NCBI GenBank assembly: GCA_950295325.1 | Contig: OX485805.1 | Location: 44,912,758 to 44,976,757 of the forward strand | Source: Polytrichum commune | Lineage: Eukaryota > Streptophyta > Polytrichopsida > Polytrichales > Polytrichaceae | Reading direction: 5' to 3' | Length of the DNA: 64,000 nucleotides | Part shown: piece after piece, positions 1 to 64,000 of the stretch | How positions within the stretch are numbered: position 1 is the first letter of the stretch | Layout of the letters: each line of letters opens with the position of its first letter | The notes under the pieces: generated by a model | Told to the model about the DNA's origin: nothing | The model's input: the letters and a program-made list of their open reading frames with translations, nothing else | Databases searched by the model: none | Program-made: the position numbers and the translations under genes

Positions 1-2041
1 TTGACAAAACTAAAAATACTGCGCATGTATGAATGTGAGGCTTTGGAGGAGTTCCCTATTGGAGTAAGCAACCTGATAGCGTTGGAGGAGCTCAATTACG
101 CAAGATGTCCGGCATTGAAAACGATCCCGGAAAGCTTTGGCAACTTGACAAAACTGAAAATATTGCGCAGATGTATGAATGTGAGGCTTTGGAGGAGTTC
201 CCTGTTGGAGTGAGCAACCTTGTAGCCCTGGAGGAGCTCGATTTTGCAAGATGTCGGGCATTGAAAACGATCCTGGAAAGCTTTGGCAACTTGACGAAAC
301 TAAAAATACTGCGCATGTATGAATGTGAGGCTTTGGAGGAGTTCCCTATTGGAGTAAGCAACCTGATAGCGTTGGAGGAGCTCGATTACGCAAGATGTCC
401 GGCATTGAAAACGATCCCGGAAAGCTTTGGCAACTTGACGAAACTGAAAATGTTGTACATGTCTGGATGCAAGGCTTTGGAGGAGTTCCCTGTTGGAGTA
501 AGCAACCTTGTAGCCCTGGAGGAGCTCCATTTTGCAAGATGTCGGGCATTGAAAACGATCCCCGAAAGCTTTGGCAACTTGACGAAACTAAAAATACTGC
601 ACATGTATGAATGTGAGGCTTTGGAGGAGTTCCCTATTGGAGTAAGCAATCTTATAGCCCTTGAGGAGCTCCATTTCCAAACATGTTGGGCATTGAAAAC
701 GATCCCGGAAAGCTTTGGCAACTTGACAAAACTGAAAATGTTGTACATGTCTCGATGCGAGGCTTTGGAGGAGTTCCCTGTTGGAGTAAGCAACCTTGTA
801 GCCCTTGAGGAGCTCCATTTCCAAGCATGTCGGGCATTGAAAACGATCCCGGAAAGCTTTGGCAACTTGACAAAACTGAAAATGTTGTACATGTCTCGAT
901 GCGAGGCTTTGGAGGAGTTCCCTATTGGAGTAAGCAACCTTGTAGCCCTTGAGGAGCTCCATTTCCAAACATGTCGGGCATTGAAAACGATCCCGGAAAG
1001 CTTTGGCAACTTGACGAAACTTAAAATACTGCGCATGTCTGAATGTAAGGCTTTGGAGGAGTTCCCTGTTGGAGTAAGCAACCTCGTAGCCCTGGAGGAG
1101 CTCCATTTTGCAAGATGTCCGGCATTGAAAACGATCCCGGAAAGCTTTGGCAACTTGACGAAACTGAAAATGTTGTACATGTCTGGATGCAAGGCTTTGG
1201 AGGAGTTCCCTGTTGGAGTAAGCAACCTTGTAGCCTTGGAGGAGCTCGATTTCGCAAGATGTCGGGCATTCAAAACGATCCCGGAAAGCTTTGGCAACTT
1301 GACAAAACTAAAAATACTGCGCATGTATGAATGTGAGGCTTTGGAGGAGTTCCCTATTGGAGTAAGCAACCTGATAGCGTTGGAGGAGCTCAATTACGCA
1401 AGATGTCCGGCATTGAAAACGATCCCGGAAAGCTTTGGCAACTTGACAAAACTGAAAATATTGCGCAGATGTATGAATGTGAGGCTTTGGAGGAGTTCCC
1501 TGTTGGAGTGAGCAACCTTGTAGCCCTGGAGGAGCTCGATTTTGCAAGATGTCGGGCATTGAAAACGATCCTGGAAAGCTTTGGCAACTTGACGAAACTA
1601 AAAATACTGCGCATGTATGAATGTGAGGCTTTGGAGGAGTTCCCTATTGGAGTAAGCAACCTGATAGCGTTGGAGGAGCTCGATTACGCAAGATGTCCGG
1701 CATTGAAAACGATCACGGAAAGCTTTGGCAACTTGACGAAACTGAAAATGTTGTACATGTCTGGATGCAAGGCTTTGGAGGAGTTCCCTGTTGGAGTAAG
1801 CAACCTTGTAGCCCTGGAGGAGCTCCATTTTGCAAGATGTCGGGCATTGAAAACGATCCCCGAAAGCTTTGGCAACTTGACGAAACTAAAAATACTGCAC
1901 ATGTATGAATGTGAGGCTTTGGAGGAGTTCCCTATTGGAGTAAGCAATCTTATAGCCCTTGAGGAGCTCCATTTCCAAACATGTTGGGCATTGAAAACGA
2001 TCCCGGAAAGCTTTGGCAACTTGACAAAACTGAAAATGTTG
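1..2041. repeat. 1298-bp tandem duplication inside the LRR array
   Basis: Bases 1-743 recur at 1299-2041, offset 1298, with almost no differences; one seen is CCC to CAC at the codon near 1716. The offset is nine 144-bp units plus 2 bp, and the extra 2 bp is the AG insertion present in both copies. The unit probably begins left of the window. Confidence 0.85.
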
Positions 2042-3001
2042 TAGATGTATGAATGTGATGCTTTGGAGGAGTTCTCTATTGGAGTAAGCAACCTCGTAGC
2101 CTTGGAGGAGCTCGATTTCGCAAGATGTCGGGCATTGAAAACGATCCCGGAAAGCTTTGGCAACTTGACAAAACTGAAAATGTTGTACATGTCTGGATGC
2201 GAGGCTTTGGAGGAGTTCCATGTTGGAGTAAGCAACCTTGTAGCCCTGGAGGAGCTCCATTTCGCAAGATGTAGGGCATTGAAAACGATCCCGGAAAGCT
2301 TTGGCAACTTGACAAAATTGAAAATGTTGTACATGTCTAGATGCAAGGCTTTGGAGGAGTTCCCTGTTGGGGTAAGCAACCTGATAGCATTGGAGGAGAT
2401 TCATTTTTGGGGATGTGGGGCATTGGAAAGGATCCCGGAAAGCTTTGGCAACTTGACGAAACTGAAAATGTTGTACATGTCTCAATGCGAGGCTTTGGAG
2501 GAGTTGCATGTTGGAGTAAGCAACCTTGTAGCCATGGAGGAGCTCCATTTTGCAAGATGTCGGGCATTGAAAGGATCCCGGAAAGCTTTGGCAACTTGAC
2601 GAAACTAAAAATACTGCGCATGTTTGAATGTGAGGCATTGGAGGAGTTCCCTGTTGGAGTAAGCAACCTCGTAGCATTGGAGGAGCTCAATTTCGGGACA
2701 TGTTGGGCACTGAAAAGGATCCCGGAAATCTTTGGCAACTTGACAAAATTGAAAATACTGCGCATGTATGAATGTGAGGCTTTGGAGGAGTTCCCTGTTG
2801 GAGTGAGCAACCTCGTAGCATTGGAAGAGCTCCATTTCGCAAGATGTCGAGCATTGAAAACGATCCCGGAAAGCTTTGGCAACTTGACGAAACTGAAAAT
2901 ACTGCGCATGTTTGAATGTGACGCTTTGAGGAGTTCCCTGTTGGAGTAAGCAACCTCATAGCCCTGGAGGAGCTTAGTTTCCCAACATGTCGGGCATTGA
3001 A
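1..3001 (+). pseudogene. LRR region of a disease-resistance-like (NLR-type) gene, broken
   Basis: About 41 leucine-rich repeats of 24 residues run through the block, as alternating pairs (ALKTIPESFGNLTKLK type, then ALEEFPVGVSNLVALEE type), so the DNA period is 144 bp. This repeat style is that of plant NB-LRR proteins, where LRRs take part in recognition; no NB-ARC, TIR or kinase domain lies in the window, so the 5' part is outside it. The frame is broken: an extra AG at 169-170 and again at 1467-1468, a TAG at 2042-2044 where sister repeats have a Tyr codon, and single-base losses near 2570 and 2929. Repeats end near 3001. Assignment to NLRs rather than another LRR family is inference. Long antisense open frames here are artefacts of the repeat period. 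Confidence 0.8.
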
Positions 3002-3882
3002 AATCCGTTGCAAAAGAAAAAGATGCTATCTCCAAGGCTAGATAGGCAATAGTAGTCATAGGATTTTGGGCCATAGGCAAGATGATTTTGGGTTGCACTA
3101 TCCAATGGATGTGTGGTGTTAGCATCCTATTTAATCTACATGCCATACGTTGTATATTTTATTTGCAATAATATAAATGTCATATGATTTTCCCTTCAAT
3201 ATGATGTAATGTTTGGATTGTCCTACCTAAACCATCTCGATATGAGTTCTTTATTGGTTCCTTGATATGAACACCCGCTTCAAAGTATTTGCATCTTACA
3301 ACAATCTCCAATATTTGTGTCATTTTATCCATGTTCTTCTATTTGTAAATGTCTCAAAATGCCCCAAAAATCCCAAATTAACGAATATAGTGTTCTCTGA
3401 TTCTTTAAGTTGAAAAGACAATCATTATGAATTGCAATTGGTAGCACGATGAGATGATGCTTGTTAGAAAGGTGATTATTTTACCATTTTCTGTGATATA
3501 AACAATTGGATTGTCATACTGAGCTCGAATCCAAGCGAGGCTCTTTCGCATCCCATTGGGCACCACATGGAGCCATTCTGAAGCTGCCTGCGATCACATA
3601 CATAAGGGGGGATAAAAACTTCAAATAACTAGTGAAATTGTTTGTGTACACTTGTCCATTTTTGGTTTGATGATATTTGACAAGGCAATGCAATGTTTAA
3701 ATTACATAATCTGAGATCTTAAAGCACCTGAGGGCCAATGAGAGTCCCATTTCATTTCACTGCACGTCATGACACCCAATAGCATATCAGTACACATAAA
3801 GTGGACGTTAGTATAGAAAAGAAATACATTGAGACACTTCAACAAAAAGTCGATCATAAAATATTAGATCACATCTTTAGGT
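3002..3882. other. Gene-free spacer
   Basis: AT-rich sequence with no reading frame of recognisable product and no clear repeat structure seen. Confidence 0.5.
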
Positions 3883-4493
3883 GGGTGCAAGCACGGTAAA
3901 GTGGACAACTCTTGATCCCTGCTTAGTGTTCAGTGAAAGTTATTCAAAACTATACAATAACTTTGAATCTTGTGAAGAAAAAAATCATAGACATTTTAAA
4001 AACATATTGATCTACAAAGCCGAGCAATTTATGATGACCAAAAAAATTTCAAGAAAATTCTACATGTTTCAAAAGACGGTGCAAGTGGTGTGCAAGTAGG
4101 TGATATAGAACAAGTGACTGTCCAAAATTTGTTTAAAATGATAAAATTACATTAAATTGATGGTTTCCTACAAATTTCTGTGATGGCGCCCTCAAGTGTA
4201 TAATGAATTCAAGGAGTGTAAAAATTTGGCAACTTCAAAATAAGTAAGGTCATGAAATCTACGTTCAGAACCAGACTTAACCATTTGCTTTTGAGCATCA
4301 CTTTTGATGCTAAGTATTGAAGATCTCAACTTGATATTCTACATTTGAATATTTAACACAACAATAGAGGTCATTATAAACAAAATTCCAATTTGAATAA
4401 CGCTTTGCTACTACTTTTAGGCCTTTGACCAAAAAAATGATGATTTTAGTATACGGGAGGAATTTTATGGTCCACTTTACCATGCTTGCACCC
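3883..4493. mobile_element. MITE-like element with inverted ends (611 bp)
   Basis: The ends are inverted copies: GGGTGCAAGCACGGTAAAG at the left and its complement (one base different, CATGG core) at the right, continuing into GTGGAC. No transposase is encoded. I could not find a convincing target-site duplication, so the exact ends and superfamily are open. Confidence 0.6.
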
Positions 4494-5404
4494 CGGTGGG
4501 GCAATCACCTTCTATGTGGAAGAAACTTGAGTGATAATCCCTATGGAGAAAATAAAAACCCCAGAAACTTAGGTAGACAACCCTTATTTGGTTATTTTTC
4601 TTAATCAGACACCTATATTTAGGTGGTATATGGTTTTTTATGCAGTTCCAAGAACGCATACCAAAAGGACATTTGTTTAAAAGAATATGAAATGTGTGTA
4701 CTAATATGATATTATTTTAGATCCAATAGTCAAATTACTTGGGGGAGACCTATATGACCATGTGATAAACACGATAATTTTCAATTTGAGATTGACAAAG
4801 ATATTCATATGAGCTCCAAATATCATGAGGAAAGTGGCCACAACCTTAGTTGGGATTTGCTAGCTATCATGTACTTACCACATGTCTCATATTCTAGGAG
4901 AAATGGGAAAAATCGGAAAAAGTAACCACTTAGGGTGAATTTTAATGCAGGCCGCTCACCCACTTGATTCTAGATAATAGTGGGTCGGAGGTGTCACATG
5001 CAATTAAGCACAAGCCATCACCCAACCATAATCTCACATCCGGCTAGAATGTGAAGGGCCGTGGACACGGGCCACTAGATTTCCATCCACCCACTAAAGA
5101 ATCTTTAACCTACAAGTGCCGGTCACTGAAGGATTGAGATTGGTTGAAGACTCAAGAGAACCAATGTTGGTCTAGAACTCCATCCTTGATAACCGGGAGG
5201 AGGAGGTAAGTAGATGGGCCTAGATTTGAGAAGATGGGAGTAGCTAATGGCCACATAGGAACCCTACCCCACCAGATTCCCTCTACATTTGGGCAGGTTT
5301 GCTCTTATTCACACTAGAATCTGGTGGGCACGTGACCGACATGGAAACTCACCCTTAGTAATTAAGACCCATCTACATTAAGTAGGAGTGAGGAATGCAC
5401 TTAC
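4494..5404. other. Gene-free stretch downstream of the GH1 remnant
   Basis: The missing 3' exons of the GH1 gene (nucleophile TENG motif and C-terminus) would be expected here on the minus strand; I looked and did not find them. Bases about 4741-4890 resemble 54765-54895 (a motif with ATTCACATGAGCTCC and GAGGAAAGTGG), a dispersed repeat. Confidence 0.45.
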
Positions 5405-6798
<1,394 letters not shown>

Positions 6799-6897
6799 TC
6801 AACACAAACATCTTGAGGTAGATCATATATGATTTTGCCACATCTAATCATCTTTAATCTAGAGTTTTTGGACTCATGAGTCGTTGTGGAATTGAAA

Positions 6898-7176
6898 AGA
6901 TAATATGAACTAGGTGTTGAATGCGAGGAGCCTTGCCACAGATTGTGGTAGGCATTCGACCTACCGAGATGCAAATTTAGCTAAAAACTAGGTATTGGGT
7001 GCCCGCTTACAGCCAATGACACAATGACACATGTCCATTACCAAAATAATGGTCAGGCCATGACAATGTCATCAATCACTAGTAGGAATATGCCTCCTCA
7101 TATCCAATCAAAAATAGACATGTCACCAACATTATTTGGGGGTGTAAGCATCCTTGGGTGGCTCCACTAGGAACCA
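6898..7176 (+). repeat. Repeat R, left copy, with its right terminal repeat
   Basis: Bases 6898-7135 are a diverged direct copy of 21003-21235, sharing GAGCCTTGCCA, TAGGCATTC, AGGTATTGGGTGCC and CCTCATATCCAATC. The copy ends in AAGCATCCTTGGGTGG...CTAGGAACC at 7147-7176, whose inverted match starts the right-hand copy at 20903-20930. It lies between GH1 exon 6 and the multi-gene segment. Confidence 0.65.
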
Positions 7177-7574
7177 CCTAGGAAAAGTTGCAGGAAATAG
7201 AAGGTGGACGACCATTAAAGTTATTTTCATGTAGGAAATAATTAGTATTTTTCCTATTGGCTCTTTTAACTGACACAACCTTATCATCCTTGCTGTCAAA
7301 AGGGAGTCCCGCCTATATCGATTGGTAAGCTAGTCTGTTCGAAAAAAATCCTAAGGACCTCCTGGTCCCGCCGAAACTCGGTGACGAAAATAGCAACTAC
7401 ATGTGGCTCACTAGCGAAGAATGGTGATAGGGTAGGGTTATTGGGCGAGGACTTAGGGGCTCTGCTTGCGCGCGAGAGTTCGAGCGAGCGGCAACCTTCA
7501 GGTTGTACACTGATGTCATTTGATGTTGTTTTTTTTGCGTTGTTTCCAGAAACTCATTGGGTTTAGAGTTGGCT

Positions 7575-10500
7575 ATGGCGAAACAGGTTGGTTTTGGCAA
7601 TTTCAGATTTCAAATGTACATGTCTATCTATCTTGGACCAGACGGTGATTTCTTCATCTCCACTTATGCATCTTCTGTTATCATTCCAGGATGAATCCAT
7701 TCTAGATCTCCACTATTTCATCAATGTCCAAGGTTTGAGAGGAGAAGGGAGGGAGGTGAAGTCTTTGCAAGAGGGTGACGTCTCTAATGAGGAGATTTGT
7801 GAGATTTTTGGACCTCGTAAGGATAAGAATGGCTGGAAGGTCAATGAGAAGCCTAGTAGGGAGTTCCAAGAATCAGTGGTGAATTTGTACTCCAGAGTGA
7901 CCCTCAGAGATCAAGTCCTCAATGACCAATTGACCTTGGAGTGGGCACGAGCCATTGTAGCAGAGAACAAGGGCATCCCTGTGAATTGGGCATCTTTTGC
8001 AGTGCACCTACACAAAAAAAGGGTGTCTTTGGAGAATGTCAAAAAGGCCAAGAAATTGGCCAAGGAGGGCACCAGTTCCGACTCCCTCAATGCGGCAACT
8101 AGATCATGGCCAGAGCTACCTCCAGGGAGTTCCATTGCCCAACTCCCTGTTTCTATTGTAGGAGCTGGTTCACAACTCCTTTCCCCTGCCCTAAAACCTA
8201 AGTCTACTGGTTCTTTGCTTGGACCTGATAGGAAGGGTAGTTTTCGGACACCTGTGAATCGTTCTCTAATGTTGCGGGCAACTAAAGGGAAGGTCGAATC
8301 TGGGGTGTCTATTAAGCGTGGTAGCTTTAGTGTTCTAAATACAAGGGTGAAGGCAGGGATGGCCCCTGATCTAACAGTTGGTGGAACAGAGGACCTCATT
8401 AGTAGACTACATGAGTTACTTCTTTCTAAGCAAAAATCATTGTTACAGTCAAAGGAACGGCTCCGTGCCAGTAGTGACACTAAATCTGATATTGAGATGG
8501 ACTTCAAGAGGGCAAAACTCATGCTAGATGTTCTTAAAGGTCTCCATACTGATGCGGAATGTGAACTTTCTAGAGCTCGTGTTGCTTTGCAAGATGCACT
8601 TTCATTTGAGTGTAATCCCATTCCTACTCCGGAAGCATCTTTTGTGGTGGAAGAAACTGTTGAGGCATTTTCATCAATTAATGCACATGAGGAAGATTCT
8701 GTTGCTCAATTGCAACAAAGATTGCGTTGTGAGGAGCGGAATGTCCAATCATCTCTTTTAAAACTTTCCGCAGCTGAGAAAGATTTTATTCTCAAACAAA
8801 ATGAACTAGCCAGTTGTGAAGAGGGATATGGGGAGGAAGTAGAACATCAGGTTGTTCTAGAAAGGATGTTGACACTCATTGCTGACTATTTGACTAAGTT
8901 GAAGGGTGGCATTTTATTAACCACCCACCCTGAACCTATTGGTAGGGCTGATAGGACTAAGTCCCAATGTGGTCAACTGAATGTTCAAGATTGTATCTTT
9001 TGCAAAGAAAGTTTCCATGTTAATGATATATGTGTATCCTCATGCGGTCACTGCTACCACCCTTGGTGCCTTGGTATGCACATTAGCACGTCCAACAAGT
9101 GCAAGTTACAAAGCTGTCAACAGGAATTTGATTTGCAATGGCGATTGTCATTTGGATTTGTAATTCCAAAGACTGGCGATCATCAACTCCACTCTGCAGC
9201 TATGTCTGGTGAGCCCTACCCCTAATTGATTGTTCGACGATAATTTTAGATCTTTACATTGTTTTTATGGCATTTTGTGCACAAGATATAAGACATGAGG
9301 TCAAAATATGTTTGCATCATTCTAAGTTACGCTTACCAAATGTTTGTATGTACCCTTGCTGCATTTATGAACTTAGATGATAAAATTTCAAGTTCTTTGA
9401 TGTTCCAGGGGTGCATCATACATATGTATGTTATGCCTTGCTACTTGAATTTGATTCATATTATTTTTGTGCGCATGTAGAATGAGTTCTACATTCCACC
9501 TCCTTAGGCTATGGATATCTACTCAGCTCTACACATTGTTGCAATCTATTCATTTATCTTGTTATTTACTGTGGGGTGGGTGTTCACATTGAATGTAGGT
9601 GTCTATTAGGAAGCACTACCATATTTCCTTAGTCCCCTACCCCACTAGGATTTGTTGTACTTACAAATCTTCCAGTATGTACAACTATGTTTTCAATTCC
9701 TTCTCCCAGGCAACTAAAAAGTTGCCTTCATTTGCAACCTTGCAAGTTTTAGGAACCAGGACCAAAAACTTAGGCCCACTTCAATGCCAGGAAGTGTGGA
9801 AATACCAATCATACCATTCTCAAGAGTCAAGAACTAGCTCATTGACTGTTATGCCTATTTCCCTACCCCTTTGCTTCCATTCCTACCCCCATTGTCATCC
9901 AGGAACCAATTTCCTATTGTCCTTGCCTGTCAACATAGCATTTTCTTCCATTCCTGCCATTTTTTTGAATCATGTCACAATTTCCTAGGGTCCTTCAGTA
10001 CTAGGAACCTATTTAATATCAATAGGAATATTGTTTGGAAACAGGAAGTGATCCCAGGTTCATTTGGATGCCATGACTATGTGGTATTAATTCCTAGATT
10101 GACTTTGGACCAGGATATCTCATGATTCCTGATTTAAGGACATGATTTCTAGCTTCCTGATTTAAGGACATGAACTCAGGGTTGCAAAAATCATGAATGC
10201 AGAAATCAGGACTAGATTGTTTAAGGACCTAGATTGTTTTTGGACCAGGACTATGTTTTTGCATTCCTGATTCCTATATAAGTCCTTGATCTTGGCTGCA
10301 GATGTCCATTCAGACTTTGGAGCTTCCACCACTATTTTTCAAGGGTTGGGCGACACAAACTCAACAATACCTGAGCCATCATGCTCTTTGAGGACCCATA
10401 CATCAGCAAGTCAAGACAACTTCATTCCTAGAAGTGATGCATGTGCAGAAGAATATGCAGAGGTGGCCTCAAAGAAATGCCATCAACCAGCGATTTCACA

Positions 10501-11600
10501 GAAATCATCATTGGTGGAAGCTGACAATGGAAATTCGCCAGGGTTAGACACAACTAGCCTTCAATGCATCATTTGCTTTGAGAAATGCAAACCCATGGCT
10601 ACATTGGAGGTGAGTGTTTGGGTTGATTACACCTGTCATTGTATAAAACCATACATGTTTTATTTGAACAACTCAATATTGGATTATAGGTCTAATGTTG
10701 GTCTCCAAAATTATCTATTAATACTCCTTTGCATGGGTTGTGATGCAGCCATGTGGTCATACTTGTGTTTGCACAACGTGTGCAAAAGACCTACTTTTGT
10801 GTCCAACTTGCTGTGACCTCATATCAGGATCAAAGCGTGCTAACCCGAAACCAATAGGTACTATGGTGGGTCTAGGGAATGCTTTCAATGCAAGTGTTCA
10901 ACCGGTGGTTAGGAGGACCATTAGATTTCCAACCAATAAACGCGCTAAAATTGCTAGTCAAGGACGTAGTGGGATGGAAATCCATGGATTCAAAGAGCCA
11001 GATTTTGATTTTGACTATGATGAGTCTAATTCTGAAGATGAATTGGCTATATTGGAGACCCCTACTGGTTCAGGGCAAAACAGACCTAGAAGAGCATCTT
11101 GTGGTAGTGGAAATAGTGTACTTTTGGGTTTAAATGATACGTATACTGATAGTAGTGATGATGATGAGGAGAGAGGTTGTCCTAGTGATCCCAAACCAAA
11201 CCAGGAAACAAATTACACCAGCAATTGTTTGGAAGACAAGTTGGATAAGTATACAGATGCCTTAGATTCAAAGGAGAAGATCTCTAACTCATCCTTGGAT
11301 GTTCATGACCTTCCAGCCTGCACCTCTGTAGATATTCAGTCTGAGTCTGATCAAATTGTTAAATCACATGACAACATCCCTCATGTGAAAAGGAAAAACC
11401 CTACAATGCCAGGTAATTTTGCGAAAAGAGTGACTAGAACTGAGGGTCCAGCTGAGGACCCTTCTGCTTTCCTAAGTAAACAAGGGGGCCAAAAACCAGT
11501 TGCCAACAAAGAGGTTATGAAGTTGTTGGCTGGCAGTCCTTCTAAGTCCGCCTCCGCTCGTCATGACAATAGGTCCAGACGAGGTGGGAGGGGCAAGTGA
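7575..11600 (+). CDS. RING-finger and coiled-coil protein of the multi-gene segment
   Basis: Four exons fit frame and splice signals: 7575-7586 (ATG GCG AAA CAG), 7690-9208, 10302-10609 and 10749-11600, giving about 896 aa. Without the tiny first exon the first in-frame ATG would be 7666. Residues about 40-130 form a domain shared with the neighbour gene (FGPRKDKNGW, then GIPVNWASFAVHLHKK). Residues about 250-420 are predicted coiled coil. A RING-like Cys/His cluster sits at about 439-480 (CIFC, CGHCYHPWC, then two more Cys) and a canonical C3HC4 RING at about 599-634 (CIICFEKC, PCGHTCVCTTC, CPTC), whose two halves are joined only by splicing exon 3 to exon 4. The tail is acidic. RING fingers of this type are usually E3 ubiquitin ligases; that role is inference. 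No host orthologue is recognised. Confidence 0.7.
9209..10301. repeat. AGGA-rich intron of the RING gene
   Basis: From about 9640 to 10290 the intron is crowded with short AGGA, AGGAAC, CCAGGA and TTCCT motifs (GGACCAGGA, CTGATTTAAGGACATGA twice). The same motif density recurs at 17800-18560 and 20330-20700 and is not seen outside the segment. Confidence 0.5.
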
Positions 11601-12285
11601 TGATTAGAGGTGCTTTTTTTCACTTAGCATTATGGAAATAAAAATTGAGTGTTCCTTGCATTCGTTATTTAAGTGAACTTATGGTTACTCATTGTATATC
11701 GAGTGATTATGCATCAATTATCATCTACTTGTTACACGTACTACATAAGCACATGTAGACCTAGTTGTTCATTTATAACATTCCAGGGACAATGATTACG
11801 TAGTTAGTTGTTTTATTTGATTGTCAATGATTAGGACAAGGTTTAGGCTACTTGGGAAATGATTACACTTGGAAATCATACATGTGGCCCATCCTCATGA
11901 TTTCAGTTCCTTATTGGCACAAATGATTTAAACTGACACATGTCCTAGTACTTCTAATGTTTTCATGCAGCTTCTAGAGACTCCCCTCCAATCCAAGCAG
12001 TCAAGTTGGCCATACGTGCTGGTGCATTTCCCACTCCTCTCTCTACTCTTACCCACAACCTTACCTTATTGCATGAGCTGCAGTTTGAAAGTCTTCATAG
12101 CTTAGTTCTGCACCTCTCTTTTCTAAGCTACCACATGCTAGTCAGTTGCCAGGTATTGAGGATTGGTTGCACTGGTGTAGGGATTGGGTTTAGATTTGTT
12201 GTAGCAGATTTCTATGGAGGGGAGTTGGAGGTGGTTTCGAGATGTTGTGGGTCTACCAGGAAAGGGGTTGTTTCCTTCTCCCAAC
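11601..12285. other. Spacer between the two plus-strand genes
   Basis: No reading frame of note. It probably holds the 3' end of the RING gene transcript and the promoter or leader of the next gene. A short open frame from 12214 runs in frame into the gene starting at 12286. Confidence 0.4.
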
Positions 12286-14051
12286 ATGGGGAAACGCTAT
12301 GCCTCTAAGAAGGAATGCGAGAAATTATGGGGAAAGCGCAAGAGCAACAACGGGTTTCGCTACACTACCCATGAGGATGAGGCATTGAAGACCAGGATCG
12401 AGACCCTCATTCGCCAAGTGTACCAGCGCAAGCAGACTCAGAATTCTGACATCAACCTTACCTTTGCACTTGGAGTGCTTGCAGAGCGCAAGGGATTTAG
12501 CATCAATTGGGCGAAATTTGCTGAAAGTGTGCACAGGAGGAAGGGAAGTTTCGTACCACTTCCTGAGTATAAAAATTCCTCTTCCAGCCAAGATGGGGAG
12601 GAAGAGGAGGAAGAGGAGGATGAGGAAGAGGAGGACAGTGAAGATACAGATGAGGACTTGGAGTTGGAGGAAGAGGAGGATCAGGAGGAGGAGGATCAGG
12701 AGGATAAGGATCAGGAGGAGAAGGATCAGGAGGAGAAGGAGGAAGTGGATCAGAAAGACAAGGAGGAGGAAGTGGAGGGAGGGAAGAAAGATGCAACTAA
12801 AGCAGCTGACAATGGGTTGCATGAAGGCAACTCCACTCAAGAACAAGACCATGTAGGGGATGAAGCACTTGTACTTGATCATGTAGCAGTTAATGAGCAC
12901 CAGGTTGTTGAAGAGGTTATTGTGCAACCTGCACCTACAATTCATGGTGGCCCTGATGCGGAACACCTCCAATCACCTAGCCAGGGAGTTGTGTGTCAAG
13001 GTGCACCTACAGTTTGCATTGGAGAGGAGCAACTGGGGGCAGAAGTAGGTGGTGAGTGTCCCTTTGATGACAAGGTAGCAACACAATACGAGCTCAACAC
13101 ACCTCCAGACAAAGAGAAGCTAGTGGGAGAGCTAAACCCTGATGGTCTGGTCCACTCTGATGTTGCGCCAGTAGCTGGTCAATCTGCCACTCCACCTGTT
13201 GTGTCTGAAGGGTTGCAAATGCCACCTACACTTGCAACAGATATTGATGACAATGGCTTGATTGTCATGGAGAGGGCAGTGAGGCTGAAGGAAGTGAGAT
13301 TGAGAGAGGACCAAGTGAAATTCAAGAGAGAACTCTTGGAATTCAAAATTGGACAGTTAGCATTGAAAAGGAAATTTTTGCAAGTAGGATCCCCTGATAG
13401 TGCAGAGGAAGAGGGGAGAGCTTTCCATTTGGGTGAGGGAGCCAAGTTTGCAAAATCCAGCTTGGCCACTCAAATCAGTGACATCAATGGGCTTGTGCTG
13501 AAGAAAAGACAAACTGTGAAGGTTTGCACAGAAGAGTTGGAAGCCATGCAGACAAAAGTCTGCGATCTGCTCTACAAAATGAACAATGCTGAAGGTCGTC
13601 TACATTCTGCCAAGGTCCAAGTCGTAGGTTTAGAGTCCATTGATGGAAATGATGTGCACAAGTTCGGATTGGCAGAAGTGCAGGATTCAATTCTTGAATT
13701 GGAGAAGATATGCCATGAAATTGGGGAAGTCAAGTTTGAACTTAGAACTAAGGTTGAGCAGCACAAGGGTGAATTGACAAAGCTCCATCACTATGAAGCT
13801 TGCCTTCTTCGGTTGAAGCAGAAAACATGTGTGCAAATGGAAGTCGAACAAGGTATGTGCTTAACCTTTCTTTTTATAGCAAGGCATTGTTCTTGAAGCA
13901 TGGTTTTGTTGAATTGAGTTCTTGCTGGTAGGTTTTGAGGAAATTTATATGCAGGGGTCCTTGTTGTCTCACGTTTTTGGTTTTTTGCATACAAGATAAG
14001 ACTTACTAATGTACATGGATGGTGGCATTGCCAGGCGTGCAATCTGGATAA
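12286..14051 (+). CDS. Acidic coiled-coil protein, N-domain paralogue of the RING protein
   Basis: Exons 12286-13852 and 14035-14051 (split Gly codon, then VQSG and TAA) give about 527 aa. An in-frame ATG at 12214 would add 24 residues; MGKRYASKKECEKLW is preferred because it resembles a compact domain start. Residues about 10-95 match the RING protein's N-terminal domain: LWGKRKSNNGFRY against FGPRKDKNGWKV, and ERKGFSINWAKFAESVHRRK against ENKGIPVNWASFAVHLHKK. Residues about 102-165 are almost pure Glu/Asp with QEE and QED repeats. Residues about 345-525 are charged, heptad-like coiled coil (RLREDQVKFKRELLEFKIG). There is no RING finger. It may be a DNA-binding or scaffold subunit; this is inference. 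Direction and spacing suggest it belongs with the RING gene. Confidence 0.65.
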
Positions 14052-15501
14052 GCTTACCACATTCAATTGCACTTGAGGCCAACATATCCTAAAGAGGTAA
14101 GTTTCAGCACCCCTCACATTGCGCAATTTTTTGGTTTATATTTCATTTATTATGTTTTATTGAGGTATTAGACAGTGTTGGCTCCTCACTACCAATGCTG
14201 GATTGTTGAAATTGACACTCTGTTTGTGTGTCTGACACTCAGGAGGTCAAGAACTTCACCCTTGGAACAACAAAGTACCATCCACCCTGTACACATAGGA
14301 AATAGATGGTACCATGTGGTAATTGGATGGTCCAATTTTGGCAACGTTACTTTTTTGAGTGGTATAGCATTTACTAGTACTTCTATTTTAGAGGAAGGGT
14401 TTTTTTTTATATACCAACAACAAGCAATGACAAATATGTAGATTCCTTTCAAATGTGCAAAGACCATATAGATTGTGTGAACATTTTCTTCTCCCTTGTG
14501 TTGTTGTTTTCGTCATGCAATCTACAACCAATCGGTAGCTACTAACTGAGATGCCTGATTCAAGAATGGAGTGAACACATGCATTTTTATTTTCGTTGTA
14601 CTAGAATATATAGGGTTGAATGTTGTGTATAGTATTGAGCCCTACAAATATTGCTGATGTTGAAAACAAAACTTTTGGAGGAATAAGACATGTATGAGGT
14701 TGTCAGTTCGCTCTCCCTACTTTAAGCCATAAGCTACAAGGTTGCTTGACTGTATCTGTCTAATTAACTCTGGTTAAGAAATTTTTGCCTTATATCTTCT
14801 ATATAGCATGTCTACATCTTAAGCTTAGTGTTCCATAGGTGGTGTACGAAGTAAGCCAAACAATGCAATGGGAAGCAGGCCTTAGTGGATATAGTTATAA
14901 TTAAGTGCCTTGCATGCTTAGGGATTTTCCGATGGAGTACACATAATCTTCAAATTTGGCTCAATGTCACTTTATATCATATGATAGCTACAATGTTAAA
15001 TTTATTGTGAGTGTCCTTGAAAATATCTATTGCCCAAGCCCGTATGCAAACAAAACGAACATATTCAAAATACCAACAACTCAGTTTCATCAAAATGTGT
15101 GGAAACTTGTTACAAATAGTCAGGGATGGTATGGAAATAAGAAGGCAACAAAAAACACTTGTGCTTTATTGACCATGAACTTGCTTTGTATTCACAGGTG
15201 CAGACCCTAAACCGCTGTCCACAATTAAAAATTAATGTCCAGAATTTACAATCATTGACTGCCTCAACATAATAAGAATGAGAAGGGGCACATCAAAATT
15301 TCAACCCGAACCCATAGCACATTGTAGGCTAATGAAATGAATTGAATTTGGAACCAAAAGTCCACCAGTGGGATGGTAGCACATTTGAAATGAGGAATAT
15401 ATTTGGTACAAGAGGCACTATTGCACTTAGGTAGAACTGATCATCTAAATCACTAGTACACATCACCCTAGCTACAAACTCCACGTTGTTAGATGATTGT
15501 C
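14052..15501. other. Spacer between convergent genes
   Basis: Holds the 3' ends of the plus-strand acidic protein gene and of the minus-strand transposase-like gene. No coding frame or repeat of note was seen. Confidence 0.4.
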
Positions 15502-18500
15502 TCAAGTTGCACTGAGCCTGGCTTCTATGAGTTCATGAGCAGCTGCAGGGAGAGTGTACACCTAACCAACACACACAAGGAATAATTAGGATGAAACCTT
15601 TAATGCCCCACAACATCATGATCACCACAACATGGAATCAAAGGATGGTTTTGCATAACAACCCATCCTCCTATCCCATCAAGCTAAAATGTTGAGCGCA
15701 AACAATCACATGGCATTATATTGGAAAACTAAAGCCCGCAGGTATCATATAATTCCCTTTTGCCTAACAGAACTAACTTCAATAACTTGCTATTTAAATA
15801 AGTTTTAAGATGTGCATACTAAATGAAGTGGGGCTTGTATGGATTGTATGTACCTGTGTCCCCTCCCTCCCACCTTTTTGTCGATGCCGAGCCGGCAACA
15901 TTGCAAACTTTGCAGCAATTACCAAATGGGAATAGATATAAGCAGGACCAGCATCGCAGAGTACATAAGATCTCATACTCCTTCCTTTTTGCTTATAGTA
16001 CCTGCCTACCACAATTTGCTCTCCCTTGTACACCTTTTGGCCCCAACAATCTTCCTTGGATTCTTCCTCGACTGCTTGAAGAGTCACTTCAGTAATTAAA
16101 ATCCAAAAATCTGCATCCTCGGAGTTTCCCTCATCAGCAACAACTGCAAAATGATCCCCAACCTCCAAGCTAGCAGCTATCGCCTCCCTGTCACCCTCCC
16201 CAATGACATCAACATGTTCCACATCTGCGCGCACGTCATCTGTGTTGCAAGGCTCAATCCTAATAAGTTTATAAGGCTCCACATAGTCATCATTATCACA
16301 AGGGCCATCACCTCCATCTTGACAGAAGCTACAGAAACATGATAGTGTCCGGACCTGCAAGGAAATCATATCCAATCCTACACTACGAACCTGGTGAAAT
16401 GATCTAGTTCCCTCCACAGTGCGGGCATTAAATTGATCTGCACGCACAACATCAGTGGTGGCCACCTCATGAAAATATCGTCTGACATCCCTACGCACAT
16501 TGGAATACCCAGCGTATTGCCGACCCATATATTGCCTAAGGTAAGCAACTGCATCACTCGCATTGTGAAGCCTAATACCATCAGGTTTCACCTGCTCTGC
16601 CCGAAGAGCTTGTTTGATTGTTGCTCCTGCCCCATCCCAACGTCCCTTGCCGTGCCCAGAGCCAAAGTGATTCCATTGCATAGCACACCCATTAGGTAGG
16701 TCTGGGCTTCTGGTTAGCGTAGGATAGCGGGTCACAAAAAAAGGGGACCTTGCGCACTTAAATTGAGAAGAGCATCCATCAGAGAAAACTATGTGCTCCA
16801 CTGGTAGTGCATGGCCAGACTCCCCCAAAAAAAGCCAATGCAAACCAAAACAATATTGCACAAATAAATTATCATGGGTTTTGTCATCACTCACATAGAA
16901 GTGATACTCAGTAAGTAATTTGGACTTGACATTCACTTCATCCCAGCCCGGATCAATTCGAAAGGTAATGTGCACTAGTATTGTCACCTGGAATGACTGC
17001 CAATGTTGGGATTGCACCTCGTTTTGCCATTGAAAGGAATAGTTTTCAGCAAAGTCAATAACAGATAGGATTTGATCACTGGACAAGTTTTCCAGGCAGG
17101 ATTTAAATTGACCATCTTGCCATTTTGCCTCAAAATTGTGTACCACAAACTCTGCAAGCTTGGGTTTAAGGAAGGATATGAATTCAGAAGGAGGAGTGGT
17201 CTTGTGCTCCAATCTAAGAGCATGGCGATCACCACCTTCAGAATTCTGGCCTACAAAAACATTCTCAAACTTCCTCCAGGGTATTAGTGTTGTGGAATTG
17301 GGGTCCACCTCATGAGGACACAATTGCAATTTCCACACACCACAATCATGACAATTTCCTCTTATGCACTGAAGCTTGTGGAAGTCCATGGACTCTAGTT
17401 TTGGACAAAGCACCAAATCGCACAGGGCCCTTACACCTTCAACTGTAGATGAGGAAGCCCAACATGGTGTTTCGGGAGCACGTGCACCACACACGACACA
17501 ATTACAGCTACAGGATTGGTGCAAGGTTCGTCGTCTCATGTTGTTGAAGCCTTCTTTCAATTCTGCAATCTGCACATGATAGCGGCAGCAACAAGAATTG
17601 AATTCCTGCAACCTCTTCACATACCAAGGCTTCAATGTCTCAAATATGCGCAGGCCAACTTCCACATTTGGATTTTCCTCTTTGAATCGAGTGTACAAAG
17701 AAAGCTGCAAAAACATAGAGCATTTCAAATATATTAATGGATGTTCACACTACACAAAACATTTGTGAATTCAATAACTAAAGCATGAAACACATAAATA
17801 TAGATTAGGAATCAGGACTGGGGTGTACCATCTGGAAATCTAGCATTCAGGAACTTGACTGTCCAGGAAAGAGGTGGTACGTCAGGAAAAATGCGGATAA
17901 TCAGGAAAAATACTATCAAAAAAGGAATCCTTAGGAACAAGGTTAGTCATCAGGAAACATAGGAATGTAGAACACAAATCATCATGAATGGGGTGTATCA
18001 ATTTGAAATGTAGCATTGAGGATCAGGACAAAGTACAAAAGAGATGTTTCTGCAGGACAAATGCGACTCATCAGGAACCATAGATAGAAGAAGTAGGAAT
18101 CATTAAGAATGTGGCCAATCATCAGGAAACATAGGAATGAAGGGTAGGAATCATAAGAAAATCCTAAAACATTGAAACCACTACAGGAACAATATCACAT
18201 GAAAAGGATACTTCGTCTCCAGCACAGTAATTGGATTGAAGGCTTGGGAACCAAAATTAGAGGCTTAAGGAAAATTATATATCCACAGGAACCACCAGGA
18301 AATAATCTAAACTCTGCAAACCTTTATAGGATCCAAGTCACTAGGAAAGATCCAAATAAAACTGTTCCAAGATTGAGGGGACCTCCTCAGTAAGCCTACA
18401 AATCTTTAGGAGCCTTAAGGACTAAATTGTGAATGGATTAGAACCCCAGGAACCGCCGTAAAAAATGGCAAGACCTTGGACATCACAGTAGATCACAATC

Positions 18501-19754
18501 TAATGTTGCAAAAATGCAAGGAAGCCCCTGATGAAACGAAATCATTCCATGATTATTCTAAATTTCCTAAATCAAGGAGGACCACATCATGATGAAGAGA
18601 ACCCTAATCTTAGACCCGACAAAAACAAGGACCCTCAAACACCAGCCTATGAGTGAGGTAAAGTCCAACAAACCCTTTACGACTTCCTAAAATGAGCCCA
18701 AACAGTAGGAGCTACATGTGTGTGAAGGTGGAAACAATAATTTTGCAATGGTGCACAGAATGAACATCACAAGGGCACTGGACCTTAGCAAAGACACCAA
18801 ACTAACACAAGCCTTGTCAAGAATGGAAAAAAAAATGAAAGCACTCAAAAAAAACTCCTAGGGGAGTGTTGTCATTTCAAGCCTAAAAAAACATAAACCA
18901 ATAATGACACCACTCCCTAAAATTTCCAATTGCCCTTAACATTGTGCATGTTTCATTATACTAGCATTCTAATGAATATAGAAGAGGGCCATGGCAAGGT
19001 GTACCTGAGATTCCATGAGGTGGTGGGTTGCATGCGTCTCCCACATTCCACTGTCGATTCGTTTCCTCACAACATCCTTTCTGTTAGGACTTACCCTTGA
19101 ATTAAGGCACCAGAATTCAACGATGAGTTCACGCACATTTGAAGGCATGGCATCTATACGCTTTGATTTTCCACAAAGAGCCCACAAAGACCTATCTACA
19201 CGGGAATCTAAACTCAACCACCTCACTATCCCAACATGGAAATTCCTCCTATGGATGCCAGTGAGAAGGCTTGTCTGCCTCATATTTGTATTCCTACTGG
19301 CAACCATAGGAATGATAACATTCCTAGCCCTTTGATCATCATTGGAGTGACAACCTTTGATTTGTTGCCACCCCCTAGCAATATTCCCTACAGTTTCCCA
19401 AGCATGTTCCATTTCAGAGTAGTTGGGGAGGACATTTTGCCAAACAACATGTTTCAATATTTTGGGAATCAATGACCTTTGATATTGTAGACCCCTTCCT
19501 GCTGTTTCTTGATACCATTGAAGGGCAAAATTCTCTGCCATCCTAGACGTTGACCTCTCCACATCAATGTTGCTATCCTCAGACCCTTGGGAGTCTAGTT
19601 CCTCGCACAGAACTCTCAGACCTTCAGACCTTCTCTGTCTACACCGTCTTTGCCGTTCATTTTGAGCCTGTCTTTTCTGAGACACTTCTAATTCTCTAGC
19701 AAGACGCTCTCGTGTACCTTGACCTGGCATTTTTCTATTCCGTTGGTTTGCCAT
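15502..19754 (-). CDS. DDE-type transposase-like protein, spliced
   Basis: Minus-strand exons 19754-19005, 17704-15854 and 15561-15502 join in phase 0 (MESQ|LSLYTRF; GTQ|VYTLPA) for about 886 aa. The N-terminus is very basic (RQRRCRQRRSEG). A middle block has FWCLNSRVSPNRKDVV, then FKEENPNVEVGLRIFETLKP. A Cys-rich region (CSCNCVVC through CHDCG) looks zinc-binding. The probable catalytic core has DFAENYSFQWQNEVQ (Asp about 467), FSDGCSSQFK (Asp about 559) and GSGHGKGRWDGAGATIKQ (Asp about 607). I know this motif set (DFAENY, SDG...QFK, GHGKG-DG-GG) from uncharacterised transposase-like proteins of animals and other eukaryotes; the superfamily name is not certain. A C-terminal domain follows (VGDHFAV, YSHLVIAAKF). 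No frameshift or stop was seen, so the gene could be active. Confidence 0.75.
17705..19004. repeat. AGGA-rich intron 1 of the transposase-like gene
   Basis: The 1300-bp intron has donor CAG|GTACAC and acceptor TTTTTGCAG|CTTTC. Between 17800 and 18200 about 15 copies of AGGA occur, many as ATCAGGAA or CATAGGAATG (ATCAGGAAACATAGGAATG occurs twice). Confidence 0.6.
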
Positions 19755-19778
19755 CTAATTGGAGGTCAATGAATAACC

Positions 19779-20228
19779 CTATAACATGCATGTCTCACTA
19801 ACACGACTCAAAGAGCAAGCTGATGTAAATGACAAAGGAGGAGAACTTTTGGAGGTTGCAAACCCATGGATACTCTGAGAAGACGAGGAAGAATTAGAAG
19901 GTGCCGATGAGCCAGTGCATTCGCAAGACGAAACACTCTCGGATGAGACTCCCTCTTCATGCCTTACATTCGAACCCTTGAAGAAATCTGTAATGAGTGT
20001 CTGGGAGTGTTTTACACCCAAAACCTGCCTCGGTCTCTCAAATCCCATGACAACCCACTTCAGTCTAATGCTACACGTCTTGGCACTACCCACTGTGTTG
20101 GAGCTTCCGATCCTGAAACCACCATAGCCGGCAAGTGAAAGGCGGCAAACATCACTTAGGAACTTTAGAAAATCGGCGGCAAAACATTCTCTCAGCAAAG
20201 TAGGTCCAGAATTTTTCGCTAACTCCAT
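19779..20228 (-). CDS. Small ORF with a PCNA-interaction (PIP-box) motif, upstream of the transposase
   Basis: A 149-residue frame opens with ATG at 20228 and ends 25 bp before the transposase ATG. It has a compact N-terminal part (LRECFAADFLKFLSDVCRL), then QTLITDFF at residues 76-83 (bases 20003-19980), an exact fit to the PIP-box pattern Qxx(I/L/M)xx(F/Y)(F/Y), followed by a Ser-rich acidic tail. PIP boxes bind the sliding clamp PCNA. The TD pair inside the box matches half of the CRL4-Cdt2 degron pattern; the basic residue at +4 is absent. It could be a separate protein or the first exon of the transposase: GTAAGG near 19962 and the acceptor AATTAG|ATGG at 19755 would fuse them. Which is true needs cDNA. 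Confidence 0.55.
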   Translation of the reverse strand: MELAKNSGPTLLRECFAADFLKFLSDVCRLSLAGYGGFRIGSSNTVGSAKTCSIRLKWVVMGFERPRQVLGVKHSQTLITDFFKGSNVRHEEGVSSESVSSCECTGSSAPSNSSSSSQSIHGFATSKSSPPLSFTSACSLSRVSETCML

Positions 20229-20902
20229 CTTATCAGTTCGTTAATGATCTAGTGACTTGGAGGAAAAGTGCTCTCAATCCGACAGCTCAGAATTAAAGTG
20301 GAAAAAGTGAGAGGTGGGAATCATGAATACCACCGTAGGAACGTTTGGCAGGAAAGTTTCCTATGCCATTCCGGGGATTCCTGAAAATTTGGCATGGAGG
20401 GCACTTTGCATGTTCACCATGTTTTTTTCCAATAGATGGCCCACTGGTTCACTAGAAGATGCCGAGGAGTAGCTTTGGGATGAGCTAAAACACAAAAATA
20501 AATCAATGTAGGTGTCCTTAATGATGTTGCCCCCGGAAAGTTGTGTTCCTAGAGGTCAAGTGACCCTACCTATTGTTTTAGTACCTATTTTTTGCAAATA
20601 ACGAGTAGGTAGCATTATTAGGTTCAGAAGTTACCATGCAAAAATAAAACCAAAGAGAATTGATATTATTTTGCATTCCTACTTGGTTCCTAAAGTTATA
20701 AGTATACACAGTTCATTCCTGAAATTCTTTGCTAACAACCTTTTCAAGGTTGAAAACACATGGTTTTTTCTTAGTCTTTTATATGAATGGCTACACCTAA
20801 ACCTAATTGACCTTAAAATGTGTTCATAAGGAAAAAAACAATCACTTAAGATTGAAAACAAGTTTCCTAAAACTTACACTGTCAAGTGAAATTTGAGTGT
20901 GA
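20229..20902. other. Upstream region of the transposase unit, right end of the segment
   Basis: No gene. AGGAA/TTCCT motifs continue (TAGGAACGTTTGGCAGGAAA, GGGATTCCTG). It probably contains the promoter of the minus-strand genes and subterminal sequence. Confidence 0.4.
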
Positions 20903-21240
20903 CGTTCCTAGAGGATCCACCCAAGGATGCTTCCTCCCTTGGCATGATGACCACATACATATGATGATCATTATATATGGTCATTCTATGTTGTCATTAG
21001 GGTATTGACATGATAGTATGAACTATTTAGTGGATGTGAAGAGCCTTGCCATTGATTGAAGTAGGCATTCAGCCTACTCGGGCGCGTTAGCGACAAAGTA
21101 GGTATTGGGTGCCTACTACAACTAAATGACAAGGCGACATGTGTTCATTATCAAAGATAATGGTCATGCCATGTCAAGGCCATGACATATAGATGACATA
21201 TGTCTCCTCATATCCAATCCAAAATAGACAATAGAACCAA
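20903..21240 (+). repeat. Repeat R, right copy, with its left terminal repeat
   Basis: Starts with GTTCCTAGAGGATCCACCC at 20904, the inverted match of the sequence ending the left copy. 21003-21235 is a direct diverged copy of 6898-7135. The motif CTTGACATGATGACTACATG at 21249 repeats the copy's own beginning, which suggests a truncated second copy. Confidence 0.6.
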
Positions 21241-21961
21241 AATCGCTTGACATGATGACTACATGTATATAATGATCATTGTAGGCTATTGCAAATAACT
21301 ACATTTATTAGATCGTATGTGCACATATCTATGATACAAGCATATTGGCCCATGATGTAAGATGGAGAAAGAATTCTTACCATGCGCTAGAAGAGCATTG
21401 ATTAGTTTGTTGTAGTATTTCACACCTTCCCAATTCACTTTTCTAGTTTCGTCTGGCATACACATGACAAGTGAAATACTCCTTGTCAACAATTCAATGT
21501 TAACAAAGGCTTGGATTAAATGATGTATGCTACTTTTTGTACTGTTGATTTTATCCTTGCGATTACAGGAAACAAGAGAATCATTTATGATTATTCACAT
21601 ACATGGGAGGATGCGGGACCATGCAATTGAAAAGCGGTATGGATCCATGCCCAAATCTTTCATCAACTAGATGTCCTCCTACACAGCATTAACATTCCAT
21701 TCACAAATTGTCTTCAAATACCGTAAATTGAGAAATGTAAAATTCATAGCACGTGAGAAAATGGTCCCATACTCCTTTGCACTCTTCTGTCAAACAAAAT
21801 TTTATGACAAAAAGAAAATATGCTCATGAAACACAACTCATGCAAATACCTCAAAACGGTGATATTGGTCAACAGCAATGTCTCCATGGGTGTTCCCAAG
21901 AATCTTCCCTGCAGGTTTGGAGGCAAAAATACTCGCAGTCAATTAGTTATGGTGGACAACT

Positions 21962-22514
21962 CCCAGGTACGCAACTCCCATATTATACGCAGGGGGCATC
22001 GTACTTAAAACGGCTTAGAGGACGGCTTTTGTAAACATTATATCAAATTATATCAAATTAAAATGATCAAAAAGTTGGGTGAAGACCAAATTAAATAAAA
22101 TGAGATGAAAAAAAAGTTGGGTAAAGACCAAATTAAATAAAATGAGATGAAAAAAAAGTTGGGTGAGGACGAAATTAAATAAATGAGATGAAAAAAAAGT
22201 TGGGTTGCATATTTATTAAGCCTCCCATTAAAATTATAATTCATTCACAATGTTAAAATTATTAAAAAATCCAAAAAGTTGGGTAGTTTGACCTATGGTA
22301 CCTGTATTAAAAAAATCATATAATTAGGTTTTTAATGCAATTATATGCTTCAAATATATTCATTTCCTATATATAATTACATTTTTGGATTCCTTGTTAG
22401 AAGGGCTACAAGGGTTTCCTACATTAAAACAAATTGTATCACTCAATATTGGACTAAAACGCATTATAAGTGATTATAATCAAGACCATATAATACGGGA
22501 GTTGCGTACCCGGG
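21962..22514. mobile_element. hAT-like MITE (553 bp) with 8-bp target duplication
   Basis: Inverted ends CCCAGGTACGCAACTCCC and CCCGGGTACGCAACTCCC (one mismatch, similarity continues into TATTATA) are flanked by perfect GGACAACT at 21954-21961 and 22515-22522. Eight-base duplications are typical of hAT elements. No transposase is encoded. It sits in intron 2 of the GH1 pseudogene. Confidence 0.85.
22066..22205. repeat. About 42-bp tandem repeat inside the MITE
   Basis: AAAAGTTGGGT followed by GACCAAATTAAATAAAATG repeats about three and a half times, diverging slightly per copy. Confidence 0.75.
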
Positions 22515-23465
22515 GGACAACTGACTCGACTTGTTGGCTATTCTGTATTTATCATCACGTTTACACATCCAGGTGAAATACTTGCAACAAATCTGAGATT
22601 TAAACGTACTCGTATGGCATTCTCATGAGATCAAAACATCCTTGTAAAAATCACCTTCTGTGTGACTGTAGGTGTCGCAAATACTGCGACCTTTGCCATC
22701 TTCCATAGCTGCTCCTTCATACTGCAGCACAAGCCATGTGACAGTTTGCAACAAATCATTCCATGCACCCCACATTATGAAACTCGAAACTAAGATGTGT
22801 GCATCTCGGCTCTCTAAAGCAAGCTCAGATCAAGGGTTGTCGGTTTTTACATTATTTTCGTTTTCACAAAAGGAACTCACTCTTGTTCATACAATACTCA
22901 TCACAATCCAGCTGCAAAAGAACCACTGAAATATTCCACAACACTCCAACAAATTGCATTCTCACCCAGGATTTCTAAAGCAGCCTGGGATCGAGTACCC
23001 AAGCTCCGACTACAATGTCCATCCCTAACATTGGGATAATGATAAATGAACATGACGGCTGCAAGTTGAATGAACGTCAGTGACCACATCTAAGTAGTAG
23101 ATTAATAATTAGAATTGTGCGTGTCTATATTAACACAAAATGGAAATGAGAGTCCCACCTGATATGCAGAGCTCGAAGTCCCAAACACGAAGTGCTTTGG
23201 AAACGAGCTTCATTGGACTTTGCGCAGCTGGCCAGAGGTGGAGTTAAAATTTTGAGCTTGGGTTTTGGTTGCAGCCTGTGCAGGAATCACAAATTGTGTG
23301 GCTAAAATCATGAAACTGATGAATAGACGCATCAAATCTGCCACACTACAACAACGTGCAGCCATTTTGTTGTTGAAGCAATTATAGTCCCGGATGCATT
23401 GCAACCTGGATTGAGTTGTTTCTACAATATGGCCCACAATCAGGCTGGTTTTATCACAGAACTAA

Positions 23466-24478
23466 GGGGGACGTTAAATACCCCCCCACGAACTTTTCGG
23501 AGTGTCAGAGTCGGGCTGGGGCAGCCGCTTGGCCAGAAAATCTGAATTTTTTGGACCCGACCGAAAACTGCTGCCCACCCGCCCGATTTCGAAAAAATCA
23601 TTGCCCTTGCATTCTTGAAGGCCACTTACTCACAAATCCCATATTGAGTGCACTTCACCTTCAAGGGCCAAAATCCAATATATATGTTCATTTCCATTGA
23701 GTAAATAAGTAATTGACTGGGGTTTCATTATCAAAGTGAAACCATCAATAAAACATGTAATTAACTTGGAAGTCAAAAATATTACAAAACCCTCACTAAC
23801 ACTGAGGTTATAATTTTTGTGACTCACAATTTGAAATTGTCTTTGTCATTCTAAAATGACACTTAAATTTAGTGTGCTGATTTAGTATGTGTATTTTATA
23901 ATAATTTAGGTAATGCCGTCTACTTTCACAAGTATTCATACGCATTCATTAATATCAAGTGGGATTAAATATAATTAAGTCTAATTAATCTTCATTAATC
24001 CCAAATAAATCAGAAACTATGCTTACCAAATTAAGTAAACCTAATTCATTATAAAATGTACTTACTGTAATTAATTAATTCCAGTGAGTTAATTCTAATA
24101 ATTAATTTCTGGAATCAATTCCAGTGGGTTAATTATAATAATTAATATCTGGAATTTTGTAATATTTTTGACTTCCAAGTTAATTACATGTTTTATTGAC
24201 GGTTTCACTTTGATAATGAAACCCCAGTCAATTACTTATTTTCTCAATGGAAATGAACATATATATTGGATTTTGGCCCTTGAAGGTGAAGTGCACTCAA
24301 TATGGGATTTGTGAGTAAGTGGCCTTCAAGAATGCAAGGGCAATGATTTTTTCGAAATCGGGCGGGCGGGCAGCAGTTTTCGGTCGGGTCCAAAAAAATT
24401 AGATTTTCTGGCCGGGCGGCTGCCCCAGCCCGACTCTGACACTCCGAAAAGTTCGTGGGGGGGTATTTAACGTCCCCC
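23466..24478. mobile_element. Foldback element FB1 (1.0 kb, long inverted arms)
   Basis: Arms of roughly 400 bp are near-perfect inverted copies, starting GGGGGACGTTAAATACCCCC at the left and ending with its complement at 24478. Both arms contain TTCAAGAATGCAAGGGCAAT and TCAAGGGCCAAAATCC (in opposite sense). No coding sequence. Flanks CAGAACTAA and GTTCTAATG agree only partly, so the target duplication is uncertain. It is the same family as FB2 at 51241-57194. Confidence 0.85.
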
Positions 24479-24487
24479 GTTCTAATG

Positions 24488-27060
24488 CATGTCTAATAAT
24501 AGCATCTGCTAGATGAACTATAAGTGAGCTATAACTATATTCTGAGTCATTGCAAGCACTTACATCCTGCAATGACTCGCATGCAATACCTAGAGAACAC
24601 AAGCAGCACTAGTAGTAGTAGATAAAACTTAATACTTTCTGGATTTTTGTACTGAAGAATGGCATGGCGCCACAGCCTCACGATTTCCAGGTCACTTTAC
24701 GGGTACGTTCGTTTGCGAGTAACCAGCTTAAATGTACTCTTGCATTGACGTGGTCTTACACCAGGGCAGACCTCTTTAGGGTCACACAAAAGTGATGCTT
24801 CTTTTTTAATTCCCCCCTTTTTTCCTCTTTCAAGTGCTCTATCCTTTTGTTGTTCTTTGATTAAATACATGATTCCGTTGTAGGCAATGAGCCTAACGTA
24901 TTCTATATCCACTTCTTCCATAATAATTTATTGAAGTAAAGCTGGACTTTATTGAAGTTCAAAATTTGTTTTCGATGTCACTTCAGATAAGGTCAAGTGC
25001 TCTATCGGGAGCGGTGAGGAATGAGCAATGAGTGATGCACGGTAACTTGTAGAAAATTTACGATAACACAAGTTTGGAATGTCACTTAGTGGTGGCACTT
25101 CTTGAGTTTGTGCATGTGAGACCATTGAATGCTCTCAACAAGGCGGTTTGTGCATCAGTTGTCTCATTGCCAAGTGGAACAAAACTTGTAAATTAATCAA
25201 GAAAAAAAGGGATTTCCCAAAAAGAATGACAATTGTTATAAGCTCAATTCTATATGTAGAGCCATTCATGCATTTTCTTTTTCTTTTTCTAAATTTCATG
25301 AGAGATAGCAATTCGTCATTGTTTATAATGTTGTAGTACTAAGATATGTCCAAACCCATTAGGTATTCTAAAACATTAAATACATGAAACATATTGATAA
25401 ATAATGAGAGTCTGATTCAATGTCTCATTCAAAACTATCAAAATCATAGCCATATGTGGAATTCTATGGACATATTCATCCATACAACTCAAGTAATTTA
25501 AAATTATGGAATAGATCTTGGTCTAACTTTGCTAAAATATGAATTTAAAGTGGAGGTGAGAGGAGATTAGTGTTAATATGTTGAGGATGAATAGATTTGA
25601 GCAAAATGTTGTACCTAGTGGAATGGTTCTAAGAGGTTGCCTAACCAGTCATGATTGTGATTTGCATGGAAAATCCATGCCTCGGGGGTGACTCATGGAG
25701 ATATTGAAACTCTTCGTGGAACAAATATATGGTTCCGTCACTTGTGGGGCTTCCAAATAATTTTTACCGCTCGATTTTTTTCTTTTAAAAAGATATAAAC
25801 ATGATCCAAGAATCCGGTATTTGCGTATCTTTATAAATCTTTCTTAGATTTATCTAGAGTGTTGTCATGTGATGCATGTGATCAAAGGTCAAATATGAAA
25901 GGTCAATAATGAAATATCTTACTAATTGCTATTTTTATTTAAATGTGCAAGGTTATAATAGATATGATTCAGGCTTGAAATTATAAACACATGTGGAAAA
26001 TATGGAAAAACAACCTATGAATTCATTTGAACATAACCATCAAGCAATCAAATAAAGTTTATACGCTTGAACTGCCTATGAAAAGAGGGGATTTTTGCAT
26101 GGAGTTTGTCAATGCAAAACAAAAATCATACAAAAAAATGTAAATGAGAAGTAAAAAAGAGAAGAAGATGTGAAGGCCTGACATGTAGAGTTGAATAAAA
26201 ATAAGAATAATTGATGGAGGAGGGCATTTTTGCATGGCATTTGTGGATTCATTTTTAAAAATTAAAGAATTTTGGTTTTAAAAGACATGAAGGCTTGACA
26301 TGTAAAATAAAATAAGATAAGATAAAATTAAACATTAATGAAAAGTAATTGATGAAAGGAGGTCATTTTTGCATTGTATTTGTGGATAACAAAAGAATTA
26401 GAAGAAATGTAAATAGAAAGTTAAAAGAGAAGAAGATGTGGCTATCAAACCACATTGAAAATATATCTAGAGCACCCAAGCCATGGGTTTCTAAAAAAAT
26501 GTGTATATTAATCTTAGTCCTCGTTGAAAATACTCACTTGTCACACCTCGTTTGAGCAAAATTCTTTTGATGCACCCTCCATAGTCCATACATACATAGA
26601 AATTAAGGTTTAAAATGCAAACAACTACATATCTATGTGTGTCTACTTCACAAATACTTTGAAATGTTGATGCAATACATTGAGGGTGGCTTAAACCCAA
26701 GGCCTTAACATGGATCTCATGGGAAGTCATACATTGGGTGCTTATGTATTGTCTCTAGTGGTTGTCTCACGCCCTTGACAGTGCAATCATGCCAAAACCA
26801 TCTGGCAATGACGTTGTTTCATGAGTTAGACTCTAGTTCGAATATGCCCAATGCCCAATGCAAGTTTGACTCAACTCTAATCATATAGCAACGCCGTGCA
26901 TTGGACCGCTGTCGTGTAAGAAATGGTTTAATAAATAAATATAGTGTGAAATGTTTTGAGGGAAGGGTTTAAAACAAATAAAAATAAAACTAAGAAAAAT
27001 AAAGACATAGACAAAAGGGAGGGGGGGAGATCAGAGGAATGAGGGGAGAAGAGAAAGAAC
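24488..27060. other. Gene-free AT-rich stretch
   Basis: No convincing gene. A 74-codon minus frame at 24921-24697 has no recognisable features. At 26755-26840 a motif with AGTTCGAAT hints at another weak tRNA-derived relic. Confidence 0.4.
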
Positions 27061-27255
27061 CGTGGTTATAACCACGAAGCTTAGAGTCACAAGCTCAGGG
27101 GGTAGGTGGCGCCAACTGGTAGTTACCTGCCTAGTTTTCACCAGCAGTACCAAGCCACGTGGCCATTCGCCTGCTCATACGGGTCCAGAGGGTTTCGAAC
27201 CCGGACCAGTGCTATGGCGTTTGAAGCACTTTACCAGTTGGGCTTCCGCGGCTTG
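27060..27255 (-). mobile_element. tRNA-derived SINE-like sequence
   Basis: On the minus strand a tRNA-like head starts near 27250. An A-box-like sequence (AGCCCAACTGGTAAAG) is followed by a perfect pol III B box, GGTTCGAAACC, at 27201-27191. The cloverleaf is degenerate, so it is not a functional tRNA. The body may extend to about 27060. Confidence 0.45.
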
Positions 27256-27483
27256 GCGTTTATCAGAGCATGCTGAAGGGCTTTATATTCTTATCCAGTG
27301 CTTATACGTTTTATATTTTATATTTATTTGAGTGGATTTTGAGTGGAAGAAAGAATCATATCTTTTGGGGAAGCTTCAGAATGACGCCTTCCTACTATAA
27401 AGTATTTAGGTTACAAGAAGAAGGACCATTTCAGAGCTTCACCAGTTTAGTGTGGTTATTTTGAATTTTTCTTTTTCTTGAAC

Positions 27484-27942
27484 ATGTCGAATTGGAGAGT
27501 TTTGCCTGAGTCTCAAGATGAAGAACCTCAACCAGAGCTTGAGCTGGACTTTTCTTTATCTCAACTGCCGACTCGTACTCTTCTGCCACTTAGTCCTTCA
27601 CCACTGCATGAGCGTCCACAAGAAGAAGCTGGGCCTTCTCGGCCGTTGAAGCAACCTCGTGTGGAGCAGCGGTGGCACGGAAACCTTCAACAAGATGCTC
27701 GTGCATTGGTGATTTTGTTGCAGGCTGGGTGTGTTGAACCTGGCACTCGGGATGTGACATTTGGAGGAATTTTTGAAGGCTTAAATGATGATCAATATTT
27801 TTGTTGTCTTAAGCCTGCGAAAGGAAGTTGCGGCCATCAACGTTGGCTACAAGGTCCAGTTAATCCATTGACTAAGGCTGATCGTGCAGACTACGTTGCA
27901 CTTATTCTTCGGCGCATCCTCAAGTTCTTGCAGTTGGAATAA
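27484..27942 (+). CDS. Orphan 152-aa protein, Pro/Glu-rich N-terminus
   Basis: ATG at 27484 opens a 152-codon frame ending TAA at 27942. The first 60 residues are acidic and proline-rich (PESQDEEPQPELELDF, LPLSPSPLHERP). The second half looks globular (RALVILLQAGCVEPGTRDV, GGIFEGLNDDQYFCCLKP, ADYVALILRRILKFLQLE). Length, GC content above the flanks and absence of repeats favour real coding. It may be a captured or retroelement-related ORF: a tRNA-derived relic lies just upstream and an LTR 350 bp downstream. No family is recognised and no function is proposed. Confidence 0.45.
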   Translation: MSNWRVLPESQDEEPQPELELDFSLSQLPTRTLLPLSPSPLHERPQEEAGPSRPLKQPRVEQRWHGNLQQDARALVILLQAGCVEPGTRDVTFGGIFEGLNDDQYFCCLKPAKGSCGHQRWLQGPVNPLTKADRADYVALILRRILKFLQLE

Positions 27943-28092
27943 AATTCTTCTTGGAATTCTTTTCAACCTCCTTTAAACATACATTGATGTTATACGTTTA
28001 GTTTTAATATTTACAAACTTCATCTTATGTGTTTGAAGTTTGATAAAAGAAAAAAAAATGTAGAGATAGTCTACTATTTCGGTTGAAATTTT

Positions 28093-28183
28093 GATGAGTA
28101 AGCTAAGATTAGGAATAGATGAGTAAGCTAAGACAAGGGTTAGATGACTAAGCTAAGGGATAGATATGGATGAGTAAGCTAAT
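28093..28183. repeat. Short repeats GATGAGTAAGCTAAG
   Basis: Four copies of GATGA(G/C)TAAGCTAA(G/T) at about 25-bp spacing, just upstream of the polypurine tract. Confidence 0.7.
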
Positions 28184-28280
28184 GGGGATTAGCCAATGAC
28201 TAGTTGAAGCCCATGTGACTTAGGCATGGGCTAGTGTTGACTTTGGGAGGAGGCTAAGGGGTCGGACCCCTCTCTCCTCA

Positions 28281-28563
28281 AGGGGGGATTGTTGAGTATG
28301 GGGTGTGGTGTGTGGAGAAAAAAAAATGTGTAGATGTACTTGGAAGTTTTTTCTATGGAAATTTTGGGAGTTGATACGTCTTGTCGAGCATGAAAATGTT
28401 TGTAGGTGTTTTGAGGATGAATACTTTGTGCATTTTCTAGTCTCCTATGTCTTAAGCCAAAACTAATTGCAGCCAGAGATCCAGTATTTTCCCGAAGCAA
28501 AGACTTCTCTACCCGACACCGCCGCCATAACACCTTTTCACATGTAAGAGAACAAGATTAACA
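28281..28563 (+). mobile_element. Copia-like polypurine tract and LTR (3' end remnant)
   Basis: AGGGGGGAT at 28281-28289 is followed immediately by TGTTGAGTATGGGGTG, the usual layout of a copia polypurine tract and LTR start. The LTR would run to GATTAACA at 28563 (274 bp; ends TGTTGAG and TTAACA roughly inverted). No reverse transcriptase or integrase frame was found upstream, so it is a truncated relic. Confidence 0.5.
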
Positions 28564-28573
28564 ACTCTTTAAA

Positions 28574-29124
28574 GGTTGTTTACATCATGGACCATGAAGT
28601 TGTCCCATGTTAGAGGGCATTTTCCCATGGTCACACTTTCATGATCGATCTCTTAAAAATGCGTATTTAAAGCCTTTGAGCCCCTAACCAAGTGTAAACC
28701 GAATGTGGGCCAAGAGAAGTGACCATGCAAAGTGAGTGGATGTGTTGATTTTTTTGATATACATTTGTCCAAAAAAGGCATTTCTAGGGGGGAGATCATG
28801 TTTGACCCTCTCCCCTTCTTTCCTTGTAACCATGGAAATGTGTGTGTGTGAAAAGAAAGAAAGAAAGAAAGAAAGATCTCTGCCATGATTTCTTGACATT
28901 TTGCAGCAAGATAACCCCTTTTGCCTCTCCCACCACAAAACTTGTTGAACCATGAAAGTGGATAATGTAGGCCTTAAAATAGATCTTTTGGGACCTCAAG
29001 TTCCATAGTCACTCTTACATCTTTTTCTTAATGTAAACCGAAGTGGTCCCATGACAAGTTCAATGGCCAATCACATACTTTAGAGGAGTAAGGGATGACT
29101 TCATGGTCCATGATGTAAACAACC
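28574..29124. mobile_element. MITE-like element with 27-bp inverted ends (551 bp)
   Basis: GGTTGTTTACATCATGGACC plus ATGAAGT at the left is matched perfectly in inverse at the right end. No target duplication was recognised and nothing is encoded. It lies directly beside the LTR end. A GAAA microsatellite occurs inside at about 28850-28876. Confidence 0.75.
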
Positions 29125-29125
29125 C

Positions 29126-32100
29126 TTACAATAACTAGAAGTTTTATATGTCTCTTTTCTTGGAGATCCATGATCATAATCAATTGTGAGCCCAAAGTCG
29201 TGTGCTCATATGTGATTTAGGCATAAGTGTTGGTAGACTTTAGGATTTAATTGCTACTTCATAAATTAAAACATAAAAAGAGTGATATACCAAGTTTTAC
29301 TGGAATTGATTAATTAGATTGGAACATTAGGATTGGGAACCTTAGGAGGACGAGTAAGAAGCTTAAGGGCCTTAGGCCTCGGTTGCTAGAATGTTATTGA
29401 TTTACTTAGGAGAAAGGGGTGTTCGTTTAAAGGTAGGTGGCACTGTGACCTAGCAATTCTCAGATCCAGGGGCTGGGACTCCCTGGTAGGCTCGGGGTTC
29501 GGTTGTGTCACTCTCGGGAAAAACACAGGAACAGGGGAAGAGGTGTGCGGCGGATGAGGAGGAAGGCCCTGGGCCGAAGGGAGCTGGGGACGGAGCCGCA
29601 TTGGCATGCCGCGAAGGGCAGAGAGGGAAGGATGCGGGAAACGCCACATAGCAGCTGAGCCCCTCAGTAGGAAATAAGGGGAATACGGTGGAAGCCAGGG
29701 GCGGCCATGAGGGGGATTCCGCAGCTGCTGACACCGCTCGGCCTGAGGCAGCGGAGAACTGGGGGATGGAGGCATAATCAAGCTTGAGGGCAGCAAATTC
29801 CGAGGAGACAGACTAAATTAGGCGAACGGGTGAGGAGACAATCATTCTCTACGGTGTACTTGGCAGGAATTGGCAATGCCGCTGATGGTATTCGAAGTAG
29901 AATCTCTCTCAGTCTAGCCAAACAAATTCATTAAGGGACTGATCAGTCGTTGCTTAACAGCTAGCTCAATGGCCTGCCTCATGCGGACCGACCCAATTCA
30001 GAGGAGTCAATCATTCATTTTTTAGCAGGGCACGGAAGACTAAGTTGCCGAATTCCCACAGAGTGGGAGGTTCAGGTGTAATTCTTGCAGAAGGCGAAGA
30101 TGAGGTATAACATGCGGGAGGGGAGTATAGGGAGTGACCAGGGGATCCTCAAGTGGGGAGGTTTGGATCAGTTGGGCTTCGAGGCCGAATGAAAAATGCA
30201 GGTCTGCCGCTGCTGTATCTGATCAGATTAAATTGACTGGGCTGGAGGGCTGCCCAAGAGTGGGGGAATGTGTGCATTTCAGGGAGGGAGTTCGGAGGTG
30301 ACAAGCTGTGCTTGCGAGGAACGAAGGGGGCTGGTCATGGTGACATTCCGGGGGGAGCTCAGTCGGGCTTCAACGGTCGAGGGCGACCTGGACTGAAGGT
30401 GAGGGATTACCAGTGTATACTGGGGCTGGCAGCCGAGAGGGGAAGTACCCAGAACAAGGGAGGAGCCAGATCCAGAACGGTTCCAACTTCGGACCAGGCT
30501 GGGTCTTGAAGGCCTAAACATGAGGGCCACGGGAATTATTAGTATACGACTGAGGGGGATGTTGGGGGCCGAGGTGAACTTGGCATTTGCCTAGTTGAAA
30601 CTTTATTAGGTTTGGGTTGATTAATTTAGGATTGGAATGTGGTGTGGAAAATGCCACAAATTGTCGTAGATGAGGAACATAAGGACCTAAAGTATTTTCT
30701 CAATACTAGTACCTATGTTAAATTAATAAAGTTGTGTTTCAAGGCCATGTGATGAGTGTGATGGTGACCCACTCCAAAGGAGGAATCCGGGGGATAGTAA
30801 CATGTGAGCCAGGACTTCTCACCCGGACTAGGACGCATAAGGGTGGGGGTTTAGGCCTCACATCAATCATCAACTCTATTTGGTCAAGGCCTTGCACTCC
30901 AAACAAGCACACATGTTTGAGGTATGTGCATATCTTTATGTTCATATTTCATGTTCTCCAGCTTCTACTAGATAGATTTACACAAGAAAACTTGTGTTGC
31001 GTTAGCAAAACTACGATGAAGCATCCACAAAAATCGGATTGGCAATCAAACCTCCTTGAATCCTATGCTTATCGGAAATGCATCTTTGCTATTTCTTTAC
31101 TGCGTACATAGGTCCTCCCAATCATGTTCACTTTTGAGTGTGAAGTAGACAATACAATTTGTGCCCATGGGTGCACGTAGGCTAGGATTTCTCTAAAATT
31201 AAAGTTTTCTCTTCTAGAATCAACCAACAAGAAAAAACATCAAGCTTGCATTCTCATTTGGGCCCAAAAGAACCATCAACACATACCTGCCTAGAACCTA
31301 TGTCCATTCCTTGATGACTAAGCTTATAGCATTGGCTTGCAGGGATGCGTGAATTGGCATGGTGTTTGTGGCGCCCACCCTCGCAAGGGACGGTTATTGC
31401 CATTATGTATCGTCGGTGCAATCAAACTGTCCCTTTTAAATTCCTAGAAGACATTGATGACATTTATTGCTCCACGTGCCAAATTTTGGAATCTCCCATT
31501 AATTGCTAATAGAAACAACATTGCATATTATATGTCACGTATCCAATACTATGTAATTCCAAAGAATTTTTAATTTTATGGATTATTTAATTTATTTATC
31601 AACCGTGTACATACGACATGTGTTTACTACTATGTAACCTAGGGAAATAGGGGTGTCTCTACAAAGGTATGTTATATTATCTTGTTTTAAGTTTTTCTTT
31701 TTCTTTTTTCTTTTAAGTTCCAGTTAGTTGAGGTTGCCTTTGAAAATAGGAGGCCTTTGAAAATCATTATGAGGGTGGTTTCAACTCTTAAAGGTAAGAT
31801 GCCCATTTTGGGCCTCAAGGTGCCATGATACAAAGGGCTTAAAGATTGATTCTTCATGAGTGTACAATCAAAAATGTAAAACTGGTCAGCATTAATTGCC
31901 CATTAATCATATGCAATTTTGCAATCAATGAAATAAATACAAGCAACTTCGATTCTAGAGAGAGTTGAGCTTATATAAATGACATTGATCCAAATCCATG
32001 CCGTGTTTATTTTATCATCGTTGTCACAACTCACACATGACTTCATTCTTTCTTCATGTTTTATTTTGTTGTCATGATCATGAATTAGTATGATCGACCA

Positions 32101-33168
32101 AGTAAAACTTTATATGAATACTTGTTGGAGGGTTTGTAAAAATCGTCATGTATCCCATATAAATACAACCCTGAGCCTTTAGGGGTAAACAATTATTAAA
32201 CATGTGAAAACACTTTGAGGTGCATTGAGCCTTTGGATTCTTTTACTCTTACTATCTTCTTCTAGTGGTTGAGATAAGAAAGACAAGAAGAGAAGTGATT
32301 GCTTGAAGGACCAATCTTGTCCCAATCTCATGGTCAAATGGAAACTCAAATGTTGGGCAATGTGCACAACATACAACCACCGTTACAATTTTGATAATAG
32401 AAACAATGGAAAAGGCATACATGATAGTCAAAAAGAAGGAGAACCTTCACATTGACAACGTTTTCATTTTCACTCTACTTTTAGATTTTGAAATGACAAT
32501 CTTCAAGTAGATCATACATGATCATTCGCAATTCCAAGCCACGTGAGACAATCCATAAATCGGTCCACAAGGCCTAAGAAATTGTTTGTAGAGTTGGAAG
32601 TGCCCATAACAGGACCACGTGCCTTAGATGAGATCTCAAATTGGTATGAATTCCATTTCCAAGCCTTTGAATGAGGGACATGTTTACCCTTGAAGTATTG
32701 ATACTTAAAATGATGATCTATTGCTTTTAATTTGGAATTTTGAACACTAAAAATGAAACATTCTACAAATTTTCCATGTACAAAATCGTCCAAAAAAAAT
32801 CCCTAAAAATTATTTCAAAAAATGGATGAAAATTCCAACTTCTATATGAAATTGGATGGAATTTCTGTATAATCACTCATATGTGGCTTTGTTATTCCCG
32901 TGATTATAGCCAATGCCCCTCTCTTGGAAACCTGGAAATTGAAATTAAAATATGAATTCTTTTAAAAAAATTCAAAAACCACACTACCTTACAATGTCTG
33001 GGGAGATTTTTGTGCATAATCGGTCAAAATCCCAATGTTTTCAAGTTCAACCAGTTACATGTTGGGATCAACCGGTAATTTTCCTCAACCGTTTTTTCCT
33101 CAAAGTCAACAAGTTCATCTATAACAAAGTTAGCATTGGTTCCCCTGTTCATTGTGGCCTCCAAGATA
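29126..33168. other. Gene-free stretch with a GC-rich island
   Basis: No supported gene. About 29440-30540 is clearly more GC-rich than its surroundings and contains proline-rich or arginine-rich frames on both strands (29796-29386 minus), which look compositional. It may be a fragment of a retroelement leader; nothing confirms this. Confidence 0.35.
32985..33115 (-). repeat. Copy of the ACCGGTTG dispersed repeat (R3), inverted
   Basis: Read on the minus strand it shows AATTACCGGTTG, ACATGTAACTGGTTG, then ATGCACAAAAATCTCCCC, the same order as at 49900-50045 and 58250-58370. Confidence 0.6.
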
Positions 33169-33176
33169 CACTATAT

Positions 33177-33538
33177 CAGGCCTCATTAAATTAGGCGTTC
33201 TATAATTAAACGCATAAAACACATAAAACAAGTAGAGCGGAGCGCATAAATAAATAAAAATTGAAAATGCCCATGGCACATCTCGACAACAAGTCTGCAC
33301 AGTCCGTCGTGCAGTTCACACTCCTAACAGTCATCCTCGTTGATCAAAGTCTTCTCACTATCAACACAATAAAACACACCACACACAACACCATATGAAC
33401 CACTCTCCAGTTGTCCAATTCCGAACACTTTCCAGTCATTTCTTGGAAAACACCCGTTTTATGCACCCCGAGGCCACGGCGCGCATAAAGTAAGCTTAAA
33501 TATTTAATCTATGCAAACGCCTAAGTTTATGAGGCCTG
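33177..33538. mobile_element. hAT-like MITE (362 bp)
   Basis: Inverted ends CAGGCCTCATTAAATTAGGC and CAGGCCTCATAAACTTAGGC start with CAGG, as in hAT elements. They are flanked by 8-bp CACTATAT (33169-33176) and CACTGTAT (33539-33546), matching at 7 of 8 positions. No coding. Confidence 0.8.
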
Positions 33539-33546
33539 CACTGTAT

Positions 33547-35873
33547 GGTTGTCATCCAAGCTACAGTCGCTCTTGGGGACACTTATTGCAAGCCGCTTGT
33601 GCCATGCTTGTCCTTGAAGTTCGAACCATGTCATATCCAGGTGTCACTCGGGACAGCAACAAGACATGATTGATTGCCGAAAATTAAAGTCGGTAAATGT
33701 ATATTTGTGGTGTGTGGGCATGATGATCATTGCATTACAATTTAAGTGCCTTCTACTTGTATTATCTTCTATTTCAATCATTATGAATGGACTTATGTCA
33801 ACAAGGTTTGCACAAACTTAATGGATATCAACATGAAGCATGTCACGATTTTCACTTACAAATGTCTTGAATTGGTGTCATTTTTCATCTCAAATAAAGT
33901 TTCCTTCCATCTATATACAAATGGAGCTTGTGATAGTCGGAGTTTACGGAAGATCTTGAACACATGTCCAATTAGCTTTTCAAAGAAAAAGGGATACATG
34001 TCAAATATTCTTTTCTAAAATAAACATGTCACAAAATGAAACAAATGTAGAAAGGTGGGTACTACACGTGCAAAAGCTAGGCATGGTGGGGAAACTAGGG
34101 GGAGGTGACGGGCGTGTAGCTAAGGTGACGACATGGCATGGGCGATAGGAGAAAGCATGCATAACTATCAACTTAAAACGACTTTTCCCCTTTCGTTTCT
34201 TAAAGCTACAATTTTTGTCTAATTAGTGCGGGTTATCATTTGAAGTTATGCATTGCTAAGTATTTTTTAATGAGAATATTTTTTTATCCAAATAATATAA
34301 GTGGTTGGTATGCACAATGAAGAATATGATATAGCTTAGTTGGTAGATAATGATAATATCAGTAAAAAGTTATGACAATGAGTAGCTCCAAATGGTAACC
34401 TTGGCACACTAATTAGACAAAAGGTGTACATGGGGGCATCGTGGCATCGTGGCGGGTCATTTGGGGGGGGGGTTATGATCATGATCATGGGCATACATGC
34501 GTATGGTAGGTAAACACCGGCATGGGTGCATGGATGCATGGGTGCATGGATGCATGGGTGCATGGATGCATGGGTGCATGGATGCATGGGTGCACAATGT
34601 TTGGTTCATCCGGGATATTAATTCATATGCATGAGTGCAACGAATTGGAGTGGCATGGGTTCAGGCTAGTATCATTCATGTGTACTCATAATTCGATGGA
34701 GACTAGGTCTAAATGCTCCCATTGGTCTAGACCTCGTGTCTTGTAGTTGTAAATTTGATACCCTTACCCATACATGATTGACTCTTGTGTTTGATATATC
34801 ATGTGGTGTCATCCATGTGGCCATTCTATTTTGTCGTTAATATCTTATACATTGTAGAGGGCTCACTATTTCATCTTCACCTATGTCAAAATGTAGTTTT
34901 CACGTGGGATACGTATGGTCTTAGCGATTGTGAGCATGACACATGCCAAACATTTAGGGGAAAATTATTAATTTATTACAAAATAAAGAGACATCCATGG
35001 TACCATATGATTAAGTCATTTAAAGCAAAGAAACCCACCATGAGTGGTGATACATGAAAGCTTATGAGGTATTTTCAAAGGAGTACAATTTAGTCGTATT
35101 TAGAATACAGTATTTAAGTTAATTTTTATTTTCAATTTATAATATACAATTAAAATCACATCATAATTATACTTCTACACCTATTCACCTAACTATGTAA
35201 CGTGATCATATTTGTGATCTATCTAGCTTATTCTTATAGCATTTGGAATTAGGAATTCATTTGAAGTACTTATCAATTTATTAGATACATAAATTAATTT
35301 ATGTTTTGCATTATTTGATCTATGTTTTGCATTAATTTATGTTTTGCATTATTGTGGGTTAGTTTGCACCCCTCACATACTCAATATTGGCTATGCATAT
35401 ATGACAGGTGTGTGACCATTGCATAGACGTATCAATTTCCTATTCATGTGTCTGAGTCGTGATTATCTATTGGACACACTGGTTTGAATTGCCCTTTGGA
35501 GGTCAATCCCATATTCCTAAACCCTAAACCCATGTATCAAGGTGATTCTTTAAATTATAATTATGGTTCTCAAAACTTCAATTAGTTGCACTTTATTCAT
35601 ATATGTGATTGTTTAAAATCAAAACCCAATCAAAAAACCTTCTAAAAACCGTTGGTTCTTTGTCGGATCTTTGAATTTCTTTTAAAAAATAAACAGGGCC
35701 AAAGGTTCATATATTATAAAAACTCTCAAAACTTGAAAACCGAAGGTTCTTTGCTTCTAGATTTGTTTGTGAAAAGTGCAACTGGAAGTTAGTAACAAAA
35801 TCAAATACCCACCCAACATTGGTAAAAACCTCAATGCACACAAATACGAACTAAATTGGATGGAAGACCTCTT
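33547..35873. other. Gene-free stretch
   Basis: No gene seen. It contains the 16-bp minisatellite at 34521, a triple ATGTTTTGCATTA near 35300-35350, and two telomere-like CCTAAAC units near 35517. Confidence 0.45.
34521..34594. repeat. 16-bp minisatellite
   Basis: CATGGGTGCATGGATG repeated about 4.6 times with almost no variation. Confidence 0.9.
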
Positions 35874-35889
35874 TGTCACTATAAGAAAA

Positions 35890-36310
35890 TCATGTTTTTT
35901 GTGACGTCAAAAAAAACGGGAGTGCGCGTTCACTTTGACATGGAGGTTCTTCTCTTGGATGTCACCTAAAATCCGTCATGTCAGACAGGAGAAAAACGCG
36001 TCGTGGATATGCGAAAACATGGGGGATTTCAGCACGTTTTTATGTGACGTCACATAAAACATGGTGTTCCATAGTGTCCATGTGAAGACACGTGGACGCC
36101 ACCGGCATGCCACGCAAGCATGTTTTTTGCGGGCAGTGCCACGTCGGCACGCTTTTTTTTCGCCCCCTCGGTGACGTGGGTGGCCTCGTGGACCCTCTTG
36201 AGATGATGTGGAATGCGATTAAAAACTGACGTGGCATTCGTTGTTGCTGACGTGGACATTGCATTACGTGGCGATGTGTGCTGTTACCGACGTCCTCTGC
36301 GACACGAAAA
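35890..36310. promoter_or_regulatory. Subterminal GACGT repeats of the CACTA element
   Basis: The left end carries about ten copies of GACGT(C/G) or its complement (GTGACGTC, GTGACGTGG, CTGACGTGG twice, CCGACGTCC). The right end (47050-47240) has fewer (GATGACGTGG, GGACGTCAGC). In CACTA elements subterminal motifs bind the TNPA protein; use of this motif here is inference. Confidence 0.55.
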
Positions 36311-37022
36311 TGTCACATGAGACATTTTCCTCGACGTATGCATGTATTTTTTGGGTGTTTTCGGGGTGACTTTTAGTTTTCTTGGACATCCTTTCTGACA
36401 GTGGGATGTTATGTGTGACATCAAATGGGGCATTACAAATTATGGGGATGTCCTCTGGCCAAAACCACAGCTTGTTTGGGAGTGATGATGCCGTTTTCAA
36501 GCTTAGCCCGCCTTGACGTGGCTGATTGCCTCAAATTCTCAAACACATTACTGACATCAAGTTGTTTGGCTATTAGCAGGACCAAATGTCAGATGCACGT
36601 CACTTATGCCATCTACGAGAACAAACACCGACGTCAACTGTTCCACCAGACAGTCGGAACAGACACAAAGAACGCGTGGAACAAATGTACATCAATGCTT
36701 TCCAATTCCGTAAATGCAACGTTTTCATTGATACAACATATTGCAACCAAGAGGCTGCATTTACACATCAATCGTTAGTTGCCCAAAAACTTAAACATTG
36801 TCCATGATCGAGGCATCCATGTCTATAGTCGCGAGTCTACACCTCCACGACTAAGTGGATAATTCATGAGCACTCGAATGGAGAGCCGCGTCGTTATTGA
36901 GAACGTCCACTCATTTCTTCTTTTGTGTCTGTGCCTTCGTACTAGTCCCCACCTGCCCCATTCCACCACCATTCACAAAACCGCATGAATTACATTAGTG
37001 GTCATCCGAACATGAAATGGAC

Positions 37023-40000
37023 TCACACGAACGACGTGACTATATTCGAGTGCTCCACACTCCTCCTGCAATCATGCAAGCAATGTAGGCATGCAAACAC
37101 TAGTTCCCTCACCTTCGCAAGATTTTGGGGAGGTTTAGGCAAACCAACCGCTTTTGGTGCACCGAGTTTGGCCATTGAGGATTTCGCTTGTGCGCTTCTA
37201 CCCGCACGGCGGGGTCGGCCACCTGACTCCTCCGGTACGGGCACCTCATCCTGTAATAGCATTCCGCATTAGTACTCGGAGGTTTTAAATTATGGTCGTT
37301 CTGTTCTGCGATAATTCAAACTGTCAAGGCAAACGTCCAGCCTAATGTACATGTTGACATCCTCAATGACACCACGAAGAACATGCCAGACAAATACATG
37401 AAGGTATAATTTTTTTAACGACGATGAGAGGGTTTCCAGTATGTCTAATATGGGTGGGTCTTATTTGATGTTACCTGATCCAGAGATGCAATCTCTTCAG
37501 GCACGTCCGCATTGCCGGATATCTCAGGGTGTCCTTCCTCGACGTCCTCCATAGCTTGCACTGGCATTTCCTCGTTGGTGGGTTCTACAGGGTCATCAAT
37601 TACAGGTGTCTGTGTCGTTTTTTTCGGCACTTCGAGAATGTCCTCAATTATAGACGCGATAATGGTTTCAGAGCTGGGAGGCACTGCTTCTACGTCTGTG
37701 ACTGCATCAGTTGCAGCATCCTCGGAGACGTCGCTCGGGACAGGAATCGCGGACGCCACACGCATGTCCGCACCGCCCACCGCGCTGATAACTGGGGTGG
37801 GAGCTTGTTTCTGTGCCACCATCACCAGATCCTCCATCGTTGACGTCAATGCCGAAATATCGAGCATCTTCGCAGACGATGAAGGCTCCGTCATGCTATC
37901 AATGTTAGTCGGATGTTTCTGACTCTGATTCTGAAGAATCATCCGCATCGTGTCCTCCATGCGCTTGTTTGAGGCTGCCACATTCTCTCCAAGGCGTGTG
38001 ACGCTGCCCTCCAAATCCGTCACTCGAGTGCGCATCGACTCCATTTCCGAGCCATGATCGGGACGCGCTCGGCGCTTTTCCTCCTGTATGCGTTGGTACT
38101 CTTTGGCAACCTCGGCGTCAACCTCCGCATTGTACGGTGCCCTGTTCTTCAACATCGCCTGCATGGCACATTAAAGTCATTACGGATGAAAGGGGATGTC
38201 GACAACAATGCGTTCCAACAGGTGCAGGTCCCTTGACGCCTTTGGAAGTGCCATGATTAACATCGAACATCAACTCAAACATCTAGAGTTACATTGCCGG
38301 CTCATCGGACGTCTAAGTAAACGTGTTGGATGACATCTGTTGTCGACATTGACATTGTAGGGGATAAGGGCCGTCACAGATTTATAAAGAGAATTGCAAC
38401 ATTATCAGCCATGTCAACATAGACATAGTGGCACTCTTACCAAACGGGAGACGACCTCCCTTTCAATAGCTTTCAGTTGAGCTGTGGTCGATCCTTTCCC
38501 TTTTGAAATTGAGCGCATGTGCTGAGACTTCAAATGCGCAGCCTCGGTGGCGCGCATACCTACAAGTGTTTTCCAATGCTCTGCATCCACATCGGCTGGT
38601 TTACCCGCATTGTTGTCTATGAGCTGATTTAACCTCCACCGGGTGTTGATGAGTACCTTTGTTATAATAGGCCGCATCCACTTCTCGCACACTTTGTCAC
38701 AATGCCCGCACATCTCCCAGTCTGCATGCCGGACACACACGTCAATGCCATCACATTCACTTCACAAGCGACCAACACTGGGTGCCCACACTACACCCAC
38801 GTTAGAAAGGGTACAAACCAGTATGTCACCACAAGAGAGAAAATTGATATCATCGACGTCCCTATGGACGTCGATAGCGACTGTCGAGCGTTTCAGTACA
38901 CATGTCCACAAAAACGCACGGACGTCCTGTTCGGCATCCACTCACAGATTGTCAGCATGACACTCTGTGCTAAATACATGTCCACCCTGACGTCAGCGAG
39001 AATGTCATGCCTGCCTACATAGACATACACCCTGTTGCTCATGTCCAGAATGATGCTTGGTTGCACTTAAAATGTCAGATTCGGGTTTCACATCGCAAAT
39101 TAACGCGACACATGCATGCCAAAAAATTGATGTGCAAACCTTACCTGTGTATAGGCGTTTGAATAATCGCTTCCTCTCGTGCCGTGGCTGGCCTTCCCAT
39201 CCCGTCGTGGGATCCAGGTCCTTTGCATACTTCTTGATGTCGGCCCACAGGACAGCCTTCATGGCGCCAAAAGGTTGCCCTTGCGCATCCAGCTCCACAC
39301 GTTTCTTCAAGGCAGTGCTCCCCCCTCCCTTACGTGTTGGTAGTGGATGTGATGTTTCAACCCCGTCACTGTTCTCCTGATCGCCGTCTGATTCCGTGCC
39401 CGAGTTGGTTGCGTATCCTCGGCTACAACAATCACATTCCACAATCAAGGAATCTCCAGGTGCACACATATGCGACTACCCACTGAGCTTGAGCAGCCAC
39501 ATTGCAACCAGTTACTGCCCCTATGAATCATACACGCAGTCAAGAGCATGGACGAGCAACTTCAGAGTTCAGGAAGATTACCAATCACGATGTTCAAGCT
39601 GGTTGAGTGTGAGAAATGGCCATCTGAGGGTTCAGAGTACAAAAAAACTACCCGTCACACGTGAATTGGTTGAGTGAAAGAAATAACAACCTGGATGTTG
39701 AGAGCCCAGGAAGATTACCCATCACGCAAAACTGAAATAGTGCGAGAAATAACCAATTGAAGGTTTAGAGTGCAGGAATATTACCCGACATTGTAGGGGA
39801 TAATGGCCGTCACAGAGTGCAGGAATATTACGAGTCACGATGCACTGGTTACGTGTGAGAAAGATGTAATGAAAGGTTTAGAGTTTAGGAAGATGAACCA
39901 TTACAGTTGAGCTGGATGAGTTTGAGAAATAGCCAATTGAGGGTTGAGAATTCAGGAAGAGTACCCATCATAGATGACCTGGTTGTCCAAGAGGGTATAT

Positions 40001-40565
40001 CCATTCGATAGGTTTACCGTCCAGGAAGATTACCCATAGACATGAACTGGTTGAGTTTAAGAGACAACTACAGGTGACGTCTACTAATTGCGCAGACTGC
40101 AATACCGATTATGCCCACGCCCCGACTCTGATTCCAGCAGAGATCGAAATGTCACTTTTCAAATTGGACGTCCACTTGGACAACCAGATGTCTAACCGAC
40201 ATCCACTGTGACGCATGGGCCTAGACGCGGCTCAATTGAACTGGTCGAACAGGCGCGGACATCGCGACGATGAAGACTGGTTGTGCTCTACGCTAGCATC
40301 AACACCAGGAAGAGGTCAGGAAAGGAGGAGAAAGACCCACTTACCTCCAGGATTGCTCCGGCACGTCCTCAGCCGCATCCTCCTCCTCCGATGATACCTC
40401 GATTATGCGGCGGCGTCTTGCCGGGGGTGAGCCACGCCTCCCAGCCACATGCCGCGGGTCCTCTCTGGCCTTGGATCGCCGCTCTCCAGCTGCGCGCCTG
40501 TGTTCTACCAATGTTGCTGGAGACATCTCCTTGCGCTTCCCAGTGCGATCCCGCGTCCGCAGCAT
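37023..40565 (-). CDS. TNPA-like protein of the CACTA element (Transposase_24 type)
   Basis: Five minus-strand exons join in frame: 40565-40345, 39422-39145, 38721-38441, 38158-37475 and 37250-37023, about 563 aa. Introns have good donors (GTAAGT, GTAAGG, GTAAGA, GTAACA) and NCAG or TAG acceptors. The N-terminus is basic with an acidic patch (RRRRIIEVSSEEEDAAEDV). Exons 2-3 show the plant En/Spm accessory pattern: WADIKKYAKDLDPTTGW, RLFKRLYT, WMRPIITKVL, then WKTLVGMRATEAAHLKSQHM and GKGSTTAQLKAIE. Exon 4 begins with a Glu/Arg-rich helix and a coiled coil (MESMRTRVTDLEGSVTRLGE), followed by a low-complexity acidic part. Such proteins bind element ends. A donor at AAG|GTGAGG in exon 5 leaves the C-terminus uncertain. 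No stop interrupts the model. Confidence 0.75.
39585..40075. repeat. Degenerate tandem array of about 67-bp units in TNPA intron 1
   Basis: About six units with CTGGTTGAGT, GAGAAATAACCAATTGA, GGTTTAGAGT and GGAAGATTACCCATCA. Single units of the same sequence, with ACCGGTTGAG, occur at 49850-49920, 51770-51840 and 58170-58250. A 30-bp stretch ACATTGTAGGGGATAA-N-GGCCGTCAC recurs in this intron (39785) and in intron 3 (38353). Confidence 0.7.
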
Positions 40566-41960
40566 CTTGGACACCCAAAAGCAACACAGCGCGTTGGAAA
40601 AGCAACACAAGGGCGTGGGAAGGCAGCGTAGCGCCGTAGGGAAAGCAACACATCGGCGTTGCAGCAGACACCACAATGGAGACTAGCGGACGTAGGTAAG
40701 AGGATCTATGCACCTCGGCATCGGAGAAGACCTATGGCCGACTGTGACCCTATGCCCAACCCACTGGAGGCCGTACAGGCACCTAAAACCGGGGGCTGCC
40801 GCGTGTCCGCATGCGGGCTTCCCAGTGCCATTGTCGGAGTTCGGCTTCCAGTGGCCGAGAGCGGCGAAAAATTTCGCCGCACAGCAAAATTTGAACTTGA
40901 CCGTGACCTAAATTGTGATGCATGCATATGAGATGGAAGATTGACCTGTTTTGGAACTGGGTTGATAGCGATGCTCGATGACTCAGTGGGTGTTGTGAAA
41001 TTTTCACTCCCAAAGAAGTTGAGCAAGCGTGAGCGGCAGCGACGGTGTGCACGTTGGGTTCTTTGAATTGTGTTGGGTTTTTGGGATGGCATCATTGCAT
41101 TCTTCTCTTCGCATTCAAACACCAAAGTGGACAACACTGCAGCGGCCTCGGAGTCATCCGCATCCACCCTTTGCGGATGTTGTGATGTGTCTATAAAACG
41201 GACAACCCTACCAGGCTTTCGTGCTGAACGCGACACCGCCATGCTGCTAAGGGATGTTCAAGCAATGAGCGTACAAAGGTGAAGCCGCAACACTTAGGGT
41301 TTAGAGAATGTCGGCGAGCCTTCTTAGGGTCCTCTGGGGCATCCACTGCCTGGAATACCCTCTGGGACACGTGGGAAAAGGTCAGTTACATTGTTTTTTT
41401 ACTGGCGTCATAGATACCAGTGTTTTCTTGGACGTCATGTAAGACACCTAATGCGACATGTGCTTAATTCGAACATTGTGCGCTTCCCATTGTGTGCGGG
41501 AATGAAAGATCCAGGTCATCGACGTGACCATTGTGGTTTCGATGTTCTGCAGCAGTCAAATCCCTCACGTGGGTGTGTATGGAACACACTGCCGTGTAGT
41601 GTGTGACCTTCATTTTGGTGTCCAGGAAGATGTCACAATTGACGCCGACAGATCAACAGCAATGTCCCCATGGACATTCTCAGTGACATCCACCCTGGAA
41701 GAGACACTCCGCATAGTGTCAACGAATGGTGTCCAGGAAGATGTCACAATTGACGCCGACAGATCAATAGCAATGTCCCCATTGACATTCTCAGTGACAT
41801 CCACCCTGGAAGAGACACTCCGCATAGTGTCAACGAATGGTGTCCTCTGTTTATATCAATGCTCATGCGCAACACGACCACGCGGAGACCTTGTGGAAGC
41901 GCTGCAGGGTGTATAACATCGGCCCGGTGAGGTAACATCTTCCAATTCGGGACACGCAAC
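40566..41960. promoter_or_regulatory. Divergent central region of the CACTA element
   Basis: Lies between the 5' ends of the TNPA-like and TNP2 genes and should contain both promoters. No conserved core element could be assigned with confidence. Confidence 0.4.
41617..41845. repeat. 111-bp tandem duplication upstream of TNP2
   Basis: 41617-41727 and 41728-41838 differ at only a few bases, and a third copy begins at 41839 (GGTGTCC). The period is 37 codons, so the plus frame stays open across it (VQEDVTIDADRS repeated), but no domain is recognised. Confidence 0.9.
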
Positions 41961-44900
41961 ATGGGTTCGGCTGTGCGTCGTGGTGCAACCATTCGTTTGA
42001 CGGACGATGGACGCACACTTCGTCACGTGCCAATAGGGGATTTGATACTTCACACGGAGCTCCGCGTGGCGACAGAGAACAATGTGCACACATTTAGATG
42101 TCCTTGCAAAGACTGCAAGGGTGGACGCAGAAAAACCATAAAAGTTATACGGCAACACCACGCGGCAGTTGGCCGCGATCCATTTCTAACCAAGTCTTTA
42201 CTAGGCGGTGACCCCGTCGATAGATACCCACCGTCTGGAATGTGGGTGGAGGACGTCTGTTGTGACAACGACGTTGTAGAAGACATCCCTTCGGACACAT
42301 TACCTGAACCCGTGGACGCCGACAACGGGGCACTTCCCCCACCCCTCCTGGATGAATTCCATGAAGTTGAACGTCAGGTGCTGGAGGCACTGGGCAGAGG
42401 GAATGCACTCCACGAAGAGGCCGTAGCTGAAGGACGTTTGCATATGGAGAACGAGGAAGACGGCGACATCGAAGATGAATTGGATGGTTTGTATACGGAA
42501 GCCACAACTCCAGTGTACCCGGGTTCAAAAATGAGTGTTGTGTCCGCCACGATCATCATAATGAACATGTGCTCGGTGTTCCGTGTGAGCAATACATTTA
42601 CCGATGAGTTGTTCCGATTTTTGTTCGGAGACTTGTTACCAATGCCCAACAAGTTGCCCAAAACTCATTATGCGGCTCGGAAGAGCATCCGTCGACTTGG
42701 ATTGACCTACAACAATATCCATGCATGCCCCAATGGTTGTATTCTATATGACGAAGAATATGCAAATCATGATTCATGTCCCAAGTGCACAGCGCAACGA
42801 TGGCTGGATGGCAGCAACAACATTCCCGCAAGAGTAATCCGTCACTTTCCCCTAATTCCTAGGTTGAAACGGATGTGGCGCTCGTCTGAGATAACATGTC
42901 ACACCAAACACGTCAGCAGTGATGACATCATGCGTTCTGTGGTTGACAGCCCTGCATGGAAGCACATCAACAATGACGTCGCGTTTGGCAACTTTGGGCG
43001 TGACGATAGGAACATGAGACTGGCTCTCGCTTTGGACGGAGTGAATCCTTTTAAACTAAACAACACCAACTGGTCGACGTGGCGGGTATTAATTTTGATT
43101 TACAATTTCGAGCCATGGTTGGTGACCAAAATTTTTTTTATCTCGTTGTGTATATTGATTTCCGGGAAGAAGTCGCCGTCCTCTTCAAATATTGATGTGT
43201 TTATACGACCGCTTTTGAAGGAGCTACAAGAGCTTTGGCATGGTGTTGAGGCTTTAGATTTCTCCCAACCACAAGGGAGTCGCACTTTCACTTTGCGTGC
43301 CATATTTATGTGGACCATTTCCGATTTTCCCGCTTTCGGCCTCATTTCTGGTCTTACTTGTAAGGGCTACAAGGGGTGCCCTTGTTGTGGACCAAACACC
43401 GATGCGAGGATGGCAAAAACCGGAGACATGCTTCCAAATCGGAGCATTAGGGGCACCAAAATTGTTTACGGCGGCATTCGTCGTTATTTACTCCGTCACC
43501 ACCCGTATCGCCGGAATAGGAGATTCAATGGAGAGGAAGAGGAACGTCCTAGGCCAAAACCGATGTCGGGGGATGATATCATTCGATACGCAGCTTGGCG
43601 CGATTCATACCTACAGATGGGCGGGAGAGAGAACGGACCCAACGATCATGTGCATGTCACAGGCGTCAAAAGACTTAGTGCGTTGTTCGAGCTGGAATAC
43701 TGGCAGGTGATTCCCGTATAACAATTAATGTTTGCACATCCTGTCCACAGATGTTGAAGTGGACATCGCGACGTCCGTCTCAGTCACGTAGTTTGTAATG
43801 ATGTCCACCAAGACATCTGACCTGACGCTTCAGGCCATGATGATTACTAGCTTTGCTCAGACGGATAGACGAGGCATGCATGTGTCCATGAAAGTGCTGG
43901 CAATGTGTCTGAAATTGCCCAAGTGTATTGTGCAGCACCTGCTAGAGCGTGACATCCTCGATGTTATGCATTGTGAGAAGAATTTGTGCGAGAACTTGTT
44001 GAAGACATTGTTTGGAATGAATGATAGTCCTGGAAGCAGGGTCGACACGGAGGACCTGGGAATACGCGAAGAGATATGGTTGCAACCCCCACGGCGGCCA
44101 CAGGATGGGTACTATATGCCGCACGCTCCCTATGTTTTTAGGCCACATGAACGCGCGGAGTTTGTTGGAATCGTCTCCAATATTCGCACCCCCACAAACT
44201 ACGTGGGTAGCATTCACAAGCGCCTAGCGGATGGGAAATTGCAGTACATGAAAACGCACGACTACCATGTTCTCATGCAACAGGCAAGTCAAGAAAGACA
44301 CCCTCGAGGATGTCAATGTTGTAATACAATGTATCAATGTGTCATAGGAGTATAGGCACACACCGCATGATATCTACTGAGACCTCATTCCAAACATGGT
44401 TGACGCGTCAACATCCTGGGGGACGTTATCCTCAAACTGTTCTCGTACTCCATGTTCTTCATGACGCTCCTAGATGTTTTGTCTGATGTCCAGGGGGGCG
44501 CGACACAATTGTTCTCTGACTTTCTAAATACATGTCTTCCAGATTCTTCCAGTGGCTGTACGCAACCTATTGGATGAAAGCGTGCGCGTAGCTATTATCA
44601 AACTGAGTAGAGTGTTTTAGAGACTATGCGCCAAGGAGGTGAAGAGAGGCGACAAGGAGGGCACAATGTTGGATGTGGTGATGGCGACGTGCGTCATGGA
44701 GAAGGAGTTCCCTCCCACATTTATGAATGTCATGACACATCTTCCCGTCCATTTGGTGGAGCAGTTGTACACGTGCGGTCCAGTGCATTGTCGATGGATG
44801 TATCCCATAGAACGGTACATGAAAACGTTGAAAGATTACGTTCGAACATTTGCACACCCGGAGGGTAGCATAGCGGAAGGTTATCAAATGGACGATACGC

Positions 44901-46204
44901 TTGGTTTTTGCACAGAGTACATGCATCAGTACAGAGGAACTACACATCGTGTATGGGACGCTGAAGAGGATGCAACCATGAACGATGAGATTCTCCGTTG
45001 CAACTCACAACAAAAGCGAAAGATGTCCGACGAATTCCGTAACTATGCGCACGCTTTTGTTTTGGACAATGCGTCGTCATTGGAGCGTTGCAGAGAGTTA
45101 GTGGAACCCATACTTACTTTACTTCAAGCCTCGATGATATATACTGTCACCCAATGCAAAATACATGTGTCATGTCAACTGTGACATGCAGCAGTGCATG
45201 AGGATGTGTTGGACATAATGTCCCAAATGACATTCTTTCTGAGATATACGCGTCACATGTGATATTGCAGATGATGGCCATCACACTTTTGCATCACCTT
45301 TATATACATGCAAGGGCCATTTCTAACCACAATTTAATGGCACACAACCTTGTGCAGGGAGTTTATGGCAGCTAGAGTTTCGCGTTGGAAAGAGAGGGAG
45401 GCCTTTCGGAAAATGTGTCGCCGCCGGCATCCAACTTTGGCAGTGCGGTATCCGTTGGAACTACACAATCTTCCTCCCTTTGCAACATGGTTGACGTCGC
45501 GTCTGTCACGTCAGCGTTCCTCCGGCAAAGTTGTGGACGTCGATGTTGCGTAATACGCGCAACATCCCGAGCGATATGCAATCTCACACCGGAAAATGTA
45601 TGCGTTTGGCATGCACTTCCGAGTACGAGGTGCTGAGGGTGGCCTCGTCATGCGCGATTCATGTGTGGTGGCCTCATTTACACGACAAATACCATGGGGC
45701 TTGAGAAATGGGCGACCCATAGAGACAACCGAGGAGTATGTGGGCTACATTGAAGAGATCTTGGAGCTAGACTACCGAAATCATTGCACCACTGTGCTAG
45801 TGTGCGATTGGGTTCGCCCAAGTGCAGATCCTCGACACCCTAACATCACACGGGATCAATATGGTTTCACCGTTGCGAACTTCAACCGCATGGATGGCAA
45901 AGTGCACTCAAACTCTTTTGCATTTCCATTGCATTGTCAACAAGTTTTTTTCTCCAATGACCCGACGAGGCCAGGATGGAAGGTTGTATGTCGCACGGAC
46001 GTGAGGGGTAGACGTGGGCAACTACAAACCAACCAGACCTTACCGCGCATAATCGATGTCGGCCACGATGCTGACTTTGTGGGTTTACAACCACAAATGC
46101 AAGATGTAGAGCCCACTAAAGAGCCCGCAACGGACGGCGGCATGCACATCCCAGCCTCGTTGGATGTTCGTGGGGAAGAAGAAAACGAAGGAACACAGTA
46201 TTAG
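41961..46204 (+). pseudogene. TNP2-like CACTA transposase gene with two in-frame stops
   Basis: Exons 41961-43706, 43936-44283, 44543-45096 and 45358-46204. Exon 1 has the Cys-rich transposase-associated motif (CPCKDCKGGRR), then the Transposase_21 core: HYAARKSIRRLGL, HACPNGCILYDEEY, LALALDGVNPF, NIDVFIRPLLKELQELW, WTISDFPAFGLISG. Exon 2 joins as EYWQ|HLLERDILDVMHCEKN and ends DYHVLMQQ; its intron begins GC (CAG|GCAAGT), a GC-AG intron. Exon 3 has ILPVAVRNLL and the DUF4218 block (LPVHLVEQLYTCGPVHCRWM). Exon 4 ends with the DUF4216 block (DQYGFTVANFNR, QQVFFSNDP). TAG at 44618-44620 (RVF-stop-RLCAK) and TAA at 45551-45553 (VDVDVA-stop-YAQHPERYAI) interrupt an otherwise continuous frame. Each is one C-to-T change from a Gln codon. 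Confidence 0.88.
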
Positions 46205-46700
46205 TGGTTACAACCCAAAGCACCTACAGCAACGTCACATCACACATGGCATGCAATGTATAAGGTTGTGTCACAAGGGACGCCTTGTTGGAGAGGAACC
46301 GACTGTCAAGGCTGATGTCTACTCGGGTGTCCGCGGAGACGTCCTTTGTGTTCAAATAGACGGATGGTCATAATTTTCTAGGCACTAAGATTTTCCAGTA
46401 GCAGTTGCTCGTCTATATGTGGAATGTGGCCACGAGATCCAACGTGGGCACTCCCACATTTGGCGCATGTATTTTTGGAATTGTGAGAGCAATGAAGTGC
46501 CATATTTTGCTTGCAAAAGTCTTCCCTTGATTTCCTCGTGTCTAAATGTACAAATATATAACCTTTGAAATCCTTTGAAATCAAAATCAACATATGACAA
46601 ACTAAATTATAAACAAGTGAATGAGAAAACATTCCTTTTGTAGCAAAACTTGAAATTTCATAATTTTCTATTTTAATCCAAAGGGCATTTTTCCACTTTA

Positions 46701-46752
46701 CTTAATTATTCGGCTAACATGTGTTGAACCAGCTATATATGAACCTACGGTA
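46701..46752. repeat. Solo end of the TA-flanked element family inside the CACTA element
   Basis: TTAATTATTCGGCTAACATG through GAACCTACGG matches the right end of the element at 50202-51144. No left end was found nearby. Confidence 0.6.
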
Positions 46753-47296
46753 TGCAATTGTGGTCCCGCATGTCTACCTTATGGCAATTAGAGAATGACT
46801 CAACCACCCCCGTGTTTTTTGGCTCATCCGCTACAAATATTTGAACGGAATTCGGGAGAATAACATGCATGCCAAGAACCATATTGATGCACCGTGAGAA
46901 ATTTATGTGGCATTCCCTCAAATTTTTGGGAACAAGTTTGTCTTTTATAGCCAACCACACATAGTTGAACATTCTCCAACCTTTTTTTCCCGGGCAGCAC
47001 TTTAAGTCTGCCCGCCGCAACTTTATACATGCCGTGGATAGACCTGTGGGGATGACGTGGCGTTAGCGGCCTTACAAACGGCCCGACGCAGGACGTCAGC
47101 ATGTTTTAAATGACATCCACAATAACATGGCTATCCTTCCGAGATGTCTTCCTGGCCCATGATCTGTCATGTTTCACGCAACGTCCAATAAAATCTGCAA
47201 TTCTGTGGGCGTTTATTGCCGAACATAGTGACATCTCGGAAGACATCACTCGTTTCCCCAAAACGACCCCAAAAACGCGGGTTTCTTATAGTGTGT

Positions 47297-49554
47297 TGAG
47301 CTCAAATAATAATGTTTAACTCAACATGATCATATGCACGACATAAACATGAGGGTATGATCTAAATCCATAGCACAAAATTGGACTCTCAACCACAAAA
47401 GAACCTTAAGCCGCAAGATTACTCTAACCCAGCAACCAAGCTATCAATGACAATAAAACCTTCAGCCGCTCCAATACTCTAAACCAAAATCTGAACTCGT
47501 TCTCATAGCAAATCCTATGGCAACACCAACAATCTCAAGCAAAAAACAAAACCCACAGCCACAACGTAGGGAGAACTTGGAAACCCTAGGAAAGATGTTG
47601 ACAATTGAACCCTTGTCATCCACCCTCTGTAGGTCCAAAATGAACATAAATTTCATCAATTAATTTCAATTCAACCCATTTGTATTTTCACCAATTTTTT
47701 TCCTTCTCTAACATCATACCATTAAATAACAAGAGCAAAGGTAGCGCTACCTTTGAGTTTTACTTAGGCAATATTTAATCTATTTGGGTACTTACTTTCA
47801 ATGCTTAGAATTAATTATGTCGGTGTCTAGGACAAAACAAATGCCATGTGGTGATAAAGGTTCTAATCTACCCTAAATTACGATCTAAACAAATCTAAAT
47901 AGCTATAAAGCAACGGGAAAGTTGGTGAGTCAAAAAGGTAGTTGCACTTTTTGGAAAAGTCTCCCAACACCCGCATTGGAAACGTCTTTGATACCTTTTT
48001 GAAGCTTCTATATTTGATTAATTATCCATTCATTCACCCTTGCTTTGCAAGCTCTTCCCCTCTTGTTGAGGTAAATTTGTGAGTACACAATGGTCTACAA
48101 GTTGACTAAAGTGTACACAAATGACACTTGGCATTAGTATGCTCAAAAATATCTTCCTCTTTTATACTAAAATGCAAAACTATCATCTCAAGTATTCCAA
48201 AGTGCTATGCTAAATGTCATAATGTTTTCTCACCTAATAAAGTTTCTTATGATGACAAATAGTAATAATATTGGCAATTAGTGGACATAACGTTTTGAAA
48301 CCTCTAGATATCTAGTTTAGGCCCTTTGCAAATAATGTCTATGACACTAAATACCATAAACGATGTGCAATGATTAACCTACAATATAGTAATAGTAAAT
48401 TGTAATAAGATAGTATCACTAGGTATAATTAAATGTCATTAGGTAATTTCTAAATGATACATCTAGATTAATAAACCTCAATCAATTAATGAGCCTTAAT
48501 CTTACATACATATATGTAGATATACAATAAGGATTTGTGCATGATGCAAAGTATGCTTGCATACATGCTTGAGGTTTGTGGCTTGTATGTAAACTCATCC
48601 ATTATGGATGAGAGAAATCCAATAAAAGCGTGTCCCTTATAGGTTGAGGGTCAATTCATTCCCACTAGACTTCATCAAACTAATTTTGGGTTCCTGATGT
48701 CATTTTCATAACCAACAAAAATAAAACATTTATCAACTACCTAAAATTGGAAATAATGTAATGACATGGATTACCATCCTAGGGCTTGATATCCAATGCA
48801 TTCTACCACTATGGACCATTCAATCATAGTGGGATATTTAGGTGAACCGTAATATATTACTTTGCAGTGCATGACCCTACCAAATGGAATTGTATATTAC
48901 TTTTGACAAGCCATGTTGCACACCCGGTCAAAATAAGGAGCCCTCTCCGATAACGATAATTTCAACTGAACACGTGTGAACTTAAGGGTTTGCCTTTGAC
49001 AAAGATTTACATGTGCCCATTCATTGTGGTGTTTACCTTTGAAATGATGCAATATTCTTTAAGATCCCTTTCACTTTTGTGATTCAATTTAGGAATTACA
49101 GTAAGGCAAAGAGCTTGTGGCGGGAAAAAAAAATCAAATCAACTTGAAGATGAAGCAATAGCATAATTTATGATGGTGGCAAAACCTACGTAGGCTCTTT
49201 TCCTTCGGTTTCTTCCAATTGGTGGTGTGGTTTTTGAATACTCAAATCTCATACGTAATGGGCTTGGACCTATTGAACCATGTGTGCATGTGGTGTAATC
49301 GGTAACTCATACATGCCACATCATTTGTGACATGTCAATTGTAAAGTGACCTTCTAAGGATTTCCGGTGCACTTTACCACTATGGATCACCTAATGGATG
49401 GGATGGCAAATATTGTTCAAGTGATCTACATGCATGCCATCGTTGGATCAAATCATGAGACTTGTGAGAATTTTGTCATTGGCAGATGCATGTGCATTAT
49501 GAAAGGACACAATTCTTTCATATGTCTCGCATTCAATCAAGAACAACGGAAGAT
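47297..49554. other. Gene-free AT-rich stretch
   Basis: Nothing supportable as a gene, and no clear element ends seen. Confidence 0.45.
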
Positions 49555-51240
49555 GTTTGGAACAACGGAAGATGTTTGAGACATCTTGCAAAATGCAACA
49601 AAAAAGCAATATCATCAATTTGATTAAGGTGTTAGTCTCTAATACGATGATGATGATGATGCTCAACAGAACGATGGGCAATATGATTCTTGTGTTTCTC
49701 TAAATCTAGGGCTAGGGCGAACCAACCCGTACATTGGTTCCTTGGAGGCAAGGGTTTAGGCATCCAACAAGAAACAAGTGTATGGGTTGGTTCGCCCAAA
49801 TCCTAAATCTAGATGCCAAGGCCTATGATTGGAAAGAATTGGCAGCTGGTTACAGATGAACCGGTTGAGTTTGAAAAATAACCGGTTGAAGTTTAAAACT
49901 GCAAGAAAATTACCGATCATTTTAGAGGAATGTATAGAAGAATATACCTGATTTACTAAAGGAAAAAACGAAGATGTCAACATGTAACCGGTTGGACTTG
50001 CAAACACTAGCATCTCAACCGATAATGCCTAACAATCTCCCCGATCAGTGGCCAAGGCTTGAGGACAGAATGTCGGTTAATCAGATGTTGGTGGGATGAC
50101 TCGAAGCTCGGGAAAGTGAATGGTCTCAATGGCCTATGGGCCAGTAATTAAGAGCTACATCACAAGGAAGTAAAACAGAGCAATTAATGGAGTATTAAGT
50201 ACCGTAGGTTCATAGCTGGTCCGACACTAAATAATTCAAAAAAAAGAAGTCGAAAATTTTGGAATATTATTGGCATTTTTTGCCGAATATAAAATTAATT
50301 ATTTTTCAAAATTGCCGAAAAGTAAGAAATTTTTACTTCTCACTAGAGTTTTACTTAGAGTGGAAGCATATGTGAATTTTGAAAGAGAGAAGGTGCTCCT
50401 TTTGTAATCAAGCTCACTTACATTAGTCCACAAAGAATTTGGGTTAAGAAGTAGCAAGACTCTAGGTGAGGCTTTTCAAATGTGTTGTACAAAAAACTTT
50501 TGGAGTCCAATTGAGCATAGAAGATGAAGTTTTATAGAACTTTGTCCAACTAACAAAAGTTGAGAAATCAATCCTTCTTCCACCTCCAACAAGTTTTGTG
50601 TCAAAATAAGTCTTTATGCAAAAGATATGGACAAAACATTGCAGCCGTGTAAAGATCAAAAAATTAAAATGCGTTCATAACAGTTTTTCGGAGCTCATTT
50701 GTGCATAGAAGATCAACTTTTTTGGAATTTTGTTGGTCTAAGAAAAGTTTAGAAATCAAGTAATCTTTCACCTCCAACAAATTTTATGTCATTTGAAGAC
50801 TCTATGCAAAAGTTATGCGTGTTATAAAAATGAAGTCTAACTCGGTGCTTCACCTCAAAGTTTACATATCCCATATGCATTGTTGAACACAACTCCACTC
50901 TACTTGCATAAAGCACAGAGCATTCTCAACTCTTCACTCACATCTTACTTGTCATTCAATGCAAGAGAGATGTACATGATCTAAGCTTAAATAGAAAATT
51001 AAAAATGAATTTAAGATGAATTTTAAAAATTAAAAGAGAAAATTGTCGAAAATATGAGTATATTGTTTTTAGGTGCCGAACCTACTTTTTGAAATTTAAT
51101 TAATTATTCGGCTAACATGTGTCGAACCAGCTATGAACCTACGGTATACATCGTGCATGCAACCACAATAGACCAAGCACTCGGAAGCGAATCCCGAGTA
51201 GATATGTACAGACAATTTGGAAGGAGCACCAGAATTTCAG
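49555..51240. repeat. Dispersed repeat R3, copy split by an insertion
   Basis: 49555-50160 matches 57925-58420 (GATGTTTGAGACATCTTGCA, GATGATGATGATGATGCTCA, CCAGTAA.AG). 51147-51240 matches 58455-58535 and 61345-61420 (GAATCCCGAGTAGATATGTA, GGAGCACCAGAA). The TA-flanked element at 50202-51144 splits the copy, and the FB2 element follows at 51241. Confidence 0.75.
50202..51144. mobile_element. TIR element with TA target duplication (943 bp)
   Basis: Ends read inward CCGTAGGTTCATAGCTGGT, then (C/T)CGACAC, with TA on both sides (50200-50201 and 51145-51146). Uninterrupted copies of the host repeat at 58437-58460 and 61320-61345 show the site without it. The TA duplication points to Tc1/mariner or a similar class. 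No transposase frame inside. Confidence 0.8.
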
Positions 51241-51749
51241 GGCGGACGTTCAAGCTCCCGTATCACTGAGGCGTTGTGAACGAGCCTCTTGATTTCGCGA
51301 GCATGGTGCATCCGGACCGTTGATCCACCAAGGCCCATCCAAGGGCCTCAATGATCCTAGGTGGCGTGGAGGGGTGGGAGTGGTGCTTGCCACCAAGGCG
51401 GGGTGGGGCCGTGGGCCTCATGTCTTTTTTCGGGGAGGCCGGCTTTAGGGTGGTGTCGGGCCTAGTGGCTAGGCGGGCTCGGTGGGCTAGGCAGCTCGGT
51501 AGGCTAGGCCTATTTACTAAATAACTAGTTGGATGGTTACCCTTACTCTACTTACTAATAGGCCGCCCACACTTGCTGGTGGGAGGACCAGTCGCAGGCT
51601 CCCACCAACAGGGGGCCTCTTTTCAATCGAAATTCGGCAGCGGCAGCGACTGGTCGCAACCAGCGTGCCGCTCGCCCGTTCACTGTTAAAGCCGACCTAG
51701 CACACCGAATTTTCTTTTGGACTATTAGCAGCGAGTGAACTACGATTGG

Positions 51750-51910
51750 GGAGAATCGGCAATTAGTTACAAAACTACCGGATGGTTTTGAGAAATAACG
51801 GGTGGAAGTTCAAGACTGCAGGAAAATTACCGAGCATGTTAGAGGAATTTATAGAATATACCCCAACTTAATAAAGGAAAACCGGATGATGTCAACATGT
51901 AACCGGTTGG
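51750..51910 (+). repeat. R3 fragment carried inside the MULE-like element
   Basis: Contains CGGCAATTAGTTACA, TGAGAAATAACGGGTGGAAG, AAAATTACCGAGCATGTTAG and ATGTAACCGGTTGG, the same order as at 49835-50000. Confidence 0.65.
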
Positions 51911-53246
51911 CCCGAATTATCTTGTCTGTTTTTGACAATGAAACAAACTTGGTTCATTTTTCTTAAAATGAAGTGACATTTTAAAACTAAAAGTATATCT
52001 CAACTACTACTGAATATTTTATTTTAGTATCATATGGTATTTTATGTCACATGTGGTAACTTTTTTTATTGACACTTTGTATGAATAAGTTTAGTGCAAA
52101 CATCACCACCACAAGCTACTTTTGGTTCATCCACTTTTGGCATATTCTGCATCCTAAAATTCATGTTATGATAATGTCATCATGGATGATTGAAATTTGG
52201 ATGAAAAATTACCTAATAAGTGACAATAATTGCAACAATGTAAACCTAAAATGTCTAATTTCCTTTTTTAGAAGGAATAACAAATGATGTTTGGTTTACA
52301 CTTAGTGTCGGTGAAACTACATGGGCGGTTTACAATTAGTACACTATTTTGTCTAATATGTGTGGGTTACCATTTGGAGTTACATATTGCTACAGCATAT
52401 AACTAAGAGTATCGTTTTTTACCCAAATATTATAAGTACACTAAACATGTTATTTAGTATCACCAATTCTAATTGTCTTGCTCAATACTAATTGTAAACC
52501 GTGGTGTAGTGTCACCAACACTATATGTCAACCCAACATTATTTGTCATTCCTTGTTATTTTTATAGGGTAATATAGATTCATAGTGTTGCAATTATTGT
52601 CACTTACCAAGTGATCTTTCATCCAAATTTCAATCATCCAAGACAATATTTCATCATAAGAGAAGGTAGGGTTTTGGCAAATGGATGAACTCATCCATCA
52701 TCCATGACAATATTTGTTCACTTCTTCATAAAAAGTGCCATCTAGAAAGTTACCATAGTGACATAAAATACCATTTGACACTAAATATCATACTTAGTGA
52801 AGTTAGTATGCACACCGAAGATATAACTTAGTTGGTAGAAAACGATAATGTTGGGTTTAAAAAAAATATGACAACACGTAATTCCAAATGGTAACCCATA
52901 CTAATTAGAGAGAGAGAAAAAATCTTGTAGTATTGCGCAAGAAACATAGAGTTGGTGAAGCTAAATCCCATAATTAATGTAGTTTTTATTGGGAGGCTTG
53001 AGTTGTTGGGCATCAATGGTACGGAAATTTCATCCATCCAAGCAACCAGTCATTTGTTCACGTATGAAATAGTGCGACGCCGAGGCCAAGAAACACTTCG
53101 TGCCTAACCACCAGTTCTCGAACTTCAACCTGGTTAATTCTCAAACTCAGCTGCTACGGGCGAACATGCCCACACATACTCGTGGCAGGGAACGGTGTTC
53201 ACCCATTCACTGCCGCCCACCACCAGTATGTGTGGGGGGCCTATAA

Positions 53247-55066
53247 ATAACTAGTTGGTTACCCTTACTTGCTAAGTGGCAAGGGACGGCTAAGGCTGGG
53301 TCACTTCTTTTACGTACTCACACATGAATTGACAACTTCAAAGCAATGTGGGCACTTCCAAATGTGGGCACTTTAAAATGAACATCCATATTTAAATGAC
53401 ATGTGGTTGGGTTTGGCCCTAGTAATGTACACCATGAAAACATGTGTTAAAAAGTTGTAAGTTAGACTATATGTTCAAATTTTGTATTCAATATAAAATA
53501 TAATCAAGGTAGGTGCACCTATATATTCCGGTTTGTGGCCTATTGTGTGCTCTTGAAACAAGAAAACGGTAGAACCGTGAGGCTCTGTCCTTTACTATGA
53601 AAGACTACAATTATAATTGTCCATTTTGCTAATGCCAATCCATGGCTATTTACTATACCAAACCTTTCTTGGATTTTGTGCACCTTCTTCTCAAATGCAG
53701 GTCAAGGATTTTGATATCACGTGAAATTTTTAGAATAAATAATCAAGAACTGCCGAAATAACTATAGTTAACTAGATTTCTTTCAATGCATTTTAGGGAG
53801 CAATTATAATTCTATATATACATATACATACATACATACATATATATATATACACACACACATATACATATATAATTCTAGTTAACATCCACATTAAATA
53901 AAGTGGACCAAAAATAACAAGAACAAGTAACGTCCAAGTGTGAACGCAAAGTGGTTAGGAAATTTGCTCTTGAAACGAAGAAGTTGATGCATAGCCTCTG
54001 TCCTACAGACAGAGCCAATAAAGTATAGAGTGGACAAAAACATGTTTTAATTTGTACCCAAAAATAATAAAAATAATAAAAATCAAGTAAACATGACTTA
54101 TGTTCACATATGGTTCGTCCACCGTGACATAAATAAGTGAATGGAGGCTCCAACAAATGGCCATAGATTTCTCATATTTTAAATTAACATGAAGACTTGT
54201 ATAATAAGACATTGGAAGTTACGTGCTCAATATTCGTTACCCAATATAGACTCACACAATCAACATATATGGGAGGATGTAAACAATCATTAAATAAAAA
54301 AGACAATAATAACTTTGAGAAGGCATAAGACACTAAGATGGACTCAAAAATAGTGAGAAAAATGGCTACATGCACAATTTGGATTCACTAATCATCTCAC
54401 ACTCATTGGGTGTTTCATACTCTTTGAGAAGTGAGTGCATAGATAAACATATATGAATAATACACGTATGCATTAACTTGTGGTCCTATGTTCTCACAAT
54501 CATAACATGTTAAGAACTTCATAATAGGTTAGTGAAGAAGCAAAAATTATCCCATGCAAAATGTGGTTCATGTTGAGGATGGGTGACACAAATAGATGCC
54601 CCTATGTGACCACAATAGATGAAGGGGCCTTTTACTAAGAAATCATATAATACATGCAATTACCTCATGAGACCTTGAACGATTTAGAAGATTCTTTAAG
54701 AAAAGTCATATTCTCATAATTGGGGATGCCTAAATGGTAATTGTTTTAACTTATGGAATGTTCATTTTGATAGTGAATATAATATTCACATGAGCTCCTC
54801 AAATTATGAGGAAAGTGGGCACGGGCACAAATTGGATGTGCTAATCATCTCGCACTAATTGCATGTTTGGCATTCTAGTATCTTAGTACAAGTGGATGAA
54901 AAAAGAAAATATCCGTTCAAGACACGGTTACCTTACAATGTTGGGGGAAGTTGGGAGTGCCCACATTGCTTTGTTGTTGTAAATTCATGTGTGAGTATGT
55001 AAAATAAGTGACCCAGCCTTAGCCGTCCCTTGCCACTTAGCAAGTAAGGGTAACCAACTAGTTATT
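53247..55066. mobile_element. Inner inverted-repeat element nested in the MULE-like element
   Basis: Arms of about 120 bp, 53247-53370 and 54946-55066, are inverted copies (ACTAGTTGGTTACCCTTACT, CAAGGGACGGCTAAGGCTGG, GTGGGCAC). The outer part overlaps sequence also present in the outer element's arms, so exact ends and target duplication are unclear. An AT/AC microsatellite lies at 53812-53875. Confidence 0.6.
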
Positions 55067-55089
55067 TAGTAAGTAGAGTAAGGGTAACC

Positions 55090-55620
55090 AACCAACTACA
55101 CTAAATATGATATTTAGTGTTAGATACACTAAATACGAACGCATACACTAAATATTACTGACCCTATGAAAGTAAGTAACATTAACCGTGAATTCAAACA
55201 CTAAATTTCAACTATAGTAATATGTGGAAGTTACATGCACGAATTTAGTGTTAGATATGAGAAAAAAATTAACAATGATAAAAGAAGAATTCCAACATAT
55301 CTTCTAGCATTCCAACCTATCATCTTGATATTTTTTGATGACTCATCTTGATATTTTATAATGACTCATCTTGTTATTTTTTGATGACTCATCTTGATAT
55401 TTTCTGATGACTCCCCGTGGAGTAGGTAGAAACCTAGAAGCTATTGAAGAGGATAGTTTCGTAGAAGAGGAGGTGGCAATAGGGAAGGTGGCGGCGCATT
55501 CATGTCTAACACTAAATATCAAAAAATTGAAATTTAGTGTTGAACATGATAGGGTGGTAACAACACTAAATACAATCAAACACTAAACATCATATTTAGT
55601 GTAGTTATTTAGTAAGTAGA
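55090..55620. repeat. Cluster of ACACTAAAT / ATTTAGTGT motifs
   Basis: About eleven copies of ACACTAAAT or its complement, some back to back (ACTAAATATGATATTTAGTG). A 23-bp tandem repeat (GATGACTCATCTTGATATTTT) lies between at about 55337-55414. Confidence 0.7.
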
Positions 55621-57194
55621 GTAAGGGTAACCAAATAGTTATTTAGTAAGTAGGCCTACCTAGCCGCCTAGCCTACCTAGCTGCCTAGCCCACCGAGCCC
55701 GCCTAGCCACTAGGCCCGACACCACCCTAAAGCCGGCCTCCCCGAAAAAAGACATGAGGCCCACGGCCCCACCCCGCCTTGGTGGCAAGCACCACTCCCG
55801 CCCCCACATACCTTGGTGGCAAGCACCACCCCCACCCCCCCCGCCACCTAGGATCATTGAGGCCCTTGGATGGGCCTTGGTGGATCAACGGTCCGGATGC
55901 ACCATGCTTGCGAAATCAAGAGGCTCATTCACAACGCCTCAGTGACACGGTTCAACCTCCCCTTACGAGCTTTTTGGGGAGGTAGATCCGGGCAGGGACA
56001 AGCCCCCAAAAAGAAATCGAGATTTTCTGGACTCGACTGAAAACTTTTGTCCGTTTCGCCCGACTTCGAAAAAACCATTGTCCTTGCATTCTTGAAGTCC
56101 ACTTATCCACAAATCTCATATTGAGTGCACTTCACCTTCAAGGTCCAAAACCCAATATATTTGTTCACTTCCATTGAGTATATGAGCAATTCACCGGGAT
56201 TTTATTTTCAATATGCAACCGTCAATAAAGTATGTAATCAACTTGGAAGCCAAAAACATTACAAAACCCTCATTAGCATGGAGGTTATAGTTTTTGTGAC
56301 TTACCATTGAAAGGGTCTTTGTCATTCTAAAATGGAACTAAAATAAATGTTTATTTATTTTTAGTATGTTTATTCTATAATAGTTTAAGGTAATACCTTC
56401 TACTTTCACAAAGTATTCATACACATTCAAACTAATTAAGTGTGATTGAATATAATTAAGTCTAATTAATCCTAATTAAATAAAATTAAATCAAGAAGTA
56501 TGCTAACAAAATTAATTAAGCCTAATTAATTATATAATAACAAACTGGAATTAATCATGATTAATTCAGATATGAGGAATGATGTGCTTAATTACACTTG
56601 TTTCAAATGTGTACGTATACTTGTAGAAACCTAGGCCTAGCACTCAATTACCTTCTAATACGGTTATTTAGACTTAATTAGATTCAATCACACTTAATTA
56701 GTTGAAATGTGTATGCATACTTTGTGAGAGTAGAAGGTATTAACCTGAACTATTATAAAATAAACATACAAGAAATAAAAGATTATTTGTAGTCCCTTCC
56801 ATTTTAGAATGACAAAGACGCTTTTAATGGTAAGTCACAAAAATTATGACCCCAATGCTAATGAGGGTTTTGTAATATTTTCGACTTCCAAGTTAATTAC
56901 ATGCTTTATTGATGATTTCACTTCCGAAATGAAATCCCAGTCAATGGTTACTTTATTAAGTGGAAGTACACACACACACATTATATTTTGAACCTTGAAG
57001 GTGAAGTGTACTCAATATGGGATTTGTGGACAAGTGACCTTCAAGAATGCAAGGACAATGATTTTTTTGAAGTCAGGCAGGGGGGACATAAGTTTTTGGT
57101 CGGGTCTATAAAATCTTGATTTCTTTTGGGAGGGTTGCCCCTGTCCGTATCTACCTCCCCTAAAAAGCTCGTAGGGGGAGGTTGAAGGTCCGTT

Positions 57195-57880
57195 GAAATT
57201 GAGTCCAAGGTCCAGGTGTTGGTATTTAGGGACCTGGACTTTGCAACCCATGAAGGTAGGGCCAGGGCTAGATGCCCAACGCTTGCGTAACTCAAACCAC
57301 ACGGGAGGAACGGCAATGAGTTGGATGAATAGCATTGGTTCAAATGAGCAAGTGGTTGCCACATGAGAGGAAGTATGGGGAGTGGCAACAATGACTTTTT
57401 AGCTTCGGATTTTGCTTTGGATCTTGCTTCGGGATCTACTTGACAATAAAGTAGAGTGACATGGCACAATAAATGTAGTTCTCAACTACCGGGCACTAGT
57501 GCCCGGAAGTCCACAATATAAGGAGAAAAACGAGGAAAAGCAGACTTTTCTTGGGCAAGGTGCCATGTTGGAGGAAGTTGTGAAACTTCCTCTGCCTCTC
57601 GTGTGGCAAGGGCCTAACGCAGAACAGTGCAAGAACGGCAGAGCTCCAGTAAATATGGATATTATATGTAGGACAGTAACAGCTAAAGTAGAGGGTATCT
57701 TCCCAAGAATTCGGACCCTGAGGTATCACCGAGTGCGGGTGACCGCGTCTTACGAAAATCTGGCCATGATCCTGGCAAGGAAATGCACTCTGCGCCCAGC
57801 TTCTTCCCCGCCATAGCCACCTTCCGCTTATGCTGTGGTCTCTCATTCTACTACTCTCTGAGCTCCCTCTCCTTAAAACA
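57195..57880. repeat. R3 repeat, continuation to the right of FB2
   Basis: Begins GAGTCCAAGGTCCAGGTG, continues TAGGGACCTGGACTTTGCAA (also at 58560 and 61444), then 57605-57880 matches 58616-58880 (CGCAGAACAGTGCAA, ATCTTCCCAAGAATTCGG, CTTCTTCCCCGCCATAGCCA). Confidence 0.75.
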
Positions 57881-57924
57881 CAATAGAAAAAAAAACCATA
57901 AATACAACTAAAAAGTTTGCATTC

Positions 57925-58880
57925 AATCAACAAAAGATGTTTGAGACATCTTGCAAACTACAATAAAAAGAGCAATATCATCAATTTGATTAAGGTGTTA
58001 GTCTCTGATATGATGATGATGATGATGCTCAGCAGATCGTTGGGCATATGATTCTTGTGCTCCTTTAAATCTAGATGCCAAGGCTTGAGGCCAGAATGTC
58101 AGTGAATCAGATGTTGGTGGGATGACTCCAAGCTGGGGAAAGTGAATGGTCTAATGCAATGCTCAGGGAGAACCGGCGGTTAGTTACAGATGAACCAGTT
58201 GAGTTTGAAAAATAACCGGTTGAAGTTCAAGACTTCCGGAGCCTTACCAATCATTTTAAAGGAATCTATAGAATACACATCAATTGAATAAAGAAAAACT
58301 GTCAACATGTAACCACTTGGATTTAGAATCACTAGGATCTTGACCAACTATGCCCAAAAACTTCCCCGGCAATATATGGGCTAATGGTCTTTGGCCAGTA
58401 AGAGATACAGCACCAGGAAGAATACGGAGTAATGGAATATTTAGTGTACAGCTTGCAGCCACAACAGACAAAGGATTCTGAACCGAATCCCGATTAGATA
58501 TGTACACACACTTTGGGAGGAGCACAAGAAATTCAGTCCAAGGTCCGGGTGTCGATCTTTAGGGACCTGGACTTTGCAAGCCATGACGGTAGGGCCAACC
58601 CTTGAGAAATTCAAACGCAGAACAGTGCAACTACAGCAGAGCTCGAGTAAATACAGATATAATATTTAGGACAGTAAGAGCTACAGTACAGAGAATCTTC
58701 CCAAGAATTCGGGCCCTGAAGTTTCACGGAGTGCCGGTGACCGCATCTTACGAAAATCTGGCGATGATCCTGGCAAGGAAATGCACTCTGCGCCCAGCTT
58801 CTTCCCCGCCATAGCCACCTTCCTCTTGCACTGCCGTCTCTCATTCTAACTTACTACTCTCTGAGCTCCCTCTCCTTGTG
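57925..58880. repeat. R3 repeat, uninterrupted copy
   Basis: Carries the R3 sequence without the TA-flanked element (near 58447) and without FB2 (near 58535), so it is an empty site for both insertions. Confidence 0.75.
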
Positions 58881-59380
58881 CTTCCCTGCACTCCAAGTGG
58901 GAGAAATTCATGTTCTTTCCCGCCCGATTGACGACCAGAAGGTGGTCAAGTGTCTGTTGTTGTTTCACAATCCGTTGAGTATGTTAATATGCGTGCATTC
59001 AGCTTGCGCCTGTACATCCTGTTAGAATTCTCACTATTGAATTTCTCCATACAGATCCAAGACCCCGAATACACAAAACGAAACAACATCTCCATTGCCA
59101 GCCGTGATCGACCACGCAACGGGATTGGGATGGTGAGTCTTTTGAAATGAGTGGTTGTTCGTCGGAATCTCTGCGCTGGGTGTTGAAAGATGACAGTTCA
59201 TGAGGATGACGAGGGGGAATCTGGAGGGCGATAGATCTCAAGACACACATATCCGGCTTCTTACATAGGTATGCGTAACCCCTTCCTATTTGAAAATTGC
59301 ATGACTTTCTCTCCAGATTAGTTTGTTCAGATCCTTTTGCATGCTAGTAGAATGATTTGGAGAGTTAGTTATGTGTTAGG

Positions 59381-59438
59381 TAATCGTTTTATTGGAACCG
59401 GTTATCGGTGCAGAACCGGTTCCAATAAAACGATTACC
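59381..59438. repeat. Perfect 24-bp inverted repeat (hairpin)
   Basis: Arms 59381-59404 and 59415-59438 are exact complements (GTAATCGTTTTATTGGAACC then GGTT) around the 10-base loop ATCGGTGCAG. Confidence 0.9.
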
Positions 59439-59439
59439 G

Positions 59440-60384
59440 GACGTAACCGGCTGGCCGCTTTGTTGAGCCGCGCAATAGTTCTCATATTCGTTTCAAATTG
59501 CTTATAACCGGCTTTAAGTGATTATGTAATCTGTCTATATCCGATTTAGATCATAACCGGCTGGGATGTCGAGGTTATCGTCTACAAACCTGTGTGCTCA
59601 GAGCCAATCGTGTAGTGCCACCTCGGCGAAACAAAGCGGCCAACCGGTTACGAAGCGCATCACGAGTGCACACTGGAGTTTCACGTAGGGGCCCAGCTCA
59701 AAGGGATGGGTGTCTAGCCCTGGTCATGACGATAGTCACCAATGAAAAAAACCCACTCTACTGTAGCCCCCTCCTTCCCTGCCATAGCCACCCTTTGCTA
59801 CTCCTGCCGCTAGCTCTCGTCGTCCGACATAGCTCGCTCTTGCGATCAACCAATTAGCACCACTTTGTGATGCCGAACAGGAAGCACATGACGAGTGATG
59901 CAAGTTGTGGTGAAAATATGATAAGTTAGTGCAAAATAGTGTACATTGAGTTCCGGCTCCATTCATTTCTTGGTTCAAGTCTGTTGGCTCCACACATCCT
60001 GTAGTGTCCTGTACCAATCTGTTGTCCGTTTTCATGTGAGAGATTTTATTCTGAATCAGTTCTAGAGTTGGAGGATCTTAAATTTCACGAGAGGCAAGTT
60101 CAAATATATTTTCGGATTCGGTGGTTTCAAATATGTTGATATCGACTCTGGCAAGCTTATGCCTGTAAGTGTCTAAGGGCAACTTCACACATGAGCCAAG
60201 AGCCATGACCATGAATTTTTGAGAGCCCAAAAGAAGTGTTTTAAGGCCGTCCTGAGACACTTCCCAAAATCATGTAGTGTGGACACAGGCCCTCAAGTGT
60301 AATGTGAAGTCATATGTGGTTGTGTCCTCAACCGAATGCTTTTTCAACGAGTTCTATTCATCGGGGTTCTCACACATGATGAAA
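59440..60384. other. Gene-free stretch with ACCGG motifs
   Basis: No supported gene. ACCGGCT/ACCGGTT words are frequent to about 59660, and CCGCCATAGCCA-like sequence recurs at 59778. Confidence 0.4.
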
Positions 60385-60905
60385 TGTAGTAAATCAACAG
60401 TTGTGAGGTTTCGAAGTGCCATGGTCACTTGGTTTTGTGTTAGGCCTACCTCCGAGAGGTGGTTTTGAGTTTAGTCCAAGTGACCATGAAACATGATCCA
60501 CTTGATACCATTTAGGAATCCATGTAGACTTTACATCCATCTTGCATCAACTTACTCAGTGGGTCCTTGAAGCGTAGTATGAAGCGAATTTACACCGACT
60601 CCACCTTTTCCACCAGTGAGATTTGCTTGAAGTGCAATGGAAACGGGCCCTGAGTCTCGTGTGTGAAGTGGCCCCAAGTTAAACATGAACTATCTACCTC
60701 TATTGTAACAAAAAAATAACTATTTTTTTCCTGCCATGCCATTTTTTTGGTGGTGAGTAGACATGCCCAATTCGGTTGAAGCTTGGCATACTACACTGAT
60801 GACTGAATTTGTTGGGTTCTAAGAATCCTTTATAAGTAACATGTAATCCAATATAAAACACTTCTTGGGCAGAGTGAGTCTGCGTTACAATCCATCACAG
60901 TCATT
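60385..60905 (+). repeat. About 515-bp direct repeat, copy 1
   Basis: Matches 61613-62120 with scattered differences (TGTGAGGTTTCG, AGTGACCATGAAACATGATC, CCACCTTTTCCACCAGTGAG, AAGTGGCCCCAAGTTAAACA). The 0.7 kb between the copies includes an R3 fragment. LTR-type ends were not recognised. Confidence 0.8.
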
Positions 60906-61209
60906 TATACTCCAACGATCCCAATGAGTTAAGGGGCCACTTGGAGGGGATTCGGGGAAGCTTCTATCCGATGCTCCAAGGTCCAAGCATCTACTCACAA
61001 GTTCACAACCAGAGTAGGCAGGACAGAGGGTGTGAATTGCGACTAAGTAAGTATAGATAATCCGATCAGCAAAGGTGGATACTGGAGGAAGAAACTAAAG
61101 AATCTGGTACCTATTTAAAGTTTGAGTGTCGATCATTGCCCGGCGCCGCAGCTCATGCATATGGACTTGACGAGAAATGAAAGATTATTACATTGAATTA
61201 CTGTAGGTG

Positions 61210-61605
61210 TCTCTCGAACCCAGAACAGTGCAAGGATGGCACAGCTCGAGTAAATATTAGCTTAATAGATACTTTGGCCAGTAAGAGCTACAGCACAGGG
61301 AAGTAATACGGAGTAGTAGAATATTTAGTGTTCCGCTTACAGCACAACAAGAAAAAGGACTCTGAAGCGAATCGCGAGTAGATAGGTACGGACAGTTTGG
61401 GAGGAGCACCAGAAATTCAGTCCAAGGTCCAGGTGTCGATCTTTAGGGACCTGGACTTTGCAACCCATGACGGTAGGGCTAGGGCTAGATGTCCAACCTT
61501 GCAGTAATTCGAACCCAGAACAGTGAAAAGACGGCAGAGTTCCAGTAAATACAGATATTATATTTAGGACAGTATGCTACAGTAGAGGGAAGATTCCCAA
61601 GAATA
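61210..61605 (+). repeat. R3 repeat, third copy
   Basis: Runs CCAGAACAGTGCAAGGATGG through GGACCTGGACTTTGCAACCC and CAGTAAATACAGATATTATA without the insertions seen at 50-57 kb. Confidence 0.75.
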
Positions 61606-61612
61606 TAGTATA

Positions 61613-62120
61613 ATAAATCAACGGTTGTGAGGTTTCGGAGTGCCATGATCTCCTGGTTTTGTGTTAAGCCTATCTCTAAAAGGTGGTCTTGGAAAATAAT
61701 TCAAGTGACCATGAAACATGATCCATTTGATGCCATGTAGGAATCCATGTAGACTGTACCACATCCACTTACTCAGTGGATCCCTGAAGCGTAGTATGAA
61801 GTGAACTTAGACTAACTCCACCTTTTCCACCAGTGAGATTTGCTTGAAGTGCAATGGTCACGGGCCCTGAGTCTTGTGTGTGAAGTGGCCCCAAGTTAAA
61901 CATGAACTATCTGCCTCTTTTGTAAGAAAAAAATTTCTAGATTTTTCTTGCCATGCCATTTTTTTGGTACCGAGGAGACATGCCCAATTCGGTTGAAGCC
62001 TGACATACTACACTGGAGAACTTCAATTTGTTGGGTTCTAAGAATCCTTTATAAAGTAAACTGTAATCAAGTATAAAACACTTCTTGAGCAGAGTGCATC
62101 TGCCTTACAAGCCGTCACAG
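61613..62120 (+). repeat. About 515-bp direct repeat, copy 2
   Basis: Second copy of 60385-60905. It joins directly to the R3 fragment on its left. Confidence 0.8.
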
Positions 62121-64000
62121 TCATATGTGAACCAAAATTATGGGTTGCAATGTTAGCATGAGCTTACAATTGCTTTTGGGAATCATGTTTGACAAATTTG
62201 AATAAGTTGCAGATGAATGATGATGTGATGCTTACCAGGCTTGAGGTGATCCATGTCTCGACACATTACAATGAGGTAGTTCAAACTTTTGTAAATGATA
62301 ATGTAGTTCAGTTGGTTAAAGGAAATTGACTCATTTGCTATGCTAAATAGTTCTATTGTTGTGGGATGTAGGAAATGCCTTGAGCTCACTCCAATTCACA
62401 TTTGAAGAAGCAACGAGGTTGTGTTCATTCTTAATCCATGCCCAGTTTCTAGATTAAAATTAATGTGAGGCACATTAATTGTTTTTTTAGGATGTTGAAG
62501 GGTTCACGTTTTTAAATACCTAAGGTGTTGGTTGGAAGTCTCAAGGAAGATCAACTTAGGGCAAGACCACGTCTTCATCCACATTATTTTCAACCAACTA
62601 GAGAATTATAATGGCCACGTTAATTACTTTTACTTTAATTTTTCCACGACACTACTTCAGCTATTTAGTGTAATTGATACATGACTTAACTCAACTAGGG
62701 TTATGACTGCTAGGAAGTCTTGTCTTGCAATTTAATGACATGGTCATGTGAGAAGAATTGTGTCATTTAGGAAGTGAGTCCCTTTTGAGGTAGTAAGTAG
62801 GTCTAAATTGCTAATCCATCAAGCCAAGTTGGTCTAGAGACTTGGGACTTACTTTTTGCATGATGGAAAGAGTATGTAGCTACATGCTCAACCACTTTAA
62901 GTAGACATCATGCACGTGCGTTGGATTGTGTTGCATATGTCTCTCAAATTGTAACTCCTATTGTGAATGCAGAGAGCAAAGAACACCATGGTCACTGTTC
63001 ACTCAATTGCAACATTGTGAAACATGTTGCAATTTCTTTCAAAACGATTCAAGATGTCTTCTAAAAATTTGGATGTGCATTGAAGGGGGGGACCCCGTTA
63101 TAAGGAGGTGACGTTGATGCATAGGTATGTCATCTCCCTTTGAGAGTTGGGGAATCTAGTATGCTACTTGAATAATGTCATGGCATGTTGTCAACATTCT
63201 TGGCAACACTTCGAGGATTTACATCTTTTGACTTCTTAAGATATTGGTTTGTTGACTACGCTCATTGCATTTTTAAAGACTAAAACATATGAAATCGGGT
63301 TTTTGCTTTCAAATCAATTTCATGAATCAGGAGGAGCCAATGCATTTCAACTGCACCTGTGTTTCCCACTTCTAGAAGTGTTATCATCAACAAACTTGAA
63401 AGTAACATATGGACTTAAAGTCAACTTCTATCCATGATTCTTGTCTAAACTCAATTACAACTTACTGGAGTAGTTGATAAGAAAACTCACATAATATCTT
63501 GTGGTAACATCATAGAGAGGCAATTTTCTCTAAGAAGTCACCGTTGACCATTCTAGTGAAAACACTTACATTATAATATTTTGATTTTGGACATATGGTC
63601 AGCTAAACAATCCTAACATTACCAAGATGCCATTGGTATGATCAGATGTACATTAAGATGTACATATTTTCTTCAATAAGCTATTGAATTGGATTCGACA
63701 GTTTTACTTTGGCCTTTAGGGGTTAAATTTGGATTCCATGTGAATTCTAAGTGTTAGGAAAGCATGTGTTAAGAAGGTCAAAATAGTGAACTAAATGGGT
63801 GACCTTTGTGACACATGGTTTCTAATGAATTTCATAATTATCCTCTTTGTATATGGTAAGATATTAGAATTTGTTATGAAAATATAGAATATGGTTCAAA
63901 TATTTAATTTGAGGCTACATCTAATAGGTTTGTTCGAATTTCTTGTCACTCACAATATTTTAAACTTGGGATCAAAATCTAAATTCTTGAAGGCCCTTAT
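62121..64000. other. Gene-free stretch to the window end
   Basis: Only short frames without recognisable features; no repeat ends seen. Confidence 0.4.

What the first reader, a model, noticed from the sequence alone, without database searches (positions are those of the whole stretch)
7147..20930. Multi-gene mobile segment: DDE transposase-like gene with RING and acidic coiled-coil partners
Three spliced genes and one extra ORF lie together with no host gene between them: a DDE-type protein with DFAENY, SDG-SQFK and GHGKG-DG motifs, a RING/coiled-coil protein, a second protein sharing the RING protein's N-terminal domain, and a PIP-box ORF. They share AGGA-rich introns and are bounded by inverted 30-bp sequences. 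Known plant DNA transposons (CACTA, hAT, MULE, PIF) do not carry this gene set. That the genes form one element is inference from location, shared motif and orientation.
Basis: partly seen in the sequence, partly recalled or inferred. Interest (0 to 1): 0.85.

Follow-up and report, generated by a model that had tools for sequence, protein, structure and literature searches.

The report
Plant jumping gene with RING partner
A 13.8-kb plant DNA transposon, recently active and related in style to the Sola elements, carries next to its transposase a second gene for a RING-finger protein that recurs beside the transposase in divergent families, together with an array of a short DNA motif in its non-coding parts.

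Summary
The segment is one mobile element. Its ends are 7140 and 20938 (13,799 bp, 35-bp inverted repeats, GGG...CCC termini), flanked by a 4-bp duplication (TTGG); three paralogous empty sites carry the joined flanks with one TTGG. Five near-identical copies sit at different sites, each with its own 4-bp duplication. Transposase (- strand) and RING gene (+ strand) converge. Of 63 scored transposase loci, 45 have a RING-family gene converging within 40 kb. Pairwise dN/dS is 0.11-0.45 for transposase, RING and coiled-coil genes. The AGGA-rich introns are real: AGGAA occurs about five times as often in non-coding element DNA as in the flanks. Two other families have strong arrays of different motifs; three have weak arrays or none. 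This recalls VANC target arrays in VANDAL elements, but 4 of 6 control stretches of the window, a CACTA element among them, also show weaker arrays. The PIP-box ORF is not established as a gene. I rate it a new variant of a known kind.

The parts
7140..20938 (.). whole element, 13,799 bp
   Evidence: ends shared by the five near-identical copies; 4-bp TSD; empty sites
7140..7174 (+). left terminal inverted repeat (GGGTGTAAGCATCC...)
20904..20938 (-). right terminal inverted repeat (...GGATGCTTCCTCCC)
7136..7139 (.). target site duplication TTGG, left copy
20939..20942 (.). target site duplication TTGG, right copy
7575..11600 (+). RING accessory gene, exons 7575-7586, 7690-9208, 10302-10609, 10749-11600; 896 aa: N-terminal domain, coiled region, RING-like finger, C3HC4 RING
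   Evidence: splice sites conserved in the window copy and two others; PF13920 E 2e-5, below its cut-off; dN/dS 0.26-0.45
12214..13896 (+). second gene: same N-terminal domain, acidic tract, coiled region, no RING
15505..19754 (-). DDD/E transposase gene, exons 19754-19005, 17704-15854, 15561-15505; 886 aa
   Evidence: dN/dS 0.16-0.26
19779..20240 (-). open frame with PIP-like string (ATG at 20228); gene status not established
9209..10301 (.). RING-gene intron with a YAGGAA motif cluster (mostly 9640-10301)
17705..19004 (.). transposase intron with a YAGGAA motif cluster (mostly 17705-18640), YAGGA 23 + against 2 - in the two 500-bp bins from 17640 to 18639
6880..7139 (.). host tandem-repeat unit left of the element (the other unit is 20993-21230): insertion site, not part of the element

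Best explanation
An autonomous cut-and-paste DNA transposon of Sola-like type. Shown: it is a discrete unit with 35-bp inverted repeats and 4-bp target duplications, has near-identical copies elsewhere, and holds two convergent transcription units (transposase from the right end; RING gene and its RING-less paralogue from the left end) with dN/dS below 0.5, the pair recurring in divergent families. Inferred: the transposase (three conserved aspartates, DFAENY / SDG / GHGKGxxDG) cuts at the GGG...CCC termini and integrates with a 4-bp stagger. Inferred: the RING protein acts in trans for the element as an E3-ligase-type accessory factor, and the clustered motif YAGGAA in termini and introns is the binding array of an element-encoded protein. 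The most likely job of that pair is to keep the element expressed and mobile against host silencing, in the way VANC proteins do for VANDAL elements. Which protein binds the motif is not known.
For: Five copies with DDE and RING ORFs listed at 100% identity and 5' ends at 99-100%. 4-bp TSD exact in 12 of 13 near-family copies tested. Three paralogous empty sites with one TTGG. 45 of 63 DDE loci have a convergent RING-family gene within 40 kb, 39 within 15 kb, against a mean of 0.1 and maximum of 2 in 2000 random placements; orientation recount on a somewhat smaller list of RING-family positions: 45 convergent, 1 same strand, 0 divergent, 17 none. dN/dS 0.16-0.26 transposase, 0.26-0.45 RING exons, 0.11-0.41 coiled-coil gene. 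Three aspartates conserved in every row of A1 that covers them, 7 of 7, 7 of 7 and 5 of 5. Motif: TAGGAA 24 observed, 3.0 expected from shuffles, 23 independent contexts, z 11.3, above the highest control (8.1); intact at 34 of 46 sites in copy B against 194 of 400 composition-matched controls, p 0.0008.
Against: No fold evidence for the transposase: the single-sequence model has pLDDT 31, and no Pfam or PDB sequence match was found. No direct match to a Sola sequence could be tested. The F2 family has 6-bp flanking duplications at the two loci read. 18 of 63 DDE loci have no convergent partner within 40 kb, and loci are not independent: about 15 belong to the near family. Motif site conservation is not significant against copy C (9 of 31 against 61 of 269, p 0.28). 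Motif arrays are weak or absent in F1b, F4 and F5, and are not peculiar to this kind of element: 4 of 6 control stretches of the window reach z 6.6-8.1 (CACTA GACGTC 8.1; the others 7.9, 7.3, 6.6). RING activity, DNA binding and anti-silencing are all untested; the C3HC4 finger scores under the Pfam cut-off.
Confidence: 0.75

Rival explanations
1. The RING protein and its paralogue are structural transposition partners (end-binding or synapsis factors, as TNPA is for En/Spm, recalled), and the motif is their binding site; host silencing is not involved.
For: Motif clusters at both termini as well as in introns; the left inverted repeat contains CTAGGAA. The CACTA element in the same window has a motif array of its own, as expected of CACTA subterminal arrays (recalled).
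Against: The largest clusters lie in introns thousands of bases from the ends, where a synapsis factor has no obvious use; in F1b, F4 and F5 the RING gene is present without a strong array.
Confidence: 0.3
2. The RING and coiled-coil genes are host genes captured by one ancestral element and carried as passengers without use.
For: Some elements capture host genes (recalled); 17 of 64 RING-family loci have no DDE match within 50 kb, 13 of which I did not examine.
Against: Present beside transposases about 40-50% identical to this one, nearly constant convergent arrangement, dN/dS below 0.5; 3 of 4 solo loci examined begin at an element terminus.
Confidence: 0.06
3. The transposase belongs to a superfamily other than Sola, or an undescribed one.
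For: No Pfam transposase family matches any of 7 members; F2 has 6-bp flanking duplications; no Sola sequence could be compared.
Against: 4-bp duplications, DDD-type motifs, protein length and host range fit the published description of Sola.
Confidence: 0.25
4. The segment is a chance nest of two or more unrelated elements.
For: Different genes on different strands.
Against: Same three ORFs, order and ends in near-identical copies at different sites; divergent families have their own inverted repeats around the same pair.
Confidence: 0.01

Closest known systems
Sola superfamily (Sola1/Sola2), including Physcomitrella Sola1
   Same: DDD-type transposase, 4-bp target duplications, inverted repeats of tens of bases, reported from the moss Physcomitrella (passages); a Dictyostelium Sola2 transposase is given as 888 aa (passage of PMC3627910), here 886 aa
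   Different: Convergent RING gene and RING-less paralogue; motif arrays; F2 branch with 6-bp duplications. I saw no mention of a RING partner for Sola in the passages read, but the founding paper (PMC2727372) is not held
VANDAL elements with VANC anti-silencing proteins (Arabidopsis)
   Same: Multi-gene plant transposon with family-specific short motifs concentrated in introns, intergenic and terminal non-coding DNA (passages of PMC5735166)
   Different: VANDAL target duplications, transposase type and VANC domain differ (recalled); no sequence comparison was made; binding and demethylation untested here; VANC motifs form tandem repeats, whereas here 23 of 24 TAGGAA sites have unrelated flanks
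Chapaev / RAG1 (Transib) with RING finger
   Same: A RING finger encoded by a DNA transposon; RAG1 RING is a ubiquitin ligase (passages of PMC4411706)
   Different: There the RING is fused to the transposase; here it is a separate convergent gene. [quoted passage not shown]
Kolobok with KolX and other accessory proteins
   Same: Transposase plus lineage-specific accessory protein in one element (passages of PMC9587614)
   Different: TTAA-specific duplications; accessory proteins named there are nucleases, helicase or KolX, not RING

Membership tests
Sola superfamily | 4-bp target site duplication | tested here: met
   12 of 13 near-family copies exact; F1b, F3, F5, F6 exact 4 bp, F8 3 of 4 bases. 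Not met in F2: 6 bp at the two loci read
Sola superfamily | DDD-type transposase | tested here: inconclusive
   D232, D324 and the D of GHGKGxxDG conserved in the rows covering them; fold not obtained, catalysis untested
Sola superfamily | Sequence homology to reference Sola transposases | not testable with these tools
   I had no Sola reference sequence; Pfam gives no match; founding paper not held
Sola superfamily | Inverted repeats of 11-1124 bp, size mostly 2-9 kb with some over 15 kb (review PMC10741241, passage) | tested here: met
   35 bp and 13,799 bp; for the ranges
CACTA, hAT, MULE, PIF/Harbinger, Mariner, Ginger | Match to their Pfam transposase models | tested here: not met
   0 of 7 members match any of them at E up to 1 (the only match was DUF4326, E 0.14, one member); the same library finds CACTA tnp2 elsewhere in the window at E 6e-61
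VANDAL/VANC system | Family-specific short motif concentrated in non-coding DNA | tested here: inconclusive
   Strong in the window family, F2 and F3 (z 10.6-11.3 against shuffle maxima of 4.8-5.1); F6 7.1, S1 6.3, F8 and S7 5.7; F1b, F4, F5 and S6 within or near shuffle range; F9 is tandem repeats; but 4 of 6 controls reach 6.6-8.1
VANDAL/VANC system | Element protein binds the motif and removes methylation | not testable with these tools
   Needs EMSA, ChIP, bisulfite sequencing
RING E3 ligases | C3HC4 zinc ligands with canonical spacing | tested here: met
   CIICFEKCKPMATLEPCGHTCVCTTCAKDLLLCPTC after splicing; PF13920 E 2e-5 but 24.7 bits, under the 27-bit cut-off

The most novel reading that the evidence does not exclude
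A second, independently evolved sequence-specific anti-silencing system in plant transposons: Sola-like elements encode a RING ubiquitin ligase (with a RING-less paralogue as partner or decoy) that is aimed at the element by a family-specific motif array in introns and termini, and disarms host silencing proteins there by ubiquitylation. Ligase and motif coevolve family by family.
Probability: 0.25. Interest if true: 0.88.

Novelty: new variant of a known kind. Interest (0 to 1): 0.63.

Why it matters
A RING-type partner found beside transposases that are only about 40-50% identical implies a useful job in the life cycle of the element, perhaps at the ubiquitin or silencing interface. Near-identical copies mean the system may still be testable in the living plant. 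If the motif arrays are targets of an element protein, plants have evolved sequence-specific self-activation of transposons more than once, and the protein would be a tool for targeted epigenome editing.

Tried and rejected
The 240-bp direct repeats outside the ends as part of the element: rejected, they are a host tandem repeat into which the element inserted. PIP-box ORF as an N-terminal exon of the transposase: in F1-F4 no frame matched to it was found; short tblastx matches of 20-22 codons link its serine-rich part to F2 and F3, which I take for low complexity; left open. Relatives elsewhere: viral contigs 0 of 328 candidate stretches, phages none, PDB none, genome contigs 1 of 109 (L050), a contig of a Trichormus MAG that also carries long frames which I read by eye as LINE-type (not searched against a family library), so probably contaminating eukaryotic DNA. 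Structure prediction: DDE ORF alone pLDDT 31, RING N-terminal domain alone 59.5, five helices; neither is fit for a fold search, so none was run. Rfam: no match in the window at gathering scores. Motif arrays as a hallmark unique to these elements: rejected, 4 of 6 control stretches show arrays too; the F9 top motifs are tandem-repeat artefacts (2-4 independent contexts). Flank-based enrichment listed a TAGTACA array in F1, but against shuffles of its own sequence F1b is within range. Literature searches for a RING partner, Sola details and anti-silencing; of the papers opened I saw passages only (for PMC5735166 also the abstract and outline), none in full. That no RING partner of Sola is in print is claimed only for these searches.
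Full report
What is there. The window lies at G000:C3:44912758-44976757 of an unnamed 408-Mb genome; gene content (leucine-rich repeats, family 1 glycosidase, CACTA) suggests a plant, but the species is not known to me. The finding is one element, 7140-20938. Its ends are 35-bp inverted repeats, 89% complementary, beginning GGG and ending CCC.

Ends and insertion. A search with the first 760 bp gave 20 matches, five of them 99-100% identical including the window. Reading both ends of these five gave TTGG, TCCG, CAGC, TTAT and ATAC as 4-bp duplications. Seven more near-family copies gave ATCT, GTAC, CAAC, AGAG, AATT, CATG and GGGT; one more (C7:39.4M) did not, the two ends I paired there being in the same orientation and so not a pair. 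So 12 of 13 tested are exact; further near-family copies (among them C3:52.2M, C7:27.55M, C5:0.54M) were not tested at both ends. A degenerate 22-base terminus pattern hit 34 times against 0 for the reversed control. The 240-bp direct repeats outside the ends are a tandem host repeat; three other places on the same chromosome show the same two units joined with a single TTGG, i.e. empty paralogous sites.

Genes. The RING gene has splice sites conserved in the window copy and two others, whose first RING ORFs are 88% and 79% identical to it, and gives 896 aa: N-terminal domain, coiled region, a RING-like finger, and a second finger with canonical C3HC4 spacing created by joining two exons; Pfam sees the second at E 2e-5, under its cut-off. 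The second + strand gene shares the N-terminal domain. The transposase gene reads 886 aa in three exons; the first exon frame ends at the same place in F1-F4. Pairwise dN/dS between the window copy and copies B and C, both of which have broken frames in places (own script): transposase 0.16-0.26, RING exons 0.26-0.45, coiled-coil gene 0.11-0.41, PIP ORF 0.51 (B only).

Recurrence. The transposase query gave 76 matches, 100% down to 31% identity, which I merged to 63 loci; the RING and coiled-coil queries gave 84 and 81 matches. In each search only part of the first-look candidates was scored (68 of 148, 79 of 149, 77 of 190), so numbers are lower bounds. 45 of 63 loci have an accessory gene converging within 40 kb, 39 within 15 kb; 2000 random placements gave a mean of 0.1 and a maximum of 2. 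A recount of orientation, on a somewhat smaller set of accessory positions, gave 45 convergent, 1 same strand, 0 divergent, 17 none within 40 kb, and 38 convergent within 15 kb. These count loci, not independent events: about 15 are near-family copies. Divergent families have their own inverted repeats with GGG ends: F2 (32 bp), F3 (26 bp), F1b (17 bp), F5, F6, F8. TSDs: F1b GAAT, F3 ATAG, F5 CCAC, F6 TAGA exact; F8 AGGA/AGAA; F2 TATGAG of 6 bp, and an F2-like deletion derivative TAGTTG of 6 bp. Ends of F4 and F9, and of F1 from its first locus alone, were not resolved.

Solo RING loci. 17 of 64 RING-family loci have no DDE match within 50 kb. I read 4. Three (C7:458742, C6:130042, C2:65551846) align to F2 from its terminal GGG, within a few bases, onward. 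C2:65551846 also keeps 603 bp of the 3' region, so it is an internally deleted element; the right ends of the other two were not found. No transposase match was found in the stretches fetched around these three. C1:62320655 was not resolved.

Motif arrays. In 6.3 kb of non-coding element DNA AGGAA occurs 68 times against 14 expected from the flanks (exon limits approximate to a few bases). Clusters lie at both termini, in the RING-gene intron and, 23 to 2 in one orientation, in the transposase intron. Against dinucleotide shuffles, TAGGAA reaches z 11.3 with 23 of 24 sites in unrelated contexts, so it is not a simple tandem duplication. Copy B of the same family gives 10.5. F2 has AGTACT (z 10.8), F3 ATGGAC (10.6), F6 TATGGA (7.1), S1 CCGGAC (6.3), F8 and S7 5.7; F1b (4.6), F4 (5.5), F5 (4.9) and S6 (4.6) stay within or near the range of shuffles; F9 (9.3) is tandem repeats. 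Controls from the window: 2 of 6 low (3.6, 4.7), 4 of 6 at 6.6-8.1, including the CACTA element (GACGTC, 8.1). So an array as such may be common in this genome's repeats; the strength in the window family, F2 and F3 is above all six controls. Sites of the window copy are intact in copy B more often than composition-matched controls (34 of 46 against 194 of 400, p 0.0008) but not in the more distant copy C (9 of 31 against 61 of 269, p 0.28).

Reading. The element is a self-contained, recently mobile DNA transposon. Its transposase carries three conserved aspartates and has no Pfam or PDB relative by sequence. 4-bp duplications, DDD type, size and report from a moss fit Sola as described in PMC10741241, PMC9033089 and PMC3627910 (passages). 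My recollection that Sola2 termini begin GRG and that animal relatives carry a GHGKGPCDG motif comes from no call. I therefore call it Sola-like and leave membership open. [quoted passage not shown]

Function. The RING gene shows constraint and stays with the transposase, so it probably serves the element. Two jobs compete: end-binding or synapsis, and defence against silencing. Motif clusters in introns and termini match where VANC21 sits in VANDAL21 (passages of PMC5735166), which favours the second job; arrays in control stretches and their weakness in three families keep the first, and a role unrelated to the motif, alive.

Noticed in passing
window 37000-48000: CACTA element: tnp2 transposase (41931-43718), DUF4218 (44621-45181), DUF4216 (45554-46201, under cut-off), with an array of GACGTC (9 sites, 0.7 expected).
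   Followed up: partly
window 39-2600: Leucine-rich repeat reading frames resembling plant disease-resistance proteins; a family 1 glycosidase fragment lies at 6010-6345 (-).
   Followed up: no
window 21962-22514: Inverted repeat of 26 nt, 92% complementary, 501 nt apart, enclosing 41-42-bp tandem repeats (22057-22205): possible MITE.
   Followed up: no
G000:C2:65551846, C7:458742, C6:130042 (L039-L040, L031/L037/L038, L032/L041/L042): F2-type copies without a detected transposase that still carry the RING gene (two also the coiled-coil gene), beginning at the element terminus; they could be non-autonomous or trans-acting copies.
   Followed up: partly
F2 (L026-L027) and C2:65551846: 6-bp instead of 4-bp flanking duplications (TATGAG, TAGTTG) in one branch of the transposase family.
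   Followed up: partly
L050:4559-5350: Fragment 32% identical to the transposase in a contig labelled Trichormus MAG that also carries long frames looking LINE-like: probably contaminating eukaryotic DNA, suggesting the family in another host.
   Followed up: partly
window 29000-37000, 48000-56000 and 56000-64000: Unassigned stretches with enriched short motifs (CGTGGC z 7.9; ACACTA z 7.3; CACTTC z 6.6), perhaps other mobile elements.
   Followed up: no
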